Position numbers and translations under genes: made by a program | Part shown: positions 1 through 64,000 of the stretch, piece after piece | Layout of the letters: each line of letters starts with the position of its first letter | Numbering within the stretch: position 1 is the first letter of the stretch | From: Chondrosia reniformis | Taxonomy: Eukaryota > Porifera > Demospongiae > Chondrillida > Chondrillidae | Assembly: GCA_947172415.1 (NCBI GenBank) | Contig: OX359200.1 | Span: forward strand, 1,428,501-1,492,500 | DNA: 64,000 nucleotides | Reading direction: 5' to 3' | The notes under the pieces: model-generated | Told to the model about the DNA's origin: nothing | Database searches by the model: none | The model's input: the letters and a program-made list of their open reading frames with translations, nothing else

Positions 1-566
1 TATGTAGATGCTACAGCAGTAGTCAATTAAGTACATTGTATATAAGACAGCTAATTGTTGCCTAAACAAAATCATTACTTAACACATAGAAATAATTTTG
101 GCTGCATTAGGGCAATTGTACTATTTTTAATTTTTTTTTCTTCCTGAGACTACAAAGCTACGTAACATGTCAGATTGAGTCCATAAATTATGGTTTGATT
201 TGATTATCACAGAATGATTTATGAGAAAGTTTTTATTACTTAGTTAAATTTTACAATTTGTTGAGTACAATGGGCCCAATGAGCAAAAGATTACCAAAAG
301 TGTTGGCCACACATGAATTCACGTACGCATGTCACTATAGTGAACTGCATAGATATGGAACAGACAGTTTAAATCCTTCAAATTGTGTCAAGCTTATCTT
401 TCGGAACATATATTTTTCAACTCTGTGTCTAAAATGCAGTTTGGTTTTGATCAAAAGGTTTAAGCAGAAATCATATTTTCAAACCCTCAAAGAGTCAAAC
501 AACGTACCATCCAAAAGAAATGTTGATGTTGATAAATTTACTTGTGCGCCATGTAAGTACATATAT

Positions 567-3500
567 CTAATACCTTCGAGGTCGAGATATCTCATGTTCA
601 ATAGTAATATCTTCTTCCTTAATTATTGATCCATTCTCCTCTTTTGAATTTAGCTCTGTTTTTAATTCTACAATCAACTGACGGATCTCTGGGTTATCAG
701 CAATTGCTACAGAAATGTAAAGCAACAGGTCAGGTCAAATAATTAGTAAATTGTGGCATACAACAGCCCAAACAAGCTTTCAACAGAATTACATTGAAAA
801 TAGGGCAAGTCCCTTTGATAGTATGCAGTGTTGTTAGGTTGTCATGGAAATATATCTAAAATTAAAGATAGCCTGGAAGTTACAAAGTGCAAAAAATTGA
901 CCTAACAAGTATTTCGAATTTAAAAACTCGTGGGGCATCCCCCGCACTTGAACTACTTGTCTGCATCATTGGGCTTTAACAATTGAACATTACAAATAAT
1001 GATAGAAAAGCTTCGTTAGCTAAAGCTTCCTGAATGCCACCATTTGCAAAAATGATGTATTGATGTATAAATTAAGTGTAATAATAGTTATGAATGAACT
1101 CGTATTATACATATATCGTCTATATATATGTATATCTATCTTTCTGTAACATGAAGCCATACAATGGAATCGGCAAATGAAAACAATATGCCTGTGGCAG
1201 CCCTAAAAATCTCAAAACTCCAAATGATTAAATACTACCATAACTACAAAATGAAAACATTTACTGTTTGAAGTGGTCTCCCTCATTCCAAGTACTTTGA
1301 CTGAGAGACTGTCAATTCAGAAACATTAGCTTTTGGTGCTCCTATGTTTGGTGTACGTATCCGCCAAAATAAATTCCCACCGAAATTCCAGTGTATATGT
1401 ATAAGGCAACTCACCAAAGGGAGTTTCCCCTAGATGATTTCTACAATCTATGTCACAATGTTTCCTTGCAAGTTTCTGCATCACTTCACGCTAGTTCATA
1501 AAATAAGAATGTTATTACAGGTAAACATAAGTCTTTGTACGCTACATGGTGGCAATGGGAAGATATCATTATCTATGTACCGTAGATATACATTGTGTTT
1601 TAGAAACTAGGAAGTTCTTGTGATACACAATTACAAGTAACTATGGTTACTTTGGTTGACTTGATAAATAATTGAAATTACAAATACAAAATATTTGATT
1701 TGATTTTCTAAAGCTTTTGTTCAATGTCACAATACTGTAAAGGAATCCCTATATGTATATACTGAGTATGATGTCTCTGTAGGTTAGTTTTGAATAGATA
1801 AATGAAATAAAATAGAAACATTAGCTTGTCAAGACAAATTGTCAGATACACTGAAAACATAAAGAGGCTCTCACTTGCTGCCAACAAACTGCAGCATGAA
1901 AAGGGGTCCAACCGTCATTGTCCCTAACATTGATACTGGCTCCATTTTCTAAAAGGAAATCCAGCACTTCATGATATCCATTAGCAGCTGCAATGTGCAT
2001 CTATACAATAGACAAAGCACATTATCTCATAGACCATACCCACTAACAATACGTATAAATGTGTGGTCAATTAGGGCACAGCAAAGGATTCAAGCAGGGA
2101 GGCAATCAAGACATATTTTAAGGAAACTAATGAAGGAGGCTATTTTAAGGAATGTAACAAAGTGAGGGTTAGACTGGAGGAGACAGAGTTATAGCACAAA
2201 ACTACCATTATACAAAATGGCCTATAAAAGTGACATGTGGAGAGTAAAGATAACTTGTCTGTATGCGGCTATAAGGTCTGCCACAACTGACAACTAATTC
2301 TTACAAAATAGTTTGAACTGTACATACAGCAATTCACAATCTAAAATTCAATACATCTAATTGTAGAGAAGCAATGAAATCCTAATCACACCACAGTTTT
2401 CAAACAGTACAACTTCACACATGTTAGCTCTGACTGCTTAGACATGTAGCCTACATCTTATCACTTTTATGAAACCACAAGTGTATCCCCTGTAAAGTGT
2501 AGGCCATGGGTCCAAGCTCAATTACAGAGCCTACAAATATACTTCACTGATGAAGACAGCTATTCCTAGTTCTGGGGCCATTGAGTTCCATCTCCTGGGT
2601 GATTGGAGGCAATCACAGACAGTCACTATAGGACTTCAGCTCTCCAGCCCAGGATTGGTTATACACATTACATAATACATTATTAGTAGCAATAATCCTA
2701 TAGTGACTGTCTGTGATTGCCTCCAGTTACCCAATAATAATATTAGCACTAGTACAATCAGACCTGGTAAGCTATCTAATACACCACAAAACAGGTAAAC
2801 AATTTTCCTAAAGCATGTTGGGAATTTCCCTATTCTACAGCACTTCAAAATACTTCTACATAACATTTTGTGCCCCTTGAGATATTTTCGAATAGAACCC
2901 TGGTTACTGAGACTGCCTAATAGCAGCTACACATAGTACATACAGCGGTGGCTCCTTGTCCATCCTTAATATCCAGGGATCTCCCCGTCTTGACGCTCTC
3001 CTTAATGTCTGCTAACATGGCCTTGGGAGTGTTATCCCTTAACCCCTGCAACAGGTCATCAGTAAAACCTACACCCAAACAGGAAAGAACATCTTCAAAA
3101 CGTGCTCTATTTTGGTCACAATGTTAACAACACACAATGAATATCAGCCAAGGACCAAGATCAGGAAAAAGACAAAGATTCTCTGGGTCACTGATGAAGG
3201 GTGAAATTCCCAGAACCAGCTATCTGGTCCAATGGAGCAGAAGCAGAGGAGAAGGAGAAAATTCTTGTATCCTCATCCAAAGCTCTCTCCAGGTTTAGTT
3301 CCCTACAGGCTATTTTACAGAGTAGGTATAGCACGTAGGAAAATGGTGTAGTAGATTATTCAGCTCCTTTGGACACACAATTTGTCAAGCAAAATATCTA
3401 CCAAATCTACAGATGAAGGTTTAATATTTATGTACGTACGTACATACGTACATATGTATATCGTACATATACGGTAATGTTAGGTACAGTGTATGGTGCA

Positions 3501-6500
3501 TGGACAACAATTAACTTGTTGGTTACGATAATGGCGTCCCCCTCCCGGTTGTATGTATGTAAGTTTTGTCATGATATTCAAGCATAATATTAGAACATGA
3601 GAATTTACAGCAAAGAAACATTTTGGAATGTACATCTAAGTGTATGAATATTTGAACATGCTCTATATACTCTTTACAGATGATTAAAGTAGCTAGGCTA
3701 GGCTGATAAGAATAGTGCTATTCACAGGAGTGGCCTTAGAAAATCAAATACCTATATAACTACAATTACAATTTCACAGCCAATATATTCTAGATAGCAG
3801 TACCTATTTGATAATTATGCTATAGTGTTGAAAATTACTGCAAAGAAGTGATAATCAGTGAGCAGACAAAGTTACTCATTTACCTGCCTCCTCCATTTTC
3901 TTCTTGAACACATACTTGATATCACTGTCAGCAGCAACATCAATTGGCATGTGATCATCATTGTTAATGGCAACCAAGTTTGCGCCGCTCTCGAGGAGAA
4001 GGTTAATCATTTTCAGGTTTCCGGTGGCAGATGCTGCATGAAGTGGAGTCCATCCCTCAATGTCTCTTGCCTCCAGGTTACAGTTAAACTCAATAAGTAT
4101 TTCAGCTAGTTCTCTGGTGTTCTCAATGCAACACTACAGAGATTGGAGATACGCCTTTACTATATCAAACTACACCTCCTCCGGGACACACTACCTCCAA
4201 TAGGTAAAACTACACACTATACTGTAAATTAGGCTTGTAAAAGGTAATTTAGCTTACTAATAAGTCACTAAGAAACTGAGCTATAGATGTCAACTGAGTG
4301 TCTATACTCACATACCCTGTGAAGTGGTGTCAGTCCATCAGCATTAGCAATGTCAGACGATACTCCTGTTTCCAAAAGACGTTTCACTGTGAACAAAAAC
4401 GGAGCAATATCAGCTACTGAAAATAATAAAAGACTTTTCCTACTATTATATTGCAACTGAAAACATGTAGAAAAAGGTAATTACGTATTGTAAAATGAGG
4501 TAGAAAGTGAATACATATTCACGTAACAATTGTTTGTACTACCTTTGGTATCATACATAGACAGGCATGCATATTGACAATTAAACAGCATACGTACTCC
4601 CTTCCCATACGTACCCATAAATGAATACGTAGAAGGTGAGTCAGTATCCCCATATGTAAGCACGTAAACCAGCTAATTTATATTGACAGGCATGCATATT
4701 GATGATGAAACAATCAATAAACAATAAAACATAATAGCCTAATATGGTCACAGCCACATTATAAGATGGCTGACTAGACTATTAGGGTTTAAGTGTCTAT
4801 CAAATACTGTAGTGTGAACTTTGAGGATCAAAGCAAAGCAACTAGTTCAACATATATTAACACCAATTTAACTGTTTGTACCAAAATTGTTATATACATA
4901 GGCAATGGATTACTAGCTAATATCACTGGTGTCACATGACTGTAGTACAGGTGTCAACCTAGAAATTTACCAAAGTGGGACAGAAATGCTGAAAAAGTGG
5001 GACATTTGCTCAAAAAATTGAGACAATTTTTTTCCGCTCACTACGCTCATGATACTCTCAGCTACTCACACAAGCTGGAAACATCAATGGACTGAACTTC
5101 ACTCTTGGAATCCACTGTCTTAACACAGATACATACGGGGGGACGTATGTGGTATCACCTTTAAAACGGCTGTAACTGTTCGTCTAAGCTATTTATAGTG
5201 CTAAGCTAGAACACTTCAAAATCAGGACATTGAGGAGTGAGAGTGGGACAGCAGAACATCTGTAGGCAAATCGGGATGGTTGACACCTATGCATAGTATC
5301 CATAGATTTAGCACAAAGAGCCAAAGGCTCACAAAAAATCAAGAAGACAAAAATTCCTGGGTTGCTGATGAAGGGTGGAATTCCCTGAAGCAGCTGTCTG
5401 GCCCAGTGGAGTAGAAGAGAAGGAGAAGGAGAAAACTCTTGTATCCTCATCCAAAGCTCTTACTAGGTTTAGTTCCCTATAGGCCTTTACTCTTAAGTAG
5501 ATTTAGCCTGGTGAAACATTGTGTGCATATACTGTTAATACTTGCCAAATAAGTTCTCTATGACAGCTCTACAAAAATGTTTCTGCAATCATAATTAAAA
5601 ATACCCTTCCATTCCTATTACATATATTACATACCAGATATACATAAATACATTCAAATTGAATATACGTACGTACTTTTACACATACGTATGTAGCACT
5701 TCTAGTATATAAATTGAATACCAATTAAAAGATCAATTTTCATCATGTCAACAGTATAAGTTAACAATGTACATGTACTAGAATATACAACACTGCCAAA
5801 CATAATTACTACTACACCATTGATCACAGATTTTACAGTTTCACAATAAGTAGTCACTTCCTAACCTAAAACACTGTACATACGTACTACTGTATATAAG
5901 TACACAACTTCAGATTAGAATCTATATACTGTGATTACTTGCCAAATATGGTCACAGATACGGTAACCACATTATAAGATGGCTGACTAGACTATTAGGG
6001 TTTAATTGTCTATCAAATACTGTAGTGTGAACTTTGAGGATCAAATCAAAGCAACTAGCTCAAACAGACAACCTCTTAGATATATCCATCATTTAACTTT
6101 GAATGATAAAGATTATAAAAAGCTTTAACTTTCGATCTTAAAGTCCCCGTATTTTTTTCAACCTTCTAGATGATTGTTTAAATGTATATAGGCCTGGAGA
6201 TAGCATAAATCAAGTACATATACAAATTTACGGATCATGGAATGACTTGTAAAAATTGATTACCACAAGGTCGCTGATAATGATAATAAATATACAAACA
6301 TTTAAAGAACTTCAACAAAATTGTTAACAACAAAGAGAAAGGATTGGAGAGTAATGAAATAATTTATGAAAATTGAATTCCCTTGTTCACTCAATCAGAG
6401 TGTTACAGTTACAAGTGAAATGTCCCTACCAACCAGTCAAAACCTGACAATACCAGTATACTACGATAAGGCAAATATTTATCATCATTATTGAACTCTG

Positions 6501-7909
6501 GATATTACCCCTGCCCACTCATGTCCTCTTAGGAGCATAATGGGGAACTGAAGTTTTGCTTGATGGGTAGCCACTCAAACTTCCATCGTAAGCCATACTG
6601 ATGAGTCCTAATAAGGACGAAACAGCTGTCTATGGCTCGACCATCTTTTTGAGTGGCTAAGGGGAGACTCTGGTTCCCAGCAAGCGAACTTTGGTTCCAC
6701 CCATTATCTCATTGTGCTCCTCAGAAGACATGAGTGAGTGGGGTAATATCCAGAGTTCAATGATAATGATATCAATGCTTAAGATTGGTTTAGATCACTA
6801 TACTGTAGTCTACTATTTTAAGACCTTTTCAATAGCAGTACAGTAAAGTAGAAAGTAATCTTTTGAATATAAATTAGTTCAACACTTTCAGAATGAAACA
6901 CACTAAATAGTTTTTTTAAGAACAATTTTCAGGTTAAAAAATTAAAACATCTCATGGAAGTATCAAAAGAACCCTTTCTTATTGTTAACTATTAGGGGGC
7001 TGTTTCAGATACACTTTCAGTATGAAATTGGTGTATGCGTAATCAAAATACAACACTAACAAGTGGGATTCAAATACGTACAATACGTACACTGCAACAG
7101 TTTTCACACAACAATATCTTGGTATATGTATCTAATACTTGTCGATACCAGGTGTCCTACCATATGTACATACGTACCAGTGGAGAAGAAACGTAAAAGG
7201 ATGGCCCAGTAGAGAAGAAGAAAGGTAAAAGAGAAACCTCCTGTATCCTCATCTAAAGCTCTCACTAGGTTTAATTCCCTATAGGCCTTTTACTCTAAAG
7301 TAGATGTAGCAGGTAAGAAAAATGGTGTATTGATTATGTACATACTATATGTAGGTACGTACGTATATGTACTGTATACTATTCAACAACTCTTTAACTG
7401 GCGGAGAACAGAAAGGCAATATATACTAATTAATTTCTAATCTAATACCGAGCTAAACCATACACTGCATACAAGTTTGCATCTCGGGAGACAAGGACCG
7501 CGAAGGACATCCTCCACGTCGTCATCATCACCACCTCTGCCTCACACCGCAGGTAAGGCCTCGTACACGCGAGACCACGTAAACCAAAATAACAATCGCG
7601 CAGAGAGTGAGCTGCTTTTGAGCATGTCAGCTTCGTTGGTAGATAGCGGGACTTACCTTCACTACAGTCGTTTCGCATCACTGCTTCGTTTAAGTGGGCA
7701 TTATTAGAGAACTTTGTCTTTTGATCTTTATCTTTAATGCGAACAGAGCCAGTAGCAGTAAAGTTGTCTGTTTGTGCTGTATTCTGCTCCCACTCTCGCC
7801 ACTTCTGAAGCTGTTTCTTTCGCCTCGTTTTCGCCTTCTTTTGGCGCTGTGCGTTTGTCAATTTTTCCAACCTCGGCAGTTCGGCAACCAGCTCTTCATG
7901 ACTGGCCAT
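567..7909 (-). CDS. PPP1R16A: PPP1R16A/B (MYPT3/TIMAP)-like protein phosphatase 1 regulatory subunit, 7 exons seen
   Basis: Hand-spliced exons on the minus strand: 7657-7909, 4316-4386, 3884-4133, 2944-3068, 1875-2000, 1415-1490, 574-706; all junctions are GT-AG and in phase. The product starts [16 protein letters not shown], like vertebrate PPP1R16A/B, followed by a basic helix and a KTKF motif matching the RVxF-type PP1 docking site (KVKF in MYPT1). Ankyrin repeats follow, with the family-typical segments [26 protein letters not shown] and [11 protein letters not shown]. Family role: tethers the PP1 catalytic subunit to membranes or substrates. The last exon either reads to a TAG at 567-569 (346 aa) or splices at 573/572 to exons outside the window; the C-terminal part and CaaX box of vertebrate homologues were not found. 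Intron 1 (3.3 kb) is filled with repeats. PPP1R16A and B cannot be told apart here. Confidence 0.87.
3151..3370 (+). repeat. Interspersed repeat family A (hammerhead-like head, ~200 bp)
   Basis: Starts with a hammerhead-like core (CTGATGA at 3191-3197, then a GGG/CCC hairpin and GAA) and continues into a conserved tail containing TCTTGTATCCTCATCCAAAG and a TTTAGTTCCCTA box. Other copies lie at 5325-5510, 7175-7345, 10620-10765, 13826-13950 and 22490-22710 (+), and at 24950-25075 and 39500-39610 (-). All are in introns or between genes. Confidence 0.8.
4738..4853. repeat. Direct repeat, copy 1 (partner at 5944-6060)
   Basis: About 110 bp beginning AATATGGTCACAGCCACATT and ending near AAGCAACTAG is repeated with few changes 1.2 kb further on, in the same orientation and inside the same intron of the PPP1R16-like gene. 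It is either a local segmental duplication or two insertions of one element. No coding capacity. Confidence 0.75.
5325..5510 (+). repeat. Interspersed repeat family A
   Basis: Copy with CTGATGA at 5365-5371 followed by the GGG...CCC hairpin, GAAGCAGCTGTC and the family tail. It lies in intron 1 of the PPP1R16-like gene. Confidence 0.8.
5944..6060. repeat. Direct repeat, copy 2 (partner at 4738-4853)
   Basis: Second copy of the intronic direct repeat; it shares the stretches around GATGGCTGACTAGACTATTA and TGTGAACTTTGAGGATCAAA. See copy 1. Confidence 0.75.
6482..6771 (+). mobile_element. Inverted-repeat element carrying a complete hammerhead ribozyme
   Basis: The two ends are inverted copies of each other: a 5' arm with TTGAACTCTGGATATTACCC and a 3' arm with GGGTAATATCCAGAGTTCAA. 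Inner arms containing CCACTCAAA and TTTGAGTGG bracket a perfect hammerhead at 6591-6637. The element is non-coding and non-autonomous, in intron 1 of the PPP1R16-like gene. A solo end with the same GGGTAATATCCAGAGTTCAA occurs at about 33481-33500. Confidence 0.8.
6591..6637 (+). ncRNA. Hammerhead ribozyme, minimal type I
   Basis: Every conserved part is present. Stem I AGCCATA (6591-6597) pairs with TATGGCT (6631-6637). The core CTGATGA is at 6598-6604. Stem II is GTCC (6605-6608) with GGAC (6615-6618) around a 6-nt loop, followed by GAA (6619-6621). Stem III is the palindrome ACAGCTGT (6622-6629). The predicted cleavage site is after C6630, in a GUC triplet. Stem I appears extended further out by CCACTCAAA/TTTGAGTGG. 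The loopless 4-bp stem III is the form described for hammerheads in Penelope-like and small non-autonomous retroelements, which are thought to work best as dimers. Activity is inferred, not shown. Confidence 0.9.
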
Positions 7910-8147
7910 ATCTAGAGTATATACTAATAGCCAGAAATTGGGCTGAACCGTTTTGCGAATAAACTATACAATACTTCAACAAGTATAACTTTACATACCA
8001 TGCATATAAGGCGAGCCCGGAAATGAGAAAAATGGCGCCGACTACAACATCTGTATATCAAGTCTGAACATGGCTACTTTTAAAAATTCATTAAATAAGG
8101 ATGAATGAAAATTACATTATTATGACTTGAAAATTGATTTTTAAAAG
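7910..8147. promoter_or_regulatory. Gap between TONSL 3' end and the PPP1R16-like start
   Basis: 238 bp separate the TONSL stop from the start codon of the next gene in the same orientation, so this must hold the TONSL 3' UTR and the PPP1R16-like promoter and 5' UTR. No clear motif is recognised. Confidence 0.4.
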
Positions 8148-8781
8148 TCAAAATAAAGTAGCACCTCGATTACTAGATATAAGTTGAAGTAATCTCTTTT
8201 CTTCCGAGTCCTTCAGCTGATTTCCTGACAAATCACACAATAGAAATGGCTCTTTATGAAGTCTTAGTTCTCTTTCTAAGGTTTGCAGTTCCCTTTGTAC
8301 AGGTGAGACAATTCCACAATCACAAACATCTAGTTCTCTTATATGGCAGCTGGTGACAGCTGCACCAATGATCTTAAGGCAGTCATTTCCTATGTGCTTG
8401 TTACCAGCTAGTGATAGCTTGGCCAATGAAGAAACCTCTTGAATAATTCTGTCATGAGGAAATTTATATTATGTTAAGGAATGAATACATTTGCAGTTTA
8501 TAGGTTTCAAGGGACTGACTAACTGACTAATGATATGAGGGACTTCTTATGTAGAATTTATCCTAGTAAGGATTCATGTAATAAATTTCTAAACAATGTT
8601 GTACCACCAAATATTTAGTATAGACACAGAGAGTAAAAATTTTCACTGTCTACTACTGAGAAGACATACAAATACTTTCATCACCGATTGACAAATACTT
8701 ATGTATATCTGTAATGTCACAGTAAGTCTAACTTCCTGCATGTTAATCATGTGTACATACATATGTACTGCTACACACACA

Positions 8782-8829
<48 letters not shown>

Positions 8830-11800
8830 CACACACACACATGCTACACTGCTATACACACACTGTTACACTTTCTCCTCCTGTCACCCTTAGACTTGCT
8901 ACAATACACACAGACACATAAAGGAGAAATATTAAGCAATACATCCTAACAAACACTTTATGTATAAGATTATCAATTATGGATAATCTGGTTTATCTCC
9001 ACACATAGTACAAGTTCTCTAATGTAAATTGTACAGAGAAGTTTTCTTAGGCAGTCGCAGTTCTGTTATAATTTAAGCCACATCATTTAGAATACTGATA
9101 ATCCAGTTGCCTATCTAATGCAGCCAGATATTATAAAACCCTTAACATTAGCATAGACACATGAAAGTCCAGTCTAAGTGTGTCTATGATATTAATGCAC
9201 CATTAATGTGAGCGAAATTAACAATGCAATATCATTCGCTAACATTTATGGTCGCTAAAATATTTATTAATACGCATGCGCAGTAGCGTGGAGCAAGTAT
9301 TTACAACAAAGCATTAAATTTAATGGATGCTAATAAGTCATATAGGGTAAAACACTAAATATAATGGATGTTAATATTAAGGGGTTTACAGTAAATTGGA
9401 TGGTGAGACCAGATTAGGCAGGTTTCAATGTAGTAGGTTCCCATTAGCAGCTGAATCATGTAATATTCAATATGGTAAACGAGGCCAATGGCAATCCAAT
9501 TTTCACTTTAATTTCCCCTCCTCCACATGTGACAGAAAGCATACAGGAGAAAGGACACCTTCATATTTCATTATTTTAGTATAAACTTGTATGAAAGAAG
9601 GTAAAATGGATAGAAAGTGTATTAATAGATAGCATTCAGGGTAAAGTATGTGCAAATAGCACAGAATGTATAGCTGTTGGATCAGCTGTCAAAATATTGT
9701 GAAGTGAGAACTACAAATGTGCATATTACACATTGTAAAGTGCTTCATTGGGGTTATTAAAACGGGTAATACTGATAGAACTATACAATAGAATTGCCAG
9801 TCCATAATAGAAAAGATGGCGACTTCCTGTGATACCAGGCAGGCGACTAACTGTAAACTAAAGTGTGGAGTGGTCTTACGTACTTGTACAAGGAACCTCT
9901 AGTGGTTTCTATGAGAGCATAATTTCTTAACAAGATTCCATGTATTATAATTGTAAGCCGACAGCTTCCAATTTAGAAATTGAAAGTTATATGTTTGTTT
10001 ATCAACACCCTGCCCAAGGCATTACTTGGATGCCTAAATGATGTCAAGGATCATTACAACTCCATATGCAGCTGTCTTGTGTAAACATAGAGACATACCT
10101 TACAATGGTGTCTACTGCTGCAGCTGTGAGGTAGTTGCCGCTCAGGGACATCTCCTGTAAGTGAAGCATTCTTGTAAAGAAAACTGACTGCAACTTGTCC
10201 AGGTTGGGTACTGTCAAGCCACAAGCATGAAGTGACAAAGAAGTCAGTGATAACGATGGCTTAACTTCCTGCACAGAAAACAGGATTGTCTATTCCCAAA
10301 TTTGGGTATGTATAAGATATTTTGGGAGGGTAAAAATTTCCTCCTTAAATAAACCTGTTATATGTATATATTGGACCAATTAAACCATTGACATAGTGTT
10401 TCTTTCAGAGTATTCAGGAAGGGGAGGGCAAAATGATGATAATAGAAATGAAGGGGGGCAAGCATACATTTAGTGCACCCCACCTCGAAAAATGTGTACC
10501 CTCCTTTGAAAATGTAGTGTAGTATTATATAGCAATTATATATGTGCCAGAATTAACATTGGGCAAATCCCCCCCCCCCCCGAAAGAAACCCTGATTGTA
10601 CATTGCATTGTAAATATAACAGAAGAGAAGTAGAAGGAGAAAACTCTTGTATTCTCATCTAAAGCTCTCACTAGATTTAGTTCCCTATAGGCCTAACTCT
10701 AAAGCGTAATGGTGTATAGACCTTTACCCTAAAGTAGATGTATATATAGTATATTGAAAAATGATGTTATATGTATAACAGATAGTGGCTAAAATATTCA
10801 ATTGAAAAGGATGACTTAATTAGCTTAATTGTGGCTGGAAGTAACAGTGTCCAACATTTATTAGGGCATCAGTCATCTAATCTGCATGTGTACACAATCC
10901 CTAAAGTAAATTCTTTAAATACCTGTCTGTTGGTGAGGATTAAAAAGCATCACACTTATGAAAGTGAAATGACTTTGGAATGTGATGTTTGATAAGAAAA
11001 AAATCAAAAGATGTACAGAGAGGAGGAGTCTGGATAAGAAATTTCTGGGTACCCTAAAATTAATTTGACTTCTACTTATCAAAATCCATTATTTAATACA
11101 TAAATATGTATCACTGATATAACAACAACAACCACAGTATCCAAAACATGAATTTAATCAGAGAATAAGAGTAGTACTCTTTAAGTAGGGATGGTCCAAA
11201 AAAATGGCTGCCCTGTTCAATGTATATTATCAATGTCAATACATGTTTCAAGGTTCTACAACATTTGCAAAGTGAACTTATATAGGAACGAAAATAATGA
11301 ATAAAAGTATCATAAATATCTGAGATTTCCGGTTAAGGACATTTATTTTAGTATGCATTAAATAGGTACTTTGGCAGGGACAAATATACTTTTTCAACTT
11401 ATCCAAACATTTGAGTTGAGCAAGCTTGAATTAATCAGAATCCACTGTATTAATTAATGAACTTAACAGTAGAACTTGTCATAAATTATTCGAAATATTG
11501 ATTCAACTGGTCAAAACTGACTAGTAACCCAGCCCACTTTCAGTGGGAGTGGCTACCTAAGTAATGAGAAGCAGGCCATCACATACTCATGTATATACGT
11601 ATGTACACACAAACCTGACAGTCTTGGTTGAATGACGGTGAATGGGCGCTACTGGTGGAAGAGACATCCAGCAAATGAACACTGCTCAATGAGACAACGG
11701 CATTCAGCAAGGTTTGGATAGTGCCAGGGTTAGATATACGATTACCACTAAGCTTCAGGTCTACCATATTCGGCATATGCTGAAGAACTATATAGGAAAG

Positions 11801-14800
11801 TATAGTACAATAACAAAGATATTAACAACCTTTATACACACTAGACAACAATGTACATGTATGTACGTATGCACTGTAAATACAGCTATTATTCAAAACA
11901 TATTTGTACAAGGCTCTTTACATTCTACAAAGTTAAAAAATTGAATTGAAGATTAAAGTGATTCCTGTTACTGGACTACTGTTTGAAGCAAACATTCAGA
12001 CTTAATATACCAGGAGGTACAACAGCGAAACAACAGCCTGTACTAGGAGAGACAACAGCCTGTACTAGGAGAGACAACAGCCTGTACTAGGAGAGACAAC
12101 AGCCTGTACTAGGAGAGACAACAGCCTGTACTAGGAGAGACAACAGCCTGTACTAGGAGAGACAACAGCCTGTACTAGGAGAGACAACAGCCTGTACTAG
12201 GAGAGACAACAGCCTGTACTAGGAGAGACAACAGCCTGTACTAGGAGAGACAACAGCCTGTACTAGGAGAGACAACAGCCTGTACTAGGAGAGACAACAG
12301 CCTGTACTAGGAGAGACAACAGCCTGTACTAGGAGAGACAACAGCCTGTACTAGGAGAGACAACAGCCTGTACTAGGAGAGACAACAGCCTGTACTAGGA
12401 GAGACAACAGCCTGTACTAGGAGAGACAACAGCCTGTACTAGGAGAGACAACAGCCTGTACTAGGAGAGACAACAGCCTGTACTAGGAGAGACAACAGCC
12501 TGTACTAGGAGAGACAACAGCCTGTACTAGGAGAGACAACAGCCTGTACTAGGAGAGACAACAGCCTGTATTAGGAGAGACAAGTCTATCCTCCTTCATG
12601 TCAGATATGTATATGTGAAATGAAGCAGTTCCTACTTTAATGGTACACCAATACAACACACAATTTATCACGAACCACTTACACAATATACACCTACAGA
12701 ATTTGTATGGTGTTAAGAGTGTAATACCACTCTGATGGAAATAACAGAATTAATAGAACTTGCATGGATTCAAATTGAGTTCTATGTCTCTCTTTACAAT
12801 ATAAGAATGTTAAAACTTACCCTCTCCGGAAGTGAAGACGGATGAGAGATCCAAGTCACAGTGCTCCAGATGTAACTTCTTCAAACAGGTAAACTGATTA
12901 ACAATCTTTGCAATTCCCCTTTCACCATTACAAAAATTGTTGTAACCCAGTTTAAGTACCTCTAAGTTACTCACTAGAGAAGAAGCAGGCGGTCTAGTCA
13001 ACATCAGGTTCAATCCTTTAGTTGACATGCCAGTATTGGATAAGTCCAGTTGGGTGAAATGTGGCAGGGAGGTGAGAAGATCTGAGATTTGAGTAAGGTT
13101 ATCATCTCCGAAGAAGTTCCCACTGAGGTCAAGCTCACAGAGGGAGTGGTGCATATGAAGACACTGCAGCAAGGGAGACAATACCTCCTTTCTGAGCCCC
13201 TTATCAGTTAACTTGATGGTGACAGAGGAATTCTTTAACAGCTTTGATAGTCTGGTACATGGAGCTACGAATATCAAGGAAATCACCAAAAATTGTAATA
13301 GTTTATGTGCTGGAGAAGAAGAATCATATGATAATAGAATAAGGATTTCTTCTAACTGTGTCAAACTTATCTTTCAAAAGATGAACCAACCAAAAGATAA
13401 GAATCATATGAGTCCAGTAATTATACGTAAGTACAGTAGAATACTCAAGTGTATTAAAGAACATACGGTATTGTTTATTTACCTTCACAAGTATTCCTTG
13501 ACATACATACCATATATCAGGAATTGAATGCATGTGTCTAAAGAATGCGAGGTTGTGTGAATTTTTCCCACATCCATAATCTTTTGACACATTGATTTGA
13601 CACCTCAGTAATTCTGTATACTAGTCTGTATACCTTAAGCTTCATCTCACATTCTTTTAACCACAATGCTTTACTTATACCTGTAATTAGCAATCTATTA
13701 CCCTCCATTGGACTCCAGATAAATGGTACATGTTTGTATGCATAATTGAAAAGAGGCTACATACGTATGCAAGTACATACGTACAAACTACATTAATATC
13801 CTGCAAGATTAACCAGCTATATGTACGTAGCTTTGGCCCAGTGGAGCAGAAGAATAAAGAGAAGACTCTTGTATCCTCATCCAATTTTCCCTATAGGCCT
13901 TTTACTGTAGAATGGATGCAGTACATGTACATGTAGGAAAATGGCGTTACATGTATATACAGTAAAAAGAGCAATTTCAGTACCTCTTCCAGTCTGTCTA
14001 CATTTGGTTTCATACATCTCCACAATTTGTGGCAGCTCCCAGCTCTCAGGGAAACCAATCACTTCTTCATTTTGCTCTAGAACATCTGTGATCATATCAT
14101 CCAAACAGAGTTGTGCTCCATCTCTTGTCTGAAGGGAGAGGTGAGGCCGCCTACCATGATGGTTGAGGTATCGTTTGGCAGACTCTTTAGCTAACCATGA
14201 GAGTGGTACAGTACTGGAACCTCCTGAAGGACAGAGAATGAGAAATGTTTTGCCTTCAATGGTAACCCTCACTTTGTGCCGAGACTCTGGTGCTTTGGAG
14301 GAGGAGTTTGAGGAAGAAGGTCTGCCGGAGCTTGCAAATTCTGTAGTTGTGCCAAACTCAGGTTGAGTGCCAATCTGAAAATCTTCCCTTCCATCCAAAT
14401 CAACCACATTAAAATCTGAATTGGAGGAACTTCTGGAAGCAGATCTTGAACCAGTAAGGCTCGTGGATAACGTTTGCTGTACAGCTCTTCTTCTCTGAGT
14501 TCTATGTCTGCTTGGAGCTGAAGAAGTTGCAGAATTATGACGCTTCAATCTCTTCTCAGAACTTTGAGGATTATGCATCAAAGAGGAGGTATTGTCACGA
14601 TGTCGCTTCCTGGAGACTCCACCGCTCGTATCATTCACCAACCAACTGTCATTTGTGAGTCCTTTAGGCTCATTTTCCTCATCATCAGAGGACATCACAA
14701 TCAACCCAAGTGGAGGACTGATTTGCGTTGACGTGAGAGGAAAGCCCATCGATTGGTCCGCCCTCATCTCCCCATTAATGTTGTCAATGTCTTCATCATC

Positions 14801-17800
14801 GTGATTGTCATCATTCAGTAGGTCTTTTCCACTTCTGTCTCTTGTCATTATCTTTCTCTTTACCGAAGAATGTATTTCTTCTGTGACTGTCAGTGCTGCA
14901 GCACCTTCGTTGAGCTCCACCTCCACCTCTCTGCGCGGCATCTTCTCCACAAGAAGACTGGCAATCTCCTCCAGTGAACCAGCATTCCTGCTCCCTTTGG
15001 CAAGGTCCATCCTCCTGTGTACATGGTGTCCACTGCTTGAGAGCGTCTCCTTTGTCAACTGGAGCATCTCAGTAACTTGTGCAAGTGGAGTCTGGCCCTA
15101 GAACATGGTTGAAATGTTCAGGGTGCAACTGCTATCTCAACTAGACAGCATTGAACACATTTAGGAGACTTACGTATCTGTACATATACAGGATTTAGTA
15201 ATTTTGGCATTGTTTGCTAAATAAGCTAAAATTAGTAACCTTAAGATACACAAGATACTGTCAATCAAAACAAGAACATAGTACATATATATACGTATCA
15301 TCAATTTTTAATTTTATCAGGAATGTCCCTTCAGCTCACAGCTGGTGTACCAGGGAGTCCTGTATATACTGTAGTATACATATACATTGATATGTATACT
15401 AATTTACAGTGAAAACTACAATAACACAAGTACCTGGGATCTATACGTACATACGTATCTATATGTACAGCACATCCTATCATATTTTCCGGAGGGTAAA
15501 AATACATTAGCAGGGACTGAAAAAAGGGGACATATGAGAGATTAGAGGTTTCTGTATTTAGGACTCCATTAAGAGGAATATCGCTGCATTTACTGTAGAA
15601 GAACATACAACATATATATGTACATATACACATACGTACACACTATAAACTTTTATAACCTAAATAAAAATGAAATGATTAAGGTGATTTGTTTTACTTG
15701 ATCAAATATTAATCCCAAATGAATCTTAATCTTAAACTAACATGTCCATTCTTTATTGTTGGATCGGCTCCCCTCTCCAGGAGCACCCTGACAACATCCA
15801 CATGCATGTTCCAGCATGCATCATGCAAGGGTGTCAGTGCTGTCCTGCCCTGACGTCCAATATCATTGATATAGGCTCCATTGTTCAACAAGAGTCTAAC
15901 CACATCTTTGGGGAACAAAGATTGAAGATATGCATAAATAGGGCTCAAGCATACGTATGTATAACAATTAGGAGCTAAAACTTTTCTTTAAGATGGTTTA
16001 TATTTTAGTCTTTTTGGCATCTAGTGATAGTTGGTTCTTTTAGGTCTCGAACGTTTCAGCCCTGGGGGTCTCTTTAGATGAACCATCTCAAAAATAAGTA
16101 CGTATGGCGCAGTTAGAAGAAATTCCTATCATTTAGCTTTTACTGTGATCTTGAAGACATGAATATACGTAAATACTCTTAGAAAATATCACATGGACAA
16201 AATTAAATTTTGAAATTTTATTTTCTTTAAAATGTAAAGATCCCCCCCTGCCTCCTTCCCTAATAGAAGACCTGGGAATAACCTAAGAGATTGTCAGACC
16301 AAAACCAGGACATCTTTATAAAGCACTTCACTTAGAGAGAAAATATTAATTACTGGAAATGGAAATTAGAGGTGTTTAGGTTACTAATCCTCTGCCACTG
16401 AACTAATACAGTTGCTTGAGTGATGCCTCAGTTGTGTTTTCCTTTTATATGCTACAACTTGGGATGCTTATTTCAAATTTGGTGACTCAATTTGGCTGAA
16501 AATCAACTGGCCATCAGTAGTACGTACATCCTATTTCCATTCAGCTAACCATGCATTTATAATAATGCCATTCAAAAAGGCATTTTCCTCCTCCTACAAT
16601 ACACAGATGATATTTCTTGTGTTTTGTAGTTAAAATCACAAACTGACTGTTAGCAATTCAACACCAAACAACATCATTATACTAACCAACATGGCCCCAA
16701 TTACAAGCTTCATGAAGAGGCGTCCAACCAAAGTTGTCTCTTTCATTCACAAGGATGCCCTAATATAATATGTATATACGTACGAATATACTGTATGTAC
16801 ATTCAGATTTGAAAAAAATAACATATCATATTCATACACAGCTCTGTCTCTCAAGTGGTAGGTACGTAGGTCAGCTAAGATATATACAGTGCATCTAGAG
16901 AGGAACTAGTAGATGAACAAGATGGAGACAATTGAGAAACCTCCCTAATCTCTGTTAGTCCATCAGTCCTTCCTCTGTCTGCCAATACGACCTAACCAAT
17001 GAATCCATCCACCTATCCTCCCATTAGGAGACCCGCCCACCTCTCCTCCCATCAGGAGACCCGCCCACCTCTCCCCCCATTAGGAGACCCGCCCACCTCT
17101 CCTCCCATTAGGAGACCTGCCCACTTCTCCTCCCATCAGGAGACCCGCCCACCTCTCCTCCCATCAGGAGACCCGCCCACCTCTCCTCCCATCAGGAGAC
17201 CCGCCCACCTCTCCCCCCATTAGGAGACCCGCCCACCTCTCCTCCCATTAGGAGACCCGCCCACCTCTCCTCCCATCAGGAGACCTGCCCACCTATCCTC
17301 CCATTAGGAGACCTGCCCACCTCTCCTCCCATTAGGAGACCTGCCCACCTATCCTCCCATCAGGAGACCTGCCCACCTATCCTCCCATTAGGAGACCCGC
17401 CCACCTCTCCTCCCATCAGGAGACCTGCCCACCTATCCTCCCATCAGGAGACCTGCCCACCTCTCCTCCCATCAGGAGACCTGCCCACCTATCCTCCCAT
17501 TAGGAGACCTGCCCACCTCTCCTCCCATCAGGAGACCTGCCCACCTCTCCTCCCATCAGGAGACCTGCCCACCTCTCCTCCCATTAGGAGACCTGCCCAC
17601 CTATCCTCCCATTAGGAGACCCGCCCACCTCTCCTCCCATCAGGAGACCCGCCCACCTCTCCTCCCATCAGGAGACCTGCCCACCTCTCCTCCCATTAGG
17701 AGACCTGCCCACCTATCCTCCCATTAGGAGACCCGCCCACCTATCCTCCCATCAGGAGACCTGCCCACCTCTCCTCTCATTAAGGAGAGCCACACTAGAG

Positions 17801-20800
17801 AATCTATACGTACACACAAAAGGAATTATACGTATGTACCTCTCTGATAAGCTGTTCAGCCATTTTGACTTCACCTTGAATGGCAGCCACATGCAGTAAT
17901 GTCTCACCTTTCTCATTCCTTTTAAGCAGCTTAATATTGGAAACACAAAACAGAATAGAGCAGGGTCACCTCGAAGAGATAAAGTTCACCTACCCGAGAC
18001 CTCTTTATCCTCCTAGCTACAACTGGCTTGCCGGCTGAGAGATTGATGGGGACCAGTGTCTCCTCATCATCTTCACTGCTACCCTCTACATTTCAGTGTA
18101 CACACATATGTAGCCACGTATTCACTCCTGTCAAGTATAGCCACACATTCACTCCTGTCAAGTATAGCCACGTATTCACTCCTGTCAAGTATAGCCACAC
18201 ATTCACTCCTGTCAAGTATAGCCACACATTCACTCCTGTCAAGTATAGCCACACATTCACTCCTGTCAAGTATAGCCACACATTCACTCCTGTCAAGTAT
18301 AGCCACACATTCCTATCAAATATTACCCAATATTCATACATGTCCTTAACAACATGTATGCCTAGCGTGGGCACATATTGTCCAAAGTCTCTACACTCGT
18401 ACCAGAAGGTGTGAGTTGAACATAGCCATCCTGTGTGTTCTCACTGCTCTCCGGTTCACTCTCACTGCTAAAGGCAGCTTCAGGCTCATTATTAATGATC
18501 TGCTCATATTCCTCATTGGCCTCTGAAGCCTCCTCCATATGATCCATTGAAGTACAGTACGTAGCTATATGTTTATATACAGCCGCCTGTGGCAGAGATA
18601 TGTACAAACAGTTGAACCACTCACTTACATAGTTACAGTACATACGTAATTATACATTATACAATCTTAATACAGTCTCTGTTTTTTTTGTAATTTTTCT
18701 ATTTAAAGGGCTTATAATCCCCTCCTCCTCATTATGCTGATGAAGACTTCCGGGTCAAAACATTCAATTTTGTTTAAATGCAATTGTTGCTGAGTCTCAA
18801 TAAATTTGGACACATACGTATTTATATATGTCGGATTTATATCCAAATAATAATCAGGTTATCTACTGTATGTAGTTAATATTATATATCAGCAATTACA
18901 TATGTGTATCTACTACACCTCCTTTCCAAACATGAAATTCATTATCATTAATAACTTTAATTAGTGTCGAGCTTAAAGAGAACAAGAGTTATTGCATATA
19001 CAGTACCAATAAAAAAACTGGAACACAAGATTAGCTTACAATTTCCCCACTGCTGCACTGCAGCACCTGGGCCTTCACTAAGGCTGATCGGTAAGCCTGC
19101 ATTACACTCTCAAAGTCAAAACCGACGGCCATTTTGTTACGAGCAATACCCAAGTAGCTGGAATAAGCCTAAGACAGAGCAGAGATAATTTAACAGCACA
19201 TCTGCACAGCATACAGTACATACAGTACGTTATAGTATAGTATGTATGCTGTAAGGAATACTAAAAATGAGGGACAAATATTCTCAATTTATACACTGTA
19301 TATATGTAGATACGTACGTGTTATATATTGTATGTTTAGCTTTATTAATTGGCTAAACAAAATTCAAATTTCAAGTTCCTTTACAATAATTATTATTCTT
19401 ACATCATTCTATGACATCACCAGCCTATTATGCCTTATATAGTTTCTCATTGTATGTCACTGATGAAGACCCATGGGTCGAAACATTTGATTTTGAAGTA
19501 AATTTCAGTGTTGTTTACAGTGCTATGTATAAGCTCACTAAGAATTCGTAACCCAGTATAACCGTAGCAATGAATTTATACAGTATGTAAAAACTTAATT
19601 AGCAGTAGGGTGGCAGTGCCTTTAATAGTAACTGGCCCAGAAACAAGACAGTGATCATGTGAAAAGGATAACCATACAGAAGCAGCAGCTGACTTAACCG
19701 TACACACATCACTAGGGGCAAAATGATAGTTGAAGCAGGGATGGATGATATACGTATACATACATGTATATACATAAATATATGCAATGCATAATGAGTT
19801 AAGATGTAATGGTTGTGGTTGTGCATTATCTTATAACACTATAGAAGCAGACCTCTGGAGACACAGTATCAGCATCCTTCCATAATGCAAGATCTCTCTC
19901 GTAGAACTCCAAAGCTTTAGAGTGCTGTCCCAAGTCTTGGTAAGACATTGCTATTGACACCAGTATCCCAGAAACTGTCTTCTTGTTCAGTGATTCTGAC
20001 TTGGTCAGTGCAAGCTATTTGTAAGATAGAAAAGCAGTGAAACATTTGTGTGCACAGAATGTAATAATCAAATATATAGATTTAGAAAGTCAGAAACCAC
20101 TGGACTCTGGATTTGTGATCTTTGATATTCAAAATCCTAAGATTAGCTAGGTCTCCTATTTTTCATTAGAATACAAGTATCCTGATGTAATTACTGTACC
20201 AGCAGACGGGCCAACAGCAACATAGACCTGCTGTACCTATCTACGTATGTGTAACACTAAACCTGTAAGCCTTGTTTAGCAATAAATTAAAAACTTATCT
20301 CTTAATTAAAAACACACTTGTTTTTGGTAGTGCTCAATAGCCATTTTGTGCAAATTCAACTTAGAGCAAAGATCTCCTATTTCCTCATAGCACTGCATCT
20401 TCTCCGATGTGGAGAGTATGTCCACTCGTTCCATCAGTTCAGCCATCCTTCGCACTACAAAGATGAACAAAAGCCCTATACAAAAGCTCAGCTATTGATA
20501 AAGCATATAGCACTGAACTGGCAGAGAGCAGTAAATTCAAGATGTAGCGTGTAAGAAAAAACGGTGTATTGATTATTCATGTGAACATACGTAGGTATTA
20601 ACTATTATATTATATGTAAATCTGTATGCTTGGTTACTTATGACTGACTGACCTTTTACAAGTGATTTGCCTATGGCCTTCCTTTCATCGTCTTGATGAA
20701 AAGACAGTTTATAAGCTGTCTTGTAGGACTGCTTGGCCGCTATGAAGTCTCCAATGTACAGGTACATCTACAGGGTGTGGGACATTAAAGTGAAAGCTTT

Positions 20801-23800
20801 GAATCTGTTAACAAGCCAGGGAGATAGCAGATAAATCTCAATAGCCTAAACTAAAAAAAGTGTTGAAGCTAGATCATCATCATACATTGGGTCTTTGATG
20901 GTCAGTCTGTTCTGACAAAGGAATCACCACAAATTAGTGTAACGGGAGACTCCTTAACATAATTGTAGCTAGTATGAATAAGGGGCAGTGCACTGGTGGT
21001 CATAACTAGCTGTCATACGTACGTAGGTTCAATTCCCAGTAATTGCTTCTTTCGTGTTTTTCCCTCTTCATGATAATGAGAATGATTACTTGTGGGTTGA
21101 TTATCACTTCAATTAGTCATCAATAATTATTTTTGCTTCTATTCTTGGCAAGCATAATAATTTTAAAATCAAAAAGAACCATATATTTGGTCTAATGGAG
21201 GAGATGAATTAACGTGACTCCAACCTTACTCAAAACTAAATAGGTAACTACAAGTACGTATGTAGGTATAGGCATGCGTGTATCTCTATATATAACAAGT
21301 AAATAAAAAACATTTACAAAAATGATGTCAGAAGTAGGAATGGCAGCGTTCACTAATACATCTGCAAAAAGTATCGAAACAAGACACTGATTATATGATA
21401 AGGCTAATCATACAGAAGTTGCATATATACTGAAATTTAAGTAACTTAACCATACACTTCTATGTTTGGGCGCACTAAGCTGAAGTAGGAATGGTGCGTG
21501 TATCTCTCTCTCTCTCTCTCTATATATATACGTATGTAGGGGTATATGCTGCATGGCTGAAGTGGCCACTTTACCATTCCCATGCTGGTAAGTGCATCAG
21601 CCTCCATTAGTGGCTTCTGGAGCTTCTTTGCTATTCGTTTGGCCTCCTCATAAGACCGCAGAGCACTGGCTGGTCTTCCCTTGTTGGAGTAGAGGGAACC
21701 TATTGAGACATGACAGCGGTACACCGTCTGTAAATCCTTTTGTTCTCTAGGAATGAGAGAGAGAGAATATACAATAAATATTTGTTTACAAATATACACA
21801 GTAGACATAATTATAAAATCGTCTTTCTTTATCATTAAACTGAGGCCAGCTGTCAAAGTGGACAATACTCAGGTTTCTTCATTGATAGGGTAACACACAA
21901 ATGTCTCCAATCAACTATATTTATTACTACAGGATGTATGTATAAATAGCTTAGAATATTGACTGTGATTGGTCCCTTAGTCCAGTACAGCCAGCCCCTC
22001 CTTCATTCATATTAGACTACCCCCATGAGTCTCAACTTTCTCATAGTATTAATTATTCTGACATCACAGATTACATCACTCATCATCTCCTATCACATTG
22101 TACCTATATGTGTATAATAGAAATGAATTTCTGAGTCATGGTACTAGTTGAATAAGATTGAACTGTCTCTCCCAGCTACTGGCATTACATTTGATTACTG
22201 GCTTTTAACAGTTCTGTCTGTTGGCACACTGACTTATGCACATATAGCACATCCACTATAAACCGGTCGACCATATTTCAAAAGAAGTACGTAAGATTGC
22301 ATTACTAGTGCAGATAAGATGTATGTACGTAGCTTATCAGAAAGCAATACAAAGTGGCTGCATTTCAGTGGTATTTACCAGTATATCATTTGCAATGCTA
22401 GGACTGGATAGGGGAATTTTGCCATTAATGAAAAAAGTTGTGTATTTAAATGTCAGCATTGAATAGGTGGATAACATAGGATTCACAGAAGATCAAGATA
22501 GAGAAAAGATAAAGACTCCCAGGATCACTGATGAAGGGTGGAATTCCCAGAAACGGCTGTCTGACCCAGTGGAGAAGAAGAGGAAAGAAGGGAAAAGAAG
22601 GAAGAAAAGACTCCTGTATCCTCATCCAAATCTCTCTTCAGGTTTAGTTCCCCTATAGGCTCTTTTACAGAATAGGCATATAGCATGTAGGAAAATGGTA
22701 TCTTAGATTTTTCATGAGTATCACAGATTTGATGGTCTATTATATTCCTATTTAATAACATTCTATTCACTATCCCTTATAAAAGAATTTTACAGGACAT
22801 ACCACAAATAGCCCTCTAAGTAGGAGAAAGATCATACAAATATAACAGTGGTGATAAACAAACTCCCTCTCTTAAAACCCACTACTCATAGCCTACAGTA
22901 CCTTAAACCCACTACTCATAGCCTACAGTACCTTAAACCCACTACTCATAGCCTACAGTACCTTAAACACACTACTCATAGCCTATAGTACCTTAAACCC
23001 ACTACTCATAGCCTACAGTACCTTAAACCCACTACTCATAGCCTACAGTACCTTAAACCCACTACTCATAGCCTACAGTACCTTAAACACACTACTCATA
23101 GCCTACAGTACCTTAAACCCACTACTCATAGCCTACAGTACCTTAAACCCACTACTCATAGCCTACAGTACCTTAAACCCACTACTCATAGCCTACAGTA
23201 CCTTAAACCCACTACTCATAGCCTACAGTACCTTAAACACACTACTCATAGCCTACAGTACCTTAAACACACTACTCATAGCCTACAGTACCTTAAACCC
23301 ACTACTCATAGCCTACAGTACCTTAAACCCACTACTCATAGCCTACAGTACCTTAAACCCACTACTCATAGCCTACAGTACCTTAAACCCACTACTCATA
23401 GCCTACAGTACCTTAAACACACTACTCATAGCCTATAGTACCTTAAACCCACTACTCATAGCCTATAGTACCTTAAACCCACTACTCATAGCCTATAGTA
23501 CCTTAAACCCACTACTCATAGCCTACAGTACCTTAAACCCACTACTCATAGCCTATAGTACCTTAAACACACTACTCATAGCCTACAGTACCTTAAACAC
23601 ACTACTCACAGCCTACAGTACCTTAAACCCACTACTCATAGCCTACAGTACCTTAAACACACTACTCATAGCCTATAGTACCTTAAACCCACTACTCATA
23701 GCCTACAGTACCTTAAACCCACTACTCATAGCCTACAGTACCTTAAACCCACTACTCATAGCCTACAGTACCTTAAACACACTACTCATAGCCTACAGTA

Positions 23801-25782
23801 CCTTAAACCCACTACTCATAGCCTACAGTACCTTAAACCCACTACTCACAGCCTACAGTACCTTAAACACACTACTCATAGCCTACAGAACCTTAAACCC
23901 ACTACTCACAGCCTACAGTACCTTAAACACACTACTCATAGCCTACAGTACCTTAAACCCACTACTCATAGCCTATAGTACCTTAAACCCACTACTCATA
24001 GCCTATAGTACCTTAAACCCACTACTCATAGCCTACAGTACCTTAAACACACTACTCATAGCCTACAGTACCTTAAACCCACTACTCATAGCCTACAGTA
24101 CCTTAAACACACTACTCATAGCCTACAGTACCTTAAACACACTACTCATAGCCTACAGTACCTTAAACACACTACTCATAGCCTATAGTACCTTAAACAC
24201 ACTACTCATAGCCTACAGTACCTTCAATATTGTTGGACATGTCATTGACATGAAACCTCTGCATTACCTCCACGAGGAGTAGGAAATGTCAACAAATATT
24301 GGTTTTTGCTAAATAAAATTTACATGAAAAATCAAAGAGATTATCAAATTACAGGTAATCACCATTGAACATGAAGTGGTAAAAATATGAAAGAATAAAT
24401 TCTGGGAATACCACTAGTTCTCTGCTAGTGACCTACATTTACCATTTATACTTCATTTACCACGAAATCCTTTACATATACACAAAATCAACTATAAAAT
24501 AAATTTTAAATTAGATTGTTACTTATCTTATGGTGCATCTCTTGACTCTTTGATGTTGCTGATGAAGACCCTCGGGGTCGAAACATTCAACAGGAAGATT
24601 TTAAACCAAAAACTGCATTTTAGATGCTCAATGAGTTGAGAGATGCACCATTTAAAAGATAAGTTCAATGCAGTCAGAAGAAATCCTTATTCTATTATAG
24701 ACTGTTGCTATAAAATAATTTTAAGTTACAAGTGCCATATACTCCTTCAATGACTTACTACCCTGCCCCATAAATTTGATGTATAGATGGTTATTATAGT
24801 TATATACTCCTACCTAGTCTCCCTCTTATAATTAACTAATTCCTGTGTGTGACAAGATGTAATAATGTACGTAATTGGATTTCTAGTGGGAGGGGGGCAT
24901 ATAAACAAATTGGCTACTATCAACAATGCATGAATAATCTAACACACCATTTTACTTACATGCTACAACTACTTACAAGTAAAGGTCTATAGGGAACTAA
25001 ACCTAGTAAGAGCTTTGGATGAGGATACAAAAGTTTTCTCCTTCTCCTTCTCATCTTCTCCACTGGGCCATGTATGACCTATATAGTCAAGAAACTGTAC
25101 GCCTACTACTGCATACACTTACCTTGCTATGATAAAGGCCTTGTTCATAAACTGCAGTGCCTGGTCAAGCGCATCCATCTCCTCGTACACCAAACCAATA
25201 TTGAGAAAGAGTCTTCCCTTCATACTCATCACCTGCTGCTCCTTCAAGCTCTCTATCTTGTCGCACACGTCTAGGCTGGAGAGATAGGCCTCAATAGCTC
25301 GCTGCAAGCGGCCAGTTTTCCCTTTCTTGTCGGACGCGTCAGCCCATATGAAGTAGGTTCGACCAATGGTGGCTAACGCCCTCTGCTCTTCAGTGAAATC
25401 ATTCAGCTGTCTCGACATCTGTAGATGCTTCATTTGATGCTCAAGGGCTAGTTCATACTCTGATAGATATTCAGACAGACACTCTCCAATCTTCCGATGA
25501 GCAATAGCAGCGCCCAAGGAGTCATTAACGGCTTCAGAAAGGGACAATTCAGTGAGGTGTTCCTTATAAGCCTTTTCGTGTTCACCTATAATTAGAATAC
25601 AGACTTCAAGATCTATGTACCTTGGGAATTATTACTGAACAGAGTTTTAACTGACCATTTTCAACATATAATAACCCTATTCTGTTGCATATTTCACTTT
25701 CTTGCTTCAAATCTTTTTGATTTTGAGCCTTTACTTTGTCTCGCTGCAACTTAGCAAGCTCTTTTTTCCATTGACCATTCAT
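8148..25782 (-). CDS. TONSL: TONSL (Tonsoku-like), complete, 17 exons, 1369 aa
   Basis: Exons (minus): 25656-25782, 25123-25585, 21575-21746, 20653-20767, 20318-20454, 19853-20014, 19040-19168, 18403-18586, 17994-18085, 17840-17929, 16687-16759, 15742-15905, 13984-15097, 12821-13264, 11615-11787, 10099-10268, 8148-8448. All phases agree (4110 nt; human protein 1378 aa). Domains in order: TPR repeats (about 1-430), an acidic Ser/Glu patch (about 450-515), ankyrin repeats (about 525-640, with GWTPLHEACNWGH), a low-complexity linker and ubiquitin-like region (exon 13, 637-1007), then leucine-rich repeats to the C-terminus. Family role: with MMS22L it loads RAD51 at damaged replication forks, and its ankyrin domain reads unmethylated H4K20 on new chromatin. 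The Asp, Trp, Glu and Asn of that pocket appear kept. The start at 25782 matches the human N-terminus. The neighbouring PX gene diverges 202 bp upstream. Confidence 0.96.
8770..8842. repeat. CA / GCAC microsatellite
   Basis: Perfect (ACAC)n flanks an inner (GCAC)n block in the last TONSL intron. Open frames on both strands here are only repeat translation. Confidence 0.95.
12031..12580. repeat. 22-bp minisatellite, 25 near-identical copies
   Basis: The unit contains CAACAGCCTGTACTAGGAGA and repeats every 22 bp with almost no variation; only the last unit shows a C-to-T change. It lies in the TONSL intron 12821/11787. Such uniformity implies recent expansion or strong homogenisation. Confidence 0.95.
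13826..13950 (+). repeat. Interspersed repeat family A, truncated
   Basis: Tail portion only (CTCTTGTATCCTCATCCAA, CCCTATAGGCCTTTTACT); the hammerhead-like head is missing. It lies in TONSL intron 13. Confidence 0.7.
17012..17785. repeat. 28-bp minisatellite, about 27 copies
   Basis: The unit contains GGAGACCCGCCCACCTCTCC and recurs every 28 bp, with T/C and A/C variants at a few sites. It is pyrimidine-rich on the plus strand, in a TONSL intron (between exons 17840-17929 and 16687-16759). The period is not a multiple of three, so the short frame over it is not a gene. Confidence 0.95.
18113..18312. repeat. 27-bp minisatellite, about 7 copies
   Basis: The unit contains TTCACTCCTGTCAAGTATAG. 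Because 27 is divisible by three it keeps several frames open on both strands, which explains the overlapping open frames here. It lies in the short TONSL intron 18086-18402. Confidence 0.93.
20976..21130 (+). mobile_element. tRNA-derived SINE, copy 1
   Basis: An A-box-like GTGCACTGGTGGTCATAACT is followed about 35 bp later by a B box, GGTTCAATTCC, then a tail with AATTGCTTCTTTCGTGTTTT and TGATTACTTGTGGG. The same B box and tail recur at 40741-40880. The pol III promoter layout marks a SINE; family not recognised. Confidence 0.65.
22490..22710 (+). repeat. Interspersed repeat family A
   Basis: Copy with CTGATGA at 22528-22534, hairpin GGG...CCC, then GAAACGGCTGTC and the shared tail. It lies in TONSL intron 2, just before the large 30-bp minisatellite. 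Confidence 0.8.
22872..24225. repeat. 30-bp minisatellite, about 45 copies
   Basis: The unit contains ACCCACTACTCATAGCCTAC and repeats exactly every 30 bp for 1.35 kb in TONSL intron 2. Variation is confined almost entirely to three positions (AAACCC/AAACAC, CTACAG/CTATAG, CATAGC/CACAGC), giving a readable string of unit types. No unique spacers, so not a CRISPR array. Confidence 0.96.
24520..24695 (+). repeat. Family B hairpin element with hammerhead-like core
   Basis: Flanking arms (GGTGCATCTCTTGACTC and GAGTTGAGAGATGCACC) are inverted copies, and their centre holds CTGATGAAGACC, a 4-nt loop and GGGTCGAAAC. This matches the hammerhead consensus for core and stem II. Stems I and III are not convincing. 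Related cores occur at 18734-18765, 19459-19485, 32585-32612, 39366-39400 and (minus) 38285-38325. Confidence 0.65.
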
Positions 25783-25984
25783 TTTTTTAATTTTCCCTCC
25801 CTTGGTGGTTTCTTATTAAACGCCTAGATGACATTGCCTTATTAGGCAGCTATTTCCTTTACGGCATGCTGCTCTGATCGCGGAGCCAACTTTCCGTAAC
25901 TAGCAAGCTAAGAGAGTGATAATTAGCATTTTCTGAACGTCCAATCTCCACTAACTTCCATATCCTAACTTCTCATTAGTTGAA
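25783..25984. promoter_or_regulatory. Bidirectional promoter region, TONSL / PX protein
   Basis: 202 bp lie between the divergent start codons of TONSL (-) and the PX-domain gene (+). The interval must carry both 5' ends. No TATA box is obvious. Confidence 0.5.
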
Positions 25985-26715
25985 ATGAGCGTTGTTAGGA
26001 AGCTATCGCAGAGGCTACGAAAAAAGCCCTCACGAAACGAGGACGAAACAGTAGAGACAGTGAAAGCTGAAGTTTGCGGGGAACCTCTTTTAGAGCCATC
26101 TCCTGAGGCTTTTGTCACCGCAGCTGAAATCACTGGTGTAACGGAAAGAATTTCCAGCCGAGGAAAATACGCTTTCAAGTTGAAACTGAACTGGTCAGAC
26201 GGTTCTATAACTCATTCTTTTAGAGGATATACGGAATTCTTTAATTTTCACTGTGCGCTATTAGATATGTTTCCAGAAGAGGCGGGTCAGATACCAGGGT
26301 CCGCGCGAGTCATACCACATCTACCAGGTTAGACAAATATATGACGTTCAAATTGAGTCGACATCCAAAATTTTGTATTAATAGTGTAGCCCTAAGTCTC
26401 CATTATACTTGCATATTCACAGTGTTAAATTGGTACATTTTAGGTAGGCAAATGTTTCGCAGGAACAATTTACAGCTTGCTGTAGAAAGGCTTCCATCAC
26501 TACATCAGTATATTCAGAACCTACTGAGGCTGCCAGCCACTGTGTCCCAGTGTCAGCATGTGATACAGTTTCTGAGGAGCAACTGGCCAGAAGACCGATT
26601 GATGATGGAGGAGCGGAAGGAAGATGAGAGATATTGTGGTTACCCAAACGAGTCCTATGGTGAGGACGACTATGTGGAGATGAATAGCTTTCAAGCATCT
26701 GATACTGTTGATTGA
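25985..26715 (+). CDS. PX-domain protein related to p47phox/TKS PX domains, 204 aa
   Basis: Exons 25985-26327 and 26444-26715 (GT-AG, phase 1). A basic N-terminus (residues 1-20) precedes a PX domain at about 40-165, with FRGYTEFFNF (the phosphoinositide-binding R-x-Y-x-x-F region), LLDMFPEEAG, PHLPG, RRNN and LRLPATVSQCQHVIQFL. This order closely follows the PX domains of NCF1 and SH3PXD2, which bind phosphoinositides and scaffold NADPH oxidase or podosomes. No SH3 domain follows. Instead there is a short acidic tail with several Tyr residues, including YVEM (a YxxM type) and YPNE. It converges tail-to-tail with TMEM70. A membrane-binding adaptor role is inferred. Confidence 0.85.
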
Positions 26716-26919
26716 ATGTACAATAATAATATTTGTAATATTTTGGGCTGGACCCACACTAGACTTACCACTGTATATTTTTATTTCTGTTAATATTTCT
26801 TTGATATTTAAACACACTGTAATTTAGTACAAATTTGTATCAAAAATAGTTCTATAGCTCATTTGTGAATGTTGTTGTAAAGTGTACTAGACATTTTACT
26901 TACACCCACTTACACATGG

Positions 26920-27075
26920 TCAGCGAATAAAAGGGAGTTAATGAGGGCGAAACAGCTGTCTGTGGTTCTTTGATGAATATTTTCCATCTTGGATGACTGG
27001 GAGGCGAACACTGGTTGCCAATTTATAGGACTTCAGTCCCCCAGCCAAGATTATAGACTTCGGTCACTTGGCTGG
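26920..27075 (+). repeat. Interspersed element with hammerhead remnant
   Basis: Contains GCGAAACAGCTGTCTGTGG, the 3' half of a minimal hammerhead, then a tail with CTGGGAGGCG, CACTGGTTGCC and GGACTTCAGTCC. The tail recurs inverted at 29870-29945 and, diverged, at about 2600-2660. It lies between the PX and TMEM70 genes. Confidence 0.6.
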
Positions 27076-27395
27076 TTTGGCATAATACTTTCCAGTGTCT
27101 GCAATTATTTTTGCTTATCACATGGTCAGTGACAAATAAAAGTGTGAGAAAGGATATCCAATCTCGTGAGAAAAGTGAAAGGAAGACATCAAAGAACTTA
27201 GACTTACAACTGACCCTTTCAATTAACCAAATATTCTTACTATAGTAATTTTCAAGTTGGATTACAAATGCAGAAACTGCAAGATTAGCCTTATATACTA
27301 CAGATAATCCCTGTTACCATAGTAACCTATTTTCTTAAACCATTTACATGCTAACTGACATTTCATTAAAGCAACAATGACTGGCAAATTTACAA

Positions 27396-28139
27396 TTAGG
27401 ATGATGTAGTTTGGTCAGATGTAGAGTGGAACTTCTCAAATTGACTGTGTTCCTGTAGAATTCTATTGAGAAGCAGCCGGTCGTTAAATATTTCAGTATG
27501 CAGGAAGTAATTTTTTTCCTTGGCTTGAAATGATGCAAAGGATGCAACATTAGGAGGTGGTCCAGCTTCAGACAAGGAAAATATGGCATCTCTGACTCTT
27601 CCAAATATGGTAAAAGTATTCACTTTCAGCTGTTCATTTTTGTCATCAAACCACATTTTACTGACATAGGATTTAGTGAACCAGTGTAGTATCAGTGTTG
27701 TTGATACGCTAAAAAGGATTAGCAAGCTAGACATAGCGATTCTGCCGACCAGAGAGACGCCTTCAGGACTCGCCAGTATAAGAACAGGGGCGCCTAGAAT
27801 CATACAAATGGAACTACTTATAGAGAACAGCTTAATGGCCCTAACAGCCTTTGCAAATGGTGCTTCATAGACCAACTTGTACATTTGACTTCCATTCTCA
27901 TTTTCAACACTTTGGCTGAACCCTCTTATGGAAGTAGGTCCAAAGTTATGTCGACTTTTTGCTGTAGCAACTGGTATGCTCCGGTTCGACGAAATGAATC
28001 CCCTACTGCATCGTTCAGGAAAGTGGTAGGACTCGTTCTCGTGTGGTAACCTAGGACAGCTACTGAAAAATCTCACTGATCTCTCGAATATGTGACTTCT
28101 TTTGGAAAAGTTTAGCAAAAGGACTCCAGTCAGCGCCAT
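27396..28139 (-). CDS. TMEM70: TMEM70, mitochondrial ATP synthase assembly factor, single exon, 247 aa
   Basis: The N-terminus (about 1-85) is rich in Arg and Ser with few acids, as expected of a mitochondrial presequence. YKLVYEAPFAKAVRAIKLFS (about 88-107) leads into two membrane helices (about 105-128 and 131-153), followed by LHWFTKSYVSKMW, which aligns with the LHFITKGYV stretch of human TMEM70. The matrix C-terminal part carries SFASFQAKEKNYFL. Family role: inner-membrane scaffold for the c-ring of ATP synthase, also linked to complex I assembly. Human TMEM70 is 260 aa. Intronless. Its start codon lies 23 bp from that of MGM101. Confidence 0.88.
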   Translation of the reverse strand: MALTGVLLLNFSKRSHIFERSVRFFSSCPRLPHENESYHFPERCSRGFISSNRSIPVATAKSRHNFGPTSIRGFSQSVENENGSQMYKLVYEAPFAKAVRAIKLFSISSSICMILGAPVLILASPEGVSLVGRIAMSSLLILFSVSTTLILHWFTKSYVSKMWFDDKNEQLKVNTFTIFGRVRDAIFSLSEAGPPPNVASFASFQAKEKNYFLHTEIFNDRLLLNRILQEHSQFEKFHSTSDQTTSS

Positions 28140-28162
28140 TTTCTTTTTTCTTTTTTTATAAA
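28140..28162. promoter_or_regulatory. 23-bp interval between divergent start codons
   Basis: Only a pyrimidine-rich stretch with TTTCTTTTTTCTTTTTTTAT separates the TMEM70 (-) and MGM101 (+) start codons. Each transcript's 5' UTR, if longer than this, must overlap the other gene's coding sequence. Implies a shared core promoter. Confidence 0.6.
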
Positions 28163-29618
28163 ATGGCTTCTAAATGGCTGCAATATGCAAGACGAGTTAC
28201 CTTTTATCCATCTATTATCCGATCATCTGCTAATACGATTACCGCGTCAGGGAAAAGGTTATGCATGAGAAAGCTAACCACAGAAGCAAATAATGGTCAA
28301 GCCACGCCAAACAACTCCGGAGAAGAAGGTCTACCAAAGGAACTATTCTCTAAAATGTAAGGTCAAAGCGTGATAGCATGCAACTGCATTAATGAAATGT
28401 TTAATTAGTTATAGAGTTTAGTTAAAATGATATTCACCCATGCAATCTCCTCTTCCTTTTCAGACAAGGGGATCCTTATGTAGGAATATCATCCACCTCT
28501 TTTGGTGAAGAAGTAGTAAAAGTGTTGCTTGCACCAATCACAGACAGCGATATCGAAATCAAACCAGATGGATTGTTGTACCTACCAGAAATCAAATACA
28601 GAAGAATACTTCATAAAGCTTTTGGTCCTGGTGGGTGGGGCTTGATACCCAAGGGGGAAATCCTGCATTTTCAGGTAATAATGATAATTTTGTATGAGGA
28701 ATCTTGGCGTGAGTATTATGAAGGTGGGGTCTGCAATAGTGAGGTGGGGTCTGCAATAATGAGGTGGGGTCTGCAATAGCGAGGTGGGGTCTGCAATAAT
28801 GAGGTGGGGTCTGCAATAATGAGGTGGGGTCTGCAATAGCGAGGTGGGGTCTGCAATAGCGAGGTGGGGTCTGCAATAGCGAGGTGGGGTCTGCAATAGT
28901 GAGGTGGGGTCTGTATTGATGACCAACTGCAACCATGATCACATAATTATACAAATATTTCTTTGAACATAGAATGAGATAGAGGGAGCTCAGCTGATAA
29001 CTCGTGAATATGCTCTCTTCTGTCATGGACGCTATGTTGCCCAAGCTTTGGGAGAACACACATTCTACACTAAGAACAATTTGTCGTATGGAAAAGCTTG
29101 TGAATCAGCCAAATCTAATGCCCTCATGAGATGTTGTAAGGACTTAGGAATAGCCAGCGAGCTGTGGGACCCTCAGGTAGGAGAAGGGTTGGGTAGACTT
29201 ATGATTACTGGAGGAATTAGTGCATAAGTTTAGGGTCTGATTTCATCAGACTAGGTATAGCCAGTTAGCAATTTTTTCTCCTTTTATTGGATTGTACATA
29301 CATATACATCATATATAAAGTTTGTCATGTGACTGTACTTAGCCAGTCATGTGACTGTACTTAGCCAGTCATGTGACTGTACTTAGCCAGTCATGTGACT
29401 GTACTTAGCCAGTCATGTGACTGTACTTAGCCAATCATGTGTGACTGTACTTAGCCAGTCATGTGAGTGCTTCCTCTGTTTAGTTCATCAGCGAATGGAA
29501 AAAGAAGCATGCGGAGGACATTTGGTGTGAAAATGTACGAACTAGAGACAGAAAGAGACTATGGAGAAAGAAGAGCTCATCAGATCCATTTCCTTATCCG
29601 TGGAAAGCCAATCAGTGA
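28163..29618 (+). CDS. MGM101: MGM101, mitochondrial Rad52-like recombination protein, 4 exons, 247 aa
   Basis: Exons 28163-28356, 28464-28674, 28973-29176, 29484-29618, all GT-AG and in phase (744 nt). The N-terminus (1-40) is basic and Ser-rich, a likely mitochondrial presequence. The core is nearly fungal: LLAPITDSDIEIKPDGLLYL, PEIKYRRILHKAFGPGGWGL, TREYALFCHGRYVAQALGE, SAKSNALMRCCKDLGIASEL, then WDPQF and a basic C-terminus ending near PYPWKANQ. Yeast Mgm101 (269 aa) is a nucleoid protein that anneals single-stranded DNA and supports mtDNA recombination and repair. Vertebrates lack it. Introns 2 and 3 each hold a minisatellite. Host splice sites and the presequence argue against contamination. 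Confidence 0.93.
28721..28920. repeat. 20-bp minisatellite, about 10 copies
   Basis: The unit GAGGTGGGGTCTGCAATAGC (with AGT and AAT variants) lies in MGM101 intron 2. It opens long frames on the minus strand that are not genes. Confidence 0.95.
29324..29466. repeat. 22-bp minisatellite, about 6 copies
   Basis: The unit contains GTCATGTGACTGTACTTAGC; it lies in MGM101 intron 3, directly before the last exon (acceptor at 29482-29483). Confidence 0.93.
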
Positions 29619-30299
29619 CATTACAGTCATTCAATTGGTTTTGAAATTGCTTGATGACAATTTTAGTTTTTACATCAACTGCATTGCTCAAATATATAGT
29701 CTACATACATATATATATCAATATAAAAGTTCTTTTGCATGCTACAAAAAATAATTATGTAAATTGTGTAACTTATTCAGCTCAGTGAAACATTTCTATT
29801 ATACATAGTCTAATTGCATTAAGCCTATAATAGATAACCATGCACTGGAAAATATTACACCACCCAGCTAAATAAAGACTGAAGTCTCATCTTGGCTGGG
29901 GACCAAAGTCCTATTGATGGCAACCAGTGACAGCCTCCCAGTCTACTATACACAAAATAAATAAAAACATTTTTTAATTATAGCAGTCAGGGTGGCAGTG
30001 CTTCCAACAGTCACTTCTGGAAAAAGTAACAAAACAAGAAAGGGATCATGTAACAAGGATAACCATATTAATTTAAGTGACTTAACCATACACATCACAC
30101 ATCTGTGTTTGGGCACATCAATATAATAGCTGATCATGAAGGGAATATGGAAGTGATGTATGGTTACAAAGTATATCTAGTGTTAATCGCAGAAATCTTG
30201 GAATAGCTATAGCTGTATGTTTGCAATTGGGTTATGTAGTTTCTATGCACACTTTCTAGTGTCATTATCGTGACGCCTCTCTTCTTTTACAACTTTAAC

Positions 30300-32200
30300 T
30301 CTTTTTAGTTTTAGATTCATATATCACACCATTTGCCAGAGTTACAGCACTAAATGTACATTAAATTACTTATCATCCTAGCCTTTGCATGGCTCATTGA
30401 AATTAACTCCCTTTTTCATTAAATTACTGGTATACAAAGTTAATGTGTGGTGAGAGATAGGGCAAATTTGAGCTGATTTCAAAATTAACAAAATACATTG
30501 GAAACCTTTCATACATGTCTCTGAATACTAAGACAAAGTTATAGATTCATATCACACCATTTACAGAGTTACAACACTAAATATCCATTAAATTACTGGT
30601 ACACAAAGTATGGTGAGAGATAGGGCAAATTTGAGCAGGTTTTAAAATATTCAAAACACATTGGAAACCTTTCATACATGTCTCTGAATATATATATCTC
30701 TGTGAATAATGAGATAGAGTGTTAGATTTATATCTCTTCATTCAGAAGAATTACAGCACTTCATGTACTTTTTATTACTGCTGTACGAAGTTAATGTATT
30801 GTGAGAGATAGGGCAAATTTGAATAGATATCAAAATTTTCAAAACTCAATGAAAACCTTTTATACATCTCTGTGAACACTGAGATAGAGCTTTAGATTCA
30901 TATCTTTTCATTTGGAAGATTTACAGCACTTAATGTACTTTTTATTACTGCTGTACGAAGTTAATGAATTGTGAGAGATAAGGCAAATATGAGTAGATAT
31001 CAAAAGTTGCAAAACACAATGAAAACCTTTCATACATCTCTATGAACACTGAGATAGAGTTTCAGATTCATTTGGAAGAGTTACAGCACTTAATGTACTT
31101 TTTATTACTGCTGTATGAAGTTAATGTATTGTGAGAGATAGGCTAAATATGAATAAATATCAAAATTTGCAAAACTCATTGGATGTCTTTCATACATCTC
31201 TGTGAACACTGAGATAGATTTTCAGATTCATATCTCTTCATTTGGAAGAGTTACAGCACTTAATGCACTTTTTATTACTGCTATACGAAATTAATGTATT
31301 GTGAGAGATAGGGCAAATTTGAGCAGATATCATAATTTGCAAAACTCAATGAAAACCTTTCATACATCTCTGTGAACACTGAGATAGAGTTTCAGAATCG
31401 TATCTCTTCATTTGGAAGAATTACAGCACTTAATGCACTTTATATTACTGCTATACGAAGTTAATGTACGTATGGCGAGCAAATATGAATAGATATCAAA
31501 AGTTTCAAAACTCAATGAAAACCTTTCATACATCTCTGTGAACACTGAGATAGATTTTCAGATTCATATCTCTTCATTTGGAAGAGTTACAGCACTTAAT
31601 GCACTTTTTATTACTGCTATTCGAAATTAATGTATTGTGAGAGATAGGGCAAATTTGAGCAGATATCATAATTTGCAAAACTCATTGAAAACATTTCATA
31701 TATCTCTGTGAATAATGAGATAGAGTGTTAGATTCATATCTCTTCATTTGGAAAAGTTACAGCACTTAATGTACTTTTTATTACTGCTATACGAAGTAAT
31801 GTATGGTGAGAGATAAGGCAAATATGAGTAGATATCAAAATTTACAAAACTCAATGAAAACCTTTCATACATCTCTGTAAACACTGACATAGAGTTTCAG
31901 ATTCATATTTCTTCATTTGGAAGAGTTACAGCACTTAATGTACTTTTTATTACTGCTGTACGAAGTTAATGTATGGTGAGAGATAGGCCAAATATGAATA
32001 AATATAAAAATACGTTGAGAGATAGGGCAAATTTGAGCAGATTTCAAAATTGGCAAACCACATTGGAAACCTTTCATTCATGTCTCTGAATACTAAGACA
32101 AAGTTATAGATTCATATCACACCATTTGACAGAGTTACAGCACTAAATGTACATTAAATTACTGGTATACAAAGTTAATGCATGGTGAGAGATAGGGCAA
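30300..32200. repeat. Tandem array, ~170-bp unit, about 11 diverged copies
   Basis: Landmarks such as GAGAGATAGGGCAAAT, TTACAGCACTTAATGTAC and ACCTTTCATACATCTCTGTG recur about every 165-171 bp. Copies are diverged and some units are shortened. Partial single units occur at 37975-38215 and 58190-58390, so the unit is also dispersed. No coding frame and no ribozyme core were seen in it. Confidence 0.88.
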
Positions 32201-32529
32201 ATTTGCCACTTGTAGGTCTTCATTATAAGCCAAACACTCGATGCAACTTTATATTCTACATGTATATCGAAAATAGCCTTCCATTTTAAATTTAGTCTGT
32301 CTGTGTTTCCTGGAAATTGGTCAGCTTCTATATACACTATATTATTGACCTATATAGTGATTTGAATTGTCAAAAAGCAAGACAGTGTAGAATCGATATA
32401 TCTCTTGATATTTTGTGTGCAGTTCAGTAAGTCATGACATTTGTAAAATATATGTTTTGTTTCTGTTTAGCTAACTTGTGTCTCTGTTTCCCTAGTTACA
32501 TCTCAAATTACCCTCCATATTTTAACCAT

Positions 32530-32695
32530 TAGGATTTCTTCTAACTGCGTCGAACTTATCTTTGTTATCTATGTTCATGACTCACTGAAGAAGACCCCCA
32601 GGGTCGAAACGTTTGGCAGAAAGAAGAATCGAAAAAAACTGCGTCTCTAGACTCTCCCAAAGTCGAAAGATGAACAAAGATAACAAAGATATTTT
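32530..32695 (+). repeat. Family B element with degenerate hammerhead-like core
   Basis: Terminal segments GGATTTCTTCTAACTGCGTC and, inverted, AAAGATAACAAAGATA flank CACTGAAGAAGACCC...GGGTCGAAACG. The core has one change in CTGATGA. Intergenic. Confidence 0.6.
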
Positions 32696-33604
32696 AACCA
32701 ATAAGGGCCCAACCTGGATTCAATTATAGGATACGACCTTGCATAGCTAAATTTATGCCATAAATTTCTAACTCCTAAGACATTTTCTTATCATTATAGA
32801 AATCCCCTTGTGTGATATGGTACCCTTTAAATTTGTGTTGAAACCTACGTAGCTCAAAGCGTTCCTCTAAGTAGGAATAAGAGGGTCTTCTTCGTAGTTG
32901 AAGTTTCGGTTGCCTAAAGTGCAGCGATATTATACAATTTCAGAATGCGATTCTCGTTAGTATCTTTGATCTTCGTAAATGTATTATACTTCCTTATCGT
33001 CGACATGCATGAACATATATTGGTGTGACTCAGGCTCGATTGTCAGATACAACGTTTATTAGTGCATTATCTCACAAATACATACTTGGTTGACCTAATT
33101 GACTAACCACTGTAGTGGTTAGTCTTTACAGTGGTTAGTCTTTGGTCGACCTAATTGCATTTATGGTTATGCTATACAGAACACCCGTCACAGAGGAGAC
33201 GGAAAAGGACGATATATAGAGTAAATGATCGATTATCGGACACCCTCAAATTATCCGTACTTTGTCAGCACTCATGTGAGCCCGATTGTTAAATCAATTT
33301 CGTTGCTGATAGCTGCAATAAACAGATTTCAGACTTAAACTTACCTGGTTACTGTGTTCTTTTGAGATGTGCTAGTCACTGTATACGTGTATGTGTTGTA
33401 AGCACTACTATTTTCTAAATGATTTAATTTTTTAATCTAAATGATCTGTACATTTCAACATACACCCCATGAGTGAGCAGGGGTAATATCCAGAGTTCAA
33501 TGATTATGATGATATTAATGCTTTAAAGCATATTTTTGCAATTTACCACTGTCTTTGTCATCAATTCTTCATTTAGATATAATTTGTGATCATGAATTGT
33601 AAAA

Positions 33605-36600
33605 CATTAAATATTCAATATGTCACATTTTATAGGTATTACCCATATAACAACAATGGACAAAAAGTGGACATTACTGTTTGCTGTAGTGATACTCTGG
33701 TGGGTTGCAAACACTATTGTTAGCATTGTATCCAAGAAACTTATGATTGATGGAAGCCTTGTTACCAGTGGAGTCACCAATTGGATACCAGCTTTTGTGG
33801 ACCTGAGATGGATAGAACTGACAGCATTTCAGTTACTGTTTGGAGGGACAGTAGCCATGATATGGTTGAGGACAACTGGAAACAGAAACATATCTATTTC
33901 TCAGCATGCCAAGGCTAGTAAATATACAGTTGTGGCAGCCATCATTGCAAATTTAGTTGGTAACCTAGCAACCAATGCTGCTTATGCCACTATTAGCTCT
34001 AGCTCTACACAAGTAATCAAATCCTTTGAACCCATTTTTATCTTTACTCTTATGAGATGTTTCTACAAGGAGGAAGAAGAGAATTTGACCTATATTGCTT
34101 TGTCTTCTGTCACTCTAATGAGTCTAGGTGCGTCCATGTTTGTGGTAGGTGACAACTCATTCAATGTCTGGGGTGTAGGTGCAGCTGTTGTTTCCAATAT
34201 CGCTTTTGCTGTACGAAATATCTTATTGAAGAAGTTGTACACATTCAGAGAGAATTCTTTCCAAACTTATGCGATTATTTCATTCTATGGCGGTATATTC
34301 ATTTTACCTGTTGTTTTACTTATGTTGGGAAATAAAGTAGTATTTCTCAAAACACTACCTGGAGCAACTCTTAGGACTGAATATGCTGTTTCTTCGTTCT
34401 TCTACTTTGTGTATAACCTTGCTTCTATATCTGTGTTACAAAGTGTTGGTCCTCTAAGCCATTCACTTTTCAATCTTACAGAAAGAGTGATTGTAATCCT
34501 GGCTAACATCATTTTCTTTTCTATTCCATTTTCATTGATTGTGGTTTTAGGATTTCTAGTGTTTCTCTTGGGTCTTGTAATGTATCACCTGAAATCATTA
34601 AAGCCACATGTGTTCAAATTATTTAACATCAAATGTAATTCCTTAAAATGTATAGTGTGTATATACATTTCCTTTTTGCTTGTCTTAAGTGTTCTATTAG
34701 TGTATCACAATAGCAGTTCAATAGAAAATGTAGACTATGAGGATAAAACCATAAATTTTGGAAAGCTGCAAAAAATTGCCACAGCATGGATGTATTCCAA
34801 AGAGTTGCCAAAAGAGGTTGTCTCAAATATCAATAGCATGCACTTTCTTAATCCAAACACTTTCCTTTGTGTGTATTGCGGTACCTCTCAGTGCATCAAA
34901 GCAATCACAGATCTGAAAAATCATCTAATTGATTCTGAGTTTCTTGTGATTCCTAAAATTCTAAAGGATACACCCTTGGAATCATGGTTTAGTCATCATC
35001 CTATTAACAAAGTTTTGGTAGGTCCTGAATTTGAAAATCATCTCCAAGAAGCAGTTCAACTTGCTCTCCAGTGGCACCATGGCGGATTGTACTTTAATCC
35101 CACACTCAGTGTTAAGAACTTTATAATGCCCTCTCTACCACACAATGCTTGGATATCTTCAAGAACCAGCAACTTGACCAAACAAACTTTCAAATTTGAA
35201 ATATCAAACTTTCCATCACACCATCCCTTTGTGGCTCAGCTGATGGAAAATTATGTTAAAGATTATCCAAAGTTTGGAGATATCAGCCATTCCACTTGGC
35301 CTCTTGCATTTGACTTTCAGAGGACCATAAGGGATACCTTTGCAAAATTCTGTTCATCGAACACTGATACATGTCCCACAATCATTACCCAACATGTATC
35401 AGAACTAAAGTTAACAAAAGTCAGCCATCATTTTGCTACACTAACCTATGATCAACGTGTTGCAAAATATAAAGGAGCTAACTTAGGAGATGAAATTCAA
35501 GGATTTCCTGGACTACAATTTCTTCCTTTTGTGGAGACATTTCTTGAAAGAGATAATCTTGACCAGGCAAAAGGAACGAAGGATGTAACTGTCTTCTTTA
35601 ATGCATGGTGGGGTGATAGTAAGACTAGCTGGCCTCCTCCAAGCAATATTGATCCTCTTCTTCTGTCCATTCACCTAGACAGTGATATTATACCTATCAT
35701 CAAAAAGAACCTTGAATATTTTAGGAATAAAGCACCCATTGGAAGTAAGGACATAGAAACACTCCATAATCTCAAACATTTGTTGGGACCAGATGCTGCC
35801 TATTTTTCTGGCTGCTTGACTCTACTGCTGAAGAATCCCAACCAGATTAGTAGCAATCAGAGGAAAGATATTTATTTAGTCGATGTTAAAAGTGATTATG
35901 AAAGCCTTTTACCAGTTCAAATTAAAGAAAAAGCAATTAAAATTGAGCAATACATAACTGGTGATGAGAAAGATGATAACATGAAACGCTTTTCTGCGGC
36001 ATACAACTTAATAGAAAAGTATTCCCGTGCCTCCATAGTCATCACACAGAGAATACATGCAGCATTACCATGTGTGGCCATGGGAACACCAGTGATCTTT
36101 ATAAATTCCCCATATTTACCAGGTGGAGGAGGAAGCGACACAAAGCCTAGTCCACGTACAACAGGACTTTTATCTCTTTTTCATACACTGGACATGTACA
36201 CAATGTCAGTAGAAGATGCCAAGGAGTGGCTGAGCACTTTTAACTGGCAGGATCCCCCTCCTAATCCGGATGTTGGTAAGCTGATGAGAATCAGAGCTAC
36301 AGCTTGGGATGTGATCCGTCAAAGAAGCTACTTCTATGACGCCTCACAAAAGTTTGGTCTTATTCCTTTCTCACCCCCTCCTGTAGCTGAAACGAAAGAG
36401 CTTTTGTTTCATCTGGTTTTTACCACTACAAGCAAAAGTAATGTATCAGTATTTGGGAGCACCAAGAGTGTCAGTGGGGCTTTTAATTGGAGACACTTGC
36501 GAACTCTTGAATCAATCTTCTATCGTCATCCCTTTGCTAAAGTAATAATTCACAGCAGCACTTTGCTACAAAGGCAATTTAATGTGTTGACTGAAGTGGG

Positions 36601-37335
36601 ATACAATGTTGAGGTAGTAACCTACACTCTAGAAGACTTGGTGAAAGACACACCAGCGGCATCATTTGTAGGTGATAAGTTGAAGAACGCTACAGGAGGA
36701 AAATTTTGGTACGCACATGAATCAGATTTGATTCGTTTATTAGTACTGTACAAGTGGGGAGGTGTCTACATTGATACTGATGTCATTCTTGTGCGTTCAT
36801 TTGACAATTTGAAGTTGAATAAACTCGTTTGGCAAGATTTGTATGGCACCAGGCTGAATAATGGTGTGATGATGTTTGAAAAAGGTCACACTTTTCTAAG
36901 AGATTGTTTAAAGGAATTTGCTGAAACTTATCGAGGTGATGAGTGGGATTATAATGGTCCAGGGCTATTAACAAGAATACTGGATAAGTGGAAGGATGCA
37001 AATGGTTTATACCAACAAAATGGCTCAGATGTTCAAGTTTTGGGTAAAAAAGCTTTTTATATGTTTTCTTGGGATGTGGTTGAAGAGCAATGTTTTCAAA
37101 ACACTTCTGAAAGTTCCTTTGCCCATTTTATGAAGACTATGAAAAAGAAAGCTTATGGTGTTCATCTTGCCTCAAAGATGACAGGCCTTGAAGGGGTGGA
37201 TTCAAAATTAAAAGAGAAGACCTTTTGCAAATATATTTTGAATAAATTCTGTGTACTCTGTAGTAGAATTTACTAAGAATATATAGTTAAACATGTAGTA
37301 TTAATGTCATTTTTGGATTCGGCCCTTAATATTAG
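33605..37335 (+). repeat. Large inverted duplication, left arm (~3.7 kb)
   Basis: Covers the fusion gene plus about 50 bp upstream (TGTCACATTTTATAG versus TGACACATTTTACAC in the partner) and about 65 bp downstream (GTCATTTTTGGATTCGGC versus ATCATTTTTGTATTCGGC). The partner arm at 47683-51435 is inverted. Confidence 0.9.
33656..37276 (+). CDS. Fusion: TPT/SLC35E-type transporter + GT32-like + pyruvyl transferase + GT32, copy 1, 1206 aa
   Basis: Single exon. The start MDKKW at 33656 is chosen because only this Met is shared with copy 2 (the frame is open from 33620). Residues 1-315 form a ten-helix triose-phosphate-translocator-family transporter, with TQVIKSFEP, SNIAFAVRNILLKK and GPLSHS. The usual Lys-Arg of the last helices is Glu276-Arg277. 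Residues 331-350 are an extra membrane helix that should carry the rest into the Golgi lumen. Residues 400-570 resemble GT32, but NPT (481-483) replaces the DxD. Residues 590-905 are a polysaccharide pyruvyl transferase domain (ANLGDEIQ 608-615; R799-I-H801 resembling the RLH of the PEP pocket in yeast Pvg1). Residues 915-1206 are an A4GALT/GT32-type glycosyltransferase with HESDLIRLLVLYKWGGVYID and DTD at 1040-1042. The domain calls are secure; the PEP/pyruvyl coupling is inferred. Confidence 0.9.
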   Translation: MDKKWTLLFAVVILWWVANTIVSIVSKKLMIDGSLVTSGVTNWIPAFVDLRWIELTAFQLLFGGTVAMIWLRTTGNRNISISQHAKASKYTVVAAIIANLVGNLATNAAYATISSSSTQVIKSFEPIFIFTLMRCFYKEEEENLTYIALSSVTLMSLGASMFVVGDNSFNVWGVGAAVVSNIAFAVRNILLKKLYTFRENSFQTYAIISFYGGIFILPVVLLMLGNKVVFLKTLPGATLRTEYAVSSFFYFVYNLASISVLQSVGPLSHSLFNLTERVIVILANIIFFSIPFSLIVVLGFLVFLLGLVMYHLKSLKPHVFKLFNIKCNSLKCIVCIYISFLLVLSVLLVYHNSSSIENVDYEDKTINFGKLQKIATAWMYSKELPKEVVSNINSMHFLNPNTFLCVYCGTSQCIKAITDLKNHLIDSEFLVIPKILKDTPLESWFSHHPINKVLVGPEFENHLQEAVQLALQWHHGGLYFNPTLSVKNFIMPSLPHNAWISSRTSNLTKQTFKFEISNFPSHHPFVAQLMENYVKDYPKFGDISHSTWPLAFDFQRTIRDTFAKFCSSNTDTCPTIITQHVSELKLTKVSHHFATLTYDQRVAKYKGANLGDEIQGFPGLQFLPFVETFLERDNLDQAKGTKDVTVFFNAWWGDSKTSWPPPSNIDPLLLSIHLDSDIIPIIKKNLEYFRNKAPIGSKDIETLHNLKHLLGPDAAYFSGCLTLLLKNPNQISSNQRKDIYLVDVKSDYESLLPVQIKEKAIKIEQYITGDEKDDNMKRFSAAYNLIEKYSRASIVITQRIHAALPCVAMGTPVIFINSPYLPGGGGSDTKPSPRTTGLLSLFHTLDMYTMSVEDAKEWLSTFNWQDPPPNPDVGKLMRIRATAWDVIRQRSYFYDASQKFGLIPFSPPPVAETKELLFHLVFTTTSKSNVSVFGSTKSVSGAFNWRHLRTLESIFYRHPFAKVIIHSSTLLQRQFNVLTEVGYNVEVVTYTLEDLVKDTPAASFVGDKLKNATGGKFWYAHESDLIRLLVLYKWGGVYIDTDVILVRSFDNLKLNKLVWQDLYGTRLNNGVMMFEKGHTFLRDCLKEFAETYRGDEWDYNGPGLLTRILDKWKDANGLYQQNGSDVQVLGKKAFYMFSWDVVEEQCFQNTSESSFAHFMKTMKKKAYGVHLASKMTGLEGVDSKLKEKTFCKYILNKFCVLCSRIY

Positions 37336-37605
37336 AACATCTAGAAAAAGCATATAAGAAAGACTTTTTGCAAACATATATGTATATATTCCGCAAACGA
37401 GTTTTATAATACTATCTATTGCATGTATGAAGAATAAGGAGTGCTTGTTGCGATTGTTATGAGAATAAAGTCGTCTTATTGAGCGTCAGCAACATGAATT
37501 TATATACTAATTCTGGATGTTTCAATCTGATCTGTAGATTATATACTCCTATCTTGTCTTTCTCTGTGGGCCCGGTGGTGTCTTCATTAGTTTCGAGTGT
37601 AGTGC

Positions 37606-37916
37606 GGTGGTGGACAGGATCCCTTGTCAATGTGGAGCAGTATACATAGGAGAAACCGGCCAGTCACTCAACCAGAGAATGCATGAGTGAACATAAGAGA
37701 GCAGTTTCAAGAATGGATCAAAACAACTCATTAGCAGCACATGTATAATCACACAACATAGACTGGGATGGGGCCACAGTGCTACAATGTGAACAAAACA
37801 GAACAAGAAGGAAGATCAAAGAGACCATACACATCAGAACCACATCATGCATGAACATGGATCAGGGGATGCACTTAAGCTTGGATGCCATTTGTGACAA
37901 CATTGTAGCCAACTAA
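37606..37916 (+). mobile_element. Penelope-like GIY-YIG endonuclease fragment
   Basis: The translation contains PCQCGAVYIGETGQSLNQRM and EHKRAV, the hallmark of the GIY-YIG endonuclease found downstream of reverse transcriptase in Penelope-like retroelements. Only this C-terminal piece is present and it is broken. No reverse transcriptase is seen nearby. Confidence 0.75.
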
Positions 37917-37974
37917 CTCATTGACACTCTATTCAGTCTATTAGTTACCCATTCGTTATCTAAATCATGTGAAA

Positions 37975-38215
37975 CTAATGTGTGATGAGAGATAGGGCAA
38001 TCTCTGAATGTCATTGGAAATGTTTCATACATGTCTGTGAATGCCGACACCAATTGCAAGCCTAAGCTTCATATATATTTTTCCCATTTGATAGAGTCAA
38101 AGCGCTAAATGTATATACATTAGAATCCTGGTATACAAACTTAATGTATAGATATGGTGAGAGATAGGGCATAGATCTAATTTTCTAAAACTCATTGGAA
38201 ATGTTTCATGCATGT
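37975..38215. repeat. Dispersed partial units of the ~170-bp repeat
   Basis: Two partial units sharing GAGAGATAGGGCA, GGAAATGTTTCATACATGTC and the AAAGCGCTAAATGTA box with the array at 30.3-32.2 kb. They lie just upstream of MTG2. Confidence 0.75.
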
Positions 38216-38375
38216 CTATGGAAGCATATAGAAAACATGTATGGCTATAAAAGGTTTGGGGCTATACAGAGCAAGCGACATACAAACATGGCTGTCGACC
38301 CCGAGGTCTTCATCAGCGATATCAAAGAGTGCAAAAATAAAGGGTAGTATCGTTGCCAAAACGGTTGTGGTTGGG

Positions 38376-41300
38376 ATGATGCCGCAGCTATGGAGGAGGT
38401 GTCTTTCCAATGTTAAGAATAAATCATTTCTAGGTAAGAAAAAGGTTAGTGAGAGAGAATGATTTTTACATTTCAGTGATTATATGTTAGTAATGGTATA
38501 CAGGACCGCAAATTTGTTGATTGGAAGAAGGTGCTAGTTAGAGGCGGAAATGGAGGATGCGGTTGCATGAGCTTTAGAAGGTCTAGTTACTAACTTTTCG
38601 CGTACCATTTGTACTAGTTCTTTCGTTTTATATAGGCGGCCAATCTTTCTTCAATTACTGTGGATATTGAAATAGTACATGTTCTTACAAAATAACTGGT
38701 TGGGAGGGAGTGTTTTGAGTGTCGAGCACCCTTTTTCGGTTTGAGTTTTTGTTAGCCACATTTCAAACTTTTAGTAAATTACTAGCCAAATCGCCTCATA
38801 CCCAAGTCCCCTATATAACCCTCCCCCCTCCCCCCTTACAGATTATTAGATTCGCCCCTGTTGCATGTAGTTGTGATTCATATGTTGTAATAGTTTTTGA
38901 TGGTATCTTCAAGTAATACTACATACAGGAGCGTATTGGTCATATAGGGAAGCCAATCTGAGATTTGGTGGTCCGGATGGTGGCAATGGAGGTAATGGCG
39001 GAGCTGTTATTGTGACTGCAAGTAGCGCAGTAAAATCACTGACACACGTGCACCATCACTATTCAGGAGGACATGGAGGGTCTGGAGATGGAAGCAAACG
39101 ACAAGGACACACTGGTGAAACAGTAGTTATAAAAGTAATTTATAAATGAATGTTACCTGCTACAGAATATGGGTGGGTGGTTTAAGTCTTAGCTTCAATA
39201 ATCTCCATTCATTGGAGATACACTTTTGTGTCTGTGATTAATAGCCTCCAGTTAAACCTAGCTCTACAGGGCATCTGACTATTGAGGAAACTAGAAAATA
39301 TTCTCAGAATAAGCATTTTCCTGTCAATGTGGTTGACATGCATACAAGGCTAGGGAAACATACATACGTATTGCTGATGAAGACCTACGTATGAGTAAAA
39401 CCCTTTTATTCAAAGAATTCTTGTTCCTATTGCTCACTAACTTACTAACTAACTCATATAGACCAATATACAATTTTTCACTTATGGAAAGACTATATAA
39501 GTTTGGAATGAGGATATGGTTTTCTTATCTAAGTCTTCTTTTTCCTTTTTCTAAAATTGACCAGACAGCTGTTTCTGAGAATTCCACTCTTTTTCACTGA
39601 CCCTTATCCTTAGCTCCCTATGATAAATTTTAGGACATTTTTAGGTATAGAAATTTGTTGCCAATTACGTTCTAGATGACATCACAGAAATGGAATTAAG
39701 CTCTAAGTGCTCTAATTTATAGATATTTACTGTAATTTGTAGTAAAAATCGTCAGAAAACTCATATTTACCACTGTGCTATAAGGCCTTTTCGGAGAATA
39801 CCACTCCTCATCAGTAGCACTGGGTAGCAATTCTTTAGAGTAACCAAGCTACCAATTCTTTATCTCTCGACAAAGGATTGGCTGAAACACATTTTAAAAA
39901 CGTCAAACCTATAACTCAGAAAACTCTATAACAAACATCAATATTATTATGTAGGCAAAATACCCAGTGCTACTGATGAGGAGTGGTATTCTTCGAAAAG
40001 GCCTTATAGCACAGTGGTAAACTTGAGTTTTCTGATGATTTTTACTACGAATTACTAAGCCCATAAGCCGGGGCCGCAACCCTTTCTTCAATGCCGCGAT
40101 GGCGAGACTAAGTGAGTCCAATGTAGGTATTAAAACGGTTAATAATTCCTTGTTCAGATATTTACCGTGCCATTTTCAATCCATATATACAGTGGACCTT
40201 ACCTTGCGAGATGTTTGCATACGCATGACACCTGCTGCAGTGAATCTGTCAAGCAGAACTTATTACCTGTTCTCAGGTTCCATTAGGCACTGAGGTCAAG
40301 GACACAATTACTGGAGAAGTGTTATCAGATCTCTATAGTGATGGTTCCCTAGTTACCGTGGCCGAAGGAGGAAAAGGTAGACAAACTTGTATTATTTAAG
40401 TCATTCAAACAAATGTTGTGTTGTGTGTCCAATCAATAGGTGGAAAGGGTAACACTTCATTTACCAGCTCAACTCACCAGCGACCCATGGAAACCACTCC
40501 TGGGGAGGAGGGTCGGGTAAGGACTTTAACACTTGAAATGAAGATTTTGGCTGATATAGGTTTGGTACGTAAGTATATTAAATTTCATGTGTTAAATGCA
40601 CATTTCCTGGTTAATAGGAATGTTGAAAATATACTAACATTGTTATGTTGCTAATTTATGTTAGTATGACATTTTTCTTAACTTTCATTTGTTTAACACA
40701 TTTAATATAAATACTACATTACTATCTGTCTCTAAATATATATCCAGCTGTCCTGGGTTCGATTCCTAGCAATTGCTTCTTTTGTGTTTTTCATGATGTT
40801 TGACTGATTATAATTACTTGTGGTTTGATTGATTATCACTTAGATTATTCATACCTTAAATTATGCATTTACTTTTGTTTAAAACAGAAAGCTTTTAAAA
40901 ATCCTGCTGTCTGATACCTAGGTGGGGTTTCCTAATGCTGGGAAGTCAACCCTTTTGAGGAGTCTCTCCAGGGCTACCCCAGCGGTGGCTGCATATCCAT
41001 TTACCACTCTAAATCCCCACATTGGAATGGTCATGTATGACGATGGAACACAAATAGCAGGTACATACACACGTATACGTACGTATATAGTACATGAGGC
41101 ACATATATACAGTACCTACATAATATGGTACTGTATATACATACGTATGTACTAACATAGGAACTGATCATTTATATATTATTTTCACTTCTACAGGAGT
41201 GTTTTTTTACAATATTATATCCTATCTATTGTTGTCCAATGCTCTTAATTGATGTGTGGTAGGACAGTTTGTTATACCAAATATGTGCGCACATCGCAAA

Positions 41301-42197
41301 GTTGCACTACTGTTTAATTTGAAGGTGCATGAGTAATCTTACATACTACGTCTATTCTCCTATAAGGAATTATGGATGCATACGCATTTAAATATAAACA
41401 CTTGACCTTCATGCATATGACCTATAGAATACTCTCGTTGGACTTAGTATTTTGTTTGTCATCTAATACATACGTACTGTATGGGCGGAAAATTTGGCAA
41501 GGATTTTAATTTGACAGTTTGGCGGTCTGGCTGATAACCACCAAATTTAAATCCATACATATTTTTGTTTGAGTTATGGCTGGCTACTATGATAACCAGA
41601 CCGAGCAGCTGTGTACGTGGCCACTGTAGACTGGATGACATTACAGATTTGAGTTGCAACACCATCAGATTTTAACTTCATCAATTGACCTACATTATAT
41701 AAATATACCCAGTTTAAAGCCAAACCAGCGAATTTAAATGCTGTCAAATTTTCCAGCTATACGATATAAAGGCCCTGTACTCTTAATAATGTTCATGCAC
41801 TGTGACTATTTTTCACTGCTACTGTATAGTGGCTGATATACCTGGTCTGATCTCGGGAGCACATCGTAATGTTGGACTGGGTCACGCCTTCCTGAGACAC
41901 ATTGAGAGGTGTACAGGCCTTCTCTATATAGTGGATCTGGAGAAGAGCGAGACGGCTGCACTTGACCAGATTAAGTGCTTGCGTCATGAGCTGAATATGT
42001 ACAAGACAGAGCTTGGGAACAAACCAGCTGGTGTGGTAGCCAACAAGATTGATGTCAGCAATACTGATGTGATTGTGCAACAGTTGGCCAAGGAGATATC
42101 TCTTCCCATCATTCCTGTTTCCGGATTATGCAAGTGGAACATTACACCACTGAAACAATTTATTTATAACCTCTGCAGAATACACAAACAATCATAA
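38376..42197 (+). CDS. MTG2: MTG2/GTPBP5, mitochondrial Obg GTPase, 7 exons, 354 aa
   Basis: Exons 38376-38444, 38504-38580, 38948-39134, 40277-40376, 40440-40564, 40922-41060, 41830-42197; all GT-AG, phases consistent (1065 nt). A short basic N-terminus ([16 protein letters not shown]) looks like a presequence. An Obg fold follows (about 24-180), with Gly-rich [22 protein letters not shown] and [11 protein letters not shown], then a G domain with G1 GFPNAGKST, switch [10 protein letters not shown]4 NKID and the SG-L G5 region. KFVDWKKV and HIERC are typical of MTG2 rather than GTPBP10. Family role: GTPase for late assembly of the mitochondrial large ribosomal subunit. Exon 1 is the least certain: its donor is GTTAGT, and a frame stays open upstream through a family B repeat, but MM at 38376 is the sensible start. 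Intron 3 holds two ribozymes. Confidence 0.92.
39775..39820 (-). ncRNA. Hammerhead ribozyme, minimal type I (family C)
   Basis: On the minus strand: stem I GTGCTA with TAGCAC, core CTGATGA (39808-39814), stem II GGAG with CTCC, GAA, stem III palindrome AAGGCCTT, and cleavage predicted after the following A (a UA site). All pairs are Watson-Crick. Confidence 0.85.
39967..40012 (+). ncRNA. Hammerhead ribozyme, minimal type I (family C)
   Basis: Stem I GTGCTA (39967-39972) with TAGCAC (40007-40012), core CTGATGA (39973-39979), stem II GGAG with CTTC (one G-U), GAA, stem III AAGGCCTT, cleavage after A40006. Inverted partner of 39775-39820. Confidence 0.83.
40741..40880 (+). mobile_element. tRNA-derived SINE, copy 2 (5' truncated)
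   Basis: B box GGTTCGATTCC, then AGCAATTGCTTCTTTTGTGT and ATTACTTGTGGTTTGATTGA, matching the copy at 20976-21130. The A box is absent. It lies in MTG2 intron 5. Confidence 0.65.
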
Positions 42198-43004
42198 CAA
42201 CTTGTGTCTTGCATGTTTTGTTAATTTGTAAATATAATCATCAGAATAGTAACATAAATTACAGAAAGATTGTCAATAATGTTACTACTTCCATGGATAA
42301 GGAAACTGATCTAATATTTTGTTATGTATGAGATGGAAACATGTGCAGTGTATAAATACATAATTGTAAGATATCGTGAGTATAGGGAAACATAAATATA
42401 TATGTACATATATTCCAATTATTATTTTAGTGATGTAATAATGAGATACATACAGTATATACAATTGTATATAATAATATATCCCAGTATCACATGTACA
42501 GATATTCAATTTATTTGAAAAGTTATGATTATATGCAGTTCTAGTATAGGGATGGTATAGTGGCTAAAGTATATACGTACAGTACATGGGAAAACAAGAC
42601 AGTGTGAGCATGTGATAAGGCTATAGCTAATATAACCATTTAGAAGTGACACACTCTGGAACTTAAGTGACTTAATCCTACACATCACTTCTAGATATGC
42701 ATATGCTTATAGGTGGTACACTGATCTTCATAGGTGAAGTACGTACATATAAGGACAGTGTGCTTAAATATGTTACTATATATAGTCACCTTAATTTCAA
42801 TAAGTCATTCCAGTGGTCAGAGTAAATATTCATAAGCACCACACATTCCTATGACTGGCAGGGGTTCTCCCATGCATGGTATCTGCCTCTTTTTAGAAGA
42901 AACACAGATTGGACTTCTAGTTATACCGTACATGGTTAGTGAATACTGCCAATTTTTTGCTTAAATTCATGTTTCAGGGAAAGCTCTATTTTTTCATGGA
43001 ATGG

Positions 43005-43395
43005 TATACTTGTTTTCAGGAAAGGCCTACTTATTTTCAGGGAATGGTTTACTTGTTTTCAGGGAATGGTTTACTTGTTTTCAGGGAATGGTTTACTTGT
43101 TTTCAGGAAAGGCCTACTTATTTTCAGGGAATGGTTTACTTGTTTTCAGGGAATGGTTTACTGTTTTCAGGGAATGGTTTACTTGTTTTCAGGAAAGGCC
43201 TACTTATTTTCAGGGAATGGTTTACTTGTTTTCAGGGAAAGCCTCCTTATTTTCAGGGAATGGTTTAATTACTTGTTTTCAGGGAAACCCTCCTTATTTT
43301 CAGGGAATGGTTTACTTGTTTTCAGGGAAAGGCCTCCTTATTTTCAGGGAATGGTTTAATTACTTGTTTTCAGGGAAAGCCTACTTATTCTGAGG
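43005..43395. repeat. 22-bp minisatellite with two alternating unit types
   Basis: Units built on TTTTCAGGGAATGGTTTACT alternate irregularly with units built on TTTTCAGGAAAGGCCTACTT, about 17 in all. Long plus-strand frames here are repeat translation only. Intergenic, between MTG2 and the Death-domain protease. Confidence 0.9.
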
Positions 43396-44262
43396 CATGA
43401 TTGGGCATATTATACTAATTGCAATAAATGGCTGGGAGTGGGAGACCAAAGATTGATATTGACATTGATCAACTTAGCTCTAAATTTAACTTGGGATAGA
43501 ACTTCTTCCCTGCTTGGAGTGCCAGTTAGCTGAAGAGATGAGCAGAGGAGAATGGCTTCGACAACTATAATTTCTGACTCAGATCTCACTCAAATTGTCC
43601 AATATTACAGGAGTCACTCCTTGCATGTAACTGGACACTTAAAAGTTCCTCTGTACGTATTGTGCTAGAGGATAAAATGAATACATTTGACCATAGGAGG
43701 TTGCAAATACTATATGTAACATCTTTTAGGAATGGTTACATGGTCATTATACAGGTCTATATAACATGAACGTAGGATTTCTAGCCAAACTTAAAAGAGA
43801 TACTTTTTAAAACCTCTTTAATACCCGCCGATGACCATTATATTGGCTCGAAATTCTTTAGACCCTTAATTACCAGCTTGATATTAGGTACCTTCATAGT
43901 TTGCTAAACTCAATACAATATCTCATCGATACCCCAGAAACACCTTTTCCTCTCATGTCCCTATAGGCCTAGTATCTTTTGAAAGGTTGATATTTCGAAC
44001 TTGAGCATCTAGAGACGATTGTCAATTAAAGGATAATAACCAACTGCGTCTTTAGATGCTCAAAATGTTTTAAAGATAAACTTTTCAAAAGATAAGTTTG
44101 ACACAATTAGAAAAACCTATAGCTATTCCATTATGGATGTAGTATGTTGGAAAATGGTATAGATTACTCATGCATGTGAAAGTACTTAAACTGTTGAATT
44201 TTTATGCACAGGTGTAATACTAACTTTGGCTTCGTTTCTAAGAACTGGAAGTGTTGGAAAAG
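43396..44262. other. Intergenic, no gene seen; family B fragment
   Basis: Contains a family B hairpin fragment (about 43975-44125: GAGCATCTAGAGACG and GTCTTTAGATGCTC as inverted arms) and a diverged end of the TTAA-flanked element family near 43805-43860. Otherwise nothing recognisable up to the start of the next gene. Confidence 0.5.
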
Positions 44263-47007
44263 ATGGAAAACTTGATGCGGTAAGAAACCATATAAACGTG
44301 GCTTATTATATGGAATAATAACTGCTCTATTGTATATACATATTATAAATGTAGGATGAACCTAACTAACAGGCACTTAGGAATACTGCAAAGATGTGTT
44401 GTAGATAACACAGCTTTTCAATGGGAAGAGATAGCTACAGCACTTGGCTTTGAACCTAACAAAATCGAAATGATTAAAGCCAGCAAAAGTAATGACATCC
44501 CCAAGTGTTTAATGGAGGTTTTAACTGAATGGCTAAGAAGAGCCAAGAAAACTGGAGATAAGCCAAGAACAGTGCAGATATTGTATGATGTTCTGGTGGA
44601 TCGTGACTTCAATGTTGAAGCAGAAGAACTCTTGAAAGAAATCCAAAAAAGTACAGATTTAGAGATTTTTATGTGAAGCACTGTACATAGCAAATGTGTG
44701 ACAGAACCATGCAGTGTACTCCCTACGTACGTATATTAGTCCAAACAGAAGTAGCAGCCTCTATTTCTTTCTAGGCTATTTGACCTAGTCTCTGCTGTTG
44801 TTATACCTTGTTTTACCTTACTATTGCAAATGCAACTTGAATTTGATGTTCTGTATACCTCCAGTTTCTAAATATTAATTTGAAGTTTTCTCCTGTACAT
44901 AGGGCACGAAGAAAATGTAACAATCAGCCCTCCAACTATAACTCCCTCAGCAATCGCAAGTTGTCAAGGAAATGGGAGAACAACAGATAGTCTTCCTATG
45001 GAAACCAATCAAGGTTCTTATAAATGTAACCTCAATAGATTTAAGGATTCTAAGAGCCTTGTGTTCTTACTGCAGGTGTTTTGTGTAGTCCTTTTGTATG
45101 TAGTCTTTAGAGCATGCATGGTACATATATTGGTATTAACTAGATACCCAGTATTGTGAAGACATTATTACATACCTTAATGTGATTTCTTCTAACTGTG
45201 CCAAATATATCTTTGAGATGATTGATCTTTATATAATTAGTCTTTTGAGCATCTAAAAACTAATTTCATCTCAAAGATACCATAATTATAAGCTTCCTTA
45301 TAAGATATTAAGGTATGCAATAACATTTTATATACGTATATGCTTTAAGCAAGTAGTAAATTATAATGTGTTTAATATGTAGAAATTTCACTTCAAGTGA
45401 AGCCAGAATCAGCTGCTGTAAGAAATATGGGAGCTGGTTTTTATCAATTCAGTCAAGTGGAGGAAATCAAAAAATGCTTAGTTTTCATTGATACCAAGTA
45501 CATGTTAACTACAGTTTATTTCTATCATATAATTTCACTACTGCTGCATGCATGTTCTTGCTAAATGGTTATGTAATAGACTGGCCATGTTGTGCTATAT
45601 ATGCATTTGACTGCTAACTCATGGCTCTTCATATACGTACGTATGTGTAGACATGTACTGTAGCATTAAAATTTTTAATATCCCTCTAACTTCAGAATTG
45701 TCTTCAACCTCTATGTATATATTATGCATATGCACTGTTTGCAGTCGTAGTGACATAGGCAGAGCCACTGGTATATATTGTTCCATACCTGGAGTGGACG
45801 GGCTTGAGATGGCCGTTCTGACGTGCTATCATGTCTGGCAAACGTTTGAAATTGCCAATGGCAGCACCATTGTAATTGGATATGTTGATGATAAGGATCA
45901 AGGAGTTCAATTATTTCCAAGGCAATTAAATGAAAAGAGCTTTAAAAGCTTTGAAGTAAGAATCGATTAAAAAAACAATGTATCTATTCTTACATATTTA
46001 ATCTGTCTATGGATATCTTAGAAACTTGATTACGCTGTGGTTGGAATTAAGCCAATGAGACCACAGGGACTTCCCCCACCACACATATTAATTGATTACA
46101 CAAAAAAGGAATGTGGCATTACTGATAGGGTAAAGGAAGGAGACCTTTTGACAGTTTTGCAATACCCAAAAACATCGGCAAACTCAAAGAATCTTTATCA
46201 AAGTGGTTACCTGGTTCGGAAAACACTTGATGGTATATAAGATAACAAAGTGCATGTATGTAATATTGTTATAGGTATATACAATGATGTGATCATTTTA
46301 TGGTACAGAACTCTTCCTGCTTCACAAGGCTCAGACTGAAGAAGGTTCTTCTGGTGGTGCAGTACTGCGTGAAGTCAATAACAGATTAGTATTAGTTGCT
46401 ATGCACAATGGTGGTGCAGGACTTAAAAAACCTACAAAGAGCGGAGATGTAGGTGTAAATGTTGCCACCTTAATTACAGCCATTTTGAATCATATTTCAA
46501 ACCCTCAGTCAGTCCAGCTGCCAAGTGATTTGCAGAACAAAGGTATAGATTTAGAATAGGCTGTATGGACTGGACATTAACTAGACAATTTGCATAATTA
46601 TAATGATGTATACATACTTTGTATACATTCTTTCAGGATTTCTAGGATATGTGAATAAAAAAATTGATGCGTTAGTCAGAGGAGGTAAGGTTGAATGTAC
46701 ATATGTGATATAGTTTATGGTCAACTTATATTTAAAAGTTTCTGATCGACTGTGCAATGTCTTTTATTTAGAATCTGCTGGAAATACTTCAACCAGTACT
46801 GAACCTGGGTCCAATGAAGGTACAACTGAACCAACTGTAACAAATAACAAGCTACCATCACAGCCTCAGGAGGAAGTTTGGAAGAGGAAACTGAAGAGCC
46901 ATTGGGATTATCTGTTGAAGACGTTAAATGTAAAAGAAATAGTCAATAGCTTGTGGCAAAATGAAGTCATTAGAGATGATGAGAAGGCACTAATAGAGAA
47001 TGAATAA
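44263..47007 (+). CDS. Death-domain + trypsin-like protease + truncated CARD, 9 exons, 492 aa
   Basis: Exons 44263-44279, 44355-44650, 44903-45013, 45383-45497, 45745-45955, 46022-46232, 46309-46542, 46637-46684, 46772-47007; phases agree (1479 nt). Residues 10-105 form a Death domain (WEEIATALGF, EVLTEWLRRA). Residues 180-400 form a chymotrypsin-fold protease with the triad in order: His209 (LTCYHVW), Asp253 (KLDYAVVGI), Ser335 (GSSGG). Residues 440-492 begin a CARD-like helical domain that stops at TAA 47005-47007, and the same frame then continues open to 47153. An intracellular innate-immune or cell-death protease is inferred from domains; Death-like domains fused to trypsin-like proteases are known as a conflict-system architecture. 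The donor of exon 2 (GTACAG) is the least certain junction. Confidence 0.78.
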
Positions 47008-47153
47008 GTGGTTAAAAGTAAATGCAACAAGATCCTGATGGACTATCTCTATAACAATGGCACTGAAAAGAAGTATGATGACTTCCTACAAGTTCTTCGT
47101 AATTCGTATAAAGATGTTCCAGTGCATGAAGAGGTCATGGAGAAGTTAGGGTA
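47008..47153 (+). pseudogene. Severed C-terminal half of the CARD
   Basis: Directly after the TAA the same frame runs on for about 48 codons, with KCNKILMDYLYNNGTEKKYD and DFLQVLRNS, which fit CARD helices 4-6, and ends at TAA after EEVMEKLG. It is either a recent nonsense mutation, a stop that is read through, or an assembly error. Confidence 0.7.
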
Positions 47154-47745
47154 AAACTTGTAAACATCTTTAGCATGCATACACACTTTGTAAAATTTAC
47201 AGTATTAAAGCGGCTTCTTTTTTGTAATGACTGAATAGATAAAATACTTAAATTGAATATTTCTAGTAGATTTCTTATATAAGTGAGTACATATAGTCTA
47301 AACTATATATGTATATGTCCTTTTCAAGTGTACCATTTAATGAGTGCTGTATAACAAATACTGCTCCAACAAAATGCATCCTGTTTGCAAACATTTATTT
47401 AGCAAATCTTTCCAATCTCCGCATAATAATATATACGTATCTAAATAATCAAGCAGCCATTTGCAAGTATAAAAATGTGAAATTTAATATTTGGTCAGCA
47501 ATCACAATTTGTGAAATTTAGTTTCTCAAATATTACCACTGTATACAAAAAGATCATGAACATAAGAAATGTCTGAAAAAGTGACATTTTAATTCTACAA
47601 CATAATTACCACACATGTGTTATATAAAACTGCATGAGGAAAAGGTCAGAAATGTCAGAATGAAAACATATAAAGAGCCGAATACAAAAATGATATTAAT
47701 TATTAATTCTATATGTTTTTTTTATAAAATTATCACTATATATTC
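47154..47745. other. Intergenic between converging genes
   Basis: AT-rich, no gene seen. The 3' flank shared by the two fusion-gene copies begins at about 47683. Confidence 0.5.
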
Positions 47746-50700
47746 TTAGTAAATTCTATTACAGAGTACACAGAATTCATTCAAAATATATTTGCAAAAG
47801 GTCTTCTCTTTTAATTTTGACTCCATCCCTTCAAGTCCTGTCATCTTTGAGGCAAGATGAACACCATAAGCTTTCTCTTTCATAGTCTTCATATGCTCAG
47901 CAAAGGAACTTTCAGAAGTGTCTTGAAAACATTGCTCTTCAACCACATCAAAAGAAAACATGTAAAAAGCATTTTTTTCCATAATTTGGACATCTGAGCC
48001 ATTCTGTTGGTATAAACCATTTGCATCCTTCCACTTACCCAATATTCTTGTTAATAGCCTTGGACCATTATAAGACCAGTCATCACTCCGATAAGTTAAA
48101 GCAAATTCCTTTAAACAATCTCTTAGAAAAGTGTGATCTTTTTCAAACATCATCACACCATTATTCAGCCCGGTGCCACCCAAGTCGTGCCAAACGAGTT
48201 TATTCAACTTCAAGTTGTCAAATGAATGCACAAGAATGACATCAGTATCAATGTAGACACCTCCCCACTTGTATAGCACTAATAAGCGAATCAAATCTGA
48301 TTCATGTGCATACCAATATTTGCCTCCTGTAGCACTCTTCAACTTATCACCTACAAATGATGCCGCTGGTGTGTCTTTCACCAAGTCTTCTAGAGTGTAG
48401 GCTAGTACCTCAACATTGTATCCCACTTCAGTCAACACATTAAATTGCCTTTGTAGCAAAGTGTTGCTGTGAATTATTACTTTAGCAAATGGATGGTGAT
48501 AGAAGATTGACTCAAGAGTTCGGAAGTGTCTCCAATTAAAAGCCCCACTGACACTCTTGGTGCTCCCAAATACAGATACAGTACTTTTGCTTGTAGTGGT
48601 AAAAACCAGATGAAACAAAAGCTCTTTCTTTTCAGCTACAGGAGGGGGTGAGAAAGGAATAAGACCAAACTTTTGTGAGGCGTCATAGAAGTAGCTTCTT
48701 TGACGGATCACATCCCAAGCTGTAGCTCTGATTCTCATCAGCTTACCAACGTCCGGATTAGGAGGGGGATCCTGCCAGTTAAAAGTGCTCAGCCACTCCT
48801 TGGCATCTTCTACTGACATTGTGTACATGTCCAGTGTATGAAAAAGAGATAAAAGTCCTGTTGTACGTGGACTAGGTTTTGTGTCGCTTCCTCCTCCACC
48901 CTTCAAATATGGGGAATTTATAAAGATCACTGGTGTTCCCATAGCAACACACGGTAATGCTGCATGTATTCTCTGTGTGATGACTATGGAGGCACGGGAA
49001 TACTTTTCTATTAAGTTGTATGCAGCAGAAAAACGTTTCATATTATCATCTTTCTCATCACCAGTTATGTATTGCTCAATTTTAATTGCTTTTTCTCTAA
49101 TTTGAACTGGTAAAAGGCTTTCATAATCACTTTTAACATCGACTAAATAAATATCTTTCCTATGATTGCTACTAATCTGGTTGGGATTCTTCAGCAGTAG
49201 AGTCAAACAACCAGAAAAATAGGCAGCATCTGGTCCCAACAAATTGTGGAGAATATGGAGTGTTTCTATGTCCTTACTTCCAATGGGTGCTTTATTCCTA
49301 AAATATTCAAGGTTCTTTTTAATGATAGGTATAAACTCACTGTCTAGGTGAATGGACAGAAGAAGAGGATCAATATTGCTTGGAGGAGGCCAGCTAGTCT
49401 TTCTATCACCCCACCATGCATTAAAGAAGACAGTTACATGCCCTGTTCCCTTTGACTGATCAAGATTGTCTCTTTCAAGAAATTTGTTCACATAAGGAAG
49501 AAATTGTAGTCCAGGAAATCCTTGAATTTCATTTCCTAAGTTAGCTCCTTTATATTTAGCAACATGTTGATCATAGGTTAGCGTAGCAAAATGATGGCTG
49601 CTTTTCCTTGAAAAATTTAGTTCTGATACATGTTGGGTGATGATTGTGGGACATGTATTAGAGTTCGATGAGCAGAATTTCGCAAAGGTATCCCTTATGG
49701 TCCTCTGAAAGTCAAATGCAAGAGGCCAAGTGGAATGGCTGATATCTCCAAACTTTGGATAATCTTTAACATAATTTTCCATCAGCTGAGCCACAAAGGG
49801 ATGGTGTGATGAAAAGTTTGATATTTCAAATTTGAAAGTTTGTTTGGTCAGGTTGTTGGTTCTAGAAGATATCCAAGCATTGTGTGGTTGAGAGGGCATT
49901 ATAAAGTTCTTAACACTGAGTGTGGGATTAAAGTACAATCCGCCACAGTGCCACTGGAGAGCAAGTTGAACTACTTCTTGGAGATGATTTTCAAATTCAG
50001 GACCTACCAAAACTTTGTTAATAGGATGACGACTAAACCATGATTCCAAGGGTGTATCCTTTAGAATTTTAGGAATCACAAGAAACTCAGAATCAATTAG
50101 ATGATTTTTCAGATCTGTGATTGCTTTGATGCACTGAGAGGTACCGCAATACACACAAAGGAAAGTGTTTGGATTAAGAAAGTGCATGCTATTGATATTT
50201 GAGACAACCTCTTTTGGCAACTCTTTGGAATACACCCATGAAGTGGTCATGTATTGCTGTTTTTCAAGAATCTTGCATTTTTTGTTTATATTCACATAGT
50301 TTACATTTTCTTTTGAACTGCTATTGTGATACACTAATAGACCACTAAAGACAAGCACCAAGGAAATGGATGAAATACATACTATAATACATCTTAAGGA
50401 ATTATATTTGATATTAAATAATTTGAGCGCATGTCGCTTTAATGACTTCAGGTGATACATTACAAGACCCAAGAGAAACACTAGAAATCCAAAAGCCATG
50501 ATCAATGAAAATGGAATAGAAAAGAAAATGATGTTAGCCAGGATTACAATCACTCTTTCTGAAAGATTGAGAAGTGAATGGCTTAGAGGACCAACACGTA
50601 ACACCGATATAGAAGCAAGGTTATACACAAAATGAAAGAACGAAGAAACAGCATATTCAGTCCTAAGAGTTGCTCCAGGTAGTGTTTTGAGAAATACTAC

Positions 50701-51435
50701 TTTATTTCCCAACATAAGTAAAACAACAGGTAAAATGAACATACCGCCATAGAATGAAATAATCGCATAGGTTTGGAGAGAATTCTCTCTGAGTGTGTAC
50801 AACTTCTTCAATAAGATATTTCGTACAGCAAAAGCAATATTAGAAACAACAGCTGCACCTACACCCCAGACATTGAATGAGCTGTCACCTACCACAAACA
50901 TGGATGCACCTAGGCTCATTAGAGTGACAGAAGACAAAGCAATATAGGTCAAATTCTCTTCTTCCTCCTTGTAAAAACACCTCAGAAGAGTAAAGATAAA
51001 AATGGGTTCAAAGGATTTGATTACTTGTGTAGAGCTAGAGCTAATAGTGGCATAAGCAGCATTGGTTGCTAGGTTACCAACTAAATTTATAATAATGGCT
51101 GCCACAACTGTATATTTACTAGCCTTGGCATTAGAATTGGTAGCTGCATTGTTTCTGTTTCCAGTTGTCCTCAACCATATCATGGCTACTGTCCCTCCAA
51201 ACAGTAACTGAAATGCTGTCAGTTCTATCCATCTCAGGTCCACAAAAGCTGGTGTCCAATTGGTGACTCCACTGGTAACAGGGCTTCCATCAATCATAAG
51301 TTTCTTGGATATAATGCTAACAATAGTGTTTGCAACCCACCAGAGTATCACTACAGCAATCAGTAATGTCCACTTTTTGTCCATTGCCAGTATATGGATA
51401 ATACCTATATAGTGTAAAATGTGTCATATTGAATA
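47683..51435 (-). repeat. Large inverted duplication, right arm
   Basis: Inverted partner of 33605-37335; about 10 kb carrying MTG2 and the Death-domain protease gene lies between the arms. Confidence 0.88.
47746..51384 (-). CDS. Fusion transporter/GT32-like/pyruvyl transferase/GT32, copy 2, 1212 aa
   Basis: Inverted paralogue of the gene at 33656-37276, intact and intronless, over 90% identical by eye. It keeps the same architecture: transporter with NLSERVIVI (Glu-Arg again in place of Lys-Arg), extra helix ahead of the lumenal part, NPT instead of DxD in the first GT32-like domain, RIH in the pyruvyl transferase, and DTD (VYIDTDVILV) in the last domain. Differences: GNEIQ where copy 1 has GDEIQ in the pyruvyl transferase, a lengthened juxtamembrane linker (NINKKCKILEKQQYMT), LRVG for LQSVG, and scattered substitutions such as YLKGGGG for YLPGGGG. 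It converges on the Death-domain protease gene. Substrate preference may differ from copy 1; that is inference. Confidence 0.9.
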   Translation of the reverse strand: MDKKWTLLIAVVILWWVANTIVSIISKKLMIDGSPVTSGVTNWTPAFVDLRWIELTAFQLLFGGTVAMIWLRTTGNRNNAATNSNAKASKYTVVAAIIINLVGNLATNAAYATISSSSTQVIKSFEPIFIFTLLRCFYKEEEENLTYIALSSVTLMSLGASMFVVGDSSFNVWGVGAAVVSNIAFAVRNILLKKLYTLRENSLQTYAIISFYGGMFILPVVLLMLGNKVVFLKTLPGATLRTEYAVSSFFHFVYNLASISVLRVGPLSHSLLNLSERVIVILANIIFFSIPFSLIMAFGFLVFLLGLVMYHLKSLKRHALKLFNIKYNSLRCIIVCISSISLVLVFSGLLVYHNSSSKENVNYVNINKKCKILEKQQYMTTSWVYSKELPKEVVSNINSMHFLNPNTFLCVYCGTSQCIKAITDLKNHLIDSEFLVIPKILKDTPLESWFSRHPINKVLVGPEFENHLQEVVQLALQWHCGGLYFNPTLSVKNFIMPSQPHNAWISSRTNNLTKQTFKFEISNFSSHHPFVAQLMENYVKDYPKFGDISHSTWPLAFDFQRTIRDTFAKFCSSNSNTCPTIITQHVSELNFSRKSSHHFATLTYDQHVAKYKGANLGNEIQGFPGLQFLPYVNKFLERDNLDQSKGTGHVTVFFNAWWGDRKTSWPPPSNIDPLLLSIHLDSEFIPIIKKNLEYFRNKAPIGSKDIETLHILHNLLGPDAAYFSGCLTLLLKNPNQISSNHRKDIYLVDVKSDYESLLPVQIREKAIKIEQYITGDEKDDNMKRFSAAYNLIEKYSRASIVITQRIHAALPCVAMGTPVIFINSPYLKGGGGSDTKPSPRTTGLLSLFHTLDMYTMSVEDAKEWLSTFNWQDPPPNPDVGKLMRIRATAWDVIRQRSYFYDASQKFGLIPFSPPPVAEKKELLFHLVFTTTSKSTVSVFGSTKSVSGAFNWRHFRTLESIFYHHPFAKVIIHSNTLLQRQFNVLTEVGYNVEVLAYTLEDLVKDTPAASFVGDKLKSATGGKYWYAHESDLIRLLVLYKWGGVYIDTDVILVHSFDNLKLNKLVWHDLGGTGLNNGVMMFEKDHTFLRDCLKEFALTYRSDDWSYNGPRLLTRILGKWKDANGLYQQNGSDVQIMEKNAFYMFSFDVVEEQCFQDTSESSFAEHMKTMKEKAYGVHLASKMTGLEGMESKLKEKTFCKYILNEFCVLCNRIY

Positions 51436-51938
51436 ATAAAAGTTAAATAAAAACATTTTTGGGTGTTTTAACTTGTATTGCCCCTTTTTTCTTGTTAACA
51501 TTTGTTTTGAAAGTTTTATTGGCGAAAATTCGAAATATAGTAGCAACCCTAAATTAAAAATGGCGTTCGAAAAGATCCCAAATTTGTCAAGTAAGTTTTC
51601 TACTGTTCTTTAACATTCAGTTTAGGATATTAAAGGGTCCACAATCGTTAAGAATACGACTGTATATAGGCCCTTAAAAGTGACCAAGTAATTCGATCGC
51701 GGGGGGCGGCAGTACCACCAATTTTTCTAACTCGAGTTACTTACTTATATAGAGAATTTAAAACTTAATTAAAAAATGGCGTTCGAAAGGGCCTAGCTGT
51801 ATTTGGCACCTTCAAAAGTTCGGATAGAGCGCGTTGAAATCTAGGGTAGCCTATTCCCTAAATATATATTCTCTATTTCAGAATTTGGCCTATTTCGGTT
51901 AACCACTTTGCGAAGGTTGTAGAGTATCGAAACATGTT

Positions 51939-52568
51939 TTGGCATTTAGAAAAGCATGCAAAAACGACTGCAAACACTCGAATGTAACCGAAAATCGTTG
52001 TTTATTATATGAGGTGTTAATGATAATGATAAATGGGTGTTCCGAAGCCCTATCTGGAGGGAGATACTCATGGCGACATGATTGTGTCCTGAAGTATCTA
52101 GCAAACTCCCTCAAAAGAGCTATGTCTGACATTGTCTTTGCAGATTTGGACAACCTGAGAACCTCAGAATCACCTCCAGCCACCATACCTTACGATGTAG
52201 TAGTAACAACAGCAAGACCAGACATCGTAGTATTGAGTAGAGATGGTAAGATTAGAATTGCTGAACTTACTATCTGCACAAACTCTCCAGAGGGCTTAAA
52301 GAATGCAAAACTAAGAAAGACTTCCAAGGAAAATTACTTTCAGCTCCTAGGGGACATCGAGAGGAAAGGGATTAAAGCCACCTATACCACAATTGAAATA
52401 GGAGTACTTGGACACTATGCAGGAGACCTCGTCTCACTGCTCTCTACATCCTTCCCAGAACTAAACAAAAAGCAATGGAGACATATTCTTGATGAAGCGG
52501 CGAAAATTTCAATCGATTGCTCCCAGACCATTTATCTTGGATGGAATCTCCCTCACTGGTCTTTATGA
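51939..52568 (+). mobile_element. LINE-type retroelement C-terminal fragment (PD-(D/E)XK-like)
   Basis: 209-aa frame with YSWRHDCVLKYLANSL, TTARPDIVVLSRDGK, IRIAELTICTN and EIGVLGHYAGDL. The order RHD..., RPD-I-V, E-L-T and a conserved G patch matches the segment following reverse transcriptase in several animal non-LTR elements (restriction-enzyme-like fold). No reverse transcriptase is present; an AT-rich tail follows. 5' truncated and probably dead. Confidence 0.65.
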
Positions 52569-53700
52569 ATAACTATCTTTGAATCAAGCAACACTCTTGC
52601 CAGACAGGAATAAAATTTTATTGACATATTTGCGTAGTTTTAATAAATTTTTTTATCCCAGTCAGCTAGGCTTTACACCTGGGTCTCCTTGGGTATAGGA
52701 GCTCGTTCACATGCCTTTCGTCGTGAAAACCAAATATCATGTATTTAATTATTGCTATAGATTTGGGGCTGTTTGTGGTGTAACTGGCCTCCCTTGGATC
52801 CCAGCATATATCTGCCACACCCTGCATGGCCTCACTCATGCTCACCCCCTTGATGCTATTCATCTGTCTAGTTATAGGGGGCACTTGTTACTGTGACTGA
52901 TCCAATCTATGGTATGTCGTTCATTTTCATAGCACGTGGTGACATCATGACATGACAAGCATTCAGTTTGCTGTTACATTGATCATTGAAAATGAAGCCT
53001 CCTCTAGTTGATCAATAAATGGCTCACAAACCCTTCGACTATACATGAGGCGAAAGAAAGCGGGGGGCAGAGGTATACCTACCCCTCCTTTGTAAGAAGT
53101 ATTTCGAGGTCTGGCGCCCCGCCACCCCCAAACTCGAACTATACATCCTTGTTCTTAGATAACCGGTTAACCGATTCCGGTCGTTGCTTGATTGCAGTCG
53201 ATTCCAAGGCCATATCTCGTAGAAAACGTTTTTAGGGCAAGCTTTATGTTACATAGTAAAGGTAGTTTTTAAATAATTTTCGTTGGTTCAATGTTCGACG
53301 CTAAGGAAGAGAAAGCTAATTTTAAGAAAGCCAGATAGGAGCGAAATTCCGAAATAGGCTGAAAATCGCAAAAACAAGGCTATGAAGTGTTAAATATAGA
53401 ACAGCCACGCTATAAACTGGCCTTGAAGGTAAGCGACTATGTTCCGCTGGCAAATGAACGAACTTTGAAATCTCCCATTTTCAACTTAATCTTCATCATC
53501 CTCTTCGCCCGCTGTAACTAAAAAAGGAAATAAGCTTTCGGACTACTTCTTAAGCGAAACTACTCTAAAATTTCCGCGCTGTATTCTTTTGTAGGAGCGA
53601 GAGCGATATCGTTATTATTGAGCATGATGGTTTTTCACGGCCCAAGAATCAATGCTAATATTCGCCATTTTCATGATGTCATAATCAGTCGAAGATTGCG
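52569..53700. other. No gene recognised
   Basis: Short frames at 52666-52884 (-) and 53008-53235 (+) have no recognisable domain. The GC-richer stretch around 53060-53180 looks unlike the surroundings, but nothing can be assigned. Confidence 0.4.
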
Positions 53701-53765
53701 AAACAAAATACAAAAATAATCTAATTCCTAGCTCATGCTCCATAAAAAGTACAGAAACTAGAAAT

Positions 53766-54205
53766 TTTCTACAAAAATAGTGAAGATGTAGGGATTGCAC
53801 AAAAGTGCAGAAACAAGAAAGGATGTTCAAGCAAGGGTGTTGCACCATATCCCTACATCTGGCAGCATTGGTATAGGAACTGGGGCAGATGAAGCTGCAG
53901 TCTCCCTAACATCTATGCTCCACACAAAGACATGTAGTGAAATTATTAGTAAGCATAAAGGTTGCAAATAAGTATAGGGAAGTAGGACATAAGGGTAACA
54001 ATATTTCTCTTGAGTAGAGCAAGTAAGATACTTGGTACACATATGCTATGTGTAAAATTAAAAATTCTAGTGAGAAGCACACCATGCAAAATGCTGCCAG
54101 ATGTAGGGATATGGTGCAATACCCTTGCTTGAACATCCTTTTTTGTTTCTGTACTTTTTGTGCCATCCATACATCTTCATCTTATTTTCGTAGAAATTTT
54201 TTTTA
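53766..54205. mobile_element. MITE-like inverted-repeat element
   Basis: Arms of about 100 bp: ATGTTCAAGCAAGGGTGTTG and CATATCCCTACATCTGGCAG on the left, and CTGCCAGATGTAGGGATATG and CAATACCCTTGCTTGAACAT on the right, inverted around a ~220-bp centre. No coding capacity. Target-site duplication not resolved. Confidence 0.75.
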
Positions 54206-55989
54206 ATGTTAATACGAGGTTACGAACAACTAGGAAGCCATACGTTAACATTATTTCTGAAAACAATATAGGGGCGCCTTTGGTGCCCCAAAAACTGTTT
54301 AGTTGTTACATCTCCATTTTTGTTTTACCCTAGTCTGGACTCGAGCATGGGGAACAGACAGAGACAGACCATACACTGTTACAAATACCTCATTATTATG
54401 CGGACTCACACTGAGCGGGCGCAAACTATCAAGATATATACTGAATTGTCTTGATTTACTCTTTCTTGATATGTCCTCCTTTTGAGAGAGCGGATGAACT
54501 ACTAAGGCCCTTCAGGCCCAGAGCAAGCAAAATTAGAGTGATACGGCCCGAAATTTTTAGCGCTTGTCAGATACAACAAAATGGCCGTCTCCAATCGCGA
54601 CGTTAGTATATGGAATTTGGGAATCGAGTCGATATAAGTTTGCTAAGGGAATATAGGCAGCAATTTATTATATCTGCTATGTCAGTGCACTAATACCTTA
54701 TGATAAACTAGTTATCCATACCTTTTAAGAGTAGACTAGTAAGTCTATTCAGCCCTGTATATATTGCCACTGTAGTACAACAAAATTGAAAACAATTTTC
54801 TCCAGTGCAGTTGCACCAGAGATCCTGGCCCTGAATAATTTAGTGCCAGTGATAGGAAACGGGGGGCTGGTATCTCCCCTAAAATGGGCAATTTCTGTTC
54901 AGAGCTGGAAGCTGAAGCTGCAGAAGTCTGAACATCATTATTAAGGTTGTGACTAGTACATCTGGAAAAATAAGACATGCAGGGATCATGCGATAACGCT
55001 TACTGTACAGAATTCGAAGTGGCATACTGAAATTTAAATGACATGTACACATCACTTCTTTGCTTGGATGAGTATCATGTATATACAGTTATAGCTAAAG
55101 TCATACAATATCAGTTTTCTTAAGATCAATTCCACCTTTTTGTAGCAAAACATTTTACCGTAGCTCTAAAATTTCAGTTTATATATACATAAGTAGTTGC
55201 AATAGTACCATGCGATCATTTGAGTATGGAAACATATGTCATTACGTTCTTAAGTAAGAAATCACTAAGGGAGTTTAAATTTCTTAATTCTTTCACGGAA
55301 AGCAGCAAGTTCTTGTGACAGTCTTTGAGGAGTGCCTTCTTCAGGTAGTTGGTCATTGTAAAACTTCTCCAACTCGTCAGCTTTGCCATCATAGTTCTTT
55401 CTTGTTTGCTTCAAACAGTTGTGTGATATTGTCCACTACTGCCTTGTCAAGACCATCTATAGATAAGGATCAATAGTCAGGCACTGACCAGCTGGTGCAC
55501 AGAACCGGGCATTTAGATGCGAAGCAGGTCCTAGTTCCTTGGCCTTCTCTGGTGTCCAGTCCTTTCCTAGCCAGTTGGTAACCTTCAGTCCTGTCAGATC
55601 CACTTACTTCTCAAGGCCCTCCCCCAATAAACCCCACCATAACTGGCAACATTGGTAAAGATGATATTCTTCCTAAGGCATTAATTCCATCGCATTTGGA
55701 TTAGAAGCGTGGTTCGTACACTTGGTGCTACACCAAATAAACCATATTCTGGATTGATAGCCCTCAACACTCCATTTCATCAAATTTCATCCAGGCAATG
55801 TCATCGCCAAACACAGTCTGCTTTCCAACCAGGAAGACTTGGCTGTATCATGGTTGGATTAGTCTTTCGCACTGACTGGGGAAAGCTGCAACAACATATT
55901 TCTTTGCTCCCTTAGGGCTTGTCAGACCAAGGATCTAAGAGAGTAAAAATGAAAAAAAAAAGTACAAGTGCTCGCCGAGACGGTCTTCA

Positions 55990-56590
55990 AATGATGTCAT
56001 GAAACCAGTGTGCTAGAGGCCTTTTCGTGGAATACCATGCACCACTCATCAGTAGCACTGGGCTTCTGTTACCCTTCAGGTGTTGTTAGGCCAGTTGTCA
56101 GTGAAGGCAGCTCCCAGGCAACATCTGAATATCTGCGATTTTGAATTCAAAAGTCATTACGTCGTTATACTTATGAAGACAAAGAATTATTGGTCGTTAC
56201 TGCTGTAGGAAAACATACATGAGGTATAGAATGGTTTGTAGACCTAAACAAAGAAACATAGACTACCTGTAGGCATTTAGTCTAGTAGAGTTTAAAGACT
56301 CATTGGAGCTCTACCTAGCAATAAATGAAAAAAGAAGTGCTCACCAAGACGGTCTTCAAATGATATCACAAAACCAGTGTGCTATATATAGAAGGCCTTT
56401 TTGTGGAATATATACCAATTGTCTTCATAAGTATAATGCTCTAATGACTTGCATGAGACGTTTTTGAATTCAAAATCACAGGTATTCAGACGTTGTGTGG
56501 CCGCTGCCTTCACTGACAACTGGCCTAGCAACACCTGAAGGTTAACAGAAGCCCAGTGCTACTGATGCATGAGTGGTGGTGGCCATCACC
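55990..56590. mobile_element. Inverted-repeat element of hammerhead family C inside the PCK pseudogene
   Basis: Left arm with GGTCTTCAAATGATGTCATG and a hammerhead (56030-56078, -); right portions repeat GGTCTTCAAATGATATCAC and end with CCCAGTGCTACTGATG at about 56548-56566. A core with ACACCTGAAGGTTAACAGAA and its complement supports the inverted structure. Confidence 0.7.
56030..56078 (-). ncRNA. Hammerhead ribozyme-like, family C
   Basis: Minus strand: GTGCTA, CTGATGA, stem II GTGG with CCAC, GAA, AAGGCCTC, TAGCAC. Stem II differs from the GGAG/CTCC of the copy at 39.8 kb by paired changes. The base closing stem III is altered, so activity is doubtful. Confidence 0.7.
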
Positions 56591-57960
56591 AAGTATGTCC
56601 ATCACCTTTTTACCAACCTGAGTCATTATGTTCGTGCTACTGATCATGTACTCAGAGTCTGTCAGTTGGATACCAATCTTTGCTAGTGGTGACCCCAAGT
56701 GGTCCCATACTGAATGGAATTACGTACACCGTGTGATCTGTAAACGTAACGAAACAATTAAAATATAATATTATATGGATGACATACACACAACATTAAG
56801 TGAAGCCAACAACTAAAGCATACATGGAATCAGACCTTAAAGTTCATTCTTAATGTCTGCTACTGCCTATAGACCACCTGCAGAGTTATTTACAAAATCT
56901 CACCCACCGGTAGGGCATGTGCAAACAGGAGCAGAAAAGGAGTGTTTTGTGGTTTGAAAAGAATTTTGGTTTAGAATAACACTGTATAATGAAATGCGTG
57001 GGTCGGAGGTTACATCATAAAACATCTCATAATGACATCATAATTTCCTTGTGACATTGGCATGACACAAGCAAGAGCAAGAGTCTTTTAAGATGGTTAA
57101 TTGAATTTGTTTGAAAAAGGCGGAGATCTAAATGAAGTTTTTCACTCCCACAATTTAATGGCTCATTGACAAAAGGCGAAGCTAAATTTTCACCACGTAT
57201 ACCTTTGATAACTTGCTCTGTTACCGACATGTGCAGGGGTTTAGGTATAATTCCTTGCGAAAATCTCTAAAATATTGCACATCTCACGAATGAAGTATTA
57301 TTTTAAGAGTACATATACAAGGTGAAAAATTATATTATACTGTGGGAAGTATATTGAGACCGGTATCATGATTTTAAATCGACGTCTACACCTCCAGCTT
57401 TTCAATTTAAACATTGTTTTGCATGCCCAACTGAACATTTAATATATATTTTGGTCTATAGAAAGAAAATAAAAACAAACTCACATATTGTAAGAGTTAC
57501 AGTTCTTAAAAGATAACTTCTGTTTTGATCTCCAATCTATAAAGCAAAGTGAGGAAATACGGGTTAAATGACTGTCATTTTGTATTTGGCTGCGGTTTAC
57601 ACATGTCATACCTTTCATACATTCATGCATTAAACAGCTCTGCAGCCAGCTGTCTCGTTTCCTTGGGGTCCTTCCAGTTACCCAGGCGAGACTTTATTCC
57701 CGGAGCTGTGGTCGGAACATAATCACTCTCAGCTTATGACTGTCTTCGATTCAACACGTTCTACATCTGCCTTTGATGTCTTTGCCAAAAAGCTAGTAGT
57801 AATTAAAATGAGCAGTTGAGTTACGCCTTAATTATCTCAACCACATATTTCACATAAGCTGACTTACCAGTTATCATACTGCGACAATTTGATCAGTCGG
57901 CCAGTTGCCTACTGCTTGTCAATCAGCTCTTGGCCTTTCGCTGCAGAACCATCACATACT

Positions 57961-59796
57961 TATCCAGTTAGCATAGCTTAGCATTTTCTCTGCAAACGTT
58001 CTGACAGATGGTGATAGTGTCTTATTAATTGAGTGGAGCCGAAGTCTTTGTTGTGGATATCATGTCAAAGTCTTTGAGTACTATACAAAAGAGCTTGCAT
58101 GGCTGAAGGGAGGATTCAAATAATATATAGATCGTTTCCTTCTTATATTTCAGTGTTGGTAGAGGTTTATACACTATGGAGTGTTATGGTTGTTTTATAA
58201 CTACTGTGTAATTTATTCAGTGGATCAAAGGTCAGAGTGCAAAATATGTATACCTTAAACTACTGGTATACAAAGTTCATGCATGGATAGAGATATATAA
58301 TTTGCCAATGGGTAGATATCAAAATTTGCAAAATGCATGGGAAACTTTTCTTATATTACTGTGAATATACATGCATATTAACTTGTATATGTGACCGTCC
58401 ATGCTAAAAGGGGCATATTCGCGCTGTAGCAATATGTTCAATACGGGCATTTTATAAATGTCGTGGCAAATATTCAAAAGTGCGATTTTCTTTTAATATC
58501 ATTAAATATTCGATACTCTAACCTTTCACAATGTCGCCGACATTATTTCGGTTTTCTTTGTGCAATAAATCTAATCTTATTAAATAGAAGCTACCGAAAA
58601 TACATAATTTTGTTCTATATACGGAGCGGTGAATATCATTATCGTTCTACTAGTTTTTATTTGATTCGATTGAAATTGTGCAATCAATGATGTCATCATT
58701 TTATTACCTAATTGCATGGAGTAAAATTTTAAAAGCTGTTTTACCATAATGCGTTTGGTAACGGTTCTGTTTTCAAAGTGTAGTAACTTCGGATCTGTAA
58801 CAGCTATGACACTTTCGTTTACACCATTTGCTAGTACTACGGAAGCCCTTTCAAATGTTATACAAAATGCAATTTCCGTTGCCTACGCGAAAATGCCCCT
58901 TTTTGCATGGACAGTCACATATATATGGTGATCATTCCTTAAATTTTGCACCTACATTGGTGACAAACAGTATGAAGACAATAGATTATTCAACGTTTTT
59001 ATCCTAAATTTAGATTAATCACAAACCTATTAGAAGAAAACGTCAGCCAGAAGCAGTTGCAGGTTTCCTTTGGCAATAAAATGAGCAGCCAAACTCACGT
59101 GAAAACTGTGCCAACTGTTACTGTGAAAACACCGTTGAAGAGCCACTTCTTACTACACCAAGTTCAGTAAGTCTTTCGTGAGCTGCACTAATTTGTCCTG
59201 AAGAAGAGTATTAGTCTCTAAATGATTATAAGTGGAAGACAAGTAAACAGGCAAGATATTAATTAACTGAAAATAAAGGAATTGGTAGCTAAACACACAC
59301 AACAATTAGGAAAGCGAAAGTGACGATGACTAAATTCCTATATAGTTGAAGAGGATATATATACCTTCACTCGAAGGAATCCATCATTGAAGTAGATTGA
59401 TTAATTCCAGTTCCACTATTAGAGCTACTCCCATGGTACTGTAGAGGTACAACACTACCTCAAAGAAAGGTTAATTTTCAGGATAGCAGCACTTTTAAAG
59501 AAATCTTCAGAAGCTGCAGAGCTTGAGTTTATAGGTGAGTTTTCACAAAAATTCCTATATATGGTATATATATTTAGAGCATGTACATACCTGATTGAAT
59601 GTCGGTTTATGTCTACTTCTGAGAAAAACAGGGACAGTGAGGGTGAAGGTAATAGCTGATGGGAATACACCCAGTAGCTATACTGCAAGAGCCTGAAAAG
59701 TATTAATCCAAATCTGAAAGCTGCACTCAAGTATATATAATTGAAGAAATTCAGAACATCATGCATGCAAGGATGTACAAGTTCTAGATCACACAT
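57961..59796. other. No gene recognised; dispersed ~170-bp repeat unit
   Basis: 58190-58390 carries a partial unit of the 30.3-kb array (ACTGGTATACAAAGTTCATG, AAAATTTGCAAAATGCATGG). 59060-59175 reads SRENCANCYCENTVEEPLL before a possible donor GTAAGTC, a possible exon that cannot be assigned. Confidence 0.4.
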
Positions 59797-59800
59797 TTAA

Positions 59801-60160
59801 CCTTATATCAGCCGATAGCCACTATAGTGGCTCAAAATTGTTTAGACCGTTAACAGCCACAAAATAAAGTTACAAAATCATTCGATTATTTTAAAATTTA
59901 TACAAATTGATTGATTTTCGATAGTTTAAGTTTCGTATGAAATTATTTAGGTTTATATAAGCTTATTTTGAAGGACAAGAAGATATAGGCCTAACATATG
60001 AATAACACAAACGTAAATGAAAAAACGCAAGTCCAAAAGAATAATACCGAAAACAGTTTGTTTAACGGTCAGTAAATGTTGTTTAATTTCTTGCATCACT
60101 ATAATAGCTATCGGCTTATAAGGGGGGTACCGTTTACACTTTAATGCAGCTGATAAAAGG
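59801..60160. mobile_element. TTAA-flanked MITE (piggyBac-like), 360 bp
   Basis: Ends CCTTATATCAGC and GCTGATAAAAGG are imperfect inverted repeats, directly flanked by TTAA at 59797-59800 and 60161-60164, the target-site signature of piggyBac-type transposition. It has subterminal inverted segments (GATAGCCACTATAG / ATAATAGCTATCGG) and no transposase. A longer relative is at 61555-62137. Confidence 0.78.
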
Positions 60161-60561
60161 TTAAGGGAAATAGTACTTCCCTGGTGGAAACTGGAAGTTT
60201 CTTGCAACAGCAACTGATATAGATGCTGCTTCATCCACATATGCTTGCTTATAGTGTAAGTATATATCCAGATATAAGCATTAACCTGGGGCACTATATA
60301 TATAGCTTAGATTGATTTTTGATTTTGATTAGTTAATGAAATTACAGCAAGGTACGTATATGTATAATTAACATATTTTATCAATATAATTGATATAATA
60401 CTTTGACCATTATATACATAGATCAATTGAAGAAAATATATATATACATCTCTCAAAGTTACTCAAATCAAAGAAGAAATTCAATATATATACCCAATTC
60501 TCCTCTGTTTCCCTCTATACCTCTCAAATGTGTGGTCATCTACAATTTGCATCTTTTCCTC

Positions 60562-60764
60562 AGGGTCACAGATGTTTTCATTGACCTTTTTATAGAGGAT
60601 TTCATGAGACAAGATGCCTTAGAAAAGGGCAAAACTTATGAGTGGCTATCAGCCATCAACATGTAAGCACCCTTCAGAGTTTGAGGTATTTATAAGAGAT
60701 CTTAGGATACATGGATTCAACTTCTTGGGATCAAACAATAGTTTGAATTGGAGCACATTTACTG
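60562..60764 (+). pseudogene. Unassigned exon-like fragment, one frame break
   Basis: After an AG acceptor, the frame reads VFIDLFIEDFMRQDALEKGK and TYEWLSAINM, then one extra base and a stop, then HPSEFEVFIRDLRIHGFNFL to a GTACGT donor. It is protein-like in composition but not recognised. It may be part of a decayed gene with the GT10 remnant 2 kb downstream on the same strand. Confidence 0.4.
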
Positions 60765-61554
60765 GTACGTTAAAGCATCTTTGTCTATATACGCCATACC
60801 CAGGGCAACGCTGAGGTGTTAATTCCATAACCAGTGTATAACTGCAATAAGAGGCCCATTCCAGGGTAACTACAGTAGGATATCTAGGGTCCTTTATCAC
60901 TGCCAATTATTGAAAGGTGTTAATTGAATTTATGTAATAACAATGAAAAAAGGTCAAAAGAATCCAGCCAAATGCATATATATAAACACTGCATAGGCTT
61001 CAAAATACGTATATAACACATATACTCTATTGCCGGGGCAACTGTCTGTGTTTAAATTTCTTATTATATAATAACCATGACATAACAGAATTTAAAAAGC
61101 TTTATACTGCATCGGATTCTTAAATCCTGTTATATCCCTGACCTAATATGGTAAGAAGACGTTTCTACTTGGGGGTGGACAATTCTCCTTACATTTAGAA
61201 CAGTTGGAGTAGTCAGGGCAAGAGCATTATATGAAGTCATCAGTGTTTAAACAAAAATAACCAGACACTAGCAGAGCCATCCTGCCAAAATAATGATAAA
61301 AAGCGACTGAGTATATATATATCACTCATACCATGGCGCTTCGGTGTGTATGGATTTTATGTGCCCTCGTGACTTGTACGTATATATAAAACCTATATAC
61401 ACCCTAGCACCGTGGTATAAGTAATACATATACCACAGTGTTTTGGTGTATATGGGTTTTGGAGTCACAATCCAAGGGCGAGTGATTCCAAAATCCATAT
61501 ACACCTCAGATTTATTACATATAGATTAAAAATTAAATATATGTATACATATAA

Positions 61555-62137
61555 CCCTTTATTAGCCGATAGCCACTATAGTGGCTCGAAAGTATTTAGC
61601 CATTAACAACTGCGAATTTACAAAATCGTCTGATCATTTAAAAATTTACGAATCAATAGATTTTCAATAGTTTAAGCTTTGTATGAAATTATACCACATA
61701 TTATGAAGGACAGAAAGATATACATAGGCCTATATATATATGGATTCCACAATGTAAACGAAAAATGCCTAATATAATACATATGGAATTTTACAAGAAT
61801 AATACAAAGGAACCAAAATGGCCACCTTGAGGCAGGCTTAGTATACGTAGTGCTTCTCGAAATCCATTCTTCTTTTAACGTTCAGCTTTGTTTTAAGGAA
61901 ATCCAAATTAACAATATGTGAGTGCCGCCAGAAATTGCAGAAAATGGCGAATGGCCGTCATATTTTTTAATACGGTAAAAAGGTATACAGTACGATAATT
62001 TTAATCGACCATATCCCCTTCGTAAAAAAGAAATTTCATTCAAACTTGGTACAAACATTCTCTATTCTTGCGCCATTATAATAGCTATCAGCTGATAAGG
62101 GGAGTACTGTTTACACTTTAACACGGGTAATAAAAGG
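61555..62137. mobile_element. Longer relative of the TTAA-flanked MITE, 583 bp
   Basis: Ends CCCTTTATTAGCC and GGTAATAAAAGG plus the shared GATAGCCACTATAGTGGCTC and ATAATAGCTATCAGC. About 220 bp of extra interior suggests that the 360-bp copy is an internal-deletion derivative. TTAA is not preserved at its edges. Confidence 0.7.
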
Positions 62138-62778
62138 ATGAAGCATGCTTTGCTCTCCTTTTTGTACATACTGGCCTTGAAAAAGGTTACCATCTTCTCA
62201 AAAATGGATATACCAAGCCTTCTACCAAATGTAGATATCAGAGAGACTGCAGCTACACAATCTCTTTGGTATTATGGCGTTTCCTGAACTGAGAGGGAGA
62301 TATATGAATGTCAGATTGCTTTTAATTGCGAGATTCAACACTTTGACCACAGGATAGCCAATGTCCTTGTTTTCTCTGTGTGGAGTCAAGACATTTTTGA
62401 GCTGATAATATTGTGACCCATCCAAGAAGCAGCTACTAGCTGTGATTAATACTGAGGCTGAAATGAGCTAGGCTACCGAAATAGAAATTTTGTTTGTTGG
62501 TGGCTGTGGGTATCAGGATGGACTACCATCCGTTGTCTGATGTCCTAATATCAGATATGTGTACTTTTCTCCAACCAAATCGAAACCTGTAAGTAGAAAT
62601 GGGATTCTAGGTCTCCACCTAAGTGACTACACGCGCATTTGAGTGGAGAATTCAACAAATAAATGAGTTGATGGAACATGTAGCTGTATATTGATTTTCG
62701 GGGAAATGTCTAAAGAATTCATTTTGTGAGAATGACATTTGAGAACATGCATCTCGGTATACAAATGGTGTCAAATTA

Positions 62779-63095
62779 GGTATAGAAAATATCGCATGTT
62801 TCTACAGTTAGAGAACACTTTCACAACAGATTACATCACTGAGAAGCTGACCATGGCTTACAAATCAGGTGCAATTCTGTGTATTGGGGACCAGCTGAAA
62901 CCTACGACCGGGTACTTGGCAGCCACACTATATTAGACCCCTGTAACTACAGTGGGCCACTTGATCTGTCTCATTATCTGTGTGGACACATGATGAATAC
63001 TTCAGATATCACACGAGAAACTTTGTTTTGGAAAGAACAAGAGAGTGCCAAAGGAAGTTATGTCCAGTGAATCTATCCTCAGAAAATATTCTTAA
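62779..63095 (+). pseudogene. Fucosyltransferase (GT10) C-terminal remnant
   Basis: After an AG acceptor the translation gives YRMFLQLENTFTTDYITEKL, then AYKSGAI, and in a shifted frame VYWGPAETYDRV, GPLDLSHYLCGHMMN, with EYFRYHTRNFVLE in a further frame. The LENT-YITEKL motif and the P-V-x-G-x-x-xY segment are GT10 alpha-1,3-fucosyltransferase signatures (GDP-fucose site). At least two frame changes make it non-functional. Confidence 0.75.
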
Positions 63096-63349
63096 GCCAT
63101 ATTTATGTGCATTATATATATATCTAGGTGCATGGCACATGCAAAGATGCAGACAAAGTTATAAAAATACATTTGTATATCATAAAGGTACAATTATATA
63201 TATCCGTGTGAAAATTTATGCATAGTTGGAAAATTTGGCCCCTGAACAAATTTATGCATTTCTCATTTGTGTTTTTGTCTATCAAGATTAAGCAACATCT
63301 TTTATTACCAGCTGACTGCTGCTACATTTCCACTCTCAGAAACGTATAC

Positions 63350-63425
63350 AGTGCCACCTTGATAATGCGCCAACCTCACCAATCCGCCCATAATTCTACC
63401 AAATGAATTCGTTTGTACAAAAAAA
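63350..63425. repeat. Fragment related to the TA-flanked MITE
   Basis: CAGTGCCACCTTGATAATGC and CAATCCGCCCATAATTC resemble the 5' end of the element at 63502, ending in the same GAATTCGTTTG / GAATTCATTTG stretch. Truncated copy. Confidence 0.6.
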
Positions 63426-63501
63426 GGTATATACATATTCCATCACTTTACAATTCTGCCTCCACCAAGCATTTTCGTTGATGAAATGCCTAGTTAATAT
63501 A

Positions 63502-63955
63502 CAGTGTAACCCGAATAATCCGCCCCCGCTTAATACACCAAACTGCCTAATCCGCCTGAGTTTGTATAGAATGAATTCATTTGCATACTAGAAGTATCTA
63601 TGTAATCCACCAACCGCCGAATCCGCCATCCGCCATTACTTTCTCACCTCAATTGCACTTCTAAAGATGTTTTCCACCTTCGTAATCCGCCGCTTTCGCC
63701 AAACTTTTATTCGTACGAAGTATATAAATCTTAGAGATGGCCTCTAAGCATTTCAAAACTGGCTTGAAAATCACCCGATATGTGACTATAAGAGGAAGAA
63801 TTTGATGGCAACACAGGAGCAAATATTTTTCATCGTTGTATTTAGCTAGTTATAAATAGTATTGCAAAGTGAGGATATTTGGTTAATCTGCCAAACTCAA
63901 TATTCGACCAAAAAAGTGCTTTAACGAATTGTGGCGGATTATCCGGGTTACACTG
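63502..63955. mobile_element. TA-flanked MITE (pogo/Tigger-like), 454 bp
   Basis: Terminal inverted repeats CAGTGTAACCCGAATAATCC and GGATTATCCGGGTTACACTG are flanked by TA on both sides, as for Tc1/mariner-pogo transposons; pogo-like ends often begin CAGT and carry ATAATCCG. Internal repeats of AATCCGCC. No transposase frame. Confidence 0.82.
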
Positions 63956-64000
63956 TATTTGTAATTTTATCCTAATAATCCACCAATATATAGCTAATAA

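Follow-up and report, generated by a model that had tools for sequence, protein, structure and literature searches.

The window analysed here, a stretch of 64,000 nucleotides from the genome of the sponge Chondrosia reniformis, encodes a protein that unites a membrane carrier, a polysaccharide pyruvyl transferase (PvT) domain and glycosyltransferase (GT) domains in one chain, and the earlier observation of this protein, made from the letters alone, is real. A single open frame of 1206 residues is confirmed, as is the domain order, which begins with a TPT carrier and continues with an 11th membrane helix, a GT-A domain without DXD, the PvT domain and a GT32/Gb3-synthase domain with DXD (Table 1). 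The best explanation, which we consider reasonably probable, is that a carrier for phosphoenolpyruvate (PEP), a pyruvyl transferase and a second GT unit are combined in one Golgi-type animal protein family. Speculative and on balance doubtful is the more far-reaching idea of a single-chain machine, the animal glycan pyruvyltransferase still missing, whose carrier passes PEP straight to the lumenal site, and whose local duplicates give up either pyruvylation or glycosylation in favour of the other and thereby diversify the acidic glycans of sponge self-recognition.

Table 1. Features of the fusion gene (window copy) and of the second copy in the window, in window positions.
Feature	Position	Strand	Remarks
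Whole coding sequence, 1206 aa + stop	33656..37276	+	Intronless; three further open copies in genome
TPT carrier, ten helices, residues 1-312	33656..34591	+	PF03151 E 4.7e-30; model helices; 5y78
Residue 276, Glu instead of Lys/Arg of phosphate-binding KR dyad	34481..34483	+	Aligned with KR of 5y78
11th membrane helix, residues 329-354	34640..34717	+	Model; hydropathy
GT-A domain related to GT32, residues 371-587	34766..35416	+	NPT replaces DXD, codons 35096-35104
PvT domain, residues 589-905	35420..36370	+	
Residue 698, Lys instead of near-invariant Arg of GCRD motif	35747..35749	+	Taken as Pvg1p R217 / CsaB R148
R799-I-H801, aligned with Pvg1p R337-L-H339 (PEP site)	36050..36058	+	Profile alignment to 5ax7, E 0.09
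GT32 / Gb3-synthase-like domain, residues 913-1206	36392..37273	+	DTD, codons 36773-36781
AATAAA, possible poly(A) signal	37464..37469	+	Pattern only
Second intact copy, 1212 aa	47746..51384	-	E276, K698, N612 (first-copy numbering)

Profile searches found PF03151 in the carrier and PF04230 at residues 589-905, both above the Pfam cut-offs, and PF04488 and PF04572 in the C-terminal domain. The carrier has the ten-helix fold in the model, a GT-A fold is seen in the predicted structure of the N-terminal, supposedly lumenal GT domain, and the PvT domain has a Pvg1p-type fold as well. The gene extends over 3.6 kb without an intron, whereas 7.2 exons per transcript are given for the genome of this sponge in PMC12181767.

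A protein unique to this sponge is ruled out: the protein search gave 91 alignable relatives (P0092, with 14% coverage, was left out of the family alignment), and these include Halichondria, the coral Xenia and the starfish Patiria. The family is known in sponges, cnidarians and a starfish, and is under purifying selection. Four intact copies are clustered on one chromosome of the Chondrosia genome, and one of them, a sister copy about 164 kb from the window copy (C12:1629721-1633317), keeps every scored site. Among the open-licence papers listed, we found no account of such a fusion.

With plastid phosphate translocators (TPT/PPT; 5y78), the carrier shares the fold and, in most of the family, the Lys and Lys-Arg ligands; 5y78 is the top Foldseek match of the protein (E 2.2e-10) and ranks first also by sequence profile. 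Unlike these translocators, the sponge protein misses the cut-off of TIGR00817, the plastid tpt subfamily (90.9 vs 317.9 bits), is fused to enzymes, and has a Glu in the dyad of the window copy. Position 276 is K in 68/86 and R in 8/86 relatives, and the dyad K/R276-R277 is kept in 65 of 85 relatives as well as in the sister copy; the phosphate ligands of the window copy read K122, E276 and R277. Judged by these residues, the window copy is a TPT carrier by descent with an apparently lost phosphate ligand. The cargo of the carrier is most likely PEP. Phe184, present in 82 of 86 relatives, occupies a position that is said to exclude PEP in the Arabidopsis TPT and at which a small residue would be expected in a PEP-specific carrier. 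A diatom TPT2 that has the same Phe but a changed His carries PEP (PMC6981301), and the counterpart of this His is Asn in 55/85 relatives.

In the PvT domain, the residues D612, K698, R799 and H801 of the window copy correspond to Pvg1p D106, R217, R337 and H339, with the equation of residue 698 and R217 relying on motif and spacing. All four sites are kept in 70 of the 91 relatives and in the sister copy, and position 698 is R in 78/91 relatives and in >90% of the rows of an alignment that includes bacterial relatives. In CsaB, R148K and R148Q are both inactive, according to PMC10435577. Because of E276 in the carrier and K698 in the PvT domain, the window copy has probably lost pyruvylation and would be a GT-only protein. 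The making of pyruvylated glycans had been ascribed to this very protein; the family is a candidate for it, but the window copy probably does not pyruvylate.

The sequence likeness to Pvg1p is low (5ax7 profile E 0.09). Full-length structure searches had no Pvg1p among the matches listed, which were filled by carrier and GT-A matches, and Pvg1p was matched when the PvT domain was searched alone. Single-domain polysaccharide pyruvyl transferases of bacteria and diatoms have about 29-37% identity to the PvT domain among the matches listed and share its NxGD, GCRD and RxH motifs, but unlike the sponge protein they have no carrier or GT domain.

As to the GT domains, the earlier note had described two of GT32 type. 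This holds for the C-terminal one with its DXD, but not in full for the N-terminal one, which has NPT in the window copy and lacks a complete DXD in all 91 relatives. The C-terminal domain has PF04488/PF04572 and the DXD in common with Gb3 synthase, an animal GT32 enzyme (lactosylceramide 4-alpha-galactosyltransferase); unlike in Gb3 synthase, the sponge domain is the last part of a chain that also has 11 membrane helices and a PvT domain. We infer the reactions of the PvT and GT domains. GT32 enzymes are retaining, and beta-galactose would thus not be a product of the GT32 domain. It is a beta-galactose that bears the pyruvate in Microciona (PMC6801904).

The proposed extra helix is borne out, as the model contains an 11th helix and the best 19-residue hydropathy at this position is at least 1.6 in 69/79 relatives. 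The 11 helices and the loop charge sums (even loops +10, odd loops -3) fit a probable position of the enzymes on the lumenal side, as had been suggested. Two observations speak against it: the loop that follows helix 11, lumenal in this topology, carries a net positive charge in 46 of 79 relatives, and sequons are not enriched (5.97 seen vs 5.81 expected). The protein presumably resides in the Golgi.

A new result is the two-pair pattern of domain decay: the carrier and the PvT domain are one decaying pair, the two GT domains (GT1, N-terminal; GT2, C-terminal) are another, and the pairs are mutually independent. The decay scores, from which P0091 was excluded, have a partial r of 0.76 for TPT-PvT and of 0.62 for GT1-GT2 (independent contrasts 0.56 and 0.34; on a second tree 0.41 and 0.27), and of -0.11 to 0.08 for the remaining four domain pairs. 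When the 11/91 rows that are gapped at one of the sites are excluded, 53 of the remaining 80 relatives retain the TPT as well as the PvT sites, 15 have lost both, and 12 retain just one of the two. Counted as events, on the premise that the ancestor was intact, that the root lies at the midpoint and that no site was regained, 10 of 14 PvT losses coincide with TPT losses (4.7 expected, p 0.0004) and 2 of 14 with GT32 losses (6.9 expected, p 0.001), and this holds when three long rows and one of the Chondrosia losses are removed. If the nine rows with the strongest decay, which were picked after the decay scores were known, are left out, the TPT-PvT partial r is 0.24 and the event test gives p 0.05. 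In terminal branch lengths, TPT-PvT does not stand out (partial 0.03), and the couplings are instead GT1-PvT (partial 0.55) and TPT-GT2 (partial 0.39); an independent-pairs test was underpowered and not significant (3.6 same vs 0.3 opposite, 8 pairs). The co-decay of carrier and PvT domain, apart from the GT pair, suggests that the carrier supplies the pyruvyl transferase. The postulated donor import thus gains support from the tie between carrier and PvT domain, while PEP, the putative cargo, has the pocket residue Phe184 against it.

In the mechanism that we propose, donor import and donor use would take place within one chain of a Golgi-type animal membrane protein. The ten-helix carrier would let a small phosphorylated molecule, most likely PEP, enter the lumen, where the 11th helix would place all downstream domains, and the PvT domain would attach the pyruvate of PEP to a glycan sugar. 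Addition of a sugar would be the task of another unit with its own course of evolution, made up of the pseudo-GT-A domain and the C-terminal GT32 domain. In fission yeast, Pet1p/Pet2p bring PEP to the Golgi Pvg1p (PMC4872226 and PMC6801904), but Pvg1p (5ax7), Pet1p and Pet2p of Schizosaccharomyces pombe are three separate proteins without fused GT domains. A carrier search, restricted by a word filter, gave 7 proteins, all of them nameless, and thus no link to Pet1p. Gene copies may specialise, either keeping carrier and PvT and losing the GT32 site, or losing carrier and PvT and keeping GT32; the window copy would most likely be of the latter type, next to the sister copy with all sites kept.

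What alternatives exist for this mechanism? The carrier could move triose phosphate, sugar phosphate or phosphate, for example exported phosphate released from PEP, with only an indirect tie to the PvT domain. We regard this as unlikely: the kept phosphate-binding residues and Phe184 would agree with it, and a carrier for phosphate exit would likewise vanish along with PvT, but a lumenal enzyme that consumes PEP is most simply supplied with PEP itself, and PEP-for-phosphate exchange is a known mode of phosphate-translocator-type PEP carriers.

Rather improbable is a nucleotide-sugar transporter that serves the GT32 domain, with PvT as a passenger that receives its PEP from another carrier. The KR dyad, which sets phosphate translocators apart from nucleotide-sugar carriers, argues against this, and so do the first rank of 5y78 and the TPT-GT2 decay partial r of -0.11. 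Nucleotide-sugar transporters share the TPT fold and rank beside 5y78 by Z (27.9-26.7), Phe184 is as in a TPT that does not carry PEP, and the terminal branch lengths join TPT and GT2, but carrier-site losses follow PvT losses and shun losses of the GT32 DXD.

Of similarly low probability is co-decay by neighbouring relaxed constraint, or by gene conversion in the clustered copies, without a common function. The signal leans heavily on the nine decayed rows, and between two of the copies dS varies from domain to domain (0.06 to 0.23), as conversion would give. However, GT1 lies between TPT and PvT and decays with neither (partial r 0.08 and 0.02), and distance along the gene therefore is no explanation for the co-decay.

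Although the lack of introns amid 7.2 exons per transcript (PMC12181767) could point to an assembly artefact, contamination or a viral insert, this is hardly conceivable, as four open copies on one chromosome, ordinary animal neighbour genes and the relatives in Patiria, Xenia and Halichondria exclude contamination and assembly artefacts, and one scan of viral contigs, weak with its two short patterns, yielded 20 pattern matches, none of them a relative.

Pyruvylated glycans have been reported in a sea hare and in sponges, where the adhesion glycan of Microciona is one of them, and the available parts of these reports name no animal enzyme for glycan pyruvylation (PMC6801904, PMC6994554, PMC7828597). 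The carrier/PvT family is a good candidate for this unnamed enzyme that places pyruvate on animal sugars, concrete and testable, with members in sponges, cnidarians and a starfish. As put forward in the earlier note, a role in cell adhesion may be envisaged. In the secretory pathway, it would be unusual for an enzyme to be built in one piece with the carrier that supplies it, and the co-decay is an independent reason to think that both domains cooperate. It is predicted that copies of one gene may differ in which arm still functions.

As to the origin of these copies, the similarity between them starts at 33631, 33544 or 33665 and ends at 37287 or 37280, and the flanks do not align beyond these limits. 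Inspection by eye revealed no poly(A) tail at the copies. Retroposition and gene conversion are both compatible with these observations.

The fusion of a carrier, a pyruvyl transferase and glycosyltransferase domains in one frame, which the earlier note had described, is correct, and the window gene is a member of a family that is found in several animal phyla. The protein search gave 92 matches, 79 of which contain TPT and PS_pyruv_trans, with a GT32-type Pfam domain in addition in 68 (counted by hand). Relatives with a named source come from Patiria miniata (two proteins), Halichondria panicea and Xenia sp., whose GT32 match is slightly below the threshold (22.8 vs 23 bits), and Actinia tenebrosa has a 528-aa protein of pyruvyl transferase domain (PvT) and GT32. 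The window protein shares 42% identity with the Patiria relative P0035, PvT being the most conserved domain (52%), and the nearest PvT relatives beyond the family are single-domain proteins of diatoms, cyanobacteria and other bacteria (120 of 243 matches listed). A published description of a carrier-PvT-GT32 family was not found among the matches listed in the open-licence papers searched.

The proposed coupling of donor import to pyruvyl transfer is supported at the family level by the way in which the domains evolve. In our alignment of 91 relatives (P0092 excluded), all sites are readable in 80, of which 53 have kept both the TPT and the PvT sites, 15 have lost both, 5 have kept only TPT and 7 only PvT (Fisher p 2e-7, not corrected for kinship). 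The GT32 DXD motif behaves in the opposite way to TPT, being lost in 31 of the 58 relatives that keep TPT and present in 19 of the 22 that have lost it. When loss events were placed on a tree built from GT columns only, assuming an intact ancestor, PvT losses touched TPT losses in 10 of 14 cases (4.7 expected, p 0.0004) and GT32 losses in 2 of 14 (6.9 expected, p 0.001). The TPT result persists without one Chondrosia loss (9/13 vs 4.4, p 0.0017) and without three long rows as well (9/13 vs 4.3, p 0.0018); with the nine most decayed rows also removed, it is 4/9 vs 1.8 (p 0.05), and 3/7 in the reverse test (p 0.11).

Decay scores, which give for each domain the fraction of moderately conserved columns that have been lost (77 TPT, 32 N-terminal GT1, 107 PvT and 40 C-terminal GT2 columns; 79 proteins), yield partial correlations of 0.76 for TPT-PvT and 0.62 for GT1-GT2; the remaining four pairs lie between -0.11 and 0.08. 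Independent contrasts retain TPT-PvT (0.56, p <0.0002) and GT1-GT2 (0.34, p 0.0018), the others not being significant, and so they do when active-site columns are removed and the tree is built on the TPT and PvT columns (0.41, p <0.0002, and 0.27, p 0.009). Nearness along the chain does not explain the pattern, because GT1 lies between TPT and PvT and follows neither. Three results count against two modules: the TPT-PvT partial correlation falls to 0.24 without the nine decayed rows, an independent-pairs test had too few pairs, and terminal branch lengths, which rise together in all domains, give a partial of 0.03 for TPT-PvT, with 0.55 for GT1-PvT and 0.39 for TPT-GT2.

In a profile alignment to the phosphate translocator structure 5y78, K122 and residue 276 each fall on a Lys and R277 on an Arg. 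The six residues that make up the pocket of Arabidopsis TPT, H184, K203, F262, Y338, K359 and R360 (PMC6981301), were mapped by hand from this alignment to family positions 103, 122, 184, 253, 276 and 277. Residue 122 is Lys in 74 and Arg in 5 of 85 relatives, residue 276 Lys in 68 and Arg in 8 of 86, and residue 277 Arg in 70 of 85, so that the dyad 276-277 is whole in 65 of 85. At position 103, 55 of 85 relatives have Asn. At position 184, 82 of 86 have Phe, which counts against PEP as cargo, but a diatom TPT2 having that Phe and an altered His still carries PEP (PMC6981301).

In the PvT domain, R799-I-H801 aligns with R337-L-H339 of Pvg1p in a weak profile match (E 0.09), and D612 and R698 were equated with Pvg1p D106 and R217 (CsaB R148) by motif and spacing; the CsaB variants R148K and R148Q are both inactive (PMC10435577). 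A complete DXD is present in 0 of 91 N-terminal and in 52 of 88 readable C-terminal GT domains, and 24 of 91 relatives, both Patiria proteins included, are intact at the TPT, PvT and GT32 sites alike. Among the Chondrosia copies, the window's own has E276 and K698, C12:1476k and C12:1514k have E276, K698 and N612, and C12:1629k has K276, R698 and D612, while the GT32 DXD is kept in 4/4. Judged from these residues, the window's own copy probably retains the GT32 arm but no longer has the pyruvylation arm. The relatives P0044-P0084 include groups that are its mirror image, with carrier and PvT sites kept and the GT32 DXD lost.

In the window protein the charges of the even loops sum to +10 and those of the odd loops to -3, with medians of +8 and -2 across the family. 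These values favour a cytosolic N-terminus, and helix 11 would therefore place the enzymes in the lumen; a weak point is that in most relatives the loop following helix 11 carries no net negative charge. GT32 enzymes are retaining. The family's GT32 domain would for this reason not make the linkage of the beta-galactose that carries pyruvate in Microciona (PMC6801904), which agrees with the independence of the two modules. In fission yeast, Pet1p and Pet2p bring PEP into the Golgi, where Pvg1p uses it (PMC4872226, PMC6801904), and the family may carry out such import and pyruvyl transfer within one chain. Import and use of PEP in one chain would most simply account for the fold, the sites and the co-decay.

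The assembly comprises 15 contigs with 117,379,552 bases, contig C12, which contains the window, having 7,521,688, in line with the published odChoReni1 (117.37 Mb, 14 chromosomes and mitochondrion, chromosome 12 of 7.52 Mb; PMC12181767). PF04230 has four matches genome-wide, every one on C12, and the four full-length copies are all open frames of 1201-1212 aa, spread over ~171 kb. Pairwise whole-gene dN/dS is 0.39-0.57, and no single domain exceeds 0.78 in any pair. In the four-copy alignment (window 33544-37287 and the loci L005, L006 and L007 of the other copies), only coding sequence aligns and similarity ends close to its ends, the flanks being unalignable though dS is ~0.1. dS also varies by domain. 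Retroposition or gene conversion could be the source of this pattern.

Features around the window's own copy
Feature	Window positions	Strand	Remarks
Second intact copy	47746-51384	-	protein 91% identical; E276, K698, N612
TMEM70-like; MGM101 exons; OBG-type GTPase	27399-29224 and 38901-42194	-; +; +	
Minisatellite	22875-24224		30-base unit, 45 copies
Satellite, 5' of gene	30692-32011		unit ~170 bases, eight copies
Short decayed stretch, 3' of gene	37600-37700		resembles GIY-YIG endonuclease of a retroelement, by eye

The adjoining TMEM70-like, MGM101 and OBG genes are ordinary animal genes. The minisatellite gives a 468-codon open frame, which is probably not a gene, and fragments of the satellite also occur near the copy in L006.
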